Of a stretch of DNA of 64,000 nt, positions 1 through 64,000 are shown one piece after another. The first letter of the stretch is position 1. Each line of letters begins with the position of its first letter. Source of the DNA: a virus; the IMG/VR virus record IMGVR_UViG_3300021091_000027, positions 1-64,000 of that record. One strand, written 5' to 3'. The translations under genes and the position numbers were made by a program. Below the pieces are notes generated by a model. It did not search any database and was not told where the DNA came from. It saw only the letters and a list, made by a program, of their open reading frames with translations.

Positions 1-1
1 C

Positions 2-448
2 CCTATGGGGCCGCCACCTATGGATCCTGCAATGATGGGCGGAGCACCACCTATGGATCCTGCAATGATGGGTGGAGCGCCACCTATGGATCCTGCAATG
101 ATGGGTGGAGCACCACCTATGGATCCTGCAATGATGGGCGGAGCGCCTGCTGCTCCAGCTGCTCCAATCGAACAAGAAATTGCATCTATCAAAGATATGT
201 TGCAACAGTTGATGGATGCACAAATAGCTATGATGCAGATTTTAGGCGGAGGAGGATTACCCCCAGCAGGATCTCCTCCTCCTATGGACCCTGCGATGAT
301 AGGCGCACCTTCTGGGATGAACGGCGGAGCAGATCCAGCAATGATGGGACTGCCTTCAGCTCCTCCTCCGGGAATGATTGCACAAGCTTCTGTAGATGAT
401 GAAGATTTTAATAATTACATAAAAACTATTACAGAGTTACTTAGATGA
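2..448 (+). CDS. Met/Pro/Gly-rich virion protein, C-terminal part (cut by window edge)
   Basis: The reading frame is open to the left edge, so only a C-terminal part is visible and the ATG at 5 is probably internal. It starts with four tandem copies of an 11-residue unit (PPMDPAMMGGA), then an Ala/Pro linker, a short coiled-coil-like helix (IEQEIASIKDMLQQLMDAQ), a second Pro/Gly-rich stretch with degenerate copies of the unit, and an acidic helical tail ending in ITELLR. Low-complexity tails like this occur on phage portal and other virion proteins. The position upstream of the head block would suit a portal, but nothing in the visible part proves it. It overlaps the next gene by ATGA, which suggests translational coupling. 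The function is not recognised. Confidence 0.6.
   Translation, partial: PMGPPPMDPAMMGGAPPMDPAMMGGAPPMDPAMMGGAPPMDPAMMGGAPAAPAAPIEQEIASIKDMLQQLMDAQIAMMQILGGGGLPPAGSPPPMDPAMIGAPSGMNGGADPAMMGLPSAPPPGMIAQASVDDEDFNNYIKTITELLR
14..145 (+). repeat. Four tandem 33-bp in-frame repeats
   Basis: Four consecutive 33-nt units (about 14-46, 47-79, 80-112, 113-145) encode PPMDPAMMGGA. They differ only at a few third-codon positions (ggc/ggt, gca/gcg). The near identity at DNA level indicates recent expansion by slippage or unequal recombination. The copy number may vary between related phages. Confidence 0.92.
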
Positions 449-672
449 GAGCTAGACTTCAAAAGTCTAATATTTTAGTACCACCTAGGTATGAGAAGAA
501 TTTATCTTCCATACTAATATACGACGATAAAGATCAGGTTATATTTGCAGTAATCTTAACTCCAGCAGGGACATACAAATTTACTCATGCGGGGTTAGAT
601 AATTTTAAACAAGAAGTGAAGTTAATCACCGGAATGGATATAGACAATCCAAAACTTGAAGAGGTGAATTAA
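445..672 (+). CDS. Small conserved-looking phage protein, unknown function
   Basis: A 75-residue protein whose ATG overlaps the previous stop (ATGA). It starts with a basic segment (MRARLQKSN) followed by alternating hydrophobic strands (SSILIYDDKDQVIFAVIL) and an acidic C-terminus. This looks like a small alpha/beta fold. There is no membrane segment or known motif. Tight coupling to its neighbours suggests a virion or assembly role, but I do not recognise it. Confidence 0.6.
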   Translation: MRARLQKSNILVPPRYEKNLSSILIYDDKDQVIFAVILTPAGTYKFTHAGLDNFKQEVKLITGMDIDNPKLEEVN

Positions 673-676
673 GTCA

Positions 677-1522
677 ATGATTGACCCTGTTAGACAACTC
701 TTGGTTAAGATGGCCTATACCCCAAATCCTTTTAGGGGCAATTTATATAATTCTGCTTATAAAGCGGAAAGTCCAGAACAATACGGACAGCTGGTCAGCA
801 GAGATATACAGACCTACGGACATTTGGCCCCAGGATCTGATGAATACAATATGACTATGCAAGAAAAGGGATTTACACCTGAATATATGCAGGGAATCTC
901 TTCAGCAGGACAAAGGGTGCTGCGCGCTGCAAATGATCCTGAATTTGTAAGAGGAATGCAGCAAGGTACCGCAAATATATCAGATCTATACAAAGACTTT
1001 CAAGGCTCCTCAGGCATTGCGAAAGCGCTTGGCGGATGGAGTAACGTGGCGGCCTATGGATTACGTAATCCGATAGATTCTGCTCAAGCTCTTTACGGTG
1101 CGGGAAGAGATTGGCTTACAAATTCTGACCAATCTTCAAAGCAATTTGGAGATAAGTTAATGTCAAGCATAGATATGAATTCCCCCTTAGCTCGTGCTGC
1201 TAAATCAAGAGGGGCCACAACATATCTTAATTCTAAAATTCAAGATATTTTTAGCGGGCTGGGAGGATTTGGAAAAGGTGTTGGAGGCGGGCTTAGTTTC
1301 TTACTAGGTCTTTTGTCAAAAATACCTGGATACGACACACTAGCAAACAAGCTGGTTGATTGGAGTGGGGGATTTAAACCTGGAGGTCAAAGAGCTTTGC
1401 CGCATTCGCCTTTTGCAGTCAAGGCTGGATCAGTTAGATTTATACAAGGCAAGCCTTATTCTCACTATGCCGTCACTTCAACTCAGTGCGGTTCTGAGGT
1501 GCTGACATGGAACCGACAGTAA
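677..1522 (+). CDS. Virion-associated protein with glycine-rich hydrophobic segment
   Basis: A 281-residue protein. A GAGGTG ribosome site lies about 11 nt before the ATG. The N-terminus reads MIDPVRQLLVKMA and carries the hydrophobic-x-K-x-A motif seen at the start of several proteins here. The middle is helical and polar. Residues of about 195-225 form a Gly-rich hydrophobic stretch (GGFGKGVGGGLSFLLGLL) that could insert in a membrane. The 3' end overlaps the beta' gene by 16 nt in another frame. Its role is unknown; a head-internal or ejected protein is an inference from the context. Confidence 0.6.
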   Translation: MIDPVRQLLVKMAYTPNPFRGNLYNSAYKAESPEQYGQLVSRDIQTYGHLAPGSDEYNMTMQEKGFTPEYMQGISSAGQRVLRAANDPEFVRGMQQGTANISDLYKDFQGSSGIAKALGGWSNVAAYGLRNPIDSAQALYGAGRDWLTNSDQSSKQFGDKLMSSIDMNSPLARAAKSRGATTYLNSKIQDIFSGLGGFGKGVGGGLSFLLGLLSKIPGYDTLANKLVDWSGGFKPGGQRALPHSPFAVKAGSVRFIQGKPYSHYAVTSTQCGSEVLTWNRQ

Positions 1523-3366
1523 CAACCGTGGGACAACTGCTGATAAATTCTGCTCTTCCAGAAGACAGCAGAGACTATGGAAGAATCTGGGACAAGCTCT
1601 CTATGAGGAAATTTCTAACGGAAATGGCCTCTAAATTGACTCCCGATAAGTACAGGGAGATGGTTCAACAACTTACTTTAATTGGCTTGAAGAGTGCAAG
1701 ACAATCGTCTTTATCTAGTTTTAGTCTTGAAAGCCTTAAGCCACCAAAGGTTAAACGCGATATAACAAATGTACTAAGACAGGAAGTACGTCAGATTGTT
1801 AGGTCTGTAAAGGATCCTGCCCAAAGAAATGAAGCTATAGTGGATGTAGCTTTAAAGTATCAAAAAACTTTGGCAGATAAGGTGTATCAGGAGTTACTAC
1901 AAAACGATAATCCATTTGCTATGCATGTATATGCCGGAGCACGTGGAAATAAAGATCAGCTGGCTTCTATGATTGGCAGCGATCTTCTCTATAGTGATAA
2001 TAAAGGTCGCCCCGTTCCGATTCCTGTGCTGAATTCATATTCAGAGGGTATGGATCCCGTGGAGTACTGGGCAGGATCATATGGCGCTAGAGCAGGAGCT
2101 ATTGATACTAAATTGGCTGTAGGCGATGCTGGGTATTTTGCTAAACGTCTTACTGCCTCTGCACATAGGCTTGTTGTTACGGATGAGGACATTGAAGACG
2201 GCCAAGGATTTATAGTAGAAGTAAACGATCCAGACAATATAGGTGGAGTGCTTGCTAGAGATGAGGGGCAGTTTAAGAAAGGTACGTATGTGGATGCTGC
2301 CGTACTAAAGGCCTTGAACGTATCTGGCAAGAAGAACATTATGATCTACTCTCCTATCGCAGCCGTAAGTGGAATTGGCGGACTGCCCAGACTGGCTGCC
2401 GGAATAAGAGAACACGGTAAGCTTGCAGAAATAGGTATGAATGTAGGGATTACTGCTGCTCAGGCAATTGCAGAACCTATAAGCCAGGGCATGTTGAATT
2501 CCAAGCACTCAGGGGGAGTATCAAAAGGCAAAACAAAAAGAACTGTAACTGGCTTTAACTATTTAAATCAACTCATAGAAGTTCCAAAAACTTTTACAGA
2601 TGGAGCTCCGGTAACTAAAGCGGACGGCATTGTTGGGAAAGTAGAATCTGCTCCTCAAGGCGGAAACTATGTTTATGTAAATAATGAAAAATACTATGTT
2701 CCAGTAGAGCAATCAGTATCCGTTAGACAAGGTCAAACGTTAGAAGCTGGAGATGCCTTATCCGACGGTATAATTAATCCAAAGGATATTGCTGAGCTTA
2801 AAGGAATTGGAGAGGCTCGCAGACACTTTGTAAAACAATTTAAATCTGCTTTACAGGAGAATGGACTGCCGGTTCATCGTAGAAATGTCGAAGTAGTTGC
2901 AAGAGGTTTGATTAATCAAGTAGAACTGACTGAGTCCGATGTGGTAGAGGGAGCATATCCAGAAGACATAGTGAGTTATGACTACCTAGCTTCAAGATAT
3001 AAACCAAGACAAGGCTTTCAAACTGGAAGTCCTTCTAAATATCTAAATCATTATCTAGAAAAACCAATTTTGCACTATTCTATTGGAACTCGTATAACTC
3101 CCACTGTAGCCAAAGAGCTAAAAGAAAATGGATTCTCAGATGTGATCGTTCATAAAAATCCTCCTCCATTTAAACCAACCATGACTAGAGCTATGATGTC
3201 ATTGCTCGGAGATAGAGATTGGATGGTTCAACTTGGAGGATTTAATCTTAAAAAGACCTTTTTGGATAATATACAGCGAGGATCTACCTCCCAGATACAC
3301 GGCACATCCTGGATTCCAGCTTTGGCTACTGGAGAAATCTCAAAGGGTCCAAAAGGCACCTACTGA
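1507..3366 (+). CDS. RNA polymerase beta' subunit, C-terminal half (split phage polymerase)
   Basis: A 619-residue protein that corresponds to the C-terminal half of bacterial RpoC. It begins at the equivalent of the 'TTVGR' segment (TTVGQLLINSALP, residues 6-18). It then carries the GARG segment (144-147), a bridge-helix region (about 180-215, EGMDPVEYWAGSYGARAG), a trigger-loop region (about 313-345, GITAAQAIAEPISQGMLNSK followed by H334-SGG), and a C-terminus ending in the equivalent of 'GRLIPAGTG' (SWIPALATG). The active-site NADFDGD motif belongs to the missing N-terminal half. The trigger-loop His is kept, but the neighbouring Met and Arg are replaced, and the zinc-binding cysteines before the loop are absent. 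Split beta and beta' genes are known in phiKZ-like and AR9-like jumbo phages. No partner subunits lie in this window. Placement among virion genes would suit a packaged (virion) polymerase, but that is inference. Confidence 0.9.
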   Translation: MEPTVTTVGQLLINSALPEDSRDYGRIWDKLSMRKFLTEMASKLTPDKYREMVQQLTLIGLKSARQSSLSSFSLESLKPPKVKRDITNVLRQEVRQIVRSVKDPAQRNEAIVDVALKYQKTLADKVYQELLQNDNPFAMHVYAGARGNKDQLASMIGSDLLYSDNKGRPVPIPVLNSYSEGMDPVEYWAGSYGARAGAIDTKLAVGDAGYFAKRLTASAHRLVVTDEDIEDGQGFIVEVNDPDNIGGVLARDEGQFKKGTYVDAAVLKALNVSGKKNIMIYSPIAAVSGIGGLPRLAAGIREHGKLAEIGMNVGITAAQAIAEPISQGMLNSKHSGGVSKGKTKRTVTGFNYLNQLIEVPKTFTDGAPVTKADGIVGKVESAPQGGNYVYVNNEKYYVPVEQSVSVRQGQTLEAGDALSDGIINPKDIAELKGIGEARRHFVKQFKSALQENGLPVHRRNVEVVARGLINQVELTESDVVEGAYPEDIVSYDYLASRYKPRQGFQTGSPSKYLNHYLEKPILHYSIGTRITPTVAKELKENGFSDVIVHKNPPPFKPTMTRAMMSLLGDRDWMVQLGGFNLKKTFLDNIQRGSTSQIHGTSWIPALATGEISKGPKGTY

Positions 3367-3373
3367 TATTTTT

Positions 3374-3408
3374 TGCTATAATCATAATATATGGAACTTA
3401 AACTATGA
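3374..3408 (+). promoter_or_regulatory. Extended -10 promoter-like box with 5-codon minicistron
   Basis: TGCTATAAT at 3374-3382 is a perfect extended -10 element in the short gap after the beta' gene. No -35 element is visible. An ATG at 3391 opens a five-codon frame (MELKL) whose TGA overlaps the ATG of the next gene at 3405 as ATGA, so the minicistron could couple translation. The box is seen directly; promoter activity is inferred. Confidence 0.4.
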
Positions 3409-3956
3409 AAAAAACTTTTTTAAAACTATCGGAACTCTCGGAAGAATATCGCCCTTTACTTTTAAGCGAACTCAGGCTTCAGAAACAAGCTGACTCGTCC
3501 TTCTTATCGAAGGCTTTAGAGAAAGGACAAGAATATGCTCCTGCGGTTGGATACGGCGCAGCCGGAGGCGCCTTGGCAGGAGTTCCTGTGGCCCTTCTGG
3601 CAAACGCTCTTTTTGGAAAAGACAAGAGTATGAGGGGCCATCTTCGCTCAGCACTTATGGGCAGTATTCTGGGAGGGGGAGTCGGAGCTTTAGGCGCTGG
3701 CGGCCTTCGTTACTATACCGAAGATCCTAGTGTATCCATTCCGTTGACCAGAGGACTTTCTAATATTAGCGGCGCTTCTGCGCGATTCCTCGATAGAATG
3801 GGTTTAGGTGATTTTAATAGGAAGGGCTTGACGGGTGAACTTACCCCAGAGGGCAAGTTCAAGGAGCCATTTAGGGGCTCAGACGAAACATACAACACCA
3901 CTCGTACCCAAGATGTAAGTGATTTTATACGGAAAAATTTTATTGCCCCCCACTAA
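3405..3956 (+). CDS. Small glycine-zipper hydrophobic protein
   Basis: A 183-residue protein. A polar helical N-terminus (about 1-45, containing LRLQKQAD) precedes two Gly/Ala-rich hydrophobic segments (about 48-70, GYGAAGGALAGVPVALLANA, and about 84-101, MGSILGGGVGALGAGG). These are separated by a basic turn and look like a glycine-zipper membrane hairpin. The C-terminal half is polar. Three other proteins in the window, at 677, 56203 and 58315, have similar Gly-rich segments. A membrane-active or genome-ejection role is possible but unproven. Confidence 0.65.
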   Translation: MKKTFLKLSELSEEYRPLLLSELRLQKQADSSFLSKALEKGQEYAPAVGYGAAGGALAGVPVALLANALFGKDKSMRGHLRSALMGSILGGGVGALGAGGLRYYTEDPSVSIPLTRGLSNISGASARFLDRMGLGDFNRKGLTGELTPEGKFKEPFRGSDETYNTTRTQDVSDFIRKNFIAPH

Positions 3957-4058
3957 GGGCTGGAATGTGATCACATTCTGATACTTACGAACAACACTAG
4001 TAGTAGATTGGGACTAGTCTAAATAAGGCCCTTTCAATTTACAAAAAGGAATTAAAAC
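3957..4058 (+). promoter_or_regulatory. Intergenic region with 16-bp perfect palindrome and ribosome site
   Basis: This 102-nt gap before an apparently well-expressed gene contains a perfect 16-nt palindrome (GAATGTGATCACATTC, 3963-3978), an ACTAGT inverted pair further on, and an AAGGA ribosome site 9 nt before the ATG at 4059. The palindrome could bind a dimeric regulator. It resembles CRP half-sites (TGTGA/TCACA), but the usual 6-nt spacer is absent, so it is not a normal CRP site. No convincing -35/-10 pair is seen. Confidence 0.45.
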
Positions 4059-4637
4059 ATGGCTAATAGTAATCTTTTGACTGATTTAGAAAGCTATCGT
4101 AGCTTTGCAATGGCGTCTCACGTCTATCGCAACATCTCTGGCGCTAAGCGTTTCTTCGCTTATGTCGGCCCCAACGGTAAAGAACTTGAATCTGGCGCTA
4201 CTGAAGTTGTAGAACTGCGTGCGAGCGACTCCTTTGGAATTCTAGAGAAGCAGGCAATTGCTCGAGATCTTGCAGCTGGCAATATTCGTTATGGCAACAA
4301 TGGAGTGACCCTATATCACTTCCGTTTTGAAAAAGGCGCTACTGAACAAGCAGCAGCTGCAACCATGCCAGGTCGTGTAGTGGGCATGTTTGTTATGACT
4401 GAGGATGGCGCAGATGGCAACGAAACAATCTCTGCTACGGTTGCTGGCACGCCTATTGTTGCCGCTTCGCAAACTGCAGTTGCAAATAGCGCAACTTCAG
4501 GAAAAGCAAAAGCGGTTTCCTTGAGTACAACCGATGCGAACTTGAACACATTCCCTGGCATCATTTCTGTAGAGCTTAACAATGTAGGCCCAAATGACGC
4601 CATTACTGTTGTTGTCGCAATCGCTCACTTTGTTTGA
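4059..4637 (+). CDS. Probable abundant virion (decoration-like) protein
   Basis: A 192-residue protein with a strong AAGGA ribosome site. The N-terminal part is mixed helical (SYRSFAMASHVYRNISGAKRFFAYV). The C-terminal half is Ala/Thr/Val-rich and beta-like, ending in DAITVVVAIAHFV. It has its own leader region upstream and a strong GAAA-loop hairpin just downstream, an arrangement shared with the major capsid and tail tube genes. This suggests it is made in quantity. A capsid decoration or other outer virion role is an inference; no named family is recognised. Confidence 0.6.
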   Translation: MANSNLLTDLESYRSFAMASHVYRNISGAKRFFAYVGPNGKELESGATEVVELRASDSFGILEKQAIARDLAAGNIRYGNNGVTLYHFRFEKGATEQAAAATMPGRVVGMFVMTEDGADGNETISATVAGTPIVAASQTAVANSATSGKAKAVSLSTTDANLNTFPGIISVELNNVGPNDAITVVVAIAHFV

Positions 4638-4649
4638 CTTTAATCCTAC

Positions 4650-4679
4650 TTACCTGGCGGGGGAAACCCCGCCAGGTAA
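4650..4679 (+). terminator. 13-bp hairpin with GAAA tetraloop
   Basis: A perfect 13-bp stem (4650-4662 with 4667-4679, core CCTGGCGGGG) is capped by GAAA. It lies 13 nt after the stop at 4637 and 20 nt before the next ATG. There is no T-run after it, so it may act as an RNA-end stabiliser, processing signal or leaky terminator rather than a standard intrinsic terminator. Similar hairpins occur at 15088 and 25955. Confidence 0.8.
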
Positions 4680-4698
4680 ATTCCCTTAAGAGATAACT

Positions 4699-6834
4699 AT
4701 GGCCAGAAAGAACATCATTAAGCTTGCAGATGACGTAACGTTTGAGCAAAACTTCTTTCAGTTGGCTTTTGCTTATATTCGTGACAAGATTCCTAATCTG
4801 CTTGACTACATGCTTGGTTTTGAGGTAGTTAACAAGAACGAGGATGGCACTCAAGCCGTTGGTCTTTTTAAGTTTGACATAAGCGGTAGAGAGCTTTTTG
4901 TACCGATCTTCTACAAGAACGGCGAGCTCAAAGGTGCTGAGTTGCTATATAATCAGAATCAGGACCAGTTTGTTCCAAATAAGGAAAACTGGGTCGATAC
5001 TATTCTAAATGCAAGACCGGAAGAGCTGGGGGTTCCATCCGAGTTAAACAAAGGTGAGATCATGGCAGGCATGCAGTCTGGCATGGATTTATCTAAGATA
5101 TACAACCCTACCCAAAATACTAAGTTTAGCATGGATAGAATGCAGAATTTGTCCAGTCAGTTTAACATTGACTTTAAAAAATTTCTCAAAACCGCTAATT
5201 GTAAGTTTGCTGAAATATATACCAAGACCTTGATGCACAATCCAGAACTTCATAAGGTGGCCATAGAAGCCTACGGCTCTGAACTTTATGAATGTCTAAA
5301 GGGATGTAAACAGTCTGAAACCATTGTATTAGACAACAACAAAGTTCCAGAAGTTGAAGTTATAGATGTACACGGCCCTCAGGATGTTTTGAACAGCATA
5401 ACTGATTCAGAAAAACAAGAACTCATTGAAGAAGGCGTAGTTCTACGAGACAATCGTAAAAACTTGGGAAGAATTTCTTACAAAATTGAAGGGCCCATGG
5501 CTCTGAATGCTTGTAATTGTGCAGGATTGTATAGCGTTTTAATGCCTGGTGGAAGTGTCGACAAGATGGCCGTAATTCCTTCTGCAGTATCTGGTTGCTC
5601 CTACACCTCTTCAAACTGTGTGGAAAGTGTCATTATTGCAGTAGGTGAGGGCAAGTCCGACAGGGTTGAATCATCGAAGGTTTTCTCTTTGGGTGCCTCC
5701 ATGCCAGGATCAGATTTCAAGGCATTTGTAGATAAGCTAAAGTCTGTTGATTCAGCAAAGACGGAAGCTCCAAGCAAAAACTACGATCTAAACAAAAAAG
5801 GAAATTTCAATGTTTTCGTAGAAGCTGACGGCAGCCAGGCTGCTGGACCATGCACTTTGGAGAATGCTGTGGTTAGCGGAGATGTGACTACGTATTCAGT
5901 GTTTGGGTTACCGTGCTGTGATAAAATTGTTGTGTCTCCTTCGTACAGACGCATGAAGATGTTTGACAGAACTTTGTACGTGCCCAAGACGGCAAAAGTA
6001 CATACTTTTTCTGATAACAGGTATCGCAGCAAAATTGAACTTGGCGGAGCTAGGGATATTGATGCCAGAATTAAAGGTTTGAATGATCAGGTCAAGGTAT
6101 CCAAGGATAGAATCGGATTCCGAGTTTTAATAAATGGAAAAACAGTATTCAAGGAAGCCTCGAAGAGAGATGCGTATGTTGGCTTAGTGGCTGGATTTGG
6201 AATGAGCATTTTAGAAGCCAAATCAGCACTTAAGTCTGCAGCTGCTCTTGAAGATGTAGTGCTGTATTTCGAGAAAAAGGCGCAACCATTCTTTGATCCA
6301 GGCATGGTTGCGACTCCAAATGTACCTTCGGCACCCATGGGCATAAATCCCACGTTGGGTGTTGCAGAGCAGTACCCACAAGCCGACACCGTCTCTGCTA
6401 CTTCTGGTCAGCCTGGAGATGTACTTAATCAAAGAATCATGGATAGCATTACTGGAATGGGTCAAGGCCAACAAGGTCTTAACCAACAGTCTGTAGACAG
6501 AATAATGCAGGCAGCACAATCCGGGGAGCAAAACGTATTTGACGTTGCTAATATCTCCGAACTTATAAATCGTGCTGACATAGACACTCCGCTCGATCAA
6601 TACATGGCAGATCTGCAAACAGCCCTTGATCGTTTAGGAAGAATATATTTCCTTATGCTATTCCATGGAGATAAGTTCTCTGAGCGCTTTAGCCAGGAAG
6701 ATTTGCCAAGCATGGAAGAGTCTGTTAGAAATACTTTCCTTAATCTTGGGGAACTAATCCTTAAGCTTAAGGAACGCAAGATCGAAGCAGACTCAGGTTC
6801 TGCAGTTGAAACCGATCTTAATCAGTTAGTGTAA
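4699..6834 (+). CDS. Large unrecognised virion protein
   Basis: A 711-residue protein. The N-terminus is NIIKLADDVTFEQ, with the hydrophobic-K-x-A pattern. Residues of about 1-130 are alpha/beta, and a central part holds several cysteines (CNCAG, SGCSYTSSNC). From about residue 530 there is a Pro/Gly/Gln-rich linker (PSAPMGINPTLG to GMGQGQQGLNQQ), then a helical C-terminus (ELILKLKERKIEAD). It starts shortly after a strong hairpin and shares its last base with the next start codon (taATG). A head-shell or internal head protein is suggested only by position. It does not look like a typical portal. Confidence 0.6.
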   Translation: MARKNIIKLADDVTFEQNFFQLAFAYIRDKIPNLLDYMLGFEVVNKNEDGTQAVGLFKFDISGRELFVPIFYKNGELKGAELLYNQNQDQFVPNKENWVDTILNARPEELGVPSELNKGEIMAGMQSGMDLSKIYNPTQNTKFSMDRMQNLSSQFNIDFKKFLKTANCKFAEIYTKTLMHNPELHKVAIEAYGSELYECLKGCKQSETIVLDNNKVPEVEVIDVHGPQDVLNSITDSEKQELIEEGVVLRDNRKNLGRISYKIEGPMALNACNCAGLYSVLMPGGSVDKMAVIPSAVSGCSYTSSNCVESVIIAVGEGKSDRVESSKVFSLGASMPGSDFKAFVDKLKSVDSAKTEAPSKNYDLNKKGNFNVFVEADGSQAAGPCTLENAVVSGDVTTYSVFGLPCCDKIVVSPSYRRMKMFDRTLYVPKTAKVHTFSDNRYRSKIELGGARDIDARIKGLNDQVKVSKDRIGFRVLINGKTVFKEASKRDAYVGLVAGFGMSILEAKSALKSAAALEDVVLYFEKKAQPFFDPGMVATPNVPSAPMGINPTLGVAEQYPQADTVSATSGQPGDVLNQRIMDSITGMGQGQQGLNQQSVDRIMQAAQSGEQNVFDVANISELINRADIDTPLDQYMADLQTALDRLGRIYFLMLFHGDKFSERFSQEDLPSMEESVRNTFLNLGELILKLKERKIEADSGSAVETDLNQLV

Positions 6835-7730
6835 TGCGCAAAGCCAAAGTATCTTTATCTGACAAATCTCCAGCACCTCGTAGACTGAAAAGTCCCGACT
6901 GGAGGTATAATTACGTTATAAAACTTTTAGATGAGTGGCGAGAACCTCGTAAAGACGATGATAAGTATGTAAAAGAGCTGTATCAATTACTGAAGACGAT
7001 CAGGCAAGACCCAGTTGATATAGTAGAAGTTTATAAAGATGCCAACCCGGATATTGCCGATGCCTTGACGCTGTATGAAAATGGTCCTTCGTACAGATTG
7101 GACGTAGATACCAGAATATTAGCGTCCTACTCGTATAAAGAAATTGCAGATATTGTAGGACATAACGAAACAGTAATTAAATACTATATCATGTGTTTTT
7201 TTGACGTGTTAGATAGCCTTACCAATTATGGCTATCTAAATCGCTGGGTCATAGAGCCTGTAATGCGTTCTGCCCCATTTAGCACTGAAGCTTTTTGGAA
7301 AAGAGTTGCTATATTTGGTGGCAAAGAAATGATTAAATCAATAGAAAAATGCTCTCAGCACCAAATGCAGAAATTATTTGAAACTCTTTTTGACAATTTA
7401 GTACTATCAAAAGGTATACAGGCTGCAAATGGAATTGTTCCAAATACTAGAAATGCCACTGAGCTCATAGGATTAGCCAAAGATAACATTAACGAACGCA
7501 AGAAAATTGAAGCTATTTTTGGGGGAGTCAAGGAGGACGATGCCTTTACTTCCCAAATTGTTAGCGTTATGTTAAAATCATTTACCTTTGGAATAATGAA
7601 TCAAGGATCCATGCCTGCAGATCCATTACGATCTGGAAATTACACAAATTCAGATATAGACAAATTACACTCTGATAATCCACCTCGCTTTATAGAAAAC
7701 CAAAATATCGGTAGAATAGAAGAACAATGA
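6834..7730 (+). CDS. Helix-turn-helix protein, possible transcription or packaging factor
   Basis: A 298-residue, mainly helical and basic protein. Residues of about 96-125 (LASYSYKEIADIVGHNETVI) match a helix-turn-helix of the kind found in sigma region 4, terminase small subunits and phage regulators. The rest is helical with no recognised domain. It sits in a coupled operon before the head block (taATG upstream, ATGA downstream). A small terminase or a transcription accessory of the phage polymerase are both possible; I cannot choose between them. Confidence 0.5.
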   Translation: MRKAKVSLSDKSPAPRRLKSPDWRYNYVIKLLDEWREPRKDDDKYVKELYQLLKTIRQDPVDIVEVYKDANPDIADALTLYENGPSYRLDVDTRILASYSYKEIADIVGHNETVIKYYIMCFFDVLDSLTNYGYLNRWVIEPVMRSAPFSTEAFWKRVAIFGGKEMIKSIEKCSQHQMQKLFETLFDNLVLSKGIQAANGIVPNTRNATELIGLAKDNINERKKIEAIFGGVKEDDAFTSQIVSVMLKSFTFGIMNQGSMPADPLRSGNYTNSDIDKLHSDNPPRFIENQNIGRIEEQ

Positions 7731-9013
7731 CCGAATTAAAGCATATAACTCCTGAAAACAAAGAGCGCCTAGTTAATCTAATTAACAAGACTGCGTCTTT
7801 TGTTAACAGTGGAATGACTCCAACAGATGCTTTGGTTAAAGCTGCATCTAACGATGAATATCCTCCAGAATTTATAATGAGGGCTGCAGAGGCATACAAC
7901 GGTGCAGCACATCTGGCATATTTTAAATCAGCTTCAATTGAGGATAGAGGAAACTCTTTCTTATTGGCTGATGGCGGAAAAGCTCTGGAGCAGATTCTTA
8001 ATTCTGTAGACGCTAAAAATAAAGTTGCTGAAAGTGTGCCACTTGCATACGTATCCGAATCTCAAAATTTCTTTGACTCTCAGCCTATCGATGATAGTTT
8101 TTTGATGTCCTCAAAGGCTGCCTCTAATAAGCTTACATCTTTTAATGAGTTGCAGAAGGCTGCGACTGTATTAAGCAAAAATGAAAAGCTATCTATCGAG
8201 ATTCTGAGAAACAGATACAATGAGGCCTGTGAAGGACTTGCAAATAGCATCAAGTACTTTAAGGAAAAGGTAGCAGGGGTATCGTCCTACAGAAAAACTC
8301 ACTGGGCGAGAGAGACAATCGAAAAACACGGTAAAGATATTATTGACGTAGTTAGCTTGGCTACTGGAGTTACCGGCAAGGATTGCGAGAAGCTTGCCGA
8401 AGATAGAGTAGGATATTTTTCTTTAGGTATTGAAGAGTTAAACTCTCTTGACAATATAGTTAAAAACTATAATCAAACGGCACTGTTAAATTCCAAACTT
8501 GCACAAGCCGAGCACGATGCATATGTTAATAATTTAGAAAGAACTAGTTTGTTGAATAGTGCTGTAGGGATCAGAAAAAAAGCAGCATTGCCTATAAATC
8601 CAGAAGAAGCTGTAGGTAAGCTGGTCCCCGGATCAGAACAGACCAGGGAGGATATACAGCGTGGAGCTCTTGACAATCTGGCAGATCCAGACTTTGTAGA
8701 TCAAATTACTCGCATCGATAATGCTCTAAATATCCACAAGCTGATGAAGACGGATCCAATCGTTGGCGGACATTCTCCAAAGGAGATCGAAGAAGCCCTT
8801 GGCGAGATATACTCTATAGCACCAATTGCTTCAAAACAAACTCCTTTGCTTAGATCTATGCTTCGTCGTAGACTCGAGGCCGGAGATCAGATAGACGACT
8901 TCTCTTTGAATCAAATGCTAGCAATGGAAGAAAAGATGAGAGACCAGCGTAGAGAATATGCTGTTGTTCCAAGACTTACGGGTCTTGATAACCCACAAAG
9001 GACTGTAAGATGA
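7727..9013 (+). CDS. Helical head-region protein, unknown function
   Basis: A 428-residue, mostly helical protein coupled by ATGA on both sides. It is rich in a short pattern of the form hydrophobic-x-K-x-A (NKTAS, VKAAS, FKSAS, SKAAS, QKAAT, CEKLAE and others, about nine copies). The same pattern recurs in the protease, scaffold and neighbouring proteins. The N-terminus (PENKERLVNLINKTASFV) forms an amphipathic helix. An internal head or core protein processed during maturation would fit, but this is inference. Confidence 0.6.
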   Translation: MTELKHITPENKERLVNLINKTASFVNSGMTPTDALVKAASNDEYPPEFIMRAAEAYNGAAHLAYFKSASIEDRGNSFLLADGGKALEQILNSVDAKNKVAESVPLAYVSESQNFFDSQPIDDSFLMSSKAASNKLTSFNELQKAATVLSKNEKLSIEILRNRYNEACEGLANSIKYFKEKVAGVSSYRKTHWARETIEKHGKDIIDVVSLATGVTGKDCEKLAEDRVGYFSLGIEELNSLDNIVKNYNQTALLNSKLAQAEHDAYVNNLERTSLLNSAVGIRKKAALPINPEEAVGKLVPGSEQTREDIQRGALDNLADPDFVDQITRIDNALNIHKLMKTDPIVGGHSPKEIEEALGEIYSIAPIASKQTPLLRSMLRRRLEAGDQIDDFSLNQMLAMEEKMRDQRREYAVVPRLTGLDNPQRTVR

Positions 9014-9948
9014 CTGATATTAATTCATTACTAATTAAGTTTGCTTCAGCAAGATCAAAAATTGCAGGTCCGTACCCAGTTTCAGCCGGAGATGCTAATA
9101 ACGACGGCCTTTATGATGAAGGCGCCAGGGAGCGCATTCCCATCGGTGAGATGAGCGCTAGAAACCTTTTGCCTTTTGGTATCCCAGCAGGGAATCAAGA
9201 GGGGTTTAATCTTGGGGAAATCCTAGGATTAGGTGGATTGGGATATCTTGGTAGTAAATTTCTTAGAGAAAGGTTTACTCCTGGCGGTTTATTTAGAAGA
9301 GACAGCTATAATCCACGTGAGGCTCAAAATATTGCTAATTTAAAGCCAGGTCCTGCTCAAAGTCTAATGGCCAGATATTTAAGCGGTCCTGCTGCAGGCA
9401 TATCAGTTACTCCTACTACGCCTGGTGGAACTGTTCGAGAATTCCCTTTAACTATAGAGGGAAAAAATGTCCCAGTAACTGCAGATGCCAGAGCAGCGGA
9501 GCTCATGAGGCCACCGCCACCACGACGACGTGGAGATTCCCCGGGTAACCCGGTTCGAACTCCAGGACTACCTGGCGGTGGAGGAATTACTCCAAGCACT
9601 CCACGTAGAAGATTCTTTGGCGTAAATGCACCAGGAGCAAAAGTAGAGATGGCTCTTCCCCCAAAGGCATTTGAGGGCACCATGGGCGCTCTTTCTCGTG
9701 TTGGCGGAGCACTGTCTGATAGTAGAATGCCGTCTCCTGCAATTCGACCAAGAACATTTCTTGGAGGTTTGAGAACTGTACTGCCTAGCAGATTGGGCGG
9801 AGTGCGTGGAGGCAGCTCCGGTCCGTTGGGACTGATCGCAGGACTTGCGCTTCCTGCGGCCTATAACGCATTTATGTCTAAACCGGAAAACTTCGATCCT
9901 TTATCATCTCAGCAAAATCTAAGCGGACAGCCCATAATTCCTAAATAA
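9010..9948 (+). CDS. Pro/Gly/Arg-rich protein, unknown function
   Basis: A 312-residue protein coupled to the previous gene by ATGA. The N-terminal tag MTDINSLLIKFASARSKIAG carries two K-x-A motifs. A Gly-rich hydrophobic patch follows (ILGLGGLGYLG, about 68-80). Residues of about 165-200 are a basic Pro/Gly-rich disordered stretch (PPPPRRRGDSPGNPVRTPG), and the C-terminus has another hydrophobic segment (GPLGLIAGLALPAAYNAFM). High Arg and Pro content suggests a disordered, possibly nucleic-acid-contacting head protein. No family is recognised. Confidence 0.55.
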   Translation: MTDINSLLIKFASARSKIAGPYPVSAGDANNDGLYDEGARERIPIGEMSARNLLPFGIPAGNQEGFNLGEILGLGGLGYLGSKFLRERFTPGGLFRRDSYNPREAQNIANLKPGPAQSLMARYLSGPAAGISVTPTTPGGTVREFPLTIEGKNVPVTADARAAELMRPPPPRRRGDSPGNPVRTPGLPGGGGITPSTPRRRFFGVNAPGAKVEMALPPKAFEGTMGALSRVGGALSDSRMPSPAIRPRTFLGGLRTVLPSRLGGVRGGSSGPLGLIAGLALPAAYNAFMSKPENFDPLSSQQNLSGQPIIPK

Positions 9949-9953
9949 CATAG

Positions 9954-9959
9954 TATAAA
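9954..9959 (+). promoter_or_regulatory. -10-like box (TATAAA) close to start codon
   Basis: TAGTATAAA ends 7 nt before the ATG of the prohead protease gene at 9967, inside an 18-nt gap. No -35 element or clear ribosome site is visible. It belongs to a group of similarly placed boxes (16792, 21860, 29811, 35977). Promoter function is inferred. Confidence 0.3.
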
Positions 9960-9966
9960 ACAAGTT

Positions 9967-11322
9967 ATGTTTATCAAAGCATTTAGTCCTGATCACTTTA
10001 ATCTAGGTAGTGACGCCCCGTTTGAGATTCTTAGATTTTCCTCAAAGGGTCTTGACTCTGGTCAGGAGAAGCGCGCTAATATGTTTTCCAAGTTGATTGA
10101 AGGATATGTTCCCTCAAAAGACAAGACGGCAGTTCACACGATAGCCATGACTTCTTCAGAGAAATTTGGATTTAATAGAAATGGCGACGGCTGGAAACGT
10201 GCTAATCTAATAAGAGACCATCCCACTTTTATTTCTCATGCAAAGGTGTTTCGCCACCACAAGAATACTCCATTAGATTCCTCTTTTGGAGTTATTAAAG
10301 CTGCTACATTCAACGACGACATGGACAGAGTTGAATTGTTAATGGAGCTGGACAACTCTAAGTGCGCCGAAGAACTGTCTTTGCTTGAGAGAAATGGTAG
10401 CTATCCTGTTTCCATGGCTTGCAAGATTTCACATGACGTATGCTCCATATGCTCAAATAAAGCAAAAACTCCAAAAGAGTATTGTTGGCATGTGAAAGAA
10501 GCGCTTGGCAAGATTATGGATGATGGTAAGATTGTTGGAGTCGACAACCCTCAATCCATATTTTTTGACATATCTAGAGTTATTCGCCCAGCCGATAGAG
10601 TCGCTTATACTTTAAAGAAAGCCTCTACCGGTATCAGCGGAGGAGCCGCTCTTGCAGAAGAGCTAGGATATTCTTTAAATACTTTAGACACAATAGAATC
10701 TACTTTGACCTGCAACTATAAGTCTGCAGAGAAAAAAAGAAAAATATTAGAAAAAATATCAAAAATGGAAAAAAGAATTGATGGCATTGCTCAACCAGCT
10801 GTCATTGATTCTCAAGAGGAGGTAGAGGAGGCTGTAAAAAAGCTTTCTTCTTTTATTCCGATCTATATGGACTCGGTGATGAGAGGGCTTAGCGATAATG
10901 GTATTGTCCTACGTCCATCTGAGTTTTATACCCTTATGACTGGAAATTCTTTGGGACCTACCCAAGCAATAAATTTTAATAAATCTGCAGTTGCCGAAGG
11001 AATAAGCCAATTTTCTTCAGAGGATCTGATTTTTAGTTCATTATATGAGCCGGCAAGCATGAAGATATCTGGCAAGATTGCAAATTTATGTGATGCTATC
11101 AGGCCCTATCGTAGTGTAACTATTCCATTAATGGGTAGAATTATTGGTACACAAATTAGAAAATCAAATCCAATTAAGCTATCTTCTGATTTAGATTCAT
11201 GTTGGTCTAAAGAATATGTTCGATATCAGCTTGAAACATATAAGTCCATCAAGGCCGCATCTTCCGCAGGCGACATTGATGATTTAGTCTTTTGCGGAAT
11301 TTGCCAAAATACTGTAGAATAA
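9967..11322 (+). CDS. Prohead maturation protease (T4 gp21-like serine protease)
   Basis: A 451-residue protein. The first about 220 residues match the herpesvirus/T4-type head protease fold: FGFNRNGDGWKR (about 67-78), the catalytic His in VFRHHKN (H97 or H98), the catalytic Ser in PVSMACKI (S149), and an acidic segment FFDISRVIRPAD (about 199-210) likely to hold the third residue. The CSICSNKAKTPKEYCWH stretch (C159, C162, C173, H175) is a family-typical Cys/His cluster that could bind zinc. The enzyme should cleave scaffold and head proteins before DNA packaging. The C-terminal half is helical and may be a core-targeting region. Position directly before the scaffold and capsid genes supports the call. 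Confidence 0.88.
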   Translation: MFIKAFSPDHFNLGSDAPFEILRFSSKGLDSGQEKRANMFSKLIEGYVPSKDKTAVHTIAMTSSEKFGFNRNGDGWKRANLIRDHPTFISHAKVFRHHKNTPLDSSFGVIKAATFNDDMDRVELLMELDNSKCAEELSLLERNGSYPVSMACKISHDVCSICSNKAKTPKEYCWHVKEALGKIMDDGKIVGVDNPQSIFFDISRVIRPADRVAYTLKKASTGISGGAALAEELGYSLNTLDTIESTLTCNYKSAEKKRKILEKISKMEKRIDGIAQPAVIDSQEEVEEAVKKLSSFIPIYMDSVMRGLSDNGIVLRPSEFYTLMTGNSLGPTQAINFNKSAVAEGISQFSSEDLIFSSLYEPASMKISGKIANLCDAIRPYRSVTIPLMGRIIGTQIRKSNPIKLSSDLDSCWSKEYVRYQLETYKSIKAASSAGDIDDLVFCGICQNTVE

Positions 11323-11349
11323 CTACCACACGAAAAGGACACCACTAAT

Positions 11350-12948
11350 ATGGCCACCAGTTTTGAACACCGAGCACTAGTTGAACAACTTCGTGCACTT
11401 ACTCAGAAGCGCGCCGAAAATCCTGGCGAGCAAATTTTAAATACTTCTCATCCCAGTGGAAGCAATTCAGCTGCTGATGATCACACTCGTCCAGCCGTTG
11501 TAGGTCATCGCTATTCTGAAAATACTTCTGATAACAAAGCGATGTATCCTGCCGGTACCGACAGTGACACCAAGCTTGAAGCTGGTAGTCAGCAGAAGGA
11601 CCCAGGCCACAACAAGGGCCTACACCCACGTCCATCGGGCGAGGCTCCTGAGGTTGAGCGTAAGTATAATTTAAACGAGCATAACGATCCGGGCTCTTCT
11701 CATCCAAGTGGCAAGGCTGCGCAAGAATTTATTTCCGAAGCAAAAACTCTTGCTGCAGAGTTGCGCAATCTGATCAAAGCTTCTGCTTCTGGCTCAGGGG
11801 CTGATACCTATGTCACCGGTAATCCTCCAGAGGAGGCTACCAACAGTAATGATGCTAATGCTAAGGGAACTGAGGCTTATCCTCAGAATGAAGAAAACGA
11901 TGGAAACATTGCTTTATCTAAGGAGCAAGGTAAAGATGCGGCTGCCGGTCTAGCCGATATCAGAGCTCGTGCGACTGCTGAGTACGTCGAGACATGTAAT
12001 TCTCTGAAAGCATCTGCTGCACTTGATGCAGAATCGTTTATTCAAACTATCACTGCTGTTATGGATAAGTTTGCGGCCCCCCATGTCCTACCTGCGATCG
12101 AGCAGCATCAGAAAGCTGCAGCTGTCGCCCAAATAGACGACCTAGCTTCTAAGATTGCAATGTACGATCTTCTTGCAGAAGCTGACAGTATGCCAAAGTT
12201 TGCTGAAATGATGGAAGGCAAGAAGAAGGACAACAAGAAGCCTGATGCTGACGGCGACGGCGTTCCTGATTGGGCAGATAAAAAAGAAGGCCCAGATGCG
12301 GAAAAGAAGGAAGCTGCAAAGTTGGCAACTCTTCTCAAAAAGGTCGCAGAGATGTATGTTTCTGAAGATGCCTCCAACGACGACTCTGATGACAGCTCGG
12401 AAAAATCAAAGGATAAGCCTAAGCCTGCAAATACACAAGAAAAGAAAGAGGCCTCCCGTAAAGGGGGTACCTTTCGAAAGCGCTCCGAAGAAGAAGAAGA
12501 GATGATGGAGGACGAGGAGGGCGAAGATTCGCCCTCTGAAGAAGAGGTCTCCGATGACGAGGAGGCTGCAGCAGAAGAGGTCCTTGCAAACATGGCCTCA
12601 ATGCCAAGTGGTGGTGGAGCGCCAGACGAAATGGCTAAGATGATGGATCCCGGGGCAATGGCAGAGGGCGCGGAACAAGCTCCTCTTTCACCAGAGGAGG
12701 AGGCTGCTCTTATGGCACTCATGCAGCAGGAAGGAATGAAGGAGTCTGATGTAAAGGCATTTGCCACTACATCTGCCCTCATCGCTTCTGGCAAATTGGA
12801 TACCAATAAGCTGTCTCAGGCTCAAGTCGCTTACCTTCAATCTTGCGATGGTGCAGTAAAGCGCGCTGGAGCTAAGTTCCAGACTCTTCGCTCTGCCAGT
12901 CGTCTACGTAATGAAATTAAATCAATTTACAAAGGAATCCAGTCGTGA
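11350..12948 (+). CDS. Capsid scaffold / prohead core protein
   Basis: A 532-residue, strongly charged and mostly disordered or helical protein between the protease and the capsid genes, the usual place for the scaffold. It has a polar repeat-like N-terminus (two HPSG segments), alanine-rich helices with many K-x-A motifs, a calcium-binding-like loop DADGDGVPDWADKKEG near residue 300, a long acidic run (about 380-415) and a Met/Gly/Pro-rich segment before a helical C-terminus (SRLRNEIKSIYKGIQS). The C-terminal basic helix could contact the capsid protein. An AAGGA ribosome site is 14 nt upstream. It is likely degraded by the neighbouring protease. Confidence 0.75.
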   Translation: MATSFEHRALVEQLRALTQKRAENPGEQILNTSHPSGSNSAADDHTRPAVVGHRYSENTSDNKAMYPAGTDSDTKLEAGSQQKDPGHNKGLHPRPSGEAPEVERKYNLNEHNDPGSSHPSGKAAQEFISEAKTLAAELRNLIKASASGSGADTYVTGNPPEEATNSNDANAKGTEAYPQNEENDGNIALSKEQGKDAAAGLADIRARATAEYVETCNSLKASAALDAESFIQTITAVMDKFAAPHVLPAIEQHQKAAAVAQIDDLASKIAMYDLLAEADSMPKFAEMMEGKKKDNKKPDADGDGVPDWADKKEGPDAEKKEAAKLATLLKKVAEMYVSEDASNDDSDDSSEKSKDKPKPANTQEKKEASRKGGTFRKRSEEEEEMMEDEEGEDSPSEEEVSDDEEAAAEEVLANMASMPSGGGAPDEMAKMMDPGAMAEGAEQAPLSPEEEAALMALMQQEGMKESDVKAFATTSALIASGKLDTNKLSQAQVAYLQSCDGAVKRAGAKFQTLRSASRLRNEIKSIYKGIQS

Positions 12949-13352
12949 AAAATATCAACCTTCCAGTAAGGGCAATTGAAAAACTTGCCTCTTTTATGGA
13001 GCGAGTTCCTCAGGTGGTTGCTGCCATTTCGAACGAAACTCCAAATTCGCAATATGCGGCCGCTGCTAATGTTTCTGTTTATCGTAAAGAAGCAGAAGCT
13101 TGTACCGCAGATCTCGTCAAGCACGCTGGTTTAGATCCAGCTCGTCAATCTGAATTCATGAATTTCATCATGACCCCAGAGGGCTCGCTCAAGACCATCG
13201 GCTCCCTTACTAGCAAAATCGCTAGCCTTCAGACAGAAGTTGCCCAGGCTCGTAATCTTGCAGTAGGCGGTCCTTCTTCTGTAACAGCAAAAGCTGCAGG
13301 TAGCTCTGTATCTCAGGCCGCAAATGTCTGGTGCGAAGCTCTCCTCGGCTAA
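12945..13352 (+). CDS. Small helical head protein
   Basis: A 135-residue protein starting with GTG, which overlaps the scaffold stop as GTGA. It contains the hydrophobic-x-K-x-A motif several times (AIEKLASF, LVKHAGLD, LTSKIASL) and ends in an Ala/Ser-rich tail (SVSQAANVWCEALLG). Location between scaffold and capsid genes indicates a head assembly or minor capsid role. The exact function is unknown. Confidence 0.6.
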   Translation: MKNINLPVRAIEKLASFMERVPQVVAAISNETPNSQYAAAANVSVYRKEAEACTADLVKHAGLDPARQSEFMNFIMTPEGSLKTIGSLTSKIASLQTEVAQARNLAVGGPSSVTAKAAGSSVSQAANVWCEALLG

Positions 13353-13410
13353 TTGAAAGTAATATATATTTACACTAAACTATAGCAAGTCTAAAACTTG
13401 GAGATAAAAA

Positions 13411-14049
13411 ATGGCTTACAAAACTCTTACTCAAATGACAAAGAATATGCTCGAACCAGTCCGTGGATGGTGGGACGAGCGTCAACTCTCACGCGTTTGC
13501 CCCATCCACAATGGCGATACCTCCACGATCACTGCACTTGATGCCGTAGTCGCAGGTGCCGTCGGCCACCTCAATTCCAACAACGAGTTTGTTCTCGGCG
13601 GCGGCGTAAAGCACAAGATGCCACTATTTGCTCGTGGCGGCGGCGCTGATAATGACGCTGTTCGCTTCGAAGGCAACCTAGCTAGTCAGCGTGCAACTGC
13701 CACTCAGGGCACCGCTGCTCAGGCTGGCCCATCTGCCACGGTCTTCCGTGAAGTTGGAATTTCCTGCCTTGTCGGTACTGGCGCTTATGAGCTCGGCACC
13801 ACCGAGTATGCCGGCTCTGTAGCTGCTGGCGATCTTCTCATGGCTAGCACCACATCCGTAGGAAAGATTGCAACGTTTGCTCCTAGCACTTCAGGTGCTG
13901 CAAACTCTCTTTACACCGCCACTACCTCCGCCGCTGCCCCCATCAACAATAACCAGGTCGTCGGGATTGCAACGTCTGCTGCTGGCGTAAAGAATCAGTA
14001 CGGCGTAGCAATGCTTTACTTCTACGTTAACTGGTGGCCAGCACTCTAA
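13411..14049 (+). CDS. Virion protein next to the major capsid gene, possible decoration protein
   Basis: A 212-residue protein with a GGAG ribosome site 9 nt before the ATG. The sequence is Ala/Gly/Thr-rich and beta-like, with GGGVKHKMPLFARGGG (about 70-85) and an aromatic C-terminus (AMLYFYVNWWPAL). C-rich synonymous codon choice resembles that of the capsid gene next to it and suggests high expression. Immediate placement before the capsid gene suits a decoration or cement protein. No specific family is recognised. Confidence 0.6.
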   Translation: MAYKTLTQMTKNMLEPVRGWWDERQLSRVCPIHNGDTSTITALDAVVAGAVGHLNSNNEFVLGGGVKHKMPLFARGGGADNDAVRFEGNLASQRATATQGTAAQAGPSATVFREVGISCLVGTGAYELGTTEYAGSVAAGDLLMASTTSVGKIATFAPSTSGAANSLYTATTSAAAPINNNQVVGIATSAAGVKNQYGVAMLYFYVNWWPAL

Positions 14050-14092
14050 TTTAAAACTTATAAAGAAACTAAACTAAACAGGAGTAATACAG

Positions 14093-15070
14093 ATGGCATT
14101 AGAACATCTCACAGATATGGAAAAAAGAGCGAACCAAGTTGTTCGTCAGCACCTTGATCAAATGGAGTTTAACCCCGAGTCCACCATCAAGGTCTCTCGG
14201 GCTACTTCAGACTACATCCGCATGAAGCTGCGTGAAGAGGGTTTCCTTCGTAAGATCCTTCCAGCACAGACAATTACCGGAGATGATCTCACCAAGCAAG
14301 TTTCCACCGACAAACCCTCCAAGGTTGTCGAACTAGAGCCAGATTCGCCTGGCGCTATGTCGATCCCCTTCGGCGAGTTTCCAAGCAGCACTTATATCTA
14401 CGGTAAGCGTTGGCTCGTAACCTTTAGCCGCATTGCTACTCCAATGTTCAGTAAGGACGTTGCAGAGCTGCACGACTATGATCTCGACATTCGTCAGGTC
14501 ATTAGCGATAATGCGCTCAAGGATCTACAGGCTGAGGAGGACGGCAAGTTCATTCAGACGATCAACTCGCTCCTCTCCAATGACACCATGAATTCTGAGC
14601 AGAATCTGCCCTACGGCCCAGGTGGTGCAAACATTAAACTTTGGAGGAATCTCTCTGGCGGTCTCACTCGTGAGAACGTCGTTGAAGCCAAGAAGCTAAT
14701 GATGGCTGCAAATGCTCGCCTTCGTCCTCAGACTGCCCTTGTCAACCAGAAGACTGCTCTTGAGTTCGAGAAGTGGACTCGTGAAGAGGTCGGCGGCGAT
14801 ATGGCGCAAGGTATCCTTGTTAACGGTTGGGCCAGCGAAGCCAACAAGTGGTGTGCCCTTAACTGGATCACCACCATCAAGGACGATCTCATCAAGGACA
14901 ACAGCATGTTCCTTTTTGCCGCACCAGAGTTCCTTGGCCGCCTTTATTTCCTTGAGGACACCACAATGTTCGTCAAGCGTGAAGGCCCAATGCTCAGCTG
15001 GTACGCATATGAAATGCTCGGCGGCGGCATTGCCAACGTTGCAGCATGCAGCAGAGTTGACTTTACATAA
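14093..15070 (+). CDS. Major capsid protein (HK97 fold)
   Basis: A 325-residue protein with an AGGAG ribosome site. After a short helical N-terminus (MEKRANQVVRQHLDQMEFNP) the sequence has the expected HK97-fold layout: an E-loop/P-domain start (IRMKLREEGFLRKILPAQTI), a beta-rich region (PFGEFPSSTYIYGKRWLVTF), a spine-like helix (LDIRQVISDNALKDLQAEED), then A-domain segments (ARLRPQTALVNQKTALEF, SMFLFAAPEFLGRLYFLED). The N-terminal extension may be removed by the head protease. Position after protease and scaffold, optimised codon use and a strong hairpin downstream all fit the most abundant head protein. Confidence 0.88.
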   Translation: MALEHLTDMEKRANQVVRQHLDQMEFNPESTIKVSRATSDYIRMKLREEGFLRKILPAQTITGDDLTKQVSTDKPSKVVELEPDSPGAMSIPFGEFPSSTYIYGKRWLVTFSRIATPMFSKDVAELHDYDLDIRQVISDNALKDLQAEEDGKFIQTINSLLSNDTMNSEQNLPYGPGGANIKLWRNLSGGLTRENVVEAKKLMMAANARLRPQTALVNQKTALEFEKWTREEVGGDMAQGILVNGWASEANKWCALNWITTIKDDLIKDNSMFLFAAPEFLGRLYFLEDTTMFVKREGPMLSWYAYEMLGGGIANVAACSRVDFT

Positions 15071-15087
15071 TTTAAAGATAGGATGCG

Positions 15088-15115
15088 CCTACTGGGGGAG
15101 AAATCCCCCAGTAGG
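15088..15115 (+). terminator. 12-bp hairpin with GAAA tetraloop after the capsid gene
   Basis: A perfect 12-bp stem (15088-15099 with 15104-15115, core CCTACTGGGGGA) is capped by GAAA. It lies 17 nt after the capsid stop and 19 nt before the next ATG. The tail after it is A/T-rich but has no proper T-run. It matches the hairpins at 4650 and 25955 in design, not in sequence. Confidence 0.82.
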
Positions 15116-15134
15116 AATTTAATAAGATACAACT

Positions 15135-15710
15135 ATGGTTTCAGACGGCCCAACAGATCCTTCTTCTCCAGAATTCATCGAGCAGATGTACAAGCACCTG
15201 GTCTCCATTGGTGCAGATAAGCACGATCCAGAGGGCTTCAAGAAAGACTACGAAAAGGCTTTAGCAGAGGCTAAGGCAAAACACTCCAAAAAGGAATCCC
15301 CTATGTCAGACACTGATAACTCTGAAGCAAAAAAGATCGCAGCTCTTCAGGCACTTATTGCCACCAACTACATTCCAGAATTTGTAAAGACTTGTTTCGA
15401 CAGTGGCCTTGAGTTTGAATCTGAGTCAGACTTAGCTCACGCCTTACAAATCAACGGTAAGTTTGCTGCACTTGTCTCTTCTGGTGTATCTGTTGATGCC
15501 TTGATTGACACCATTGTCTCCAACCTGAATGTCAAGCATGCTAGCGAAGGCCAGATTAAGTTGTCCTTAGCCAGCATTAATCATGCCTTAGATTCTGGCC
15601 TAGAGTCTGCCGGCGTCCCTGTTGATTCAATGAATAAGGCGGCAGCGGCAGATATAACAAACGATGTATCTGATGAGGAGCTCCTTACGTTTCTTAACGC
15701 TGTCAGCTAA
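15135..15710 (+). CDS. Small helical virion protein with possible internal start
   Basis: A 191-residue helical protein directly after the capsid hairpin. The first 56 residues are charged (MYKHLVSIGADKHDPEGFKK). An internal ATG at 15303 (M57, MSDTDNSEAKK) has a strong AAGGA site 7 nt upstream, better than the site of the first ATG, so a shorter product may be made too. K-x-A motifs (AKKIAALQ, VKHASEG, MNKAAAAD) recur. It is probably a head or neck protein; the function is not recognised. Confidence 0.6.
   Translation: MVSDGPTDPSSPEFIEQMYKHLVSIGADKHDPEGFKKDYEKALAEAKAKHSKKESPMSDTDNSEAKKIAALQALIATNYIPEFVKTCFDSGLEFESESDLAHALQINGKFAALVSSGVSVDALIDTIVSNLNVKHASEGQIKLSLASINHALDSGLESAGVPVDSMNKAAAADITNDVSDEELLTFLNAVS
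15291..15305 (+). promoter_or_regulatory. Strong internal ribosome-binding site
   Basis: AAGGA (15291-15295) is 7 nt before an in-frame ATG at 15303, inside the gene that starts at 15135. The spacing is ideal, whereas the first ATG has only a distant AGGAA. It either marks the true start or drives a second, 135-residue product. Confidence 0.45.
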
Positions 15711-15736
15711 TTAAGCTGAAAACAAGGAGCGCGGCT

Positions 15737-16771
15737 GTGAACTTCTACCAAGCGCCTGTAGCCAGAAGAATAGCACTTACTACCAAAACTGAGCAAAGCA
15801 ACACTTTTGTCACTCCATTGGCACCAGGCAGCCTTGGTACCTTTGCTCTTCCTGGCTTTGGACATGGCCTAAATGTAACTCTATTTCTAGAGACGCCAGG
15901 ATGGGCTACAGCGGCAAGTAAAATCAATGTTAGAGGACATGCTCTGGCCACGACCACCGGCAGCTGTGTAGCTGCTCCTAACGTTTGTTTGTCGGATGCA
16001 GATAGTTATCTCTTTTTAAGAGGTAATAATGTATATGCAAATAACTCTACTCCTGCAAACGGATCGCATATAGTTTATTGTGCCCAGTTGGATATAAACT
16101 CAGTTGGATCTACTAGAAGTGCGGCTGAAAACGATTACTGGGTACGACCTGGGGATACGTTTACATTTACCAATCCGTTCACTGGCACAGTTGGATCCAA
16201 TATAGGTACCGACGGAACAAGAAATGCGCCTTTAATTACTTCGGTTAGGCATAAAAGTGGATCAAGGTCTCTTTTAATTGAATTTACCGTACCTATTAAC
16301 ACTACTATTAATGTGAATGGGTATGCTGGAGGCGACTACAGTGCTTGGAAAGGAAGAGACCTAATATTTTTTGAAGGTCCCACCCCCGGCGAAGCCGTCG
16401 CTTCAAAAGGACTGTCTTACCACAGATTGACTTTGAACGTTACAGATCCTTCTGGTGCGTGGACTGGCACTCTATCTAATGCAACTAACCTTACCTATAC
16501 TGCAGCAAACAGACCAGGACTGATTCCTGTAGGCACTGCGCCACTATCTGCAGATATGGTAGATCCCAGCAAGATGATTGTTTGTAACTCTGCATCTTTA
16601 GCGGCAAACGGGAGACTCCATATGGGACTTACCGGACTAGCTACATTACATAATGATTATGCTTTTGAGCATATTTCTGACTTTAGTCAAGGTAGCGTTC
16701 CTTATAGATGTATTTCTTTTAGCGCTGCCAGTTCGTGGATTATAGAAGCACTAGTAAACCCGCTGCATTAA
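15737..16771 (+). CDS. Beta-rich virion protein, unknown function
   Basis: A 344-residue protein with a GTG start preceded by AAGGAG. It is Gly/Ser/Thr/Asn-rich with alternating strands and few helices, typical of outer virion or fibre-like proteins. Segments include SYLFLRGNNVYANNSTPANG, WVRPGDTFTFTNPFTG and VNGYAGGDYSAWKGRDLIFF. It follows the head genes and precedes the neck genes, so a head-surface or neck-decoration role is possible. No known family is recognised. Confidence 0.6.
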   Translation: MNFYQAPVARRIALTTKTEQSNTFVTPLAPGSLGTFALPGFGHGLNVTLFLETPGWATAASKINVRGHALATTTGSCVAAPNVCLSDADSYLFLRGNNVYANNSTPANGSHIVYCAQLDINSVGSTRSAAENDYWVRPGDTFTFTNPFTGTVGSNIGTDGTRNAPLITSVRHKSGSRSLLIEFTVPINTTINVNGYAGGDYSAWKGRDLIFFEGPTPGEAVASKGLSYHRLTLNVTDPSGAWTGTLSNATNLTYTAANRPGLIPVGTAPLSADMVDPSKMIVCNSASLAANGRLHMGLTGLATLHNDYAFEHISDFSQGSVPYRCISFSAASSWIIEALVNPLH

Positions 16772-16791
16772 TAAAGTAAAATCTTGCAGCA

Positions 16792-16800
16792 TGGTATAAT
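16792..16800 (+). promoter_or_regulatory. Extended -10 box (TGGTATAAT) close to start codon
   Basis: TGGTATAAT ends 11 nt before the ATG at 16812 in a 40-nt gap. A transcript starting at the usual distance would have almost no leader. No -35 is apparent. Promoter activity is inferred. Confidence 0.4.
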
Positions 16801-16811
16801 TAGGCGTACCG

Positions 16812-17342
16812 ATGACTGCAGGAAACGCAAGTAACACTGTATTTACAGCAATTCCTGTAGGAGAGGATTTTTACATGTCCTTTTCTACAGAACGCTTTTT
16901 TCATAATATAATTCCAGCCGATATTTCAAATATTGTTTTTAAACTTTATGATGCAAGGACAATTGGAAGTATAGGTAATCCAAATCCAAATGCTATTATA
17001 GAGACAGTAGATAGATCCCAAAACTCCAATAGATTTACAGTAGGAGATAAGTCCATATCTGTACTAGTGCTGTCTTCGACGCTAGACACTTGGGAACAGA
17101 CTAAGACGTCTGATAATCAGGCAAAGTTTCGAGGTGAACTTTATGGCTTTGCAGAGCTTGCAGTAATTGGTGAGGAGGCGGGAGACTTCATAAGACTTAT
17201 ACCTACTCCTATTTCTTTAAAAGTAAGATTCAATGCATCTTTGATTCTAGAGGAAGTGTGGTGGGATGGATACATAAACTCAGGAGACGTACAGCTCTGT
17301 TCGTGCAAGTTTGCAGTACTGCCCTCACCAATTTTGAACTAA
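16812..17342 (+). CDS. Neck-region virion protein, unknown function
   Basis: A 176-residue beta-rich protein (FYMSFSTERFFHNIIPADISNIVFKLYD, shown here only in part as a guide to fold). The C-terminal half has strand-like repeats (SVLVLSSTLDTWEQ, FRLIPTPISLKVRFNASLIL-like). The start has only a weak ribosome site. It lies immediately before the head-tail connector genes, so a neck or collar role is possible. Confidence 0.55.
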   Translation: MTAGNASNTVFTAIPVGEDFYMSFSTERFFHNIIPADISNIVFKLYDARTIGSIGNPNPNAIIETVDRSQNSNRFTVGDKSISVLVLSSTLDTWEQTKTSDNQAKFRGELYGFAELAVIGEEAGDFIRLIPTPISLKVRFNASLILEEVWWDGYINSGDVQLCSCKFAVLPSPILN

Positions 17343-17346
17343 TATT

Positions 17347-18204
17347 ATGCCGTATCCAAGCATACAAAATAATATAATCCTTGGACCTGTAGCTGTAGTC
17401 GTTGGAGCTAACAGGCATAAGATTCCAGCAAGTCCGTATAGGTCCAAGTCAAACTACCTGCCCGTGGATATGGTCCCAGAATCTGGAGCCGCCTTTTTTG
17501 CGACTCAAGTATTCACGCCAGATAATAATCCATTGAATATAGTGGATATGAAGTTAAAGTACGTAGTCAGGGATTCCCTGTTTAGCGAATCGTACACAGA
17601 AATAGACTGCACTGTCACAAAATCGGACTACGGGCTTATAGAGGTCTACATACCTTCGAACATAATGAGCAAGCCGGGGCTTCATCTTGCCTCAATACAG
17701 ATTTACAATCTGGATGGAAAGCTCATATATCAATGTCCAAGATACCTCGAGATCACTCCTACAGTAACTTCTACAAATCGTCCAGTCACAGTCGCGGAAG
17801 TCAGATTTGCCTTGAGAGATTTTCCAGAACTTAACAGTCTATTGAACGATGTGGAATTTTCCGATAATGAGATCGCACACTGTATAACCAAACCGGTAGA
17901 GACTTGGAATTCTATGTTGCCTGATGTAGGACAATATGACATACATAATTTTCCTTGGCGACAAGTGCATATAAATGCTACTATAGGTGAATTACTAAAA
18001 ATAGCCGGTTACAATTACATGAGAAATCAGTTGCCATATAGTTCTGGCGGATTAACCGTAGATGATAAAAATAAAGGTCCGAGTTACATACAGCTTGCAG
18101 AGCAGGAGTCTCAAAAATTTAAAATGTTTTGCCAAGAGCGTAAGTTTGAGGCCAATTTCATGGGCGGATTTATATGGTTACCTGGTCCGTACAATAGGGT
18201 GTGA
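17347..18204 (+). CDS. Head-tail connector (neck) protein with N-terminal beta domain
   Basis: A 285-residue protein. The first about 135 residues form a BppU/Ig-like beta domain (FTPDNNPLNIVDMKLKYVVR). A C-terminal helical domain follows, with VAEVRFALRDFPELNSLLND and NEIAHCITKPVETWN, a pattern typical of phage head-completion adaptors. The C-terminus is YIQLAEQESQKFKMFCQERK. It should sit under the portal and connect the head to the tail. The stop overlaps the next start as GTGA. Confidence 0.62.
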   Translation: MPYPSIQNNIILGPVAVVVGANRHKIPASPYRSKSNYLPVDMVPESGAAFFATQVFTPDNNPLNIVDMKLKYVVRDSLFSESYTEIDCTVTKSDYGLIEVYIPSNIMSKPGLHLASIQIYNLDGKLIYQCPRYLEITPTVTSTNRPVTVAEVRFALRDFPELNSLLNDVEFSDNEIAHCITKPVETWNSMLPDVGQYDIHNFPWRQVHINATIGELLKIAGYNYMRNQLPYSSGGLTVDDKNKGPSYIQLAEQESQKFKMFCQERKFEANFMGGFIWLPGPYNRV

Positions 18205-19058
18205 TTGTGGGAGAACCGTTTAAGGACATACTTATATTTTATGATGGACTAGGTAATACTAATGTATCCTGGGTATTAGATAGTCGATTCGATGATCCTT
18301 TTCCCCATGTGTTTGCTTTGGAGTTTTGTGCCAATGAAGCAGGATTTGAGGCAAACGAATATTTGACAATAGCAGAAGGCAATAACGTTGTTCAACTCTC
18401 AGATTCAGTGTTTAGAACTGCCGGAATGACCAATACCGCATTCTATAGAGTGCGTCTCACCACTTCTGCTGGAAAATATTACTCTCCAATAAAAGGACTA
18501 GGTGGAAATGTCGACAGATCTCATATTGGATTATTGCGAGAATTACTAAGAAAAGAAGCCATATTATTCAGAAAGGACAGAGGGGGAGTTCATGGATACT
18601 TATTTAAAAAGCGATACTATGGTCCAAGATGCACTTGCCACGATAAAAATACAGGGACGCTGGTTACTAATACCTGTATAAAGTGCGTAGGCACTGGGTT
18701 TATAGATGGATTTTTTCCAGGAATGCCATTTCCCATACTGATAGAAAGCCAAGAAACAAGAAATTCTCAAATAACCAATGTAGGAAATGTTGACATAAGG
18801 CAACTCAGCGTTCGATGTTTTGCAAATCCGGTAGCTGATGCCAGCGATCTATGGATGGAGGCGGATACTGGAAAGGTATATCAGATCGCAAACTGCACGA
18901 TAGTTGCAAGACTCTCGTATCAGCCAATTGCCGCAAAGATGGAGATGCGGGAGCTTCCTCTTGTTGATGCAGTCTCACTGCTATTATCTACGACCAAGGA
19001 TAAGAATAATGTGGTAAGCGGCTCTTTTGTATCCTCACTTAAACCACATGGAATATAA
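18201..19058 (+). CDS. Neck/head-completion protein with FN3-like domain and Cys4 zinc site
   Basis: A 285-residue protein with a GTG start that overlaps the previous stop. Residues of about 10-95 look like a fibronectin-III or Ig domain (VSWVLDSRFDDPFPHVFALE). The middle holds a CxC...CxxC cluster (C144, C146, C159, C162; PRCTCHDKN and NTCIKCVGTGF) that probably binds zinc. The C-terminal half is beta-rich, resembling tail-completion or connector proteins. Position next to a connector gene supports a neck role. The exact equivalent in model phages is unclear. Confidence 0.6.
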   Translation: MIVGEPFKDILIFYDGLGNTNVSWVLDSRFDDPFPHVFALEFCANEAGFEANEYLTIAEGNNVVQLSDSVFRTAGMTNTAFYRVRLTTSAGKYYSPIKGLGGNVDRSHIGLLRELLRKEAILFRKDRGGVHGYLFKKRYYGPRCTCHDKNTGTLVTNTCIKCVGTGFIDGFFPGMPFPILIESQETRNSQITNVGNVDIRQLSVRCFANPVADASDLWMEADTGKVYQIANCTIVARLSYQPIAAKMEMRELPLVDAVSLLLSTTKDKNNVVSGSFVSSLKPHGI

Positions 19059-19240
19059 ATAATCTTAATTTTTTAATTAAACAAGATAATTACCGGAGCA
19101 AACGATACTCTAACTGTTGATTTAATTGCACTAGACATAGCCTCAAATGTATTTTCAATATTAGTGCGGTATAAGTTGGCATAGTTTGCAAATATTATTA
19201 GACTTGTTGACATAAAGAATATAGATTTTAGGAACGCAAT
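19059..19240 (+). other. AT-rich intergenic region before the fibre cassette
   Basis: A 182-nt gap, large for this genome. It contains a -35-like TTGACA (19207-19212) without a matching -10 and a TATAAG at 19170-19175. A stop-free run of about 35 codons reads ...GANDTLTVDLIALDIASN and ends at a TAG near 19185. It could be the remnant of a displaced gene, but a run this short also occurs by chance. The ATG at 19241 has a GGAAC-type ribosome site. Confidence 0.35.
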
Positions 19241-21112
19241 ATGGCCAACACTATTCGTATTAAACGTCGCTCATCAGACGCAACTGCACCGACCACAGCT
19301 CAGGCAGTAAATGGCGAGCTGGCATTTAATGAAAGCAATGATATTCTTTATTACGGTGAAGGCGGCGATGCTAGTGCTTCAAACTCCGTAATCAAGATCG
19401 GTGGCTCTGGTGCATTCATCACCACAGATACCACGCAAAACTCCAGTGTTATTACTGGAACAAAGACCTTCACTACAAGTACCTTTAAACTTACAGGCGG
19501 AAGCAGTGGGCAAGCCTTAACCACTGATGGCAGTGGCAATTTATCTTTTAGCCTTATTCCAGTAAATAAAGCCGGCGATAGCATGACCGGTTTATTGACT
19601 TTGAGTGCCAATCCTAGCTCTGAAATGCATGCGGCAACAAAACAATATGTAGATAGCGTTGCATCTGGTCTCGATGTTAAAGCTAGTTGTCGTGCCGCTA
19701 GCACAGCGAATCTAGCTGTTACATATTCAGCTACTGGTGGATCCTCTGGTAGAGGTGAGATAACGGGAGCCCCCAATAGCTTGGATGGAGTGGCTCTTGC
19801 TGCTAATGATAGAGTTCTTTTGAAGAATCAGACTGCCGGTGCTCAGAATGGTATTTGGGTAGTCAGCACTCTAGGAACCGGATCAAACGGTATTTGGTAC
19901 CGTGCAAGTGATTTTGATTCTGATAGCAAGGTAACTCCGGGGGCCTATGTTTATATTGAAGAAGGGTTAGCAACTGAGTACGGTTATAACAACGCTCAGG
20001 CTGCATTTGTTCTTACTACAGCCGCTCCTATTGTAATCGGTGGAACATCCGGCACTGCCTTGACCTTTGTGCAGTTTTCTGGAGTAGGGCAAATTACGGC
20101 TGGAGCAGGCCTTGTAAAGACTGGAAATACTATAGAAGTCGGCTCTTTCGGTAGCGGAAGTCTCACCATAGGCGCGGATTCAATAAATCTTACCAGCGGA
20201 ATTGCCACCACAGGAACTTATAGATCAGTGACTGTAGATACCTATGGTCGTGTAACGGGAGGTACTGCTCCAACTACTCTTTCCGGTTATGGCATTTCAG
20301 ATACGTCAGCAAATCTTGCTCTAGCAATAACCGATTTAACAGATAACTTAGTTACTATAGCAACCGAACAAAGCATTACCGGTAACAAAACATTTGACGG
20401 ACTCGTAACAGCTAATGCTGGAATAGAGGCACTTAATCTTACTTTGCAACCAGGTACCGAGGATGCAGGCCCATTATATTTTAATTCAGGTGATTTATTA
20501 ATAAACCAAGCAGTAAACAACATGAATGCAGGTCAAGCTGCAATAGAGTTTAATGAAAATCGCTTGTATGCGTCGAATGTTAATAACAAACGAGCTTTAA
20601 TACCAACAGAACATTTTGCCGTAATTACTACAACAAGAAGCATTAACAGCAGTAACGCTTTTCAGAATGTATTTGATAGTACTAATGCTATAATCACACT
20701 CGCACCAAGTACAACATATACCTTTGAAGGACTTTATCGAATTGCTAGTGGTACTGTGTCGCACACTACCCAAGTAATATTTAGTGAGGTAGGTTTTGGT
20801 GGAACGGCGGGAACGTGGTATTGGTTTGCACTTACTCACGGTGGAACAGCGGGTAATACTACCCGCACTCAAGATACTGTACATTTTACAACCGCTGCGG
20901 GTGGTGCTGTAAATGCTACTTCCACCAATGCCTTAATAACCGTTTTGTTCCGTGGTGTAGTTACAACACCCAGTGATTACAACTCAACAGTAACTCCACA
21001 AATTAGATTTAATATAGCACCCGGTGGAACAAATCAAATCGGCATAGGAACTTTCATAAAATTCTCTCCAATTGGAACTAATACGGTTCAATCGGTCGGA
21101 CCATGGAGCTAA
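19241..21112 (+). CDS. Fibre protein (tail, neck or head fibre)
   Basis: A 623-residue protein. The N-terminus (IRIKRRSSDATAPTTAQAVN with GELAFNES) is the short attachment module common to phage fibres. A widespread fibre domain follows at about 135-290 (KQYVDSVASGLDVKASCRA, DRVLLKNQTAGAQNGIWVV, GIWYRASDFDSD). The middle has beta repeats (SGYGISDTSANL), and the C-terminal about 160 residues (from TTTRSINSSNAFQNVF) form a Thr/Gly-rich beta domain probably used for receptor binding. It lies between neck genes rather than in the baseplate cluster, so it may be a collar or head fibre. The 3' border looks recombined, as the methyltransferase remnant downstream shows. Confidence 0.82.
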   Translation: MANTIRIKRRSSDATAPTTAQAVNGELAFNESNDILYYGEGGDASASNSVIKIGGSGAFITTDTTQNSSVITGTKTFTTSTFKLTGGSSGQALTTDGSGNLSFSLIPVNKAGDSMTGLLTLSANPSSEMHAATKQYVDSVASGLDVKASCRAASTANLAVTYSATGGSSGRGEITGAPNSLDGVALAANDRVLLKNQTAGAQNGIWVVSTLGTGSNGIWYRASDFDSDSKVTPGAYVYIEEGLATEYGYNNAQAAFVLTTAAPIVIGGTSGTALTFVQFSGVGQITAGAGLVKTGNTIEVGSFGSGSLTIGADSINLTSGIATTGTYRSVTVDTYGRVTGGTAPTTLSGYGISDTSANLALAITDLTDNLVTIATEQSITGNKTFDGLVTANAGIEALNLTLQPGTEDAGPLYFNSGDLLINQAVNNMNAGQAAIEFNENRLYASNVNNKRALIPTEHFAVITTTRSINSSNAFQNVFDSTNAIITLAPSTTYTFEGLYRIASGTVSHTTQVIFSEVGFGGTAGTWYWFALTHGGTAGNTTRTQDTVHFTTAAGGAVNATSTNALITVLFRGVVTTPSDYNSTVTPQIRFNIAPGGTNQIGIGTFIKFSPIGTNTVQSVGPWS

Positions 21113-21139
21113 AAGGTAATTATTTTATTAATAATCAAT

Positions 21140-21268
21140 TACTCTTATCAAGATGTGATAAATCTATTGACAGATCTGAAAGTAACAAAATATGAAATCA
21201 TAGAAAACGACAACTATGACAGAGAAGAGTATTTTGTTGTAATCCACCGAAAAGTAGGACAATCTTGA
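21140..21268 (+). pseudogene. Truncated methyltransferase remnant (C-terminal fragment)
   Basis: An open frame with no good start encodes YSYQDVINLLTDLKVTKYEI, continuing through YDREEYFVVIH to a TGA at 21266-21268. It aligns with the C-terminus of the methyltransferase just downstream: VINLLTDLKVTKYEI against LRNLLTDLGIIKFDI, and DREEYFVV against DRYEYFVT. Its stop overlaps the TTG start of that gene, as functional coupled genes do here. It therefore looks like the 3' end of a second methyltransferase copy whose 5' part was replaced by the fibre gene. Confidence 0.7.
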
Positions 21269-21840
21269 ATAACCACAATATCAAAGGTCTTTATGAAATT
21301 TATAAGGAGCCTGGCAGTAACGGCTATGGCAAAGATCTAGCTAAAAAAAGATTTGAAATACTAAGAGGGCATTCCTTTCATTCCGTGTTAGATGTAGGAT
21401 CTGGTCCTTGTTACTTACATGAGTGGTTGAAGGAAAATAAGCCAAACGTCTTATATGAAGCCGTCGATATTCGACCTGAAGCTTTGAAGCTGTGTAATTG
21501 TTGTACTTATGAAAAGATTCCTCAAAACAAAAAATACGACTTGGTGTGTCTTTTTGGAACAATTACTTACAATATTGGTGGAGACGAGCTTAAGAATAAA
21601 GTTATCTTAAAGACTCTATTACAGGCTTCAAAAAAAGTCTGTAATTCTATTTTAATATTTACAGTATTCAAGCAAAAAGTAAAATCTGAATTATCATCAT
21701 TTATGCAAGATAAATTTGTTAACTTCGCAGAGGTAGAGTTAAGAAATTTATTAACTGATTTAGGTATAATTAAGTTTGATATTGCTGAGTACGATGGTTT
21801 AGACAGATACGAGTATTTTGTTACATGTAAAATAGCTTGA
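21265..21840 (+). CDS. SAM-dependent methyltransferase (class I)
   Basis: A 191-residue protein. Motif I for S-adenosylmethionine binding is VLDVGSGPCYL (residues 41-51). An acidic residue after strand 2 (YEAVDIRPEA) and a motif IV-like YDLVCLFGTITYNIGG follow. The predicted start is TTG, overlapping the stop of the remnant upstream (TTGA), with only a weak ribosome site. The substrate is unknown. Similar small methyltransferases next to fibre genes may modify surface glycans or virion proteins, but that is inference. A+T content is higher than in neighbouring structural genes, in keeping with acquisition as part of a cassette. Confidence 0.8.
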   Translation: MNNHNIKGLYEIYKEPGSNGYGKDLAKKRFEILRGHSFHSVLDVGSGPCYLHEWLKENKPNVLYEAVDIRPEALKLCNCCTYEKIPQNKKYDLVCLFGTITYNIGGDELKNKVILKTLLQASKKVCNSILIFTVFKQKVKSELSSFMQDKFVNFAEVELRNLLTDLGIIKFDIAEYDGLDRYEYFVTCKIA

Positions 21841-21859
21841 TTATTTCTTTCTATCAAGA

Positions 21860-21865
21860 TATACT
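21860..21865 (+). promoter_or_regulatory. -10-like box (TATACT) close to start codon
   Basis: TATACT ends 9 nt before the ATG at 21875 in a 34-nt gap following the methyltransferase. No -35 element or ribosome site is evident. It could restart transcription of the tail genes after the inserted cassette. Confidence 0.3.
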
Positions 21866-21874
21866 TTAACTACT

Positions 21875-22540
21875 ATGGAGCTAAACACTACAGAGATTGA
21901 TAAGCCCTTAGAGCTAAGCTCAGAAGAGCCTCTGTATTGTCAATTTCCGAATAGATTAGCAGTAACTGGAATCATACTAGACTGCCTGCGTCAATTATTT
22001 TTAAATTCAAACAATTTAACGCATCCCTTAATTAAAGATTTCTTTTGGGCGGCAGATCAAACCCCCAATGCGCTTAAAGCTCCATTTCAGCTAATAATTG
22101 AAGATTCATTTTTCTTTGATGTGCAAAAGACCGGCATACGTCCAGCTATAATTGTAAAAGCTGGAACATGGCAAGAGTCTAAGCTTGTAATTGGCGATAA
22201 TGGAATGAATGGAGAGACGTATTACAAAAAAATAACCGGATCTCACGCCATTCAAATTATAGCAAAAAGTATATCTCAGGCTGAGCTTATTGCAAGAGAA
22301 GTTCATGGCTATTTGAGCCACTTTGGCCCAATCCTGAGAGAATGGATAGATTTTTCAAAATGGGAGGTCCCAAACATAGGGGAGCCGACCGAACTTGAAG
22401 AGCAGGCGGAAAATGTGGTAATTCCTATTACATTAAACTATGAAATCGTATATTCCTGGGAACTTCACCCGGAAACCTCTCGTTTGCTGAGAAATATAGC
22501 ACTAAATGCTATAATAACCAACACAAATACCAATACCTAA
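21875..22540 (+). CDS. Probable tail terminator / neck protein
   Basis: A 221-residue protein directly before the sheath gene, the usual position of the tail terminator or sheath-stabilising protein. A helix (LAVTGIILDCLRQLFL) and alternating strands (FQLIIEDSFFFDV, RPAIIVKAGTWQESKLVI) are followed by SHAIQIIAKSISQAELIARE and a beta C-terminus (VVIPITLNYEIVYSWEL). This layout is compatible with the terminator fold. It ends in an Asn/Thr repeat. The family assignment rests mainly on position and fold pattern. Confidence 0.6.
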   Translation: MELNTTEIDKPLELSSEEPLYCQFPNRLAVTGIILDCLRQLFLNSNNLTHPLIKDFFWAADQTPNALKAPFQLIIEDSFFFDVQKTGIRPAIIVKAGTWQESKLVIGDNGMNGETYYKKITGSHAIQIIAKSISQAELIAREVHGYLSHFGPILREWIDFSKWEVPNIGEPTELEEQAENVVIPITLNYEIVYSWELHPETSRLLRNIALNAIITNTNTNT

Positions 22541-22559
22541 TTAGGAGCATGACCGAACT

Positions 22560-25382
22560 ATGGCCAGCCCAAAACCAGCCGTAATTGTTAGAAGAGAATT
22601 TGAAGCCACCCCTGACGTCGTAGCACAACAGCTTCGTGCGTGTATTGTAGGACCCTCTTGCCAATTGGTAAGATTCAAGGAGTCTTCAGAAAAGAATAAA
22701 GGCTTTATTGCTGCCTTCAACTCAGATCCAAGTACAGGCAACGGAGATTTAAAAGCGTTGATGTCAGCGGATGCGAGTTACTCTATTCCCAATCTGCAGT
22801 CTACCTCGTTCCTGGATCTCAGCTATACTAAGGTATTTGCTGAAGATGCACTTTTAACTTATGCACATATTGCAAGCGATGCGGCGGCGGGTTTTTCGGT
22901 GACGGCAAACGCAAATTCAATAGCATTGGAAAACGCTTCGTGGAAGGGCGCAGGCAGATATAGTGCACTTGTTCAAGATGTTGCTGTAGGAGATATTATT
23001 CAGTTCTATACATCTGCCGGGCTTCAGCATACCTCTACTGTATCTGGATTCACAGCTGCTGCTGGATCAAGCTCTTCGATTGGAACAATTGGAGTCAATT
23101 CTGCTCCAACAAACTCTGCAGCAACTACTGTTGTTAGCCCCGCTACTATTTCAATTGGAGGGGCGACCGTAACGATAAGTACAACCAATTATCTTGGAGG
23201 CACAGCTAATCCCACTAGTGCTCAGTACGCAGCCGATCCAAGAATCGTTGGAAAGCTCTCAACTCAATATACAGTAACTATCACCGGACATAGCAGCACC
23301 GGCGTAAGCTACACCGTTGTTTCCGATACAGGGCTTGACAACTTAGTTGCATTAGATAAGCCTGGATCGGGAGGCGCCGCAGTTTCGTTTCCGAGTGGAG
23401 CGACTATCCAATTAGGTTTTAGTAGCCTTCCCCCAGTGGGCTCTCAAACTACGTTTACAATTACTCCTCTTCACACACGACAAACAATAGCTACAGCTGG
23501 CTCTAGCTTTATCGTTGGGGGATCTATCTCTGCTACAGCGCCATCGACTACCTATATCATCACTTGCACTAAGGGGGGCAGCTTAAAGAACTCCACCGCC
23601 AATAATCCAGGAGTTACCTTCAAGGTATTTACCAATAACGGAGCTGATAGTCCCGGCAATTTCACACTTACTGGAGCAGCTAGCCAATCAGTAAGTATTG
23701 GAAACTACGGCCTTACGTTGACAAGCAGCGGCACAGCAGCGATTAGTGTTTACGCTAATGGCTTTGTAAAGGGCGACACCTTTAGCATAACGCTGAATCC
23801 CGCATCTTCTGGAAACATAAAGACTCTAGTCTTTGCAGATGCGGCCCCAGCAACAATTGCGGAGAATACGGCGAATAGAGTGCGTTTGTCCAAAAAGAAG
23901 ACAGTGGAAATTCCTGCAGAATCTGGAGTCGTCAACTGGACCATTACTGATCCAACTTCTGCGGCAGATGCCAAGATTAAGTTGGAAAATATAATGACTA
24001 TGCGTGACTCCTCCGTAAATGCAGGAGGTACGGAAATAAACATCACGGCAGGAAAGTTTTATATTCAGTATCGTGCTTTCCAGGCTATTCCAAGAGAGGT
24101 TGGATCGGTAAATACCCTATCCGACATTACCACTCAGCTGGGGACCATTGATCCAGATAACTTTCTGGCCTACGGTGTATTCAAAGCTTTCTCAAATGCT
24201 AACGGAGCCACTGTTCACTTTATCCCAACTGTCTCTCCCTCTTTAGGTGGCAGTAGAGGATTCGCTGATGCGCTATCTTTGGCGAAGGGCAACAGAAACT
24301 GCTACAGCCTTGTTCCCCTGTCGTCCGACAGTAACGTATGGGATGCCTTTGTAGCTCATGCAAAGGACGAGTCCGCCCCTGAAGTTGGAAGATTCCGCAT
24401 TGTATGGATTGCCCCTGAAATCGACCAGCATAACAAGATTCTTGACAAGGATTCTTCAAACAACGATATCTTGGTGACTTCTGGCTCTTCTTCATACTCT
24501 AGCGGAAAATGGCAAATTGATACCGCTCAGTCCACTAAGTTTACAGAAAATGTTCAGGCTGGCGACTGGGTCAGAATTATAACCGGTTTAACTTCTCAGG
24601 GACAGGAGACATTTAAAGAATACAAAGTATTTGCAGTGCTGGATAACAACAGCTTAGTTATTGATGTAGGTAGCGAGACATTGAGTTGGACTAATCAAAA
24701 GATTGAAATTTTCCGAGATCTAAGTGCAGCTGCTTTGGCAACTAAATACATTCAAGTCGCTGGGGGTTTCAGCTCTGAGCGCGTATTTGCAGTTGTTCCA
24801 GATCGTGGAGTTAACGGTCTTAGAGTTGGCGGCCTTTCTGTAAAGAATTGGAATATTGCTTGCGCCTTTGCAGGTCTTCGTTCCGGCTCCCGCCCTCAGC
24901 AGCCATTATCTAATGTTGAATTACTCGGATTTGATGGGGTTAATATTTCCACACCTGTATTTGATGAGGCAGAACTCAACATTCTTCGTGATGGCGGAGC
25001 CTGGGTTGTCCGCAATAACGAGGAGGGGAGAATATACGCAGAGCGTCAATTGTCGACTTCTACGCTTGACATCTTCCGCAAGGAGCAGTCAGTGACCTCT
25101 AATATTGACTCTATCTCCTTTACGCTTTCCGATTCTCTCAGGAGTCTAGTGGGCAGAGTTACCATCACTAAAGATACTACGGCACTGGTGGCAGCTATAA
25201 TTGAGAAAACCCTATTACAGTTATCCGCTACTGCAGGCGCACTGACTGTAGGGCCTCAGCTAAACAGCTTCACAATTGGCGGTATAACTGTTCCAGCAAC
25301 TGCAAAAGATACCCTAATAGTTCGTGTATCTGTTGCCGTACCGCTGCCGATGAACCTTATCGATATAACTCTTGTAATTTAA
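22560..25382 (+). CDS. Tail sheath protein
   Basis: A 940-residue protein, longer than T4 gp18 (about 660). The N-terminal sheath signature is present (VAQQLRACIVGPSCQLVRF, about 22-40). A long Ser/Thr/Gly-rich insertion (about 110-440) probably forms surface-exposed beta domains. The conserved core resumes with FYIQYRAFQAIPREVG and GFADALSLAKGNRNCYSLVP. The C-terminus has the typical sheath handshake region (VKNWNIACAFAGLRSGSRPQ; RNNEEGRIYAERQLSTSTLD; VAVPLPMNLIDITLVI). The tube gene follows 15 nt downstream. It forms the contractile sheath. Confidence 0.92.
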   Translation: MASPKPAVIVRREFEATPDVVAQQLRACIVGPSCQLVRFKESSEKNKGFIAAFNSDPSTGNGDLKALMSADASYSIPNLQSTSFLDLSYTKVFAEDALLTYAHIASDAAAGFSVTANANSIALENASWKGAGRYSALVQDVAVGDIIQFYTSAGLQHTSTVSGFTAAAGSSSSIGTIGVNSAPTNSAATTVVSPATISIGGATVTISTTNYLGGTANPTSAQYAADPRIVGKLSTQYTVTITGHSSTGVSYTVVSDTGLDNLVALDKPGSGGAAVSFPSGATIQLGFSSLPPVGSQTTFTITPLHTRQTIATAGSSFIVGGSISATAPSTTYIITCTKGGSLKNSTANNPGVTFKVFTNNGADSPGNFTLTGAASQSVSIGNYGLTLTSSGTAAISVYANGFVKGDTFSITLNPASSGNIKTLVFADAAPATIAENTANRVRLSKKKTVEIPAESGVVNWTITDPTSAADAKIKLENIMTMRDSSVNAGGTEINITAGKFYIQYRAFQAIPREVGSVNTLSDITTQLGTIDPDNFLAYGVFKAFSNANGATVHFIPTVSPSLGGSRGFADALSLAKGNRNCYSLVPLSSDSNVWDAFVAHAKDESAPEVGRFRIVWIAPEIDQHNKILDKDSSNNDILVTSGSSSYSSGKWQIDTAQSTKFTENVQAGDWVRIITGLTSQGQETFKEYKVFAVLDNNSLVIDVGSETLSWTNQKIEIFRDLSAAALATKYIQVAGGFSSERVFAVVPDRGVNGLRVGGLSVKNWNIACAFAGLRSGSRPQQPLSNVELLGFDGVNISTPVFDEAELNILRDGGAWVVRNNEEGRIYAERQLSTSTLDIFRKEQSVTSNIDSISFTLSDSLRSLVGRVTITKDTTALVAAIIEKTLLQLSATAGALTVGPQLNSFTIGGITVPATAKDTLIVRVSVAVPLPMNLIDITLVI

Positions 25383-25396
25383 AAAAAGGATAATAA

Positions 25397-25888
25397 ATGG
25401 CAAATTCGGACATTTTTGGAAAAACAGCTAAAAAAGCACAATCGGGGAAAGGCTTTAGCATTGATAAAGCTACAATGACCTTTACCGGTATGGATTCAGC
25501 TAAAGGTCTTTTGGTGCAAAATGTTCAAATCGCGTATCAACAGCAAGTTAGCTTTATATATGATCTAGCTAGTCCAGAGGACGTATATTATGTATCAGGT
25601 CGTACTTCTGGAACTGCATCCATTGGTAAAATGGTTGGACCTTCAGGCTTGATGGTCGAGTTCTATAACAAATATGGAAATGTTTGTAAGGCAGGAGAGA
25701 CTATTGTGTTTGGTGGTTTAGCTGGATGCACTGAGTCGACCGAAATAGAAGGATCCAAATTAACTTTGATAAATCCAATTGTAACTCAAATTGGCATTTC
25801 GCTTAGCATAGATACTGCGTTAATTAATGAGAATATTCAGATTATGTTCTCATCTTTGCTCTCAGGCGCTGGACAAGCTACCGAATAG
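25397..25888 (+). CDS. Tail tube protein
   Basis: A 163-residue protein with an AAGGA ribosome site, immediately after the sheath. The length and beta-rich pattern fit a myovirus tube protein: MTFTGMDSAKGLLVQNVQIA, VSFIYDLASPEDVYYVSGRT, and a C-terminus GISLSIDTALINENIQIMFS. It stacks as hexameric rings inside the sheath. A GAAA-loop hairpin follows the gene. Confidence 0.88.
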   Translation: MANSDIFGKTAKKAQSGKGFSIDKATMTFTGMDSAKGLLVQNVQIAYQQQVSFIYDLASPEDVYYVSGRTSGTASIGKMVGPSGLMVEFYNKYGNVCKAGETIVFGGLAGCTESTEIEGSKLTLINPIVTQIGISLSIDTALINENIQIMFSSLLSGAGQATE

Positions 25889-25954
25889 ACCGGCTAAGCA
25901 TAAAGTACAATAACTCTAACAGTTTGAATTTGTCTAACTAGTTATAGACGATAT

Positions 25955-25980
25955 ACTAGGCTCTGGAAACGGAGCCTAGT
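25955..25980 (+). terminator. 11-bp hairpin with GAAA tetraloop after the tube gene
   Basis: Stem 25955-25965 pairs with 25970-25980 (ACTAGGCTCTG against CGGAGCCTAGT; ten Watson-Crick pairs and one G-U), loop GAAA, followed by TTATTTT. The T-rich tail makes this the most terminator-like of the three GAAA hairpins. The 3' arm lies only 7 nt before the next ATG, so it may also mask translation initiation there. Confidence 0.82.
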
Positions 25981-25987
25981 TTATTTT

Positions 25988-28708
25988 ATGAGTCTACCTA
26001 CTAACTCTACCAAAATTGCAGCAAATGCAGGGGCTGCAGTATTCTCAAAAAAATATGACAACTATGTTAGGGATGGGGAGCTGTCTCAAAGAAAAAACTT
26101 CTCCAGCCAGGTATTTCTTGCAACTATTTTAGAGGTAAATCAGCAGCTTCAATGTTATAGAATCAGAGTTGGAGGGTTGCCAGATATGATTGCAACCTCT
26201 ATTCAACCATTTGGAAAGACTTCTGATGGGGCATTCTCCACCATTAGCAGCAGTCTATACGGTGTGGGTACTAGAGTACTGGCAATACTGACTCCTGCAT
26301 TGGGCGTAAATCAAGCTCTTATACTTGGGTCTCCGGCTTCACACTTTGGTACAACAGTTGCAAAGGGCAGCCCGGAACTAATAGCCTCATCTCCAGTTGG
26401 ATCGTTTAAAGATAATATATCTTCATCTGGATTAATAAACTGCTATTTTAATAATTTTAATGATAGCCGCCCTATTGATGCTTATCCAGGCGATACCACA
26501 ATACTCAATAATCTAGGTTGTGGTTTATTTGTTGGAGCGCTTCAAGCTTCATTGATATCTGGCATGGATTGTTCCGTAGAGCTTCATTACATCGATGCAT
26601 TGCTCAGAATTAATTCCTATAATTTTGAACAAAACACAGCGGGATCCGAAACGTTGGCATATTGCGATGCAGGCGACTATACAGAAATAAAAAGATTAAA
26701 TCCCTACGTAGTAGAGTCTCTTGGAGCTTCTGGAGAGTACTCTCCAATACCTAAGGTTGAAGCCCAAATAAGATCTAAATCTCAAGATAGGGCAGAACTA
26801 ACAGGTAAATATAAACCCGAACTGGAGACACAGTTGGGGTGGTTTAGATATTCAGAATTTTCAGGATATTTGGCCAATCTAAAACTCAACTTTGTCACTG
26901 CTCCGATAGTCAAGAAAGTAAGAGATTCGGAGGATACTGAACAAGATGAGGCCGGGTTGTTCAGGGAGCATGTGGATAGTTCTGGCGCCTATAGCGTGGT
27001 GTCGGCAAAATCCATATCGCTTATCAAGGATTGCTTTATCCCCACACCTAAGGAAAAATACAGGGCGGACGATAGCCGAGGATCAAAAGTACAATCTATA
27101 TCAGAAGACAGGGAAAGCAATGCCCCAAATCTAGCCGACTATACTATAGAGGGAGCTACAAATGAAGAGGAGCACGCCTCACTATTATATTCGGCGGCAA
27201 GTTCAGATAGTGCTGCATTTAAAACCCACAGGAGCCTCGTTCACTTTAGGGAAAGAAAAGACGATTGGACGCTGAAAGAAATTGATGAAGTTGATTTAGC
27301 TGGATTTAGATCAAGCATCGATTCCAGCGGATACATAAACGCAGCAAATGGCGTTAGCAAGTCTAGATATTTTGCCAAACTTCCACAGATAGGAACTTTA
27401 AAAATAAATTCCAGGGAGCAAGTAAAGTATTTTGCCTCCAGATCTATGATAATGATGCATGAAGATGGCTCCATACATCTTCAGGATGGCTATGGGTCCA
27501 CAATAAGTATGAGGGCTGGAAGCATAGATATCTCGTGCCCCGGCGACATTACCTTACGTCCAGGTAAGAATCTTGTATCTATAGCGGGCGATTCAGTGTC
27601 CACAATTGCTGGAAACGATGTTGAGCTAAGTGCCAATCTAGGCGACTTAAGATTGCAAGCTGACCGCAATGTGTCAGTTCTGGCAGGTAATGATGGTAAA
27701 GGCGGAGTGCTGATAGAGTCCAAAGCGATCAAAAATAATCTTATATTTGAGGATAATGATACGTTTACGAATCCAAACAATAATTCTAACTTCTACGGAG
27801 GGATATGGTTCAAGGCCCCAGGCTCCTCAGTATGCACTGTTTCCAAGGAGGCCTATATTGGAAATAAAACTGATGAATGCAGGATCTATTTGGATTCGGG
27901 AGATACTTCGATTAACTTCAACGGAAGCCAGTGCATATTTGCAGCGCAGCAGTCTATGTTTTGCACAAATTTTGACAGTCCTGAAGCTGGAACAAACTTC
28001 CTTATAAATCAATCAGGCTTGTCTCTTCAGACAAGAGGGGGATTTTTTATGGAGTCAGAGTTCTTTATGGCTTCTGGAAAGTCTTCCGACATAAATTTCT
28101 ATATTGACGGATCAGCGATTTTCTCCAGGACTCTTATGGCACGGTCGTTTGCCGCCACGAATCCGCAAATTGCAGATCTGGAAGAGGACGATTTAAAGCT
28201 TGATAGATCTGTTCAAGAATCTATATCCAATTTTTCAAAAGGAGTTTTAGAAATAGTTGAAGCACAAAAAGAGATCTACGATCTTATAGATAAATCTGTA
28301 GTTGGTAAGTCAGACAGCACTCTTAAGAATCTGACTTTCTGCTATCCGGACTCTGATCTTAGAGGAATACCGGACGCCGTGAAGTATGTTCTATTTCAAT
28401 CTGATTGGCAGCAGCAGTATAAAGCACAAAGTGTCGGAGAGCCTATGATATTTAAAGGCGTGGACACATCTGTGGAGGCTGGAACTACCTCTCAGGGCGT
28501 TTCTAGTGACAAGACTTATTTTTGGCCTGGTGCAGAAGCTTTGGTTAGAAAGTTTGGAAAATTTAATTCTAATAAAAGATATGTTGATGATAAACTAAGA
28601 TTCAACAAAAATGGATATGATCAGCCTGTATCAATAGATCCCGAGGCAGCCAGCTTCCAGGATAATTATGTAGTCATTTCTAAAAACGGACTCAGAACAA
28701 AGGAATAA
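25988..28708 (+). CDS. Tail spike / cell-puncturing hub protein (gp5/VgrG-like)
   Basis: A 906-residue protein. The N-terminal part holds an OB-fold-like region (ATILEVNQQLQCYRIRVGG, GVGTRVLAILTPALGVNQAL, about 45-120), as in gp5/VgrG spikes. The centre is long and acidic. Residues of about 487-585 are a beta-helix-like repeat (HEDGSIHLQDGYGSTISMRA, DITLRPGKNLVSIAGD, LRLQADRNVSVLAGN) like the C-terminal needle of gp5. The C-terminal 250 residues include a helical segment. No lysozyme domain is evident. It has no clear ribosome site; a hairpin abuts the start. It should form the membrane-piercing spike at the tail tip. Confidence 0.75.
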   Translation: MSLPTNSTKIAANAGAAVFSKKYDNYVRDGELSQRKNFSSQVFLATILEVNQQLQCYRIRVGGLPDMIATSIQPFGKTSDGAFSTISSSLYGVGTRVLAILTPALGVNQALILGSPASHFGTTVAKGSPELIASSPVGSFKDNISSSGLINCYFNNFNDSRPIDAYPGDTTILNNLGCGLFVGALQASLISGMDCSVELHYIDALLRINSYNFEQNTAGSETLAYCDAGDYTEIKRLNPYVVESLGASGEYSPIPKVEAQIRSKSQDRAELTGKYKPELETQLGWFRYSEFSGYLANLKLNFVTAPIVKKVRDSEDTEQDEAGLFREHVDSSGAYSVVSAKSISLIKDCFIPTPKEKYRADDSRGSKVQSISEDRESNAPNLADYTIEGATNEEEHASLLYSAASSDSAAFKTHRSLVHFRERKDDWTLKEIDEVDLAGFRSSIDSSGYINAANGVSKSRYFAKLPQIGTLKINSREQVKYFASRSMIMMHEDGSIHLQDGYGSTISMRAGSIDISCPGDITLRPGKNLVSIAGDSVSTIAGNDVELSANLGDLRLQADRNVSVLAGNDGKGGVLIESKAIKNNLIFEDNDTFTNPNNNSNFYGGIWFKAPGSSVCTVSKEAYIGNKTDECRIYLDSGDTSINFNGSQCIFAAQQSMFCTNFDSPEAGTNFLINQSGLSLQTRGGFFMESEFFMASGKSSDINFYIDGSAIFSRTLMARSFAATNPQIADLEEDDLKLDRSVQESISNFSKGVLEIVEAQKEIYDLIDKSVVGKSDSTLKNLTFCYPDSDLRGIPDAVKYVLFQSDWQQQYKAQSVGEPMIFKGVDTSVEAGTTSQGVSSDKTYFWPGAEALVRKFGKFNSNKRYVDDKLRFNKNGYDQPVSIDPEAASFQDNYVVISKNGLRTKE

Positions 28709-28711
28709 ATT

Positions 28712-29503
28712 ATGGATCTTCCACTAGAACCAGATAAGAAGTATAAGCTAAATGAGGCAGGAGATTTTGTAGAAACTGATAAGTTGCCAGAAAATATTGC
28801 ACCTATTCCTGAAGAAGATCTTCCTCCGGATATGAGATCTGACGCTAAGAAGACTGTTGAAAAATTAACGGAGGCTGTGAATAAGATAAGCAAGATTGTT
28901 GAGGAAAGAAAAGAAAGTAAACCCTCAAATAGTGAGCCTGAATATAGTGTTTCGAAGGAAGAAAAATTAGCATTCCTAAAGTCCATAGTATCCAATTGCC
29001 CATATAAAAAGACATTTAATGCTTTTAACGGGGCCGTCAAGATGACCTTTAAGACACTGTCAACATCTGAGCTGGATGCCATATCCGAAGCAATAGTCAT
29101 TCAAAGTACCAGAGTTCCATACTCAAATATGATTGCTTTGGCTGGAGCTCATATGAGATTTGCTATGGCCAGCTCTCTCGTAGAAATTCAATTTCAGGGA
29201 GAGGACGGTGTGACTATAAAAGGTTTTCAAAGTGTAGAAAAGATGTATGGAGATGAGTCAAAAAAAGATTCTTTTCTTATAAGAGATAAAGATGGCGTAA
29301 TGCAAAAAAAAGAATCTGTACTGAGTTCGACTCCAGGTCAAAAAGTTCTATGGGCAGCTGTAGATAAGTTTTCTGATCTTAGCGTACCTATGTACAATTT
29401 AATGTTCGAAAAGTATCAAAGATTTGATGCTGAAGTGCTGCAACTAACCAAAGAAGCAGGAGATCCAGATTTTTTTCAAACTGGGGCAGATGGGCGCTCC
29501 TAA
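28712..29503 (+). CDS. Tail assembly chaperone, N-terminal (0-frame) product
   Basis: A 263-residue protein with an AAGGAA ribosome site. The N-terminus is acidic and Pro/Lys-rich (about 1-80), the rest helical, including LSTSELDAISEAIVIQSTRV and VPMYNLMFEKYQRFDAEVLQ. Position between tube/spike and the tape measure is that of the myovirus/siphovirus G-type chaperone. Near the 3' end the codons gaT TTT TTT form a -1 slippery heptamer, and the -1 frame stays open for a further 116 codons. The short product ends FFQTGADGRS. Confidence 0.78.
   Translation: MDLPLEPDKKYKLNEAGDFVETDKLPENIAPIPEEDLPPDMRSDAKKTVEKLTEAVNKISKIVEERKESKPSNSEPEYSVSKEEKLAFLKSIVSNCPYKKTFNAFNGAVKMTFKTLSTSELDAISEAIVIQSTRVPYSNMIALAGAHMRFAMASSLVEIQFQGEDGVTIKGFQSVEKMYGDESKKDSFLIRDKDGVMQKKESVLSSTPGQKVLWAAVDKFSDLSVPMYNLMFEKYQRFDAEVLQLTKEAGDPDFFQTGADGRS
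29470..29476 (+). other. Programmed -1 ribosomal frameshift site (T TTT TTT)
   Basis: The heptamer T_TTT_TTT lies in phase with the upstream gene (codons GAT TTT TTT CAA), so both Phe tRNAs can re-pair after a -1 slip. Reading then continues as TCA AAC TGG to a TAA at 29824-29826. A possible downstream stem pairs TGGGGC (29482-29487) with GCCCCA (29540-29545), enclosing a weaker GGGCG/CGCCT stem. This matches the G/GT chaperone frameshift of many tailed phages. Confidence 0.8.
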
Positions 29504-29826
29504 TACTTGACGCCTATGAGAATTCTCTACTGAGCCATAGCCCCACTCAAGACAGACTAGGAGTAGCTAGAGAATCAATAATTATTCAGTATAAGGCCTA
29601 TAAAAGGTCAATAGCGGTATATAAAGAAATACTGAATAATAAAAGAGCGGTTCTGTCTGCTGGTATTTACCAAAATCCAATAGACGGATTAAACGACGCC
29701 ATGGCTCAGTATGTAGATAAGATTGACTTTATTGCGGATAAGGCTTATTCCGTAAAATCAAGTAATCAGACCAACGAAGAGCTATATGAGGAGTGGAAGC
29801 AGATTTTTGGTAAAATAGACGAATAA
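29476..29826 (+). CDS. Tail assembly chaperone, frameshift extension (T domain)
   Basis: A 116-codon open frame with no start codon at its beginning, fused to the upstream chaperone by the -1 slip at 29470-29476. The full product is about 371 residues. The extension is helical: SNWGRWALLILDAYENSLLS, ARESIIIQYKAYKRSIAVYK, YVDKIDFIADKAYSVKS, and ends WKQIFGKIDE. It fills the 326-nt space between the chaperone stop and the tape measure start. By analogy with lambda gpGT, the T part should bind the tail tube protein and the G part the tape measure. It would be missed by start-codon-based gene calling. Confidence 0.78.
   Translation, partial: SNWGRWALLILDAYENSLLSHSPTQDRLGVARESIIIQYKAYKRSIAVYKEILNNKRAVLSAGIYQNPIDGLNDAMAQYVDKIDFIADKAYSVKSSNQTNEELYEEWKQIFGKIDE
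29811..29816 (+). promoter_or_regulatory. -10-like box (GGTAAAATA) before the tape measure gene
   Basis: TAAAAT within GGTAAAATA (29809-29817) ends 12 nt before the tape measure ATG at 29829, and the same nine bases precede the sigma-like gene (35975-35983). The box is inside the end of the frameshift extension. There is no clear ribosome site. This may be a shared promoter element, but it is short and AT-rich, so chance is possible. Confidence 0.25.
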
Positions 29827-29828
29827 TT

Positions 29829-32800
29829 ATGGGTCAAGTTCCAGAACAATTTCCAAGACAATTTGTAGATACTGCTTCTGCCTATAGCAATCAAAATTTG
29901 GCCATGATGGGCCAAATTAGTAATATGTTGCAAGCAAATGCCTATTTGCTTGGAACACAATTTAAACCAAATAGCACTTATTCTTTACCTTTGCCATATC
30001 AGTCTCCCAATATGTTTGGGCAGATGACCGATGTTTTTAGCGCTGTAGCGGGACCTGAGGCAGGTGCAATAGCTCAGATGGTGATCCCGATGCTTAAATC
30101 TCCAGAGCTAGCACCGTACTTAGGGCCAATACCTGGGGCGATTACTGCAATGCAAAACTCAATGCCCATAGGAGGAGGAGCGGATGCAGGGGCATTTTTA
30201 TATTCTCAATTGCAAAAACGACTAGGTGCATCTATTTTGAAGCCTCCGCCGCTGCCTAGCCTGATGTCCAATCAGCAAGAAATAGATAAATTTAATGAGC
30301 ATATGTTACAGATGCAGGCATTTACTGGCAATCCTGCCCCCGTAGAGCAACTCATGTCCTTTGATCCAAGTTTAGGAGCAGCTGAAACTGGGTACGGATT
30401 TGGAGTGCAACTGGCGAATATAGAGAAACTGAGAAACAGTTCAAGATTTAAAGATACCTTTTCTTTATACGAGGCAGCTGTTGGAGGGCCGTCTGTTAGT
30501 AGCGATCCTGAACTTAAGAAATTAATAGAGTTGGCGCAGAAAGGAACGCCAGAATCTGCAGTTGAAGCGAACAAACTACTGACTCCAGACCTTAAGGCTA
30601 CGGTACAGCAAGTAATCAAAAACGCCGAGGGAGCGACAAATTTTGTCAATACTTCTGGCATGATGGCTAAGATGGCGCCCCAATTAATTCAAGCATTGGG
30701 TTTATCGTCGGATAGCCCCGCAGGGCAGGCTCTATTAGATGCCATTATGGATATAACTGGGGTGAGTAAAGATTCAAGTACTTTTAGCCAGGCTGCAATA
30801 CAGTCTCTTTCCATGATGGGGTCACTTGGAACCACTATATCAGGCCAGGATGCTATGGGGCGTCCAATAATGGCTGCTGACAGAATAACATCTGGAATAG
30901 TAAGCAGAATAGAGTCTGCTAGTTCTCCCTTCTCAGGAATAAGAGGGATGGGAATGCTACGTGCTGGCCAAATGATGAACGAGCTGGCAAAGTCAGGAGT
31001 ACTTACTTCTGGTGGAGTCGATACATTCGGAGCCGTCACGCCTGAAGATGTAAAGAAACTAGAGGAGTCCATATCAATTCAATTGGAAGGATTCAGCGAG
31101 GTAGCTGCTGCAGGTAAGCGAATTGGTATGCAGATATCCGAGATAACTCAGTCGATGCAAAAAATATTTAAGGGACAGTTTGGAAGAGCTTTGGATGATT
31201 CGGCAGGAAGAATATTCCAGGATCTTGCAGCTCAGGCTGGGCCAGGTCCAATGGACGATCAAACTAGGGTATTCCTAGAGGCTCAGGCACAAAGAAAAGC
31301 CGGAACTTCTATGATGCAACAGGTCGAGGCAGCAATTCATTTAGGTAAATTCGCAAGCTTGGGGCCTAGGGAATCCATGGCAGTTTTGGAGACTTCTTCA
31401 CAACTCGCCGAGAGCCTGGGCCTAAGCGGAGGCGTAGGTATAGAGCTGGGTTCAGCCGCTATTGCCCGTGTAGGGCTATCTCAGCGAATGCAAAGACCAA
31501 TGACTCTTGAGCAATCTCTTGCTCAGCAAATGGATATAGCAGCCAAGGCCAAGATAAACCCTTCTACTAGGGCATTCCTGTCGCTAAAGGCAGCAATAAG
31601 TGATGGGGTTTTAAGCGCAAACGATCCTGATGTTAAACAGCTGTTGGACGACGTTGATCAAGGTAAAAATATATCCCCTGAGACTGTGGCAGAATTGATT
31701 AGTAAAACAGGTGCCAAGGTTTCTGCATATGTGAGTCCTGAAGGCATAGAAAGGGGCATGTCGGTTACAGGTGCTATGACTAGTGTGAGCGATTTCTTTG
31801 CTAGAAGTGAGGATGTAAACCTACTGGGCACATTGAAGAGAGAGTTTGAAAGTGTCAATACAAATCCAGAGAGTTTAACAAAAAAGATGACAGGAGGGGC
31901 TGCTGCTGAACTTGCAAAAGCATTTGGCATGGAGGAATCACAAGTAGCTCAAATGAATTTCCATGAATTTGCTGTAAGATTTAACGACATGAAGGATCAG
32001 TCTAGTAGAGCGGCGTTACTAGAATCTTTGGTAAATAGCGGAGTAATAGAAAGGACAGAAAGGGGTCAGATACTATCTATTCTTGGAAATAGTATGGATC
32101 GTTTTGGCTTAGCTGCCGATCGGGGGCCTCAGCGCACAGCAACGGTTAGACTAAAAGAAGAACTTGACATAGAAAAATATGGTGCAACTAGCATGGTACT
32201 GCAGGCACAGGCAGTTACTGAGAATCAGAATGCAATAAACTCTACTTTAAGAAGCAGCAAAGGCAATCTTCAACAAAACGTTTCTTCTGCCTTGGGCGCC
32301 ATAAGAAGAGCCAAAATAGATAAGTTAAAAGCGGGAAGTCCCGGCATGTCGGATGACGACGCCGCTGCGGCTGTGGAAGGGGCGGGTTTTACATTTGGGG
32401 AGATAGTAGAGGCAGCCTCAGGTACGTCATCTGTAGAGCTCGAGGAGGCCTTGAATACCAGAGCTCAAACTCTTGAGGGCGAACTTAAGAAATTGGAAGC
32501 ACTGTCCAGCCCTAACCAAAAGCAAAAAAGAGAAACAGAAGTAGTTAAAAGGGCGCTCGCAGATATCCGGGGTATCCAGGCTGTTAGAGCGGCTACTACT
32601 GAGGATGAAAAGAAAAAACTGATGGAAGAAATAAAAGCTAGGACAAGTCCACCATCTTCAACTGTTACCGCGGCTACCGCTACCGCGGCTACTGAAGAGC
32701 AGCAGAAGAAGAGAGCAGAGGTTGAAAAAAGAGTACAGGACTACATGAAGTCCAGAGGTGTTACCGAAGCGGAGGCAAGAGTGAATGTTGAGCTAGAGTA

Positions 32801-33107
32801 CGAACGTGAAGCGCGCCAACTGATTGCCCCTACTAGTGCCGCAAGTGTAGCCTCCTCCCCCGCTGTGCCCGAACTGCTTGCACGTCCAGTTGAGGGTACC
32901 GAAAAGACACCTGTAGGCGAAGCTCCTGTTGCAAGAAGCTCCGACTCTTTTGTTGATGCTAGGCCAGTAAAAGCAGATGAAGTTAATAAAGCTATAGTAA
33001 TGATGAGCAGTGTTCTAGATGATGTGAAGAAACTGCTTGTAAAACTAGTGGCTTCGTCTCAAAGAGGCGCCGATGCCGGCCAAGCTATGGCAGATGCCAC
33101 TCAATAA
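29829..33107 (+). CDS. Tape measure protein
   Basis: A 1092-residue, largely helical, Ala/Gln/Met/Ser-rich protein directly after the frameshifting chaperone, the standard position of the tape measure. It contains hydrophobic segments such as GQMTDVFSAVAGPEAGAIAQ, long helical stretches with repeated Ala-rich heptads, a charged coiled-coil region (about 905-995, EEQQKKRAEVEKRVQDYMKS) and a Thr/Ala/Pro linker near the C-terminus. At roughly 1.5 angstrom per residue (established for tape measures) the tail would be about 160 nm, which is an estimate. No muramidase or peptidase domain is evident. Confidence 0.75.
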   Translation: MGQVPEQFPRQFVDTASAYSNQNLAMMGQISNMLQANAYLLGTQFKPNSTYSLPLPYQSPNMFGQMTDVFSAVAGPEAGAIAQMVIPMLKSPELAPYLGPIPGAITAMQNSMPIGGGADAGAFLYSQLQKRLGASILKPPPLPSLMSNQQEIDKFNEHMLQMQAFTGNPAPVEQLMSFDPSLGAAETGYGFGVQLANIEKLRNSSRFKDTFSLYEAAVGGPSVSSDPELKKLIELAQKGTPESAVEANKLLTPDLKATVQQVIKNAEGATNFVNTSGMMAKMAPQLIQALGLSSDSPAGQALLDAIMDITGVSKDSSTFSQAAIQSLSMMGSLGTTISGQDAMGRPIMAADRITSGIVSRIESASSPFSGIRGMGMLRAGQMMNELAKSGVLTSGGVDTFGAVTPEDVKKLEESISIQLEGFSEVAAAGKRIGMQISEITQSMQKIFKGQFGRALDDSAGRIFQDLAAQAGPGPMDDQTRVFLEAQAQRKAGTSMMQQVEAAIHLGKFASLGPRESMAVLETSSQLAESLGLSGGVGIELGSAAIARVGLSQRMQRPMTLEQSLAQQMDIAAKAKINPSTRAFLSLKAAISDGVLSANDPDVKQLLDDVDQGKNISPETVAELISKTGAKVSAYVSPEGIERGMSVTGAMTSVSDFFARSEDVNLLGTLKREFESVNTNPESLTKKMTGGAAAELAKAFGMEESQVAQMNFHEFAVRFNDMKDQSSRAALLESLVNSGVIERTERGQILSILGNSMDRFGLAADRGPQRTATVRLKEELDIEKYGATSMVLQAQAVTENQNAINSTLRSSKGNLQQNVSSALGAIRRAKIDKLKAGSPGMSDDDAAAAVEGAGFTFGEIVEAASGTSSVELEEALNTRAQTLEGELKKLEALSSPNQKQKRETEVVKRALADIRGIQAVRAATTEDEKKKLMEEIKARTSPPSSTVTAATATAATEEQQKKRAEVEKRVQDYMKSRGVTEAEARVNVELEYEREARQLIAPTSAASVASSPAVPELLARPVEGTEKTPVGEAPVARSSDSFVDARPVKADEVNKAIVMMSSVLDDVKKLLVKLVASSQRGADAGQAMADATQ

Positions 33108-33118
33108 GGATATCTACA

Positions 33119-33601
33119 ATGCCAGACATATTTGGATCTAGTTTTGGAAAGATGTTCAAGGTGCCAAATTCCACTCCAGCGAAATTAGCATCGATAGATC
33201 TTATGCCATCTAAGCTGGGCGGTAGTAATGTAGATATACTTATAACTAGTGTTGGGTTGAGTCAATCTGCTAAATTGGCATTTTTTCACACTCTCAGCGA
33301 CTCAATATATATTTATCCGCTGGGAAATGAAATATCCAAATGCGTTATTGAGGGAATTGCAGTTAACTCTTGTGATACCAACGAATACAGTGCAGCTAAA
33401 AAAATAATAGACTTTTATGAAAATAATAGAGCTTCAAATTTTAAAAATATATCAACTCCGATCACATTGACCATACCTCCTATAAATAATTTAGTTGGAT
33501 TTATAGACGGCATGACGATGCAGATAAATGCTTCAGGTAATGAATTTGGTTTTGCAAAATTTAGTATAAGTATGTCAGTGATTCCAAGTAGGAATAGATA
33601 A
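33119..33601 (+). CDS. Baseplate / tail-tube-like protein
   Basis: A 160-residue beta-rich protein with an AAGGA ribosome site. Segments LASIDLMPSKLGGSNVDILI, LSDSIYIYPLGNEISKCVIE and a C-terminus EFGFAKFSISMSVIPSRN resemble tube-fold baseplate proteins (T4 gp54/gp48 class) that cap the tube end. It overlaps the next ATG by one base (taATG). The family assignment is tentative. Confidence 0.5.
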   Translation: MPDIFGSSFGKMFKVPNSTPAKLASIDLMPSKLGGSNVDILITSVGLSQSAKLAFFHTLSDSIYIYPLGNEISKCVIEGIAVNSCDTNEYSAAKKIIDFYENNRASNFKNISTPITLTIPPINNLVGFIDGMTMQINASGNEFGFAKFSISMSVIPSRNR

Positions 33602-34344
33602 TGACAGTATATGATTCTACTAACCCAATTCCTGTAGACGCCCCGTTCTCAAAGATGCTCGGCGCCTTGTCCATGGATGGTTATTTTCCAGGATTTCCTC
33701 ATACTTCTTCAGGGGAGTACTCATTACAGCAGCTTGCCGTATATGAAAAAGCAGCTAAATTGCTTGGGCTTGTTTCGACTGACCCTATGTATCTGGCGTA
33801 TAGAATAAGGCACCTTGACTACTGCATAAGGAATAGCAAATTTAAAGATGTAATATCTTGGAGGTCTGGGTTAGAAGCTTTGAATCAATTAGATTCAATT
33901 TTTGATCAACCTCACAAATTGGTGGAGTCAACTAAAACTTCTAATCTCAACATAAGCTATTACATATCCGGACCTTTGAATAAATTTAATCTTCAATGGT
34001 CTCTTAGAGTTTATGGAATATATCCAAGTTTAAAAATAGATATAAACGGATTATTTAATCAGAGTTGGTCAGCAGCCAACCCTATTTCATTTGAACTGGG
34101 CACCTCCGGCTACAATGTAACACTTAAATGTACCGCAGGAAACGGAGATCCCGTAGAGGGGTTGTTTAAGTTTATAACTCCCTATTCCGGAGATTTAGTT
34201 CAAATATGGAAAGACATCAAGTTAGATAAAGATTTTTTGACGCAACTGATGTACGGGAAGTCAGAATATTCCGAAGCCTTATTTTTCTCTACCTCAGTAG
34301 AAGACGGTATTGCCGCCTTTATATTGGCAGTTAACGAAGCATGA
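33601..34344 (+). CDS. Baseplate-region protein, unknown function
   Basis: A 247-residue protein with a helical N-terminal half (YSLQQLAVYEKAAKLLGLVS, YRIRHLDYCIRNSKFKD) and a beta-rich C-terminal half (SYYISGPLNKFNLQWSLRVY). It is coupled to its neighbours by taATG and ATGA. Context between the tube-like protein and the gp27-like hub suggests a hub or hub-assembly component. No family is recognised. Confidence 0.55.
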   Translation: MTVYDSTNPIPVDAPFSKMLGALSMDGYFPGFPHTSSGEYSLQQLAVYEKAAKLLGLVSTDPMYLAYRIRHLDYCIRNSKFKDVISWRSGLEALNQLDSIFDQPHKLVESTKTSNLNISYYISGPLNKFNLQWSLRVYGIYPSLKIDINGLFNQSWSAANPISFELGTSGYNVTLKCTAGNGDPVEGLFKFITPYSGDLVQIWKDIKLDKDFLTQLMYGKSEYSEALFFSTSVEDGIAAFILAVNEA

Positions 34345-35954
34345 ACTCAATACCATCTAATCAAGCTGCATATCAACTGGAGGCATACTTAACTGTAAAA
34401 GATAAGTCGATTCCAATTGTAGACATGGTGGTTGAGTTCGTACTTAATCAGATACCAATAGCCAGAGTACAGATACCGTCAGGGGTAACTTTAAATAATC
34501 CAGCTAATTCAATTAATTTAACCCCGGATGACATAAAGTCTAAAACAAAAGCTTCCATAAAAGTTAAGGGGTTTGGAAAGCCCCATCCCGACAATGTTAA
34601 AGACGCTCTTCCAAAAGGAGACTCTGAAGATATTATTTTTGATGGATATGTGTTGTCGAGCACAGTTGACTTTAATACAACTGGAACAACTACAACAATT
34701 GTGCTTATTCACTGGCTTTATGATCTTGACATAAGTTCGTTCGCATCTGGTGATTTTGACAAAAATACTCCATACGACTGGTTCAAGACAGAGTTCAGTC
34801 AATTAGCGATACCCGATGTTCCAAATGCTCCAAGAGTGGCAGGGGGAGCAGGAGGCACTCCTATTGATTTTAACGTATACGGAGAAAGCGATTGGTGGGA
34901 GGACGTTATAAAGCCTTCTATGATCTTTAAGGCGGAGCAGCCTCTTGCAAATTTTATCAGGCAGCCCCCCTCCAATAATTCTTTAGCAGTGGATGCTCTT
35001 AAAAAAATATTTAGCTATGGCGGTATGAAATTAACATCCAAAGCTTCCAGTGCCTTGACGAAGGTTCCAGATGTTTTGAGAAATATAAATGAACTGGTGG
35101 GATCCGTAATACTTACTGGAGAAGGAGGATCCAGCGGATTTGAAAAGCTGACATCTTTATTATCTACATTTGGCTGTGTGCTTATACCGGGAGTCAAGAC
35201 ATGCAAGGTGTCTCCATATCCTTCTACGGCCCTTGCACTGAAAACATTTAAGGATTATGAATTTGATTTTGCAGGAGGATCCCCAAATATTGGAATTTTG
35301 CCAACAGGGGCCATACTGTATGGAAACGCCCAATCAGATGAGCTTGCTAAGTCCGGCTCCCCTAAGGTAATAGATACTAGATTTGTAGGGCAATTTGTAC
35401 CGACATTACCTGGCATAGACGGTGGGCCATTCATGGTGTTTCCTTTGCCGAATTATATGAGTTGCGTATACAGAAGCAGATTGGATAAAGGTCAGTTTAA
35501 ATCAAAGGTAGGAATAGTACCTTCATATGAACCTTCTCCTAATTCTGCTCCAAGCTCTTCAAGTTCTACTACAGCTCAAGATATTGCTGATTTTGCAGAT
35601 GAGTTAACTAAGTCTTATTATTTTTCAAAGCTATTTAGCACAAGAACTCAAGATATAATGTTTGGATATAGGTTAGATATATGTCCGGGTAATGTAATAC
35701 TTTTGGAGAGGAATACAGGATCTAGTGCAGGAGAAAATATATCAGGTTTGGCTAAGGATTGGAAGAAAAGAGGTGTAGTTGAATCGGTATCCATCATTAT
35801 GTCTACGTCTTCCAATAGAGTAATGACTAGCGTGAGAATAAGGCATGTAATGGAAAAACAAGACTTAGATATTTTTGAACAATATTTATCTGGTTCTGAG
35901 TTGGCATTATTTAAAGGCTCTACCTCAGTGTTAAAGTCAAAATTATTAGACTAA
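34341..35954 (+). CDS. Baseplate hub protein (gp27 / VgrG N-domain-like)
   Basis: A 537-residue protein that starts with strands typical of hub domain 1 (VVEFVLNQIPIARVQIPSGV), then a swivel-domain-like segment (EDIIFDGYVLSSTVDFNTTG). A central helical part is followed by LTSLLSTFGCVLIPGVKTCK and a C-terminal hub segment (GNVILLERNTGSSAGENISG). Such proteins form a trimeric adaptor between the hexameric tube and the spike. Position close to the tape measure and before the wedge genes fits. Confidence 0.65.
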   Translation: MNSIPSNQAAYQLEAYLTVKDKSIPIVDMVVEFVLNQIPIARVQIPSGVTLNNPANSINLTPDDIKSKTKASIKVKGFGKPHPDNVKDALPKGDSEDIIFDGYVLSSTVDFNTTGTTTTIVLIHWLYDLDISSFASGDFDKNTPYDWFKTEFSQLAIPDVPNAPRVAGGAGGTPIDFNVYGESDWWEDVIKPSMIFKAEQPLANFIRQPPSNNSLAVDALKKIFSYGGMKLTSKASSALTKVPDVLRNINELVGSVILTGEGGSSGFEKLTSLLSTFGCVLIPGVKTCKVSPYPSTALALKTFKDYEFDFAGGSPNIGILPTGAILYGNAQSDELAKSGSPKVIDTRFVGQFVPTLPGIDGGPFMVFPLPNYMSCVYRSRLDKGQFKSKVGIVPSYEPSPNSAPSSSSSTTAQDIADFADELTKSYYFSKLFSTRTQDIMFGYRLDICPGNVILLERNTGSSAGENISGLAKDWKKRGVVESVSIIMSTSSNRVMTSVRIRHVMEKQDLDIFEQYLSGSELALFKGSTSVLKSKLLD

Positions 35955-35976
35955 TTCTTTTGTAGTAAAAATACGG

Positions 35977-35982
35977 TAAAAT
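35977..35982 (+). promoter_or_regulatory. -10-like box (GGTAAAATA) before the sigma-like gene
   Basis: TAAAAT within GGTAAAATA ends 6 nt before the ATG at 35989, in a 34-nt gap. It is identical over nine bases to the box before the tape measure gene. No -35 element and no ribosome site are visible. Confidence 0.3.
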
Positions 35983-35988
35983 AACAAT

Positions 35989-37011
35989 ATGGACTTATTT
36001 CCAACCATACCTAAACCTTCAAAGACTCTAAGTCTGTTTAATGGATTTGAGCAACCCGCTTTCTACGATTCAATGGAGGCTATTAAGAAGCCTGCAGAGC
36101 CTCCTTTAGCTCCAGAGCTTCCAGAAGAGCCCCTAAAGGCTCCGGAGCCCCCAGAGCCCCTAGAGCCCATATTCCCCAAACTTGCCCCAACAGGCACTGA
36201 CGGACTTCCTAAATCCCCGCAGATTGCAACAACTACTTTCCCCGCTGCCAGCGCCTCTCCGATTCCTCAAGCTCCGGTAAAAAAACAAACCTTAGAGGAA
36301 ATGCACTCTGATTGGGCTAAAAATAAAAAAACTGAAAATATGCAAAAGATTCTTGATGAACTTTCATCAGATATTGATAAGGCAATTTACGCTTATTCTG
36401 GTCTCAATGCCGGTCCTGCTGTAAAGAGTAAGGCCAAAGTATTGGCAGCAAAAGCTATAAAAACTTATGACCCTAAATCTGGAGCATCTTTAAAAAGTTG
36501 GGTATACACCCAGTTACAGCCTTTAAGCAGATACTCTAGAGATCTTAATCCTTCTCCTATGCCAGAGCGTGCCTATCAGCAGCTAAGTTCCATTAAGAAG
36601 CATGAGGCTGAGTTCTACGAAAATAAAGGCCGTCCGCCTTCAGATGCAGAATTAGCAGATTTAACTGGAATGTCAGTAAAGCAGATTCAAAAAGTAAAGG
36701 AAATGGAAAAGAAGACTTACAGCGAAGGACACACTGCCTACTCCGGAAGCACCCCTGCCACCTCTCAAGAAATTACTGCAACCGAAAATACTAATTTTAA
36801 AAAGAACGTACTTGACACTTTATACAGTTCGCTAACTCCTCAAGAGCAGTTAATCTTAGAACATAAATTAGGCTATAATGGTAAAAAAATACTTTCTAAT
36901 AATGAAATATCTAAAAAACTTGGAATAAGCCCAGGAAGAGTTAGTCAACTTACTTCAGAGCTATCTAAAAAACTGGAGGAGTACGTAGAGTTAAATAAAG
37001 GCAGCATGTGA
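35989..37011 (+). CDS. Sigma-70-family-like transcription factor
   Basis: A 340-residue protein. Residues of about 31-98 form a Pro/Glu-rich disordered stretch. A shortened region 2-like part follows (about 155-184, AIKTYDPKSGASLKSWVYTQ), then region 3 (about 192-240, YENKGRPPSDAELADLTGMS) and a region 4 helix-turn-helix (about 282-332, LTPQEQLILEHKLG; NNEISKKLGISPGRVSQLTS). It would direct an RNA polymerase, host or phage-encoded, to late promoters. It is unusual that it sits inside the baseplate operon between hub and wedge genes. That could mean late expression or packaging in the virion. A TAAAAT box lies just upstream. Confidence 0.85.
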   Translation: MDLFPTIPKPSKTLSLFNGFEQPAFYDSMEAIKKPAEPPLAPELPEEPLKAPEPPEPLEPIFPKLAPTGTDGLPKSPQIATTTFPAASASPIPQAPVKKQTLEEMHSDWAKNKKTENMQKILDELSSDIDKAIYAYSGLNAGPAVKSKAKVLAAKAIKTYDPKSGASLKSWVYTQLQPLSRYSRDLNPSPMPERAYQQLSSIKKHEAEFYENKGRPPSDAELADLTGMSVKQIQKVKEMEKKTYSEGHTAYSGSTPATSQEITATENTNFKKNVLDTLYSSLTPQEQLILEHKLGYNGKKILSNNEISKKLGISPGRVSQLTSELSKKLEEYVELNKGSM

Positions 37012-37418
37012 AAGAAGTAACCAAAACTGTTTTTAAGGCACTCAAAAAGGTCAGCAAGGACTCCTCCTCTGGCTTGAGCGGTGGCTCTTTTTTTAGAAAT
37101 TTATGGGAGCCGGAAGAGGGAAATAATAACTTCAAAGAGTTGGTCGATATGTTTGATCGTTCTGAGTTGGAGCAAGAGTATGTTGCCACTACCGTTCTTG
37201 AGTCTTTTAAATTCTTTGATTTGATGAAACTGCAGATGCAAAACGATGCGGTGGCTCCAATTCATAGAGATATGGCCTATAGGTACTCGTCTAGGATAAA
37301 CAGAGTGCTAAACGAGGTTGGTAGAAGAGAAGCCATGGCCCAGGATAAGACGGGAATCATATCTCAACTTGAGGATGCTATTACTGGATTCTTGGCTACT
37401 AGAGAGGGGGAGAGATGA
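37008..37418 (+). CDS. Small helical baseplate-region protein
   Basis: A 136-residue protein with a GTG start that overlaps the sigma-like stop as GTGA. It is helical and charged, with FKELVDMFDRSELEQEYVAT and MAYRYSSRINRVLNEVGRRE. It is coupled by ATGA to the gp25-like gene. Unknown function; a baseplate assembly factor or partner of the sigma-like protein are both open. Confidence 0.55.
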   Translation: MKEVTKTVFKALKKVSKDSSSGLSGGSFFRNLWEPEEGNNNFKELVDMFDRSELEQEYVATTVLESFKFFDLMKLQMQNDAVAPIHRDMAYRYSSRINRVLNEVGRREAMAQDKTGIISQLEDAITGFLATREGER

Positions 37419-37870
37419 CGGTATCGCAAAACTATGTAGGCAAGAATGTGGATATATGCGTACTTGAGACTGGAGCTTCTGCCGGCCCTGCGGATGTATT
37501 CGTTGGCTGGAAGCAGTCGGGAACAGTTATTTCTGGGCCCTATAAAATAGTGCAGAAGTTTGTAAAGTTTCTGCTGACCGAACGGGGCACTGTACCGTCC
37601 GACACAACATACGGAACATCATTCATAGGTAAACTTACAACTGGTCAAATATCTACACAACTTGCCTTGTCCCTTGAATTCTATGCCGATTTGCCTGAGA
37701 TACTTAATTATATAGATTCTACGAATCTCAATCCAAGTCCTGATGAAACTTTATCAAAAGTAACATTGCAATCTTTTACCGTATCTTTAGATTCGGCTAC
37801 AATGAAGCTTTTATTTGAATTTAAAGACTCTTCCACAATACTGACTCCAGTGAATATATCTACGATTTAA
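37415..37870 (+). CDS. Baseplate wedge protein (gp25/W-like)
   Basis: A 151-residue protein. The segment KIVQKFVKFLLTERGTVPSD followed by TTYGTSFIGKL is the gp25-like signature (a conserved helix, then the 'r.G...p.yGs.l' loop). Its size is typical of the family. It should bind the sheath at the baseplate and nucleate sheath assembly. It lies directly before the gp6/J-like gene, the conserved wedge order in contractile systems. Confidence 0.8.
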   Translation: MTVSQNYVGKNVDICVLETGASAGPADVFVGWKQSGTVISGPYKIVQKFVKFLLTERGTVPSDTTYGTSFIGKLTTGQISTQLALSLEFYADLPEILNYIDSTNLNPSPDETLSKVTLQSFTVSLDSATMKLLFEFKDSSTILTPVNISTI

Positions 37871-37871
37871 T

Positions 37872-39566
37872 ATGGAAACTCCACTAGCTGAACAACCTCC
37901 AGAAAAAATCTATGCAAAGGAAGAGCAAATACTTTCCTTTGTAAAGGCCACATACCCAAATTTAGATCTATCGCCAGGAACCATCTTGAGAGATCTGGTA
38001 GTAAAACTATATGCGCACCTCGAAACTCGTGTACAAGAGCAGATTGATCTGGCTACTATCTCTAGCAGTTTGCTTGAAATTAGCAAAAATCCTAATGTTG
38101 TAAATAATGAGCAGGTATCTAGAGTATTGTCTAATTTTAATGTTGAGCGAGGCGATGGGTCTACAGCATCCGGACTGTTAAGGCTGTTTTTAACCACAAG
38201 CTCCTCTGTAGTAATATCTCCCGATACTAAGTTTACAGTTGGCGGTGTGACCTTTAGCACCTCTTCTTCATATGTGCTAGTTACTTCGACTAATTTTACA
38301 GGAGCTGCGTCTCAAAGACTTATAGAGTCCTCGGGTACTCTGTTTACCGCTACCTTACCGGTATCGGCAACTAATCCTGGGTCCATAGGAAATGTCAGAG
38401 CATCAACGGTGATTTCTTCTATTGTCCCAGCAATATCTTCTATAGTATCTGGAAAAGCTGATTCCGATTTCATCGGAGGCGCTGATGTAGAGGACAATGT
38501 ATCTTTACTCAATAAGGCTAAGACAGGGGTGGTCGGTAAGGCGCTTTCAGGCAGGGCACACATAAATGCCAAGTTGAAGTCTCAATTTGCTGAGATAAAG
38601 GACGTCGGAGTGGTGGGATTTCTTGATCCAGAGATGCATAGAGATGTTGTCGACGAAGTCCACATAGGTAACAGAATAGATTTATATGTTAAGTCTGCAA
38701 GCTATCCTTCGAGGATAACGGAAAGGCTGCCTATGCAGATGATTTCCTATGACCATCAGTACACCCAGGAGGCGATATTTGAAATCGTGTTGCCGCCTTC
38801 TAAAGCGTCCGGCATATACACAATAGAATCTATTCGCTCTGATCTAACACAGGCTGGATCGTTTGAACTCATATCTGATAAAAGAACCATGCAGGGAAAT
38901 TCAATTCATTTGGTTTCCGATAAGGAGACTCCTGCGTTTACTTCATATCAAAATATAGTATTTAGATTTAAGATTCCATATGTTCATATAAATGAGTGCG
39001 CACTGCCGGCTAATAATGCGATGAGCTCATGGGTAAGTAATGCGGCGCCGCCTGCAATATTTCTCAATCAAGAATCGAGTACACCAGACCAGTTCCATGT
39101 ATACGTAGAATACTTAAAGATGCCTAATCTTAAGGAGGTGCAAGCTTACGTCGATTCGGCCGAGGAGCGTAGTCTCAGCGCAGACATGCTTGTAAAGGCG
39201 CCTATTCCTGTAATGTGCAGTATGCAAATGCGATTACTTAAACCTACTGGCTCTGAAAGTCCTAATGTAAATATTCTAAAATCGGCACTGGTATCTAAGT
39301 TTAATTCTTTTGGGATAGGAAAATCAATTCCAGCAAGTGCCCTAATACATACAGCTTATCAGAATTTGCCGGCCGGATATTCCATAGATCTGCCAATACA
39401 TATGTACGGCGTCATTATAAATCCAGACTTATCGAAGGATGTAATTTTTTCTTCTGATGCGCTGAGGCCTCCTAAAAACTATTCTAAGGGTGTTAGTGAA
39501 AACACCTGTGCTTTCTTCATAGAAGCTAATCTTATCGATATCTCCGTAGTGGAGTGCAACTCTTGA
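37872..39566 (+). CDS. Baseplate wedge protein (gp6 / J-like)
   Basis: A 564-residue protein. The N-terminal helix pair (YPNLDLSPGTILRDLVVKLY, LEISKNPNVVNNEQVSRVLS) and the beta-domain YxF-type segment (TSSSVVISPDTKFTVGGVTF) are characteristic of baseplate J/gp6 proteins. A central region (DVGVVGFLDPEMHRDVVDEV) and a C-terminal domain (KSALVSKFNSFGIGKSIPAS) also fit. It forms the ring that holds the wedges and controls contraction. Confidence 0.8.
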   Translation: METPLAEQPPEKIYAKEEQILSFVKATYPNLDLSPGTILRDLVVKLYAHLETRVQEQIDLATISSSLLEISKNPNVVNNEQVSRVLSNFNVERGDGSTASGLLRLFLTTSSSVVISPDTKFTVGGVTFSTSSSYVLVTSTNFTGAASQRLIESSGTLFTATLPVSATNPGSIGNVRASTVISSIVPAISSIVSGKADSDFIGGADVEDNVSLLNKAKTGVVGKALSGRAHINAKLKSQFAEIKDVGVVGFLDPEMHRDVVDEVHIGNRIDLYVKSASYPSRITERLPMQMISYDHQYTQEAIFEIVLPPSKASGIYTIESIRSDLTQAGSFELISDKRTMQGNSIHLVSDKETPAFTSYQNIVFRFKIPYVHINECALPANNAMSSWVSNAAPPAIFLNQESSTPDQFHVYVEYLKMPNLKEVQAYVDSAEERSLSADMLVKAPIPVMCSMQMRLLKPTGSESPNVNILKSALVSKFNSFGIGKSIPASALIHTAYQNLPAGYSIDLPIHMYGVIINPDLSKDVIFSSDALRPPKNYSKGVSENTCAFFIEANLIDISVVECNS

Positions 39567-40738
39567 AATTGCTGAAGACCAGTTATGTACTGTCCCTGCT
39601 GGGAACTTTCTGGTCCAGATTTTTTAAATCTGTTGAATTGCTTAAATCTATAGTTTCTGGGCAGCTGAGCGTACACGCTCAGTCCGAGCAAGCTGTAGAT
39701 GAGCTGTTGCTGTCTACATCAAATATCGAGATGCCCGCAGGTAAGACAACTGTATGGGAGAAATACGTATTTAGTAATTACAATCAAGCCAAGGAGATAT
39801 TTGGAAATTCAAACAGTAAATATGGTTTTAGTTATTTTTATGGCGAGCCAAGTAGCAATGCTGCTCAATATGCGATACCTGAAGAAATACTATCCATACC
39901 CTTTATGTATGACAGCATTTCCAATCCTACTAAGGTTTTAATCGAAGGAATAGATTATAAATTATCTAAAGGCTTGCTGACTTTTAAACAAACTTTAAAT
40001 GCTTTTCCAACAATATTTTACGCTAAAAATGTTGTAAAGGAATCTGGATTTGTGACCAGCAGACTTGGCTATGCTGTAGGAGTTCAGCTATCCGACGAGG
40101 TATATAGAAAAGTGCCATTCAAACATATATGGAGGCTATTTTCTTATGGTCAGAATTATTTTGACCTTATAAATATGCTTGGGTATTGTGCTAATTCTCC
40201 TATAAGCCAACAAGATGAGACAGTGGAGGCAGTGTTTAATTATCCAAATGTTTGCCAAATCATAACTGATAAGTCTTGCTATATGGTAAAGCCGTCAAAG
40301 ATAAAACAGGATATTGTCGTAGGTAAATTAGTTAAAAAAGGCGAATGCTTTACGTATGGGGTGGAAATCCTACACGATAAGTCTCCAAATATTTTGGAAA
40401 ACATTCCTCAAAATTATAAATCAAATAATACATTTAGATATGGCAGTAAACTGGCAAAAGCCAGTTCTTTGATTCTTATAAAGGCAGATATAGATGGGCT
40501 GGCAAGCTCTTCACTAAAGGTATTACAACAAGTGCTACCTTTGAATATTAGAACTTTAATATTTACAAATGTAGACGTCCCAGCTGCTAATGCGGTTAAT
40601 GCTAATTTTTCTTTTACATGCCTTGGAAGTTTGTCGATTAAGGCTCCTAGCGCTATGATTGGCGTCAGCCCTGACTTAAACCCAAAAATCTCCATTAAAG
40701 CTCAAGGCAGAGTAAAATACACCTCCTACGGATATTAA
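39563..40738 (+). CDS. Baseplate wedge-region protein, unknown family
   Basis: I place the start at TTG 39563, because GGAG (39551-39554) lies 8 nt upstream and TTGA overlaps the previous stop, as elsewhere here. GTG 39554 is the alternative but overlaps that GGAG. The protein is about 391 residues: a helical N-terminus (SLLGTFWSRFFKSVELLKSI), then a mixed beta-rich body (TVWEKYVFSNYNQAKEIFGN) and an Ala/Ser-rich C-terminus. It follows the J-like gene, where gp7-like wedge proteins lie. No direct similarity is recognised. Confidence 0.6.
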   Translation: MKLLKTSYVLSLLGTFWSRFFKSVELLKSIVSGQLSVHAQSEQAVDELLLSTSNIEMPAGKTTVWEKYVFSNYNQAKEIFGNSNSKYGFSYFYGEPSSNAAQYAIPEEILSIPFMYDSISNPTKVLIEGIDYKLSKGLLTFKQTLNAFPTIFYAKNVVKESGFVTSRLGYAVGVQLSDEVYRKVPFKHIWRLFSYGQNYFDLINMLGYCANSPISQQDETVEAVFNYPNVCQIITDKSCYMVKPSKIKQDIVVGKLVKKGECFTYGVEILHDKSPNILENIPQNYKSNNTFRYGSKLAKASSLILIKADIDGLASSSLKVLQQVLPLNIRTLIFTNVDVPAANAVNANFSFTCLGSLSIKAPSAMIGVSPDLNPKISIKAQGRVKYTSYGY

Positions 40739-40739
40739 A

Positions 40740-41234
40740 ATGCCCACAGTAACTGTATTTACATCAGAATTCCCCCAAGCAATGGCAGAGGCCATCTCAG
40801 AAAAGCCTCATAAAATGTTTATGTATCTGGAGTACATTAATGGCAGCCCTCCTAACTATCCAGATGCAAGCTCTGTGCTTGGATTCTCAGATCCTAAGGC
40901 TTACTATTCTGGATTAGGCTCTTCGTCAAACTATCTTAGAGTCCCTGCAATAAAAGATCCAAATGTTCAATTAAACAATTCTAGCCCCTATTCAGCAACT
41001 GTAAACTTTTTTGGACAGTCTAATTCCGCTGCAACAGGGGTAAATGAATCCGGAGCGCCGTTTGGAAGCGGCGTTACCTGCTACGGAGCGGCATTGGTTC
41101 TGGCGCCTTTTGAGCAAGATAAAACCCAGGATCTAATCATAGCCAGGGCATATTTCACAAATGCCCCTTTGATAAAGACAGCTAGCTCCGAGCTGTTCGT
41201 AACCTTCCCATTCTCCACTAGCATAACTGGTTGA
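40740..41234 (+). CDS. Baseplate or fibre-adaptor protein
   Basis: A 164-residue beta-rich protein (HKMFMYLEYINGSPPNYPDA; SPYSATVNFFGQSNSAATG). It is translationally coupled to the next gene (TTGA). Placement between wedge and fibre genes suggests a fibre adaptor or outer baseplate protein. No family is recognised. Confidence 0.5.
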   Translation: MPTVTVFTSEFPQAMAEAISEKPHKMFMYLEYINGSPPNYPDASSVLGFSDPKAYYSGLGSSSNYLRVPAIKDPNVQLNNSSPYSATVNFFGQSNSAATGVNESGAPFGSGVTCYGAALVLAPFEQDKTQDLIIARAYFTNAPLIKTASSELFVTFPFSTSITG

Positions 41235-43486
41235 CGCAAATGATCATTCAATCGTGGCAGAACATCCTAGACTCAATTAGAAACGGCGAACCAGTAACCG
41301 CAGAGGTTGCCAATCGCGCCATATTTCAACTTGCTCAAAGAACTGAGCACCTCAAGACTCGTCAGGATGCGCAAGATTACGCCCAGGCACTATTCGTAGC
41401 AGACGCTCCGTTCACCGCAGATGTCAAAACCGGTCATGCGGTGTACTTTGACAAGATCTCAAACAAATTTGCGCCAGCGTATGCCGAGATGGTATATAAA
41501 GATGGTTACCTATCCTTAAGCGAAGCAAGCGCAGTGGTCGGCCTCGTCGTTAACAAGGATACTGCGGACTCAGGTGTAATAGTCGTTGAGGGTCTGATTG
41601 ATCCGACTAAGTATACCGGCATAGACTGCACCGGCGACGACATGACGGCAAATATGCTGGTAAATCAGAACGACAGGGGTCTGCTATATCTGTCCTCCGG
41701 ATTTGCAAATGCCGGATCCCTGATACCAAAACCTGGAGTGCTCAACGTTCCAGTATGCCATCTTTTTGACTCAAAGCATCTTTTGGTCAGACCTCCAGTA
41801 TCGTCTGCCCTTGAGACACAGGCTCTTAAATTCAATCTACATAGCGGACCCGCAACGCCAGAGCTTATACTGCAGAGAGTGTCGGGGTCGACAACAGAGA
41901 ACTTTGCATCTGCGCCGTTCTTAGTTGGAGCAAAGGTGCGATTGGTGTCCGTCCCTTCAAGCAATCCTGACGGAGCTATTATAGACACCTATTTAACCGC
42001 AACGGTGCACAAGATCGACCTTACCCCTGGTAAGATATCGCTGATAGATGTTAAGGTCTCAAAGCATCTGGTGGAATTGCTTGGATCCACAAATCCCCTA
42101 ATAGGCAATTACTCCTCTGTGATGAAAGCTCCATCGGGAAGGGAGCTGGTCTTAAAGCCTATGGATTCGCTGACAGGAACCCAAATAAGCTACAACTCAG
42201 CCTCCATTTCCTCATACGTATCCGTAATCCTAAACGAACCTATTGGACACTCCATAAATACAACCTACGTGGACAAGAGTCTTCCAGGATGGTTGCCGGC
42301 AACTTCTACCTACTTTCCTGACGTTCAGATACCTGCAGGAGCAAGATATGGATACAACTTTGCAGCCGACAGCAACCTGAATCAGCTTTTTCCAGAAGGC
42401 GTAGTTGGAACTTACGTAGTTTTCAAGGATGGCCAAGCTGTATCCTCCCAAGTAGTCAGCACCAACAGCAACGCTATTTGGTGGTTTGACAGCTTCAACG
42501 AACTCCCTTGGGGCAAGTTAGGATACTCCCCCAATGATAGACATATACTGCCAAACACCAACATAACCTACACTGATTGGACTCTAGATGACGCTTCGGG
42601 CATCATAAAGCCCACCCAACTTACTCTGGTGTATACAAAACTGGTAAGCGGCGGGATCAGGGTAGTGACATCGTTAGAGGCCGATACGAATTCTCCTATA
42701 ACAATTACTGATCCTAACGGCAATCCGGCTACAACGGGACCGCTAAAGTTAAGTGCAGGACTCACTATAACTAACCCTTCAAATTCAGAAACAGGGGCCA
42801 TAGTTGTAAAAGACATAACTGGGTTTGCCATGAAGCGTGGGCCAGTGGTGGAAAAACTAGTGGCAGGAGAAAATATATCTCTGAATTCAAGTCTTCCAAA
42901 TGGCCAGGGGGCGGTCACTGTTTCCGTATTAGGGCTCGATGGAAAACTAGAAGGTCAGCCTGATATTCTTGCTATAGACGACATACTAGTCGAAAAGGAT
43001 GCAAGTTTGCCTCTTTTTTATTCAGCAATGCCTCCAGGTAAGGATTCATGTATACTCGGTAAGGTAGATATTCCGGAATTTTTACAGGGCACCTATAAAT
43101 TAAAATTAATTTTTAACTTTATAGCTTTGCACCCCGCCCCGAACGCCGAGCAACTACCTTCATTGGCCTTAACTTGGATTTCAATGAAAGCGCCGCCGAT
43201 CGATGAAGTATACAATTTATCAAGTGGTCCAAATGTTCCGGTTTATGGAGAATACGCGGATCCCGATACCCACTATACCGGCATGCCTCCATTTATTGGA
43301 ATGGCATCTAATAGAGATAACTTTAGAAAAGAAGCAGCTACAGCTTCAGTCACTGCCGGAGGAACGGTATTCTTTAAATTGGCAAGATATAGTTTAAATA
43401 TAGAAGCAGAGTCTGACCCTCCTTACCCTTATAAAATTGGCATAGTGTCAATCAAATATAGACTTGAAAAAGTTGTTGTTGTTTGA
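41231..43486 (+). CDS. Large tail fibre / baseplate fibre protein
   Basis: A 751-residue protein. The start is TTG 41231 (TTGA overlap) or ATG 41240. The N-terminal helix (SWQNILDSIRNGEPVTAEVA with NRAIFQLAQRTEHL) is a fibre/baseplate attachment module. The bulk is beta-rich (about 60-480), followed by SAGLTITNPSNSETGAIVVK-like fibre repeats. A C-terminal jelly-roll-like domain starts at about residue 560 (LPLFYSAMPPGKDSCILGKV) and ends in IVSIKYRLEKVVVV. It is probably a short fibre or fibre-network protein. Confidence 0.6.
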   Translation: MTQMIIQSWQNILDSIRNGEPVTAEVANRAIFQLAQRTEHLKTRQDAQDYAQALFVADAPFTADVKTGHAVYFDKISNKFAPAYAEMVYKDGYLSLSEASAVVGLVVNKDTADSGVIVVEGLIDPTKYTGIDCTGDDMTANMLVNQNDRGLLYLSSGFANAGSLIPKPGVLNVPVCHLFDSKHLLVRPPVSSALETQALKFNLHSGPATPELILQRVSGSTTENFASAPFLVGAKVRLVSVPSSNPDGAIIDTYLTATVHKIDLTPGKISLIDVKVSKHLVELLGSTNPLIGNYSSVMKAPSGRELVLKPMDSLTGTQISYNSASISSYVSVILNEPIGHSINTTYVDKSLPGWLPATSTYFPDVQIPAGARYGYNFAADSNLNQLFPEGVVGTYVVFKDGQAVSSQVVSTNSNAIWWFDSFNELPWGKLGYSPNDRHILPNTNITYTDWTLDDASGIIKPTQLTLVYTKLVSGGIRVVTSLEADTNSPITITDPNGNPATTGPLKLSAGLTITNPSNSETGAIVVKDITGFAMKRGPVVEKLVAGENISLNSSLPNGQGAVTVSVLGLDGKLEGQPDILAIDDILVEKDASLPLFYSAMPPGKDSCILGKVDIPEFLQGTYKLKLIFNFIALHPAPNAEQLPSLALTWISMKAPPIDEVYNLSSGPNVPVYGEYADPDTHYTGMPPFIGMASNRDNFRKEAATASVTAGGTVFFKLARYSLNIEAESDPPYPYKIGIVSIKYRLEKVVVV

Positions 43487-43545
43487 TTAATTTGATATAC
43501 ACTGAGCTTTTAGTACACTAGACTTTTTGGCTAGGAGGCTATTAT

Positions 43546-44484
43546 ATGTCTGGAATTATAGGAACTGAATGGCTGAACTCTAATTTGCTGAGAAACTATC
43601 CTCTCAGCCAGTCTGCCACATTAAAATCAATAGATAGTTCGTTTGTCATTCCCGATAGCCTTATGGTAGATATGAAAATCGCCATACCGTTTTTAGCTAA
43701 CTTTCACCCAACAAATGTCTACGTTAGCGCCATAACCATATACCCGCAGGGACTTATAATTCAGTTAGGGTATAAAGACATTACCTCTATCGCTGTATCA
43801 GATCCTATTCTTTTCTCGGGATTTCAAGAATATTCAGCCACTTATTTCAGAGGAGTGGTAAGCGGATTGGCAGACTTTTCTCAACTTTTTGGTACAGCTA
43901 TTATTGGAAAAGTAGATTCCATAAAATCCTATCTTGGCACGTTTAAATTCGAATTGGAGGCAGGGAGATTAGAATCATCCGTAGTATCAGTTGGAGCCAA
44001 AAGAATAAGTGGAATCAAGGTAGTAAAGTCTGAGGCAACTACTCCGGTGCTCTCCGGACAAATTGCTTTTGAGAGCGGCTCAAACCACTCAATTCAGGTA
44101 GATGAAAACACCTTGAAGTTTAATGCAGTAGACGGAGGAGGGCTGCAGACACAGTGTGAGTGCAACGACGTACAGCTAGGACCGTGTATACGCACGATAA
44201 ATAATGTTGAAGGCGATTCTTTGGGTAACATAGTGGTAGCCGCCGGAGACTGCATATCAATAGCCAGTCAAATAGGCGGAATATCTATATCCGATTCATG
44301 CGCAAAACCTTGCTGTGGCTGTAACGAACTGCAAGTCGTAGTCACCGATGTCGAGTCGCTATCTACTCAACTATCTTTTCTTGCTAATCAAATAGCTATA
44401 CTGACCAGTAGTGTTCAGTCGCTGCAGGCTACTTGCCTGGCATCAAATGTAGATTCGTCAAGTTGCGCTCAAGACGGAAACTAA
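43546..44484 (+). CDS. Attachment-region paralogue 1 (YPL / INN motif, Cys cluster, coiled coil)
   Basis: A 312-residue protein with a strong AGGAGG ribosome site. The N-terminus has the LLRNYPLSQSATL signature. A beta domain follows. At about 215-230 lies the motif INNVEGDSLGNIVV, related to the 'INGvxPDxxGNI' motif of fibre proteins, then a Cys cluster (CAKPCCGC) and a C-terminal coiled coil (LSTQLSFLANQIAILTSSVQ). It shares elements with the proteins at 44486, 47542, 49098 and 49973. A fibre-like host attachment component is likely. Confidence 0.6.
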   Translation: MSGIIGTEWLNSNLLRNYPLSQSATLKSIDSSFVIPDSLMVDMKIAIPFLANFHPTNVYVSAITIYPQGLIIQLGYKDITSIAVSDPILFSGFQEYSATYFRGVVSGLADFSQLFGTAIIGKVDSIKSYLGTFKFELEAGRLESSVVSVGAKRISGIKVVKSEATTPVLSGQIAFESGSNHSIQVDENTLKFNAVDGGGLQTQCECNDVQLGPCIRTINNVEGDSLGNIVVAAGDCISIASQIGGISISDSCAKPCCGCNELQVVVTDVESLSTQLSFLANQIAILTSSVQSLQATCLASNVDSSSCAQDGN

Positions 44485-44485
44485 A

Positions 44486-47400
44486 ATGCGCATAGATAAT
44501 TATAATAGTACCAAACACGATATTTATACGTTTGATGAGACCTACCTGAGACTCATTAGCTGGGGGTTTGGCTCAGGTCCCATAATCCCTTGCGTTACAA
44601 CAGAGTATTCGTCTTATGTAAATTCCAGCGGTCAGACAATTCCAATTCCTCCCGGGGGGCCACTTCCTGATGGATTCATATTTAGACAGCACGCTCCAGT
44701 AATTGGGTATAACCCCGGAATGGTCTCTTTCCTGCAGTCAAGGGGAGTTGACGTACCTGATTTCAGCGGACTGCATGTTAGAAATAGAGGGTCAAATCTC
44801 AATAGGTTTGCGTTCAGATCTGATAGCGGCTTCATACAGGGTGAACCTTTCTGGATCCTTGCCGATAATGGAAACATTCAGAATCCGACTAACGGAATGT
44901 ATGCCGAAAATCCTATTTTTAATCCCCTTGATCACAACAATTGGAACAATGGGGTGCCGCCATTCTGCATGGTGTCTCCGAAGCACTTTCTTGGATGTAA
45001 CCACTTTGTAGGACCTGAAAATAATACAAATCAAACTATACGACTTTTAAAAAAAAATGGTGACATAGTTAATAGGGAAGGTCAATTCATATCTAGATAT
45101 GAGGATGCTAATTTATATAGACTGCTAATTCCACTTACTGAGGAAGAGCAACAACAAATTAATTGCTACGATATAGTTGACTTTAGAACTATTCCCCCTG
45201 AAGTAAAAATTTGGAGACAAGATTCAAACGGTAAATATTTAGTATATACTGTTACTCAAGGTAGCAGTTACTATTCGTCGTCTGGTTTCTCTGGATATTC
45301 GCCTATATTATATAGGCCATATCAAGACCATTCTGGAGAATTTCCAGTTCCCTGGAACCCGCCAAATACACCTTCATGGTATTCAGGTTTAGGTTTTGTT
45401 TGGAATGGTGACAGCGGAAGCCCGCTACTGCTTACTGCAAATGGAAAAACTTATTTATATGGCTTTAGTAATGGCATTATTGACTCCTTTGCCAAAAATA
45501 CTCCGCAAACTGATTGGCTATTAGGAGCGTTGGAGCAAGACGGGGTGGTAAAAAAGCTTGTAAATGCTGAAGAAGGTGGCCAGCTTATTAAATTACCTAC
45601 AGCCTATAAGGCTGGATTTTTAGAGGAAGCAGAATCTAGCGGTCTTCCATTTATAGTTAAAAATCCAAATGGAAATCCCGCTATAGTAAGTGTAAAACTT
45701 TCTGGAGAGTACAACGTATACCCCGGAGAACAGGTTTATCTTAACGACATAGAGATATCTAGTATCTTTAACACTTCAATAGATACGTCTTCTACTGAAG
45801 AAGGTTTGGTCTTTTATATACTTACATGCAACGTATACGCTGGCGATAGATTATTGATAAGTAAATCAGACTTTCAATCATCAGGAGCTTACACGGCAAA
45901 GATTGTAAATATTGGAAAATACAATCACCTTCAACTGAATATAGACGAAGGAAGGCTGGCATTGACAATAGTGTTTTTAAGTGTGCCGACGCTTGTTGAT
46001 TTTAGTCCAACAGATAACTTTCCGCTATCTCCCTTTTGCCTGGAACCTTACACTGGACAGGTATCGCTAAATTTACAAGATCGCAATATATCTACAGGAT
46101 TGTTAACTTTTTCTTCAGGATACAACTATCAATTAGATTATAAATCTGAAAATTTCACAGCAGTGAATTTTGCCGTATCAATAGGGGCTGGAGAGGGGCT
46201 GCAGCCTTGCGAAGATCTTATAGACGTACCTGGCTACCTTAGATCTATAAATGGAGTATCGCCAAACGATAGGGGCGATATAAAGTTGCAAGCCCCTTCG
46301 GAAGATTGTGTCAGTGTTGATACGGGGTACTCTGCTACGTCAGGAGGCAAAATAAAACTTGATTCTCACTGCGCCCCTTGCTGCAGATGCACCGACTATG
46401 AGAATTCATCGGACTACATAAAAGGCGTAGCGGTAAAGTACAGCGAGCTCGTAAAGCAATATAACGCTCTTGTATCCATTTATAATAATGTTCAAACTAA
46501 TTTTGAAGATAGTTTACGCTCCTGTCCAACTCAAGGAAAGCTGAATTCCAGATTTAGAATGTGGCCTCAGCAGAACTTTAAAGTTCAAGTGCAGGCCATG
46601 GTAGAAAATAATACTAATACGCCAACGATAATCAAGAAACTTAAACTTGAGTTAAGTTTAAGCCTTTACAATCCAATATCGGCGGTAGATCCGGAAACAA
46701 ATGCTACGTATCAGATGGATGAAAATGATTCTGTGGCCGCAGTACCGCTTGAGGATGCGTCGTATTTGTACTACAAGAATCTGAATCCAGTATCGCAGGG
46801 CTTCACATTTAGCGTACCGAACTCTGGATCACTTAAATTCGAGGCCGATTTGACTCAATCTGGAATGCCTGTTCCTGGCGGACCCCCAGGGCAAAGTCCT
46901 TATATAACTCCGCCATGTAGCGGGTATGCCATGATAACTGGTGGCTTTGTTATAGTTGATCCTCTGTTTAGAAAGATAGTATCGCTTAATTACAGATCAG
47001 GACTTAACATAAAATTAAATATACTATTTAAATACACTGGAACGGCTCAAGATGAGGATCCATGTAATAATCCGGACGAAGCGGAACATTTGCTAGTTCC
47101 AGCGGGAGGAGTGGAAAAGTCCATAACAATACGGCCTAATAAAAGTTCGGTTAATCCATGCGATTCAATACAGCCTAGCACAATAGCTCAATCTGTAAAT
47201 GAAGAAAATAATATTTTATTTAATTTAAACTTACCTCAAGTAACCTATGGTACCGGCCAGGTAACGATCACCTATAAATCCTTGACAGATGCAGGCTGGC
47301 AAGAGTTTTCCTCGTCTACTGTTAATATAAGTACCGGAAACGCAGGAACTCAGACAATTTCTTTAGGAGGCCTTCCAGAGAACTTAGGAAGTGGAAATCA

Positions 47401-47533
47401 CCAGGTATTGATATCCTATGTACCTGAAGCTGGTGCTAGGCTGTACACAAAGTGCGTGAGATCAGACGATTCAAATGATGTGGCGGAAATACCTGTAGCT
47501 CCATTTCAGGTAGGCAAAGCCTTTAATTTGTAA
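44486..47533 (+). CDS. Attachment protein with trypsin-like serine protease domain
   Basis: A 1015-residue protein. Residues of about 100-350 look like a chymotrypsin-fold (S1/PA clan) protease: VSPKHFLGCNHF supplies the His (H173), RYEDANLYRLLIPL the Asp (D207), and WNGDSGSPLLL the Ser (S310) in the classic GDSGSP motif, followed by a strand LYGFSNG. Next come beta domains, a motif SINGVSPNDRGDIKLQ (about 585-600), a CAPCCRC cluster with a coiled coil, and C-terminal beta domains. The second half resembles paralogue 1. The protease could cut host surface proteins during adsorption or process virion proteins. Substrate and activity are unknown. Confidence 0.7.
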   Translation: MRIDNYNSTKHDIYTFDETYLRLISWGFGSGPIIPCVTTEYSSYVNSSGQTIPIPPGGPLPDGFIFRQHAPVIGYNPGMVSFLQSRGVDVPDFSGLHVRNRGSNLNRFAFRSDSGFIQGEPFWILADNGNIQNPTNGMYAENPIFNPLDHNNWNNGVPPFCMVSPKHFLGCNHFVGPENNTNQTIRLLKKNGDIVNREGQFISRYEDANLYRLLIPLTEEEQQQINCYDIVDFRTIPPEVKIWRQDSNGKYLVYTVTQGSSYYSSSGFSGYSPILYRPYQDHSGEFPVPWNPPNTPSWYSGLGFVWNGDSGSPLLLTANGKTYLYGFSNGIIDSFAKNTPQTDWLLGALEQDGVVKKLVNAEEGGQLIKLPTAYKAGFLEEAESSGLPFIVKNPNGNPAIVSVKLSGEYNVYPGEQVYLNDIEISSIFNTSIDTSSTEEGLVFYILTCNVYAGDRLLISKSDFQSSGAYTAKIVNIGKYNHLQLNIDEGRLALTIVFLSVPTLVDFSPTDNFPLSPFCLEPYTGQVSLNLQDRNISTGLLTFSSGYNYQLDYKSENFTAVNFAVSIGAGEGLQPCEDLIDVPGYLRSINGVSPNDRGDIKLQAPSEDCVSVDTGYSATSGGKIKLDSHCAPCCRCTDYENSSDYIKGVAVKYSELVKQYNALVSIYNNVQTNFEDSLRSCPTQGKLNSRFRMWPQQNFKVQVQAMVENNTNTPTIIKKLKLELSLSLYNPISAVDPETNATYQMDENDSVAAVPLEDASYLYYKNLNPVSQGFTFSVPNSGSLKFEADLTQSGMPVPGGPPGQSPYITPPCSGYAMITGGFVIVDPLFRKIVSLNYRSGLNIKLNILFKYTGTAQDEDPCNNPDEAEHLLVPAGGVEKSITIRPNKSSVNPCDSIQPSTIAQSVNEENNILFNLNLPQVTYGTGQVTITYKSLTDAGWQEFSSSTVNISTGNAGTQTISLGGLPENLGSGNHQVLISYVPEAGARLYTKCVRSDDSNDVAEIPVAPFQVGKAFNL

Positions 47534-47541
47534 GGAATCAT

Positions 47542-49101
47542 ATGAGAGTAGTAACCAGAGATTTTCTAAACGATAACGAGTTTAAATCGTATCCTATAGA
47601 TATAAGGGCTACCTACGAGCCCTATTACTCTACTGATAAAGTCTCCAGCATAAATTGTCTCCTTACGGATATGTCTATAACTATTCCGGAAAGTGCAGCG
47701 GCTTGCATATTTATAGCAAACATTTCAATAACCCGATCTCTAATATCTATGACTATAATGGGATCTAAGTCTCATCCCTTTTCCGATAATGCGCCGGATG
47801 CCGACGACTACTCCTTGGAGTACTCCATGCTTGGATCCTACGTTGTCGCCACTGTAGAAACTCGTAGACAAACAAATATGAATGGGGTTACCGTTGCTAT
47901 ATCTCCAAAAATTCCAGGAGTCGGTGGATGGATAACCTTTGGATCTGGGGCCTCTAAGGAAGGCGTTTGGATATTTCAAGGGCCTAGCAGTTCTATGATT
48001 TCAGATTTTTGCATAACCAAATACTCCTATGGAGGTGTGACCACTATTGGAAGATTGGGGTATGACACAGTTTTGGATGGCAGAGTCGAAATGACTGGGC
48101 AAAACGGAATTGAAATACAGCCGGATTCCGATAAGAATGAAATAATAATACGGTTCTCTGGAACATCCAACGAAATAAAACAATCCTTGAGACAATATTC
48201 AGGTGCATGTGGCGGCAGACCTGAATCTGAAACGTGCAGTTTCAGCCCCATAAAAACTATAAATGGGATAAGACCAGAAGGATTAAATTCTGAGATAGTG
48301 CTGGTATTGGATCGTCCACTTTATGCAACCATAACTAACCAGCAGACTGAAAGAGAGAATTTCAAGATATCCTCGGATATTCCATTGGAATCTTTCTGCA
48401 AGGGCAGAATATCCATACCTGAAAGTTGTGCCTCCTCTCAAAGTCTTACAAATATTTTAAAGCAGGCATTCAACGAGACTACAAGTCAGATAGTCCCCGA
48501 TCCATCCATAAAATTGGTATTTGAGGTTCATAGCACAGGGGCACATGTCTTTACTATATTCAATTATAGCCATCAAAATCCATTGAATGCAGGACAAGCC
48601 ATATTCAAGTCTAATGGCAGCGTCAATGTGTTGGGGGAGTCGCTGAATGAGTTGGTTATTGACATGGCTCTTGGAGAGTGGCAAATGTATGGGGTGTCCG
48701 GAGTAAGCATGACTTTATTCGGATCCCTACTGAATAATCTAAGAGCTTTCAAAGAAATTACATATCAGGGGATTACATATCAGGTGTATATTGGCATAGC
48801 TACGGTCTATGATCTGCAGGAAGTGTATGCCGTGGATGTAATTATATCTGCCCCAGACTCATTTGAGGAGGCTGGAAAATATGTTCGTATAGCACATTCT
48901 AGATATGTGCATTCAAATAATCCAGAATACTCCCTTGAATTGAGAGGAACTGGAAATTCTTGGATACTGTCTAAAAATGGAATGTTGTTAGGGGCTGGAA
49001 CGCTAGATGACCAAGGATTCGATTCTAAAGTTCAGTCATACGTTCGTACCAATGGCGAGTCTGCGATAAGAAGTTTGGCTATTAGGAAGGCTGCAGAATG
49101 A
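47542..49101 (+). CDS. Attachment-region paralogue 3
   Basis: A 519-residue protein with an AAGGAA ribosome site. The N-terminus NDNEFKSYPID is a variant of the YPL signature. A motif IKTINGIRPEGLNSEIVL lies at about 238-255, after a cysteine pair (CGGRPESETCSF). The C-terminal about 230 residues form a separate beta/alpha domain (IKLVFEVHSTGAHVFTIFNY; LELRGTGNSWILSKNG) that may bind receptor. It is coupled to the next gene by ATGA. The fibre role is inferred. Confidence 0.6.
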   Translation: MRVVTRDFLNDNEFKSYPIDIRATYEPYYSTDKVSSINCLLTDMSITIPESAAACIFIANISITRSLISMTIMGSKSHPFSDNAPDADDYSLEYSMLGSYVVATVETRRQTNMNGVTVAISPKIPGVGGWITFGSGASKEGVWIFQGPSSSMISDFCITKYSYGGVTTIGRLGYDTVLDGRVEMTGQNGIEIQPDSDKNEIIIRFSGTSNEIKQSLRQYSGACGGRPESETCSFSPIKTINGIRPEGLNSEIVLVLDRPLYATITNQQTERENFKISSDIPLESFCKGRISIPESCASSQSLTNILKQAFNETTSQIVPDPSIKLVFEVHSTGAHVFTIFNYSHQNPLNAGQAIFKSNGSVNVLGESLNELVIDMALGEWQMYGVSGVSMTLFGSLLNNLRAFKEITYQGITYQVYIGIATVYDLQEVYAVDVIISAPDSFEEAGKYVRIAHSRYVHSNNPEYSLELRGTGNSWILSKNGMLLGAGTLDDQGFDSKVQSYVRTNGESAIRSLAIRKAAE

Positions 49102-49973
49102 ATTCATTAAATAACTTAGGGTGGAGAAACCTTAATTCAATGAGGAATTACCCTTTCACCGATTCCTCAACTTTATCTATGAATAGTTTATTTCTGCCCC
49201 AAACATGGATACTGGATGCTAGAGTTTATTGCAACAACTCTTATGAAGCAACGGAGACTCCATATATATCTAAGATTATAAAGACAGAGCTATTAATATC
49301 ATTAGTTATATCTTCATCAAATGGCGAAGAGATCGGAGAAGCCAAAGTATTCTTAAATAAGACTGATGACTCAATTAAAATCGCAGATTCAAAAGGATTT
49401 ACAAATGGATGTATAGTTATAGATCCAAATAGTACAGCTTTGGCTCAAGCCTTGCCTGATGGTGAAACCGAATTAGTTCCATCAGTAGCTAGATTTTTAC
49501 CACATGTATGTCAATACTTGCCAGGTCCGCAAGTTCAAAGTATAAATGGAAAACATGGAAATATTGAATTAGTAGCAGAAGTTGGAGTAAAGCTTACTGC
49601 TGTTTCACATGAGAGCAGCTCATCCACCGAACATACGAGCACTATAAGAATAGATTTGATAGGAGATCCTCATTTTACTAGATATAACTGTATAACAGGC
49701 GCAAACGATCAGACAGATGACATATTTGAGTTAAGTTCAAGATTTTTGAAGAGATTAAAAGTTTTGCATTATGTAAAAAGTCCAAGTACCGGACAAATTA
49801 CTGGGCCGTATAAAAGTTCGCTAAAGAGGAAAAAGAACGGATCGATAATGCTGGCTCTATCCACTCCATTGAGCGATCCTAGCGGTACTACTGTTGAAAT
49901 AAGAGAAGCAAGACCTTCTTTTAGAATTCAAGTATCAGATAACAAAATAACTCTAAATTTAGCAGGTGCATAA
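49098..49973 (+). CDS. Attachment-region paralogue 4
   Basis: A 291-residue protein. The N-terminus LNSMRNYPFTDSSTLSMNSL is very close to that of paralogue 1 (LLRNYPLSQSATLKSIDSS). A shortened motif VQSINGKHGNIELVAE lies at about 146-160. The C-terminus is a basic beta segment (YKSSLKRKKNGSIMLALST). No Cys cluster or coiled coil is kept. Its last base is shared with the next ATG. Confidence 0.6.
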   Translation: MNSLNNLGWRNLNSMRNYPFTDSSTLSMNSLFLPQTWILDARVYCNNSYEATETPYISKIIKTELLISLVISSSNGEEIGEAKVFLNKTDDSIKIADSKGFTNGCIVIDPNSTALAQALPDGETELVPSVARFLPHVCQYLPGPQVQSINGKHGNIELVAEVGVKLTAVSHESSSSTEHTSTIRIDLIGDPHFTRYNCITGANDQTDDIFELSSRFLKRLKVLHYVKSPSTGQITGPYKSSLKRKKNGSIMLALSTPLSDPSGTTVEIREARPSFRIQVSDNKITLNLAGA

Positions 49974-50944
49974 TGTATGAATATTTTAAGACAGTAAGCT
50001 ATCCATTAAAGGAATTTAACTCGGATTACTTTTCGGAGAATCAAAATGATGCTATAAAATCTACGATAGTAGATTTTGGCATCAATATATACGGTTTATC
50101 GCCAGAACTTGAAAATCTTATAATTGGGACACCTAGGATATTTTTAACAGAAATTGGATCCTCCGACTCCTATTCTTTAATACTTAAATTACAATTAATG
50201 ATAACAATCGACGACTTAGACTTCTCTTTAGCTGGCGGGGACTTATCAGTTTCTACAGATACTCACCCAGCAAATGAAGAATTTATTAGAGTTTATTTTG
50301 ATAGTGAGGACTTTGAATCGCCCGGCTTTATTATTGATGGATTTCTGTGCTTAAATAATTACTCAAAATTAATTAGAGTATTAGATGGAACAATCTTTAA
50401 TCCTCCAAATATGGAATTTGAGCCTACAACTATAAATTTCTTTTCTAGGCATAGGGTAAATAGTATAACTTGTAAAAACTCAAAGCCTCTAATAATGCAA
50501 AAAGCTAATGAGCTGATACACCAACCTCCACAGGATCCGGTATTTGGAGATATAAAGCTAGTGCCCGGAAATAATTGCACTATATCTGTGCGACCTCAAA
50601 CTAATACAGTAATTATAGGGGCAGTTTTAAATGCTAATGACACCCCCGAAGAAATCTGCGGAGTGTGGAAAGATAAAATTTCAGGTACAGGTTCAAAAGA
50701 TTTACTTTGTAGTGAAGTTGTGTATTCTATAGCTGGCGCAAAGCCAGATAATTTTGGCAATATTGAAATACAGGCAAATACGCCTCTTAGTGTTAACGCT
50801 TTAGTAAAAGATGATTTACCAACTCCATTTAAAACTTTTATAAACGGATCTAGTTCAGAGTTTTCCCCTATAATACACTATATATACATAGGGCTCCCCC
50901 AATCTAATGGGAATTCAAGTGTATTTGATTGTCAAACGGAGTAA
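49973..50944 (+). CDS. Attachment-region paralogue 5
   Basis: A 323-residue protein. The N-terminus KTVSYPLKEFNSDYF keeps the YPL signature. The motif VYSIAGAKPDNFGNIEIQ lies at about 252-268. The first half is beta/alpha with acidic surface segments. It starts on the last base of the preceding gene (taATG). It probably assembles with its paralogues, perhaps as a hetero-oligomeric fibre base. Confidence 0.58.
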   Translation: MYEYFKTVSYPLKEFNSDYFSENQNDAIKSTIVDFGINIYGLSPELENLIIGTPRIFLTEIGSSDSYSLILKLQLMITIDDLDFSLAGGDLSVSTDTHPANEEFIRVYFDSEDFESPGFIIDGFLCLNNYSKLIRVLDGTIFNPPNMEFEPTTINFFSRHRVNSITCKNSKPLIMQKANELIHQPPQDPVFGDIKLVPGNNCTISVRPQTNTVIIGAVLNANDTPEEICGVWKDKISGTGSKDLLCSEVVYSIAGAKPDNFGNIEIQANTPLSVNALVKDDLPTPFKTFINGSSSEFSPIIHYIYIGLPQSNGNSSVFDCQTE

Positions 50945-50953
50945 CTAGTTCCA

Positions 50954-52156
50954 ATGCCACTAGCTCTAGACTCATGCGTACCAATTAATCCAGTAGTATC
51001 TGGGACAACCTGCGTGACTAACGGAGAAGTAAGTTGCGACACTGGAATTATTCCAATTAAAAAATGTGGACCCGATCCTAACAATCCTACAGCAGAAATA
51101 AAATGCGTAAATGACATAGTCAGAAGACCTTGGCCTACTCCGCCACCTGCTGAAATAGGCTGCAATCCTCTAACGGTAAATATTGAAAATACAGTACCAG
51201 ACGAAGACGACCCCGATCAGACAATGAGGTTGGAGGGTAGCGTCGGTTATATATCTGGGGATGCCTGTTTGCCAAAGGTTAATCTAAAGCTAGTGGCTCC
51301 GCCCAGCATACTTATTGGGGGCGGATCTCCGAACGTATACGGATCAGGATACAATCTAAATGGGATTTGTCATCCAGTAGGGCCAACAAGTGAAGCTGAA
51401 TTTAAGACTCCTCAGCAGTTTTTGGGTAATGAAAGAAATGCTCACTTGTTTACGCCCACTAGCAACTTTCAAGAAGCTCAAAGCCGTTGTCAAGATTCAT
51501 GCGATAGAAGAAGCCGATATGGAGCCAGTGCGGCAAGGTTTAATATTATTGGACCTTTCTTAGCATCAATAACTTCACGTCAGGCTATCGGGCAAACAAC
51601 AATACCTTATACAAATGAAAACGGGGAATCAGTAACTGAGGTCGTAGTTTTTGCCTGGAGGTATGGCTTCAATGCCGAGCAATGCGTAATTGCAGGAAAC
51701 GCATGTCAATATCCTTGTGCACCTACAAATAGCTGGGCACAATATCCTAGTGATCTTGAGTACATGCTGGCATTTAATATAAAAGAAAATTTGGAAAATC
51801 CCTACAGCTCTGGAGATAAGATATACGGAGTGGGGGTCAATCTCAGCGACATGCTTAGTAAAGGATACAGACCTCAACCAATAATGTTAGGGGCAATGGT
51901 TATGGTGTATGGCTATATAAGTTGGGGCACAAGTATTGAATATCAGAGCAGCGGATCAGGAACTACATCTGAGGCAGATCCAACTACCTGCGACTGTCCA
52001 GTGGTGTGGTTTATAGATGAACAGAATGCTTTTGATGGACAATGCCGAGAAAGCGAAACTTCTGATGCTGTCCAAGCACTATCTAATCTACCTCAAAGAA
52101 ACGTAACTTCTGCAGGTATGTTCTTCGGAGTAAACGACAATGCCAATAGAGTTTAA
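50954..52156 (+). CDS. Cysteine-rich attachment-region protein
   Basis: A 400-residue protein with many cysteines, dense in the first 75 residues (DSCVPINPVVSGTTCVTNGE) and again in the middle (RCQDSCDRR, CVIAGNACQYPCAPTNSW) and near the C-terminus (TTCDCPVVWF). A large central alpha/beta region is rich in aromatic residues (IMLGAMVMVYGYISWGTSIE). No signal peptide is present. Disulfides would form only outside the cytoplasm or in the mature virion, so a cross-linked or metal-bound outer tail structure is possible. The 3' end overlaps the next gene by 17 nt. Confidence 0.55.
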   Translation: MPLALDSCVPINPVVSGTTCVTNGEVSCDTGIIPIKKCGPDPNNPTAEIKCVNDIVRRPWPTPPPAEIGCNPLTVNIENTVPDEDDPDQTMRLEGSVGYISGDACLPKVNLKLVAPPSILIGGGSPNVYGSGYNLNGICHPVGPTSEAEFKTPQQFLGNERNAHLFTPTSNFQEAQSRCQDSCDRRSRYGASAARFNIIGPFLASITSRQAIGQTTIPYTNENGESVTEVVVFAWRYGFNAEQCVIAGNACQYPCAPTNSWAQYPSDLEYMLAFNIKENLENPYSSGDKIYGVGVNLSDMLSKGYRPQPIMLGAMVMVYGYISWGTSIEYQSSGSGTTSEADPTTCDCPVVWFIDEQNAFDGQCRESETSDAVQALSNLPQRNVTSAGMFFGVNDNANRV

Positions 52157-52574
52157 AAGTGTTGTACATAGACACTCAATTCAAACTGGAATAGTTCCCA
52201 GTTCAACAGAGCTATATCCTGGCGAATTGGCACTTAATTTAATTGATCAAAAGTTATTTACTATGGGCGTCGGCGGAAACATAATAGATCTTACGTCGGC
52301 TAATTCGATGTTTTCTTTTTCCGGCGTTACAGCAGGAGCTGTGCTCATATATGACTCTGCTTCAAGTAGATTCATTTCAGAAGGCGGAGCAAGCTATATA
52401 AGAGCCGTAGCCGATGTACCAGCTAGAGACGCTATACTTCCTGAAAGAAGACAGGTAGGAATGTTGGTGTATGTCGTAGATGTCGGTAAATACTATACTC
52501 TTACAGATGGAATACTTAATACTGATTGGGTAGAGTTTGACGGAGTGCTAACAATGGATGGAGGGGTGTACTGA
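52140..52574 (+). CDS. Small fibre-type protein
   Basis: A 144-residue protein. The N-terminus (VVHRHSIQTGIVPSSTELYP with GELALNLIDQKLFT) is a fibre attachment module like that of the gene at 19241. The C-terminal half (AVADVPARDAILPERRQVGM; YYTLTDGILNTDWVEF) is a small beta domain common at fibre ends. This looks like a short, compact fibre or fibre adaptor. It overlaps its neighbours at both ends. Confidence 0.65.
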   Translation: MPIEFKSVVHRHSIQTGIVPSSTELYPGELALNLIDQKLFTMGVGGNIIDLTSANSMFSFSGVTAGAVLIYDSASSRFISEGGASYIRAVADVPARDAILPERRQVGMLVYVVDVGKYYTLTDGILNTDWVEFDGVLTMDGGVY

Positions 52575-52984
52575 TGGCAAGATTTTCTATAAGCTTTGCA
52601 ACAAATGTCATGTATGAGGCTGACAAAGATCCTGTATACAGGGTGAGGGTATCCACTGGGCTGCAGGAGCCTGCAAACTTTTCCGCAATTGATTCAAATT
52701 TATTGGTTATAAGTAGAAATAAAAATAGCGATAGCGACTACGTAGATACGTTTTACGGAATAATTAAGCCTTCCGACTTTGCGGCAATGAGTAAAAACAA
52801 ACCTAAGCCTGGAGTAAATTTCTACAGGGCTGCTGAATGGAATTTAATATTCTATAATTTAAAAACCATGAATGAAGCAATTACTCTAATGAAAAAGCAG
52901 ATTGATATACTGGCAGAGGACATGACGGTTTTCTTTAGAGAGCAAAATAATCGCTACGAAACACACATATCGACCTCATTTTAA
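52574..52984 (+). CDS. Small tail-region protein, unknown function
   Basis: A 136-residue protein; its ATG overlaps the previous stop (TGATG). The N-terminal half is beta-rich with an Ig-like feel (KDPVYRVRVSTGLQEPANFS), the C-terminal half a long helix (EWNLIFYNLKTMNEAITLMK). A fibre-linked structural or assembly role is likely from context. Not recognised. Confidence 0.5.
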   Translation: MARFSISFATNVMYEADKDPVYRVRVSTGLQEPANFSAIDSNLLVISRNKNSDSDYVDTFYGIIKPSDFAAMSKNKPKPGVNFYRAAEWNLIFYNLKTMNEAITLMKKQIDILAEDMTVFFREQNNRYETHISTSF

Positions 52985-52996
52985 TAGGGTATTTTC

Positions 52997-53284
52997 ATGG
53001 AAAAAAAATTTGCAATGACGTACGCTACCATAAACGCTCTTCTTAATAACGAAGAGGTAAGACAGATAAGCCCCTTGATTAAAAATGCTTATGATGTTGT
53101 AAACTCAGATATAACATCATCTGGGTGTTCATCTTGTGCTAAAAGAAAGAAGCTGAATGATGCTGCAATTTCGCTTTTAAGCCAACTTCAAAGCGCCTCA
53201 GACATGGAGTTAGATAGAATAAAGAAAGCCCTAGGTGTAGATAAACTAGTGTTTGCAAGTGGGTTTAAGGCTATCGAGCGGTGA
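52997..53284 (+). CDS. Small helical protein with CxxC motif
   Basis: A 95-residue helical protein with a central SSGCSSCAKRKK segment. The single CxxC followed by basic residues could be a redox or metal site. It is the immediate neighbour of a 51-cysteine protein, so an assembly or thiol-handling role is imaginable, but that is speculation. It is coupled to the next gene by overlap. Confidence 0.5.
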   Translation: MEKKFAMTYATINALLNNEEVRQISPLIKNAYDVVNSDITSSGCSSCAKRKKLNDAAISLLSQLQSASDMELDRIKKALGVDKLVFASGFKAIER

Positions 53285-54318
53285 TGTCGACCAATCCAGC
53301 TATACCTTGTTGCTGCATAAGTCCTAAATTTGTATGCTGCAAAACATACGCTGTAGCTTTAACTTGCCCTGTGGAACAGATAGGGGATGATTGCGATGTA
53401 ATTTCAGGGGTTCCTCCAGAAGTTAAATGCGAGTATGAATATAAAATAGTTTCATGTGTGGATAGTGAGGAGGAGTGTGTATGTGAGGAAATATCTGAAC
53501 AAGAGGTGACAGGTACTGGAGGATTCGGCAGCGGTGGCGGCGGCGGTGGAATGGGCGGTAGCTCTGGAGGCCTCCCACCAGGACATACAATATCTGCATG
53601 CATATCAGCTGTATTTCATAATATAAAGTGTGAAAATAATCAACCTCCTAACGACAGGGAGATTTGCAAGAACGACAAAAATAGACCGTGTTGCAAAAAA
53701 GAATGCGGCCCGTGTGGACCTATGGCCGCCGGATGCGCAGATGACTGCCCTCCTCCAAATTGCGAAGAACAGGAGTGTTGTGAGCCTCCGCCTCCTACGC
53801 TATGCTGCTGCTCTACTATTGAAGGGGGCGAATGCTCAGTTAAAACTTGCGGTCCATGCCCTCCTGATCCCATTCCTCCAAACTGTTATCAGGTCCCTGC
53901 CTGCGATCAGTGTACAGATGGGCCAGATGACTGTACTTTTTACCAATCAGCCTTATGTTGTCCAACCGAGTTCTGCTGTTGCAACCCGGAGGCGACCTGC
54001 GACTGCTGCGACGGCAGCATCCCTGCCTGCTGCGAATGCGAGGAGCCCGGCTGCGTGCGTTTCAAGTGCATATGTCCGTGTGGTTCAGGCCCACCGTCAG
54101 GTCCGCCTCTTTGTATGGGATGTGGTCAACCTACGGCAAACCCAGCGGGTTGTTTGGCGTTGGGGCTCCAGACCGAAATGCAACATCCCGGAAATAAATT
54201 TGAGGATAACTTTGGTACCTTCGTAGAAAACAGTATTGAGAAGGGATTGATAAAAACTAAGACTGATGTTAAGCTGAACACCTTGTTTCTATTTGGCTAT
54301 GGATATAAAAATCTATGA
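53284..54318 (+). CDS. Extremely cysteine-rich protein
   Basis: A 344-residue protein with about 51 cysteines (about 15%), in pairs and triplets (IPCCCISPKFVCCK, CCEPPPPTLCCC, CCPTEFCCCN, CDCCDGSIPACCECE) and with frequent CxxC. A Gly-rich hinge (GFGSGGGGGGMGGSSGG) splits an N-terminal block from the main Cys/Pro block. The last about 60 residues have no cysteines and form a helix/strand tail (FEDNFGTFVENSIEKGLIKT). I choose ATG 53284 because it overlaps the previous stop (TGATG); GTG 53281 is the alternative. A disulfide- or metal-stabilised tail component is likely. No family is recognised. Confidence 0.6.
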   Translation: MSTNPAIPCCCISPKFVCCKTYAVALTCPVEQIGDDCDVISGVPPEVKCEYEYKIVSCVDSEEECVCEEISEQEVTGTGGFGSGGGGGGMGGSSGGLPPGHTISACISAVFHNIKCENNQPPNDREICKNDKNRPCCKKECGPCGPMAAGCADDCPPPNCEEQECCEPPPPTLCCCSTIEGGECSVKTCGPCPPDPIPPNCYQVPACDQCTDGPDDCTFYQSALCCPTEFCCCNPEATCDCCDGSIPACCECEEPGCVRFKCICPCGSGPPSGPPLCMGCGQPTANPAGCLALGLQTEMQHPGNKFEDNFGTFVENSIEKGLIKTKTDVKLNTLFLFGYGYKNL

Positions 54319-55247
54319 GAGCAATTCATTCATATAAGTTTGATAAGTTAAGACCGCTATTAGAATCTATTGGCGGGGCGTCAGTGGTAAAGCCAATTAT
54401 AACCATGATGGCGCTTTCGGCAGTCAGTATACGCAAACATCATGATGACTTTGTCCTGATTACAGACGATATTGGAGCTGAACTTGCTAAAGCATGTAGT
54501 TTGCCTTACTCAAAGGTCGTTTCAGTTGGTTATGAGTTTGGTTCGCACGAATGTTTCTGGATTCACAGTAAGCTGCACACCTACGCAACAATAGATTGCC
54601 CATTTGTTCACTACGATATCGATTTATTTTTGTGGGATCCGCTTCCAAAAGAATTTTTAGATAACGATATATTTAACTTTTACTCAGAGGCCCACGTTTG
54701 GCCTAGATATGAACAGATCCTTGAAAATTTCATTGCCTCAGGTGTAAAGGTTCCACTTTACGATAAACTATACCCTGAGAATAAATCTCCATTAAATATG
54801 GCGATATTTGGAGGGCACGACATAAAAACCATTAAATCCTGTGGTCAAGAACTTTTAGATTTAATGGAAACTAATGATAGATTTTATAACAAGTCAGATG
54901 AGATAGTATACGCAATAGAAAATGGAATTTCCTATATAGAACAAGCGCTAAGTTCTTACATACTTCAGAGCAAACATAGAAAAAGAGTAGTGCCACTTCT
55001 AAAAGAGCATCAGGTATTATCCGGAAAAACCGTTCCAGGGATTAAGGTAACGCACTTGCACTCCTTGAAACAAGTAGCACAAGCCCAAGGAAAAATTAAT
55101 GAATTACAAGCAAAACTTGACAGTAAGTTGAAATATCTGGCTCCAGACGTACACTCTGCCGTAGCAAAGTTTACTAAAGTTAAAGTTAATATAGATGACA
55201 TGATAAAGGAGGCAAACTTAAATGATTCGAATCTCACCAATAAATAA
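54315..55247 (+). CDS. Glycosyltransferase-like protein with DxD motif
   Basis: A 310-residue protein. The alpha/beta N-terminal part (DDFVLITDDIGAELAKA; SKVVSVGYEF) leads to CPFVHYDIDLFLWDPLP, with D101-I-D103 as a DxD metal/nucleotide-sugar site typical of GT-A enzymes. The C-terminal part is helical (ISYIEQALSSYILQSKHRK). It might glycosylate tail proteins or host surface molecules. It is coupled by ATGA to the cysteine-rich gene. The acceptor is unknown. Confidence 0.65.
   Translation: MRAIHSYKFDKLRPLLESIGGASVVKPIITMMALSAVSIRKHHDDFVLITDDIGAELAKACSLPYSKVVSVGYEFGSHECFWIHSKLHTYATIDCPFVHYDIDLFLWDPLPKEFLDNDIFNFYSEAHVWPRYEQILENFIASGVKVPLYDKLYPENKSPLNMAIFGGHDIKTIKSCGQELLDLMETNDRFYNKSDEIVYAIENGISYIEQALSSYILQSKHRKRVVPLLKEHQVLSGKTVPGIKVTHLHSLKQVAQAQGKINELQAKLDSKLKYLAPDVHSAVAKFTKVKVNIDDMIKEANLNDSNLTNK
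55205..55212 (+). promoter_or_regulatory. Perfect Shine-Dalgarno (AAAGGAGG)
   Basis: AAAGGAGG lies 9 nt before the ATG at 55222, inside the end of the glycosyltransferase-like gene. It fixes the start of the small downstream gene, which overlaps the upstream gene by 26 nt. Confidence 0.75.
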
Positions 55248-55497
55248 ACATGAACAGATTCAAGACGAGGGTCTCAGAGTATATATAGAGGGGGTTGCTC
55301 CATTGGCTCTCACCTCGCCAGAGGCTCAAAGGATGGTATTTAATTACGTAAAAGAAGCAGGTCTGAAAGAATATGGAATGAATAAGTTTGTAGCTATGGA
55401 GTCACGTAATCTCAGCAATAATGATTTATATCCTTATAAAGGATATTGGCTAATGCTTCCAAATCAGTGGAATCAAAAGAAGACAGTTAAAGTATGA
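55222..55497 (+). CDS. Small protein, unknown function
   Basis: A 91-residue protein with a near-perfect ribosome site. It is alpha/beta (GLRVYIEGVAPLALTSPEAQ) with a basic end. Not recognised. It overlaps the previous gene by 26 nt and the next by ATGA. Confidence 0.6.
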   Translation: MIRISPINKHEQIQDEGLRVYIEGVAPLALTSPEAQRMVFNYVKEAGLKEYGMNKFVAMESRNLSNNDLYPYKGYWLMLPNQWNQKKTVKV

Positions 55498-55784
55498 GTA
55501 CCACTTTAACCAACGCTGAACAAAAGATATTTGTACGGAAAAGCGAGTTCGCAGATAAACTAATACCCATATGTGAAGCCTTAAAGTTAGCAGGATTCGA
55601 AATTGCAACAATTGCAGATATTATGGAAAATCTGCAAAACGAAAAAGAACTTCCTGCTAAGTTTTCAATCATAAATAATAGATATCTCGTGTATAAGAAG
55701 GATTTGGTATACGATTTATATAAATCGACTGCAATTGAGCAGCCGGATGAACAGAAAAGAATGGCGATTATATTTTGGATTTAG
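55494..55784 (+). CDS. Small helical protein, unknown function
   Basis: A 96-residue, helical and charged protein (ADKLIPICEALKLAGFEIAT; NNRYLVYKKDLVYDLYKS). It is coupled to the previous gene by ATGA. No known motif. Confidence 0.55.
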   Translation: MSTTLTNAEQKIFVRKSEFADKLIPICEALKLAGFEIATIADIMENLQNEKELPAKFSIINNRYLVYKKDLVYDLYKSTAIEQPDEQKRMAIIFWI

Positions 55785-55785
55785 C

Positions 55786-56094
55786 ATGGAAGTAAAGCTG
55801 CGCAACAATACTTGGAAAATAGTTAAAATGGATTTAGGGCCCTCTATAAGAGGAGAAATAGATCCACCGAGCTATGTAAATAAAAGCATAAGAATTTCAA
55901 CTAGGCTTAGAAAAAGTCAGGAGATTTTGGAGGTACTTCTTCATGAATGCCTGCACGGATGCTTTTGGGACATAGACGAGGAAGCTGTGGAAAGAGCGGC
56001 TTTCGATATCTCTAGAGCACTTTACAAACTAGGTGCAAGAGTAGACGCAAGCAAGCTATCTAAGAAAATAACAAATACTACTAGGGGCTCTTAA
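55786..56094 (+). CDS. Minimal HExxH zinc-metallopeptidase-like protein
   Basis: I place the start at ATG 55786, 1 nt after the previous stop; earlier TTG (55735) or ATG (55747) starts in the same frame are possible. The 102-residue product has a short beta N-terminus, then LLHECLHGCFWDIDEEAVER with HExxH (H53-E54-CL-H57) and an acidic helix that may hold the third zinc ligand. This matches small phage and bacterial zincin-like proteins related to SprT. Substrate and activity are unknown. It is the last plus-strand gene before a bidirectional terminator. Confidence 0.65.
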   Translation: MEVKLRNNTWKIVKMDLGPSIRGEIDPPSYVNKSIRISTRLRKSQEILEVLLHECLHGCFWDIDEEAVERAAFDISRALYKLGARVDASKLSKKITNTTRGS

Positions 56095-56147
56095 GGGCAA
56101 GCTAAGGCGGATGATTCGCCTTCCCCCCAATAAACGCCCCATACGTA

Positions 56148-56181
56148 ACAAAACCCAGGGTTCATGGGCCCTGGGTTTTGT
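56148..56181. terminator. Bidirectional terminator between convergent genes
   Basis: A 13-bp stem (56148-56160, ACAAAACCCAGGG, with 56169-56181) has an 8-nt loop and A-run/T-run flanks on opposite sides, so it works as an intrinsic terminator in both directions. It lies between a plus-strand stop at 56094 and a minus-strand stop at 56203. Confidence 0.9.
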
Positions 56182-56202
56182 TTTAATATGTCTATTAAGT
56201 TT

Positions 56203-56778
56203 TTAGAGTAAACCTTTTTGAATTAGCCTTCTTTGAAAATCTCTTGCCAGCTGTTGTTTAAGCTCTGGGTCGGAGAACACCTCTACATCACCTAGATCTG
56301 CTCCAACCGGCAGGTTTTGCATCAAGTTTTCAATTTCCTTATTCTTTCTTACTTTCTTACCATAGCCGTACATTGCTCCAGCGCCGCCTCCCAGTAGAGC
56401 GCCTATAGCTGCGCCAAGTGGAGCATTAGAGCCTCTTAAAGCTCCGACGCTTCCGCCTAATCCTCCGCCCAATAAAGCTCCCAAGGCTCCTGCGCCCAAG
56501 CCTGCCCACGATGGACTGGATAGGCCTGAAGATACTGGGTCTGCTGGGGTGCTAAATAACATTGGCAAAATCTTGGCTTTAGCTTTGTCTATTTCATCAA
56601 TTTCGTCTTTAGTAAAGTATCTTTTGCAACCAAATCCGGGGGTGCACTTGATAGGAACATCTACTATGGATTCTGAAGATGAGATTTCGGCTTTTTTCTC
56701 GGAGATGTCCGCACAGCTTTCTTTAAGCCATCTTCTTAGATCTGCCTTCTTTAAATTAATGTATGCATCAAGATTCAT
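56203..56778 (-). CDS. Glycine-zipper hydrophobic protein
   Basis: A 191-residue minus-strand protein. The N-terminus MNLDAYINLKKADLRRWLKE has the K-x-A pattern. A cysteine pair (CTPGFGC) follows. Two Gly/Ala-rich hydrophobic segments (about 91-114, GLGAGALGALLGGGLGGSVG, and 119-140, GAAIGALLGGGAGAMYG) probably form a membrane hairpin. The C-terminus is polar (ELKQQLARDFQRRLIQK). It is coupled by ATGA to the upstream minus-strand gene. It resembles the protein at 3405 and may act in ejection or membrane interaction. Confidence 0.65.
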   Translation of the reverse strand: MNLDAYINLKKADLRRWLKESCADISEKKAEISSSESIVDVPIKCTPGFGCKRYFTKDEIDEIDKAKAKILPMLFSTPADPVSSGLSSPSWAGLGAGALGALLGGGLGGSVGALRGSNAPLGAAIGALLGGGAGAMYGYGKKVRKNKEIENLMQNLPVGADLGDVEVFSDPELKQQLARDFQRRLIQKGLL

Positions 56779-57476
56779 TTAGACACTCCCTTTGCAAACC
56801 CTGATACAAACTTATTCCATGACCTAGAGTCCTTATTCATCAATGGCACGTTGTTAAGCTCCAGCATCATCTTGCTGGTCCTCCTATCGACATATGCCTG
56901 TACGTCATCTTTGAATTTAATTTGATTTTGGATCATTATTTGAAGTTGTACGGTATCTGTAGCGTAGGATTCCATATTTGCTACATAATCGTTTGGGCCC
57001 ATTTCCGCTACTTTTGAAAGCGATGGAGGCAAACGATAGAGGCCCAGCTCCTTACAGATCTCGCCTATATATCTACGAACTTCTGGACTGAGACGCTCAG
57101 GGGTGTTGGAGTCCAGCATAGTGAGCTCGGTAATAGCCCAAGCACATTCATATGGATCGGCTATGTCAAAGACGTCATAGCTCATAGGTGTTCCACTTAA
57201 AACATTGGCACAGTTCATAAAAGTGGACACATCTGTATGAACTAGGTCGGTCGTCAAAGAGTTCCAAAGTGCCCATATTTTATCGGTGTTCACATCAGGG
57301 ATATCAGATACTGAAAACCCCTCCTCAAGCTCCTGACGAAATGCCTGAGGGTCCATATCAAAGATCTCCTGACCGTAAGAGTCCAGAATCATAGTAAGCA
57401 GCACAGTGCCGACGGTATCCCGACTTTTCCACAGCTGATCGTACGCTTTAGATGCTGTTATGCTTTTAATTGGCAT
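56775..57476 (-). CDS. Minus-strand protein of unknown function
   Basis: A 233-residue, mostly helical, acidic protein. N-terminus MPIKSITASKAYDQLWKS; middle GFSVSDIPDVNTDKIWALWN; C-terminus basic (NKDSRSWNKFVSGFAKGVSK). Helical segments and ATGA coupling fit a virion-internal or packaging-related protein in the terminase-side operon. No family is recognised. Confidence 0.55.
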   Translation of the reverse strand: MPIKSITASKAYDQLWKSRDTVGTVLLTMILDSYGQEIFDMDPQAFRQELEEGFSVSDIPDVNTDKIWALWNSLTTDLVHTDVSTFMNCANVLSGTPMSYDVFDIADPYECAWAITELTMLDSNTPERLSPEVRRYIGEICKELGLYRLPPSLSKVAEMGPNDYVANMESYATDTVQLQIMIQNQIKFKDDVQAYVDRRTSKMMLELNNVPLMNKDSRSWNKFVSGFAKGVSK

Positions 57477-57487
57477 TAGATTTCAGT

Positions 57488-58300
57488 TTATTCTTCTGCC
57501 TTTGCAAGGTTATCTGCGAATATGCCGGCGTTAGGATAAGCCTCGTTGATAAGTTTAGATTGCATCTCAATCTGCTTCTTCAGATCCTTCTTTGTATCAA
57601 GGATATGAGATATAGCTGGATTCTTATAGGTGCCAGTATATCTCTTTTTGGCGGCATCTGATAGCTGCTTGTACATCTTTGCAACAGCTTTGTAGTCGGC
57701 ACCTGGCGCTGCAACGCCTAAGGTGTGCTCCTTTATCAGAGTTTGAATCTGCTTAGCTATATTTGGGTTTTTAGATAGGCTATCAACTATATTCTTGTCC
57801 GAGGTGAATATCCTAGAAAGAAAGCCCATTTCCTTCTTTCTCTCTGCCAATAACTCATCCAGTCGCTTGTCTGCTTCAGATCTATCAAGTAAGGTTAGCG
57901 CTGCACTGCTTAGATTTTTACGTGAATCAGATGTTACCAATGGGTGTTGGCCAAGGCTTATTCCCGTTATTCCCAAAGCTCGTAAGTAAGCGATTGTACT
58001 CGCAGCTAATGCAGTAGCGGTTCCGGGACCAAAAGCTATATCCTTGTCCTTAAGCTTCTTTCCGTCTAGCATCCCCTTTCTACTGACACTCTTGGCCTGT
58101 CGTGCAGCATCGTTGATATTCATTGCTGCGAACTGCAAAACCGTCTTGTTGATGTCGTCGGCCGTCAGGTTTCTATTCTCATGCGGATGCGGAGTCATAC
58201 CTGCCATTCTGTCGTTCCAAAATGACATAAGATACTCCTCTTCTGATGGAATACTGTGTGTGGCAGCTAATTTTCTTAAATTATTTGCTACTTTAATCAT
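57488..58300 (-). CDS. Minus-strand protein with MIKVANNL N-terminal tag
   Basis: A 270-residue helical protein. It starts MIKVANNLRKLAATHS; the first seven codons are identical in DNA to those of the gene at 58315-58731. A short hydrophobic stretch (GTATALAASTIAYLRALGI, about 93-111) is present. The rest is charged helix. The shared tag suggests a common targeting or processing signal. Function unknown. Confidence 0.6.
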   Translation of the reverse strand: MIKVANNLRKLAATHSIPSEEEYLMSFWNDRMAGMTPHPHENRNLTADDINKTVLQFAAMNINDAARQAKSVSRKGMLDGKKLKDKDIAFGPGTATALAASTIAYLRALGITGISLGQHPLVTSDSRKNLSSAALTLLDRSEADKRLDELLAERKKEMGFLSRIFTSDKNIVDSLSKNPNIAKQIQTLIKEHTLGVAAPGADYKAVAKMYKQLSDAAKKRYTGTYKNPAISHILDTKKDLKKQIEMQSKLINEAYPNAGIFADNLAKAEE

Positions 58301-58314
58301 AACTTATTTTTCTT

Positions 58315-58731
58315 TTATTTGTTCCCGGGTGTTTTCCCAGGATATAACGGACCTAACTCGGTCTCGACTGTGGTCGAACCTTCACCTTGAGATCTAGGGT
58401 TCCCGGGAATCGTTATTGTTGGATTGCCGTGTATGGGGATGTAATCATCCAGCAGGCGATTTTTAGCTTTAAGACCCCCGTACAGGCCTACTCCGCCACC
58501 CAGTCCGAGTCCGGCCAGGCCACCATAGCCGAGGCCTTTTAGAATCGACTTGCCTCTCAGCGCCTGAATCAAGCCGCCAATGGCAGAACCCCCCAGGGCC
58601 CCCAGACCGCCGCCGATGGCGGTGTTCGTATACGGCAGGATCTTGGCGAGATCTGCGAGCGTTCCACTCCACTGCAAACCGGCAGACTTGACAGAGACCA
58701 TACGTTGAAGATTATTTGCTACTTTAATCAT
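58315..58731 (-). CDS. Small glycine-zipper protein with MIKVANNL tag
   Basis: A 138-residue protein. After the MIKVANNLQRM tag and a K-x-A site (VKSAGLQ) come two Gly-rich hydrophobic segments (about 37-59, AIGGGLGALGGSAIGGLI, and 66-87, GLGYGGLAGLGLGGGVGLYG), then a Pro/Gly-rich tail (NPTITIPGNPRSQGEG). The pattern is a glycine-zipper hairpin. It may be an ejected or membrane-active virion protein, which is inference. Confidence 0.6.
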   Translation of the reverse strand: MIKVANNLQRMVSVKSAGLQWSGTLADLAKILPYTNTAIGGGLGALGGSAIGGLIQALRGKSILKGLGYGGLAGLGLGGGVGLYGGLKAKNRLLDDYIPIHGNPTITIPGNPRSQGEGSTTVETELGPLYPGKTPGNK

Positions 58732-58733
58732 AA

Positions 58734-60080
58734 TTACATTTCTTGGGCTGTGCCTATTTGAGAGTTAAGAGAGTTCTGTTCGTGCTGTTGTCTTGCTTGT
58801 CGAGCCTTAACCGCAGCGAGTCCAGCCTGAGCATCGAGAGCATCTAGTTTAGCTTGTTCTTTCTTTTCGTTCATGCGAGCCTCAAAAGAAGAATCGTCTT
58901 CGCCGGGCATTGGATTAGTGTCATCCATAAGCATTTGTTGCATAGCGGGCATCATGCCCATATTGGCTTCTTTAAATAAACGACTCAGTAGATCGTCGGT
59001 TGTTTCTGGTATATAGCCGGAGGTCTTAACAGCTTCTTCAAAGCGGCGGGCTTCTGGTTTAGGCATAGTGGGCAGAATTTCTGCAGCCTTGTTGCGGTCT
59101 ACGTTAAAGCCATCTGTCTGGCAGTAAGACAAAAAATCGTCTCCAGCAATCTTAAGGCCTTTTTCAAGTTGATGGTCGCTGATCTTGGTGAGATCTACTG
59201 GGATGCCAGTAGTTAAATGAACAATTCCATCAGCTACTGATGCAGCTTTAGTAAGGCTGACCCTAAAGCATACATCAATGGGGTGCTGCAGAGCCGAACC
59301 CCACTTTGAATTTAAGCCGTGTTTAATATCAAAAGCCTCTAGGCAGTTACAAATTATATCCCCCGCGTTACACAATTCAAATGGATGGGTGCTTAAATCA
59401 TTGGCTACTTTTAATAACTCATCTTCAAGTTCTGACCACTTAACGGTAGGTATGCTACTTAATCTGTCTGTGATAGCAACAGCTATTTTGCAGTTTATAT
59501 TTGAATAAGTATTTGAATTAGCAACTCTGTCAATATAGGCAGCAGCTTTTACGTTTAATTTAAAAATGTCTGCCCTTGCCTGCAACTTAGAGGCTGTTTT
59601 CCTTTGAACATCTGTAAGAAACTTATACCTATTTTCATATAGCCACTCTGCGCTGGCCGTAGCTGCTTCTTTGGTGTGATCTGGACATCTTTCTATCTTT
59701 GCACCTTTATGCTCAAATGTCATAGCATACGATACTGGAATAATTTGTTGTTCAAATGCAGATTTGATAGTTTCTACATCTTCTAAGATGCCCCAAACTC
59801 TTGCTGCATTTAATAATTTTACTTCAGCTTGTTTCCCTATCGGTGAAGTGCTACACTGGTTGCCGTAGAAATAAAGAGCAGAACACCAGCAATCAGATTT
59901 ACTGTCGAGGGCAAATTTCTTGTTTACTGTGTCCGCAAAGCATTTAGAACTCTTTATAGCAGCGGCGTCTTTAGTAAGAACGCCTGCAGACTTAACATAT
60001 TCAGGCATTGCCACTTGTTGTATGAGCGCATTATAGTACTTTTTAGAGACGTCATCAGTTATGTCAATCCAGCGAATCAT
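58734..60080 (-). CDS. Minus-strand helical protein with many K-x-A motifs
   Basis: A 448-residue protein. An AAGGA ribosome site (on the minus strand, 9 nt before the ATG) lies inside the coding region of the divergent plus-strand gene. It has many hydrophobic-x-K-x-A sites (EYVKSAG, LTKDAAA, VQRKTAS, LLKVAND, SLTKAASVAD, GLKIAGD, LFKEANM) and scattered cysteines (DCWCSALYF, ICNC). The C-terminus is a charged, Gln/Ala-rich helix (AAVKARQARQQHEQNSLNSQ). Motif density suggests a head-associated protein processed by the prohead protease. Unrecognised. Confidence 0.55.
   Translation of the reverse strand: MIRWIDITDDVSKKYYNALIQQVAMPEYVKSAGVLTKDAAAIKSSKCFADTVNKKFALDSKSDCWCSALYFYGNQCSTSPIGKQAEVKLLNAARVWGILEDVETIKSAFEQQIIPVSYAMTFEHKGAKIERCPDHTKEAATASAEWLYENRYKFLTDVQRKTASKLQARADIFKLNVKAAAYIDRVANSNTYSNINCKIAVAITDRLSSIPTVKWSELEDELLKVANDLSTHPFELCNAGDIICNCLEAFDIKHGLNSKWGSALQHPIDVCFRVSLTKAASVADGIVHLTTGIPVDLTKISDHQLEKGLKIAGDDFLSYCQTDGFNVDRNKAAEILPTMPKPEARRFEEAVKTSGYIPETTDDLLSRLFKEANMGMMPAMQQMLMDDTNPMPGEDDSSFEARMNEKKEQAKLDALDAQAGLAAVKARQARQQHEQNSLNSQIGTAQEM
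60061..60080. other. 20-bp head-to-head overlap of divergent coding starts
   Basis: The plus-strand ATG at 60061 and the minus-strand ATG at 60080 point away from each other across a 20-bp overlap. There is no intergenic DNA for either promoter or ribosome site, so each gene's signals must lie in the other's coding sequence. The minus-strand start has a good AAGGA site; the plus-strand start has only a weak AGAG. Confidence 0.75.
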
Positions 60081-62733
60081 AGATGGTGTTCCTTCGGAAA
60101 AGTTCTACTCGGCCTTCCATTATACAAAAATTCTGAAACTTTTGGGCTACGACGATATTGCCAAACCTGGCAGTTATGTTAGATGCATTAAGTGTAAAAC
60201 TGCAAATATGTACGTTTCGGCGTTAATTCCATTTGGCGGATGGATGTACTGCGATAAATGTAAACTTTCATGTGAAGGCCTTCGCCTGTACGGCCAGGCG
60301 TACAAGATCTTAAATCCAGAAGAATTAGTACATAAAATTGCAGAAGAGCTAAAAATAAAAGATCTGTTAATGGAAGATTTAATTAGTTATTCTACATTTT
60401 ATCAAAGGTATTACAATAAAGTATTGAAGGTGTGGGAAATCGCCAGAAACAACATGTTTCCAACCGCTAATAGATTTGCTACAGGCAGACTTAGCGAACT
60501 TAATCTTTGGGTAAGTCAGGAGACCTATAATCGAGGATTTACAGATTGGTTCGGATATGCCCATAAACATGAAATAGAGGAGCTGCTGGAAGATAAAATC
60601 CATGGATTTGGAAAAGCTACAGAAGGGCTAATAGTTACTCCTTTTTACTTAAACCCTGGATTTATTTCAGGATTTGGATTTATAGGAAATAAAGACCAGC
60701 TTAATTATTTAAACGTCTTAAGTGGGCACTATCCAGGATACTGCGGCTTAAATTCTTGTCATAGAGACCCCTCTGCAGAGGTCTATGTCTTAGATCACCC
60801 CCTTCAAGCAGCGAGAATAGTCCAAAAATGTACGATAGAGCGTTATAATAAATTGTCTGTGGTGGCCAAGTCCCCAATAGGTCAATTAGATCCACTGTTC
60901 TTACCTAAGCCAACAATCGTTTGGACGGACGCCCCAGATACCGCATTTTTAAAAACTTGTATAAAGTCTAAAAACTTTAAAATAATGCTAGATGATACTC
61001 CGTATATTTGGAGGCCTGCTGAGAAAACATCAAAGTTATGGATGGGTAATTTAATGCCTACGATCCATAAACATATATCTGAAAATAATTTAATCAATCC
61101 TTTGGATTTTCTCACTACAGAACTTATCACAATGGGGGTTGTAAACGCTAGGAATGTCGTAAAAGCTATGGAGCTTTCGACATTTCAAAAGAACCTCATA
61201 CTTGCTTCGTGCTCAAATACGATACGAGAAGAGCTTGAGGATATTCTTGAGAATGTGGCAACCTCTCAACTAGTAATAATAGATAAAAAAATAGTATTTG
61301 AAAAAGATGGAAAACTGTGGATGCAGGGTTCCAGGGAAATTCCAGATGAACTCATATGCAATGCTACAGTGAGAATCACTAATATATGCAGATCAAAACA
61401 AGATGGAAAGGCGTCTTTGTTTGGGAGATTTACATTTGAAGGCAAAGAAGTGGATTTTCAGATGGACGAAGAACTCCTGGAATCCGATCCTGCAAAAGCT
61501 CTTGCATTAATTTCTGTCAATGCAGGCATATCAAAGCATCCATTTTTGCTCGATTCAATGTCTAAAAAGTATTTAGACATAATATTGAGACTTAGTTCAC
61601 CAGAGGTGCATGCTGTGCAGAACTACGTTGGCTATGACTTTGATACCGGTAGATTCAATATACCTAGAATGTCGATAGATTCGCACCAGATAAGAGTCGG
61701 AGTTCCATTCGTAATGGATGACGTGGAGCCGCCCTGTGCATCCGTAATGATGGATCCCGGCATAGCCATAGACTCAATAGCCAGTTTATTTGATTATGGG
61801 CCAGAAACAGCGGCATATATGGCAGGAATGGCCTCCATGATTTCTGCTATACATTCGGTCATCAACGAATCTTCGAGAACAAATACCTTGTTTGGGGGTA
61901 GCAAAGGATCCTTGGCAGAATATATATTTGACGTAATCAGGATGGATTTAGGCCTGAAGGCCACCACTTTGAACAACAAAGATGATATGGAGTCTGCTCA
62001 CTCCTTAGCCACTATACACCACGTACCTGTAGCCATAGATGGCAATAGATCCAAGCCCAAGCTTTTGGCTCAGTGGCTGGAGGGACAAGGCCTAAACAGC
62101 ATGGTTGTCGTTAATCCTATGATGGCGTCGGCCCTAGCTGCTGATAAGGATTGGGCATTTGTGCGAGCAGATGTGCCGTTCTCATATGAAACAAAGGCTT
62201 TATTGAAAAGTGAAAATGCATTTCCTTTTCTCATGCAGTATTCTCTTACAGTAAAGCATAATGGACCACATAGCTTTTTAGATAACCTAAAGTATTTGGC
62301 TAATTCTCTAAACAAACCCGCACGAGTAATAGAGGCCGCAAAGGCTATGGTTTCCACAAAAGGTTACATAAATAGCTCTTCAGCAGCCGCACACTTAATA
62401 AACTTTATACATGAGGGTGTCGAAAACGGCATGTTCAAGACCTTTACTGGGGAAAGCACTAAGAAGCGGTATGTGATATTAAAAAATCCAATGGAAGACA
62501 TTGTGGCAATAGATTTAGCTAATTTGTGGGGTCAGATGAGGTATTACAACATACCTGTAGTGGCTTGGGAAGCAGCTATTTTACATTTAAAAGACCTTGG
62601 AGCAAAAAGTATGACCAAAAATGGAGTATCCTTATTGGTATTACCTAAGCCCACATGGAATACCCTTGTGTCGTCAATAAAGAGATTAAAAAGCCTTAGA
62701 AAAGCGGCTTTGATGAATCTATTTAACAACTAA
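60061..62733 (+). CDS. Primase/helicase-like protein with zinc ribbon and degenerate P-loop
   Basis: An 890-residue protein. The N-terminal zinc ribbon has C42xxC45 and C64xxC67 (RCIKCKTANM, WMYCDKCKLSC), as in CHC2/T7-type primases. A Toprim-like strand EVYVLDHPLQAARIV follows in the first third. The C-terminal part resembles a DUF927/superfamily-3-like ATPase, but its Walker A equivalent is FGGSKGS (611-617), lacking the GK[ST] order, and a Walker B-like strand reads VPVAIDGN. It may be an inactive or altered primase-helicase used in replication, or a repurposed relative. The start overlaps the divergent gene by 20 bp. Confidence 0.5.
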   Translation: MSIQRIIDGVPSEKFYSAFHYTKILKLLGYDDIAKPGSYVRCIKCKTANMYVSALIPFGGWMYCDKCKLSCEGLRLYGQAYKILNPEELVHKIAEELKIKDLLMEDLISYSTFYQRYYNKVLKVWEIARNNMFPTANRFATGRLSELNLWVSQETYNRGFTDWFGYAHKHEIEELLEDKIHGFGKATEGLIVTPFYLNPGFISGFGFIGNKDQLNYLNVLSGHYPGYCGLNSCHRDPSAEVYVLDHPLQAARIVQKCTIERYNKLSVVAKSPIGQLDPLFLPKPTIVWTDAPDTAFLKTCIKSKNFKIMLDDTPYIWRPAEKTSKLWMGNLMPTIHKHISENNLINPLDFLTTELITMGVVNARNVVKAMELSTFQKNLILASCSNTIREELEDILENVATSQLVIIDKKIVFEKDGKLWMQGSREIPDELICNATVRITNICRSKQDGKASLFGRFTFEGKEVDFQMDEELLESDPAKALALISVNAGISKHPFLLDSMSKKYLDIILRLSSPEVHAVQNYVGYDFDTGRFNIPRMSIDSHQIRVGVPFVMDDVEPPCASVMMDPGIAIDSIASLFDYGPETAAYMAGMASMISAIHSVINESSRTNTLFGGSKGSLAEYIFDVIRMDLGLKATTLNNKDDMESAHSLATIHHVPVAIDGNRSKPKLLAQWLEGQGLNSMVVVNPMMASALAADKDWAFVRADVPFSYETKALLKSENAFPFLMQYSLTVKHNGPHSFLDNLKYLANSLNKPARVIEAAKAMVSTKGYINSSSAAAHLINFIHEGVENGMFKTFTGESTKKRYVILKNPMEDIVAIDLANLWGQMRYYNIPVVAWEAAILHLKDLGAKSMTKNGVSLLVLPKPTWNTLVSSIKRLKSLRKAALMNLFNN

Positions 62734-62941
62734 TAATGTGTTAAAATAATATAACGGTTGCTAACTCTATATTAGCAGAAAAATGTAGGCTAAAATAGCC
62801 TTATTAATATGTTAAAATACTTTAGTACCTATTTGCTACTAAAGCGCACTTTTTCTATCTTATTACAGGTTTATACATATAATAAGATAGAAAAAGGCGT
62901 ACTGCCCTGATTTAAACTACTTGTTTTTTCAGCCTTAGCTA
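62734..62941. other. Convergent intergenic region with 16-bp inverted repeat
   Basis: A 208-nt AT-rich gap between convergent genes. The main feature is a perfect 16-bp inverted repeat (CTTTTTCTATCTTATT, 62849-62864, with 62881-62896) around a 16-nt loop, extendable by a few pairs past a bulged A. Smaller stems are TGCTAA/TTAGCA (62759-62777) and AGGCTA/TAGCCT (62787-62801). A near-repeat of TGTTAAAATA occurs at about 62739 and 62809. There is no clean T-run after the long stem, so bidirectional termination is possible but not certain. Confidence 0.5.
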
Positions 62942-64000
62942 TTAGTCAAGATCGGTATTATTGTAGTAGGCCGATGGATTACTCATGTGTATGTGCTCGT
63001 CTCCATCCAATACTTCGTCCATAAGGTTTGGTATGAGCTCTGGGTATCTTCTCCACAAGGTTATTACAGCAAATGCTACGGCATGTAGGAAATCGTCTGG
63101 CATTCCAGGATTTCTACGGATGTATCTTCGCTCTGTGCCAAACATACTTTCACTACTTTCTTCATAAACAGCCAAAAAATGGTCCATTATGTTCTGGCCC
63201 ACTGAGTCAACCATGCTGTCATACTGGGGAAATCGTATGTTTTTGTTCTTAATTGCCAGGCATACCGCCGCTATAACTTTACTTTTGTCCAAATTGTAAT
63301 AGCTAGTTGGATTTATACTCGTAGGGGGTACGAATTGCAGCATGGATTTTATACTTCCGCTGGCTGCATATCTGCAGTTTATGAGTCTAGAGTCCGGAAC
63401 TCCGATGCTTCTCATGATGCTAAGCCTTACTTCTCCTGCAACTGCAACGTCATGGGCTATGGTGGTGCATTTAAATTCATTGGAGATTTCTACAATCTCT
63501 TTGGTTTCGAGCACCGAGTCCATCATTGCAGGAAATACATGGCCAAATACGATATCTATGTTTCCATCTGGCATGTAGCAAGCCACTGCAGCAGCTGTCA
63601 TTGATTGAAATCGACTTCCTTTTCCTCCCCAATCCACCCCTAGCACTCTGTCTACGTATTTTAAGACCTGAGAAGCATTTTCCTTAGAGTTGGCAGGTAA
63701 AACTCCAGCGGCCTTTAGCTCACTCTGACTCACCAACCTTTGGCCCTCATCACACGCCTCTCCAAGAACTTCATTGATAAAAACAGCCGGAGCCACCAAC
63801 TCTCTTTTTAAAAGCAATGATTTCCAATTTTTGGGGTTTGCATAATGAACTGGGGCTATGACTTGAGGAACGTGGTAGCTCGGAAAGTTATTAGACTTTT
63901 CTTTATATTTATGAACCCAGAATCCCTTTTCAGGTTGAAGTAGTTTATGACATTTGGCACAGCACAATCCTTCGGGACGAATCATTTCCATAACGCCAAG
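62942..64000 (-). CDS. Terminase large subunit, C-terminal part (cut by window edge)
   Basis: The minus-strand frame is open through the right edge, so the N-terminal ATPase domain is outside the window; the ATG at 63991 is probably internal. The visible part has a zinc-type linker (CCAKC and GFWVHKYKEKSNNFPSYHVP, about 10-42) and then the RNase H-like nuclease: VLGVDWGGKG (D120), TIAHDVAV (D181) and GMPDDFLHAVAF (D299/D300). The linker plus nuclease pattern is that of large-phage terminases. It cuts concatemeric DNA during packaging. It is far from the head genes and on the opposite strand. Confidence 0.85.
   Translation of the reverse strand, partial: LGVMEMIRPEGLCCAKCHKLLQPEKGFWVHKYKEKSNNFPSYHVPQVIAPVHYANPKNWKSLLLKRELVAPAVFINEVLGEACDEGQRLVSQSELKAAGVLPANSKENASQVLKYVDRVLGVDWGGKGSRFQSMTAAAVACYMPDGNIDIVFGHVFPAMMDSVLETKEIVEISNEFKCTTIAHDVAVAGEVRLSIMRSIGVPDSRLINCRYAASGSIKSMLQFVPPTSINPTSYYNLDKSKVIAAVCLAIKNKNIRFPQYDSMVDSVGQNIMDHFLAVYEESSESMFGTERRYIRRNPGMPDDFLHAVAFAVITLWRRYPELIPNLMDEVLDGDEHIHMSNPSAYYNNTDLD

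What the first reader, a model, noticed from the sequence alone, without database searches (positions are those of the whole stretch)
1507..3366. RNA polymerase beta' C-terminal half buried among virion genes
The bridge helix and trigger loop are recognisable, but the catalytic NADFDGD half is absent here and the zinc-site cysteines are lost. The trigger loop keeps its His (H334) but changes its Met and Arg. This implies a split phage polymerase with other subunits elsewhere in the genome. Position in the structural region raises the possibility that it is packaged to transcribe early genes.
Basis: partly seen in the sequence, partly recalled or inferred. Interest (0 to 1): 0.7.

Follow-up and report, generated by a model that had tools for sequence, protein, structure and literature searches.

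The report
Half of a virion-packaged phage RNA polymerase
This gene makes the second half of one RNA polymerase chain that a large group of bacterial viruses very probably carries inside its particles, together with a fused partner subunit and its own sigma factor, so that the virus could start reading its genes without the host's enzyme.

Summary
ORF 1507-3366 (619 aa) is the C-terminal half of RNA polymerase beta' (Pfam PF04998 2.7e-25; PDB beta' 1.5e-36), with bridge helix and trigger-loop His334 kept, Met932/Arg933 replaced, and no cysteine at all.

The rest of the enzyme is absent from this 111-kb record, but the record is a fragment. In near relatives (beta'C 78-80% identical) one 1640-aa ORF, about 36-41 kb upstream, holds all of beta plus the beta' half with NADFDGD. 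Synteny puts it in the missing ~60 kb. The enzyme is thus a beta-beta'N fusion plus beta'C. No alpha gene was found. The window also carries a sigma70-family gene (35989-37011).

Packaging is shown in a distant relative: published virion proteomics of Salmonella phage Arash found the fusion as top protein, plus beta'C and the sigma ortholog.

Early transcription by the packaged holoenzyme is inferred. New variant of a known kind.

The parts
1507..3366 (+). beta' C-terminal half (beta'C), 619 aa
   Evidence: Pfam PF04998 2.7e-25; phmmer to PDB beta' 1.5e-36; Foldseek to beta'; ortholog of Arash gp216 1.4e-54 and D69 VPHD69_0264 2.7e-62
2056..2163 (+). bridge helix (residues 184-219)
   Evidence: 36-residue helix in the AlphaFold2 model; aligned to the RpoC bridge helix
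2182..2403 (+). place of the second beta' zinc site, all cysteines lost (residues 226-299)
   Evidence: alignment with RpoC, Arash and D69, which keep four Cys
2443..2511 (+). trigger-loop helix (residues 313-335) with Q327, L330, N331 and H334
   Evidence: alignment to E. coli 929-936; model
35989..37011 (+). divergent sigma70-family factor, ortholog of virion protein Arash Gp10
   Evidence: Sigma70_r3 37.4 bits over cut-off 25.3 and Sigma70_r4 weak; PHROG 351 sigma factor 4.8e-17; phmmer to Arash gp10 2.4e-12 and D69 1.6e-7
36580..36723 (+). sigma region 3
   Evidence: PF04539 E 1.4e-8, above cut-off
36829..36972 (+). sigma region 4 helix-turn-helix (SPGRVSQLT)
   Evidence: PF04545 E 1.2e-5, below cut-off; alignment A4
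36445..36510 (+). possible sigma region 2 remnant
   Evidence: partial PF04542 match, E 0.009, below cut-off
4699..6834 (+). ortholog of Arash virion protein gp218
   Evidence: phmmer 6.7e-20; 1149 spectra in virions
9967..11322 (+). ortholog of Arash virion protein gp222; head maturation protease-like
   Evidence: phmmer 1.4e-35; PHROG 18299 5.6e-6
14093..15070 (+). major capsid protein, ortholog of Arash gp226
   Evidence: phmmer 6.8e-31; PHROG 2522 0.002
22560..25382 (+). ortholog of Arash virion protein gp236
   Evidence: phmmer 4.1e-31
37872..39566 (+). ortholog of Arash virion protein gp13, near the sigma gene in both phages
   Evidence: phmmer 1.8e-10
62942..63991 (-). terminase large subunit, C-terminal part (gene goes on to 64891 in the record)
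   Evidence: phmmer to Arash gp1 6.3e-13, and 1.5e-38 for the rest; PHROG 675 1.8e-31

Best explanation
The ORF encodes beta'C, one chain of a phage-encoded RNA polymerase with two catalytic chains: a beta-beta'N fusion (about 1640 aa, with the NADFDGD site and both catalytic lysines) and beta'C (619 aa, with bridge helix and trigger loop). No alpha gene was found. The partner gene lies in the ~60 kb missing from this record. The chains are packaged in the virion with the sigma70-family protein encoded at 35989-37011, enter the cell with the DNA, and start transcription of early genes from phage promoters without the host enzyme. Shown: the identity of beta'C, the fusion partner in relatives, the sigma ortholog, and virion presence of all three in a distant relative. 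Inferred: the same for this phage, joint assembly into one enzyme, injection, and early-promoter use.
For: beta'C identity. One ORF with beta and beta'N in G002, G004, G008, Arash, D69; NADFDGD and the two beta lysines kept. Order portal - fusion - beta'C - sigma in G002 and G004, with G000 cut off 5.4 kb after its portal. Sigma70-family ortholog in the same window. Arash virions: fusion 3516, beta'C 1210, sigma 467 spectra (PMC10585845); unique-peptide density like capsid and portal and above most replication enzymes. Neighbouring genes are virion genes in the same order. No alpha. Promoter-like motif on the non-structural strand and before the sigma operon in the Arash branch.
Against: The partner gene has not been seen in this phage. 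Virion data come from a relative whose beta'C is only 26% identical, and its authors allow carry-over of abundant proteins; one enzyme, RNA ligase Gp143, is as peptide-dense as the RNAP. The trigger loop lacks Met and Arg. The motif is not found in the window's own branch, and in Arash and D69 a second sigma could read it. No activity has been measured.
Confidence: 0.72

Rival explanations
1. The same two-chain polymerase exists but acts as a non-virion enzyme, made after infection for middle or late genes; its presence in Arash particles is carry-over, and early genes are read by the host enzyme.
For: Arash preparations also contain primase, ligase and ribonucleotide reductase peptides, and the authors name carry-over as an option. 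Only one RNAP set is seen per record, so it could serve any stage.
Against: The fusion is the most detected protein, and unique-peptide density of the RNAP chains (6.6-8.4 per 100 aa) is like capsid (9.8) and portal (5.5), against 0.2-2.9 for most replication and metabolism enzymes. The genes sit in the virion cluster.
Confidence: 0.15
2. An orphan beta' fragment that alters the host RNA polymerase (for example by replacing or capping beta'), with no phage core.
For: No other RNAP subunit in the 111-kb record.
Against: The record is a fragment; 27 of 28 surveyed records with a related beta'C have the beta domain and 28 of 28 the beta' catalytic domain. The sequence keeps bridge helix and trigger-loop His under purifying selection.
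Confidence: 0.03
3. The packaged core works without the sigma-like protein (as the phiKZ-type enzymes do without a recognisable sigma), and the sigma acts with the host enzyme instead.
For: phiKZ-type phages encode no recognisable initiation factor (PMC7598289). The window sigma is divergent with a weak region 2. Which factor reads the Arash-branch motif is unknown, and Arash and D69 have a second sigma.
Against: A sigma region 3 match accompanies beta'C in 26 of 29 records, and the product is in Arash virions at RNAP-like density. The beta' clamp helices, the usual sigma dock, are retained.
Confidence: 0.2

Closest known systems
Salmonella phage Arash Gp206, Gp216 and Gp10 (PMC10585845)
   Same: Orthologous beta'C and sigma, same virion gene order, fused beta-beta'N; all three detected in virions
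   Different: beta'C only 26% identical; keeps the zinc-site cysteines; early genes on the opposite strand with a GGTATAAG motif; the paper calls Gp206 'beta' and does not, in the parts read, describe the fusion
Vibrio phages D69, D181, D148 (GenBank, most proteins unnamed)
   Same: beta-beta'N fusion plus beta'C, sigma ortholog, synteny
   Different: 26% identical beta'C; fusion and beta'C only 0.6 kb apart; D181 has a group I intron in the fusion gene
phiKZ-type (jumbo phage) virion RNA polymerase
   Same: Packaged multisubunit two-barrel RNAP without alpha; beta' split after the catalytic barrel (PMC7598289)
   Different: There beta is in several pieces, at least five chains in all, two RNAP sets, no recognisable sigma; here beta is whole and fused to beta'N, one set, with a sigma70-family factor
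crAss-like phage gp66 and Thermus phage P23-45 gp96 virion RNAPs
   Same: Virion-packaged two-barrel RNAP (PMC10770324; PMC7481178)
   Different: Single chains too divergent for ordinary beta/beta' profiles; here Pfam beta and beta' profiles match strongly and the enzyme is in two chains
Cyanobacterial and plastid split beta' (rpoC1/rpoC2)
   Same: beta' divided after the catalytic barrel (PMC7598289)
   Different: beta is separate there; alpha and omega are present
[quoted passage not shown]
   Same: Metagenomic tailed phages with both beta and beta' homologs
   Different: Overlap with this family could not be tested; the passages read describe separate subunits and no sigma

Membership tests
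Cellular-type RNA polymerase beta' (C-terminal half) | Rpb1 domain 5 with bridge helix and trigger loop | tested here: met
   PF04998 89.8 bits; helices 184-219 and 313-335 in the model
Cellular-type RNA polymerase beta' (C-terminal half) | trigger-loop His936 | tested here: met
   H334
Cellular-type RNA polymerase beta' (C-terminal half) | trigger-loop Met932 and Arg933 | tested here: not met
   L330 and N331
Cellular-type RNA polymerase beta' (C-terminal half) | second zinc site (four Cys) | tested here: not met
   no Cys in the window protein; present in Arash and D69
Cellular-type RNA polymerase | alpha subunit | tested here: not met
   no PF01000 match in 7 records including Arash and D69, control found in 13 of 14 genomes
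phiKZ-type virion RNAP | beta' split after the catalytic barrel | tested here: met
   fusion ends shortly after NADFDGD; beta'C starts before the bridge helix
phiKZ-type virion RNAP | beta in several polypeptides | tested here: not met
   beta in one chain and fused to beta'N in the near relatives
phiKZ-type virion RNAP | two RNAP sets per genome | tested here: not met
   one PF00562 and one PF00623 place per record; records may be incomplete, Arash and D69 are complete or nearly so
phiKZ-type virion RNAP | no recognisable sigma | tested here: not met
   Sigma70_r3 match in 26 of 29 records
Virion-packaged RNAP (functional class) | polymerase chains present in the particle | not testable with these tools
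   shown for the Arash orthologs by published mass spectrometry, not for this phage
Virion-packaged RNAP (functional class) | transcribes early genes on entry | not testable with these tools
   needs RNA sequencing or in vitro transcription
Arash-type phage RNAP (beta-beta'N fusion plus beta'C plus sigma) | beta'C and sigma orthologs in a syntenic virion cluster | tested here: met
Arash-type phage RNAP (beta-beta'N fusion plus beta'C plus sigma) | beta-beta'N fusion gene in the same genome | tested here: inconclusive
   absent from the truncated record, present in near relatives
sigma70 family (window 35989-37011) | regions 3 and 4 | tested here: met
   Sigma70_r3 over its cut-off, Sigma70_r4 weak, PHROG 351 4.8e-17
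sigma70 family (window 35989-37011) | region 2 (-10 element binding) | tested here: inconclusive
   partial match, E 0.009, below cut-off
mReC clade (PMC7481178) | placement in the published mReC tree | not tested
   their sequences were not at hand

The most novel reading that the evidence does not exclude
These phages package a complete RNA polymerase holoenzyme made of a beta-beta'N fusion, a separate beta'C and a dedicated sigma70-type factor, with no alpha. On injection it reads a phage-specific promoter class (GGTATAAGTA-type in the Arash branch), which also lies directly ahead of the sigma operon there, so that the packaged sigma would control its own renewal. The catalytic chain has been fused and split repeatedly (one, two or three chains) within one phage lineage.
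Probability: 0.45. Interest if true: 0.78.

Novelty: new variant of a known kind. Interest (0 to 1): 0.66.

Why it matters
The described multisubunit virion polymerases are the phiKZ type: five or more pieces with no recognisable sigma. This family appears to pair a packaged two-barrel core with a recognisable sigma70 factor and few chains, so promoter recognition by a virion enzyme could be rebuilt from three genes of a cultured phage (Arash). It also bears on the origin of split phage polymerases, since one-, two- and three-chain forms occur in related phages. The predicted rifampicin pocket is altered at the main contact positions, which gives a simple test of host independence.

Tried and rejected
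Orphan beta'C: rejected, because relatives carry the other half and this record is truncated. Assembly artefact: rejected, since independent contigs L005 (89-91% DNA identity over 13 kb) and L063 (99.96% over 13 kb) agree with the window. Partner hidden at the right end of G000: tblastn with five fusion proteins found nothing. phiKZ-type membership: rejected on the whole beta, the single RNAP set and the sigma. Alpha subunit: searched, not found. Promoter search in the window's branch: the Arash-branch motif is not there; TAAAATA/TATAAT close to start codons is mildly enriched in G002 and hardly in G000, left open. A tree of the beta'C region groups the split forms on two well-supported branches, but whether these are sisters, and where the two single-chain forms belong, is not resolved. 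No contig joining the two ends of G000 was found; a 0.77-kb stretch shared with G008 (97.5%) is inverted and does not join them. No structure of the sigma or of the fusion was predicted (the fusion is too long for the tool).

Full report
What is there. The window is bases 1-64000 of a 111,051-bp virus record (G000). ORF 1507-3366 is a 619-aa protein that matches the C-terminal half of bacterial beta' almost from its first residue. The alignment to E. coli RpoC shows the F-loop region, bridge helix and trigger loop; His334 stands for His936, Leu330 for Met932 and Asn331 for Arg933. It has no cysteine. The zinc-site cysteines are present in the two isolated relatives Arash and D69, so they were probably lost in the window's branch. 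AlphaFold2 with 23 relatives gives mean pLDDT 78.7, a 36-residue bridge helix and a helical trigger loop; Foldseek returns beta' chains of bacterial RNAPs. Between the window and contig L005 dN/dS is 0.11, so the gene is under purifying selection.

The missing half. Neither PF00562 (beta) nor PF00623 (beta' catalytic barrel) occurs in G000, and tblastn with five partner proteins finds nothing convincing in it. In three near relatives both domains lie in one open frame: 1640 aa in G002, 1638 in G008, 2034 in G004, where about 395 aa are an intein. The fused chain runs beta, then the beta' N half, ends shortly after NADFDGD, and keeps both catalytic lysines; the first beta' zinc site is gone and the clamp helices remain. 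In G004 the order is portal, about 25 kb, fusion, about 37 kb, beta'C, sigma; in G002 it is portal, about 19 kb, fusion, then about 41 kb to beta'C if the record is circularly permuted. G000 has its portal at 103.8-105.7 kb, ends at 111.05 kb, and begins 1.5 kb before beta'C. So about 60 kb, with the fusion, are expected to be missing. Record G003 begins at nearly the same place; a 33-bp tandem repeat at 14-144 may be the cause.

Sigma. ORF 35989-37011 matches Sigma70 region 3 above its cut-off, region 4 weakly, and a sigma-factor PHROG, and is the ortholog of Arash Gp10 and D69 VPHD69_0011. A Sigma70_r3 match was found in 26 of 29 records, 16 above cut-off.

Packaging. The window's neighbours are orthologs of Arash virion proteins in the same order. 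The Arash study reports Gp206 as the most detected virion protein (3516 spectra), Gp216 with 1210 and sigma Gp10 with 467 (PMC10585845). Gp206 is called beta there; here it is shown to hold beta and the beta' catalytic half. Computed from that table, unique peptides per 100 aa are 10.3 for sigma, 8.4 for the fusion, 8.1 for helicase Gp217, 6.6 for beta'C, 9.8 for the capsid and 5.5 for the portal, against 0.2-2.9 for most replication and metabolism enzymes; RNA ligase Gp143 at 9.3 is an exception. Spectra per residue are alike for fusion, beta'C and sigma (2.3, 2.0, 2.0). This speaks against simple carry-over but is not a stoichiometry measurement.

The family. Searches with alignments of beta'C and of the fusion gave 48 and 35 IMG/VR loci, on contigs up to 208 kb. 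Of 28 records surveyed, 27 have PF00562 and 28 PF00623, one set each. Most have the fusion; one group has beta and the beta' catalytic part in two adjacent ORFs with a shared break near Arash residue 1140; two have all of beta and beta' in one chain of about 2020-2220 aa. A tree of the beta'C region places the window with L005, L006, L008 and L012 at full support and separates a window branch from an Arash/D69 branch; the two single-chain forms fall nearer to bacteria and other phages, without firm support.

Promoters. An unbiased 7-mer count in intergenic DNA found GGTATAAG in Arash, GTTATAAG in D69 and GGTATAAG in G020. Sites are nearly all on the strand opposite to the structural genes: 18 of 19 in Arash, 17 of 20 in D69, 31 of 32 in G020, often 25-70 nt before a gene, and positions outside the seed are conserved too. 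In the Arash 50-kb piece 12 sites were found for 1.4 expected; in the D69 piece 11 for 3.9. The lone structural-strand site in Arash and in G020 lies 12 nt before the small gene that precedes the sigma gene, as it does in five further Arash-like records; it is absent there in D69 and in four others checked. In Arash and the five the flanking sequence is shared, which lowers the weight of this, but G020 has different flanks. The window and its near relatives lack the motif, so the window's promoters are unknown.

Rifampicin. By alignment, the contact positions Q513, F514, D516, H526, S531 and L533 of E. coli beta read A, P, E, Q, I, T in G002/G008 and S, T, S, N, I, Q in D69, so resistance is predicted (inference).

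Mechanism. Best-supported reading: beta-beta'N and beta'C form the catalytic core without alpha, sigma gives promoter choice, and all three ride in the virion to begin transcription on entry. Identity, gene layout and virion presence in a relative are shown; assembly, injection and early transcription are inferred.

Novelty. Virion RNAPs are known (phiKZ type, crAss, P23-45, and Arash by proteomics). The combination of a beta-beta'N fusion, a split-off beta'C and a packaged sigma70 factor, and its spread in a family, was not found described in the papers searched; that library holds open-access papers only.

Noticed in passing
L027:3780-9884 (G004); L155, L136; L078, L079, L082, L085, L086, L092, L108: RNAP genes of this family are rich in insertions: an intein in the G004 fusion (PF14890, PF14528), LAGLIDADG inserts in G016 and L136, and in-frame inserts at the bridge helix (about residue 206-212) and trigger loop (about 325-331) of beta'C in several contigs.
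   Followed up: partly
L073:3750-4661 (Vibrio phage D181): A group I intron (Rfam RF00028, 100.7 bits) with a homing endonuclease interrupts the beta-beta'N gene.
   Followed up: yes
L156:2787-8846 (G023) and L105: All of beta and beta' in one chain (2019 aa, and a 2216-aa frame) in two phage contigs.
   Followed up: partly
L150, L151, L152, L153, L133, L138, L140, L141, L144: Three-chain form: beta (about 1130 aa), beta' catalytic part (about 385 aa) and beta'C, with a shared break near Arash gp206 residue 1140.
   Followed up: partly
L024, L032, L034, L176-L184, L204-L208: Promoter-like motif GGTATAAGTA...TG on the non-structural strand in Arash, D69 and G020, and 12 nt before the gene preceding sigma in seven Arash-branch phages.
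   Followed up: partly
window 29811 and 35977; G000 84914; several places in G002: TAAAATA close (10-20 nt) to start codons, including the sigma gene in both G000 and G002; enrichment modest, possibly near-leaderless phage promoters.
   Followed up: partly
window 5-448: ORF with four 33-bp tandem repeats (14-144) at the very left end of the record; near relative G003 also begins about 1.5 kb before beta'C, so the repeat may break assemblies.
   Followed up: partly
Arash record 120656-121693 (gp196, L024) and D69 133187-133963 (L034): A second, more ordinary sigma factor in Arash and D69, not in the Arash virion table and not detected in the window's branch.
   Followed up: no
G000 about 106263-107035 (L004) and L055:2-774: A 0.77-kb stretch 97.5% identical to G008 but inverted, in phages otherwise about 70% identical: a likely recent transfer.
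   Followed up: no
window 56203-60080 (- strand): A short run of minus-strand genes in an otherwise plus-strand region; only weak PADLOC matches (Csx19, MzaB), probably chance.
   Followed up: no
G000 about 70.6 kb (L002 about 6.6 kb): Intergenic run of G followed by about 20 C, structural or an assembly problem.
   Followed up: no
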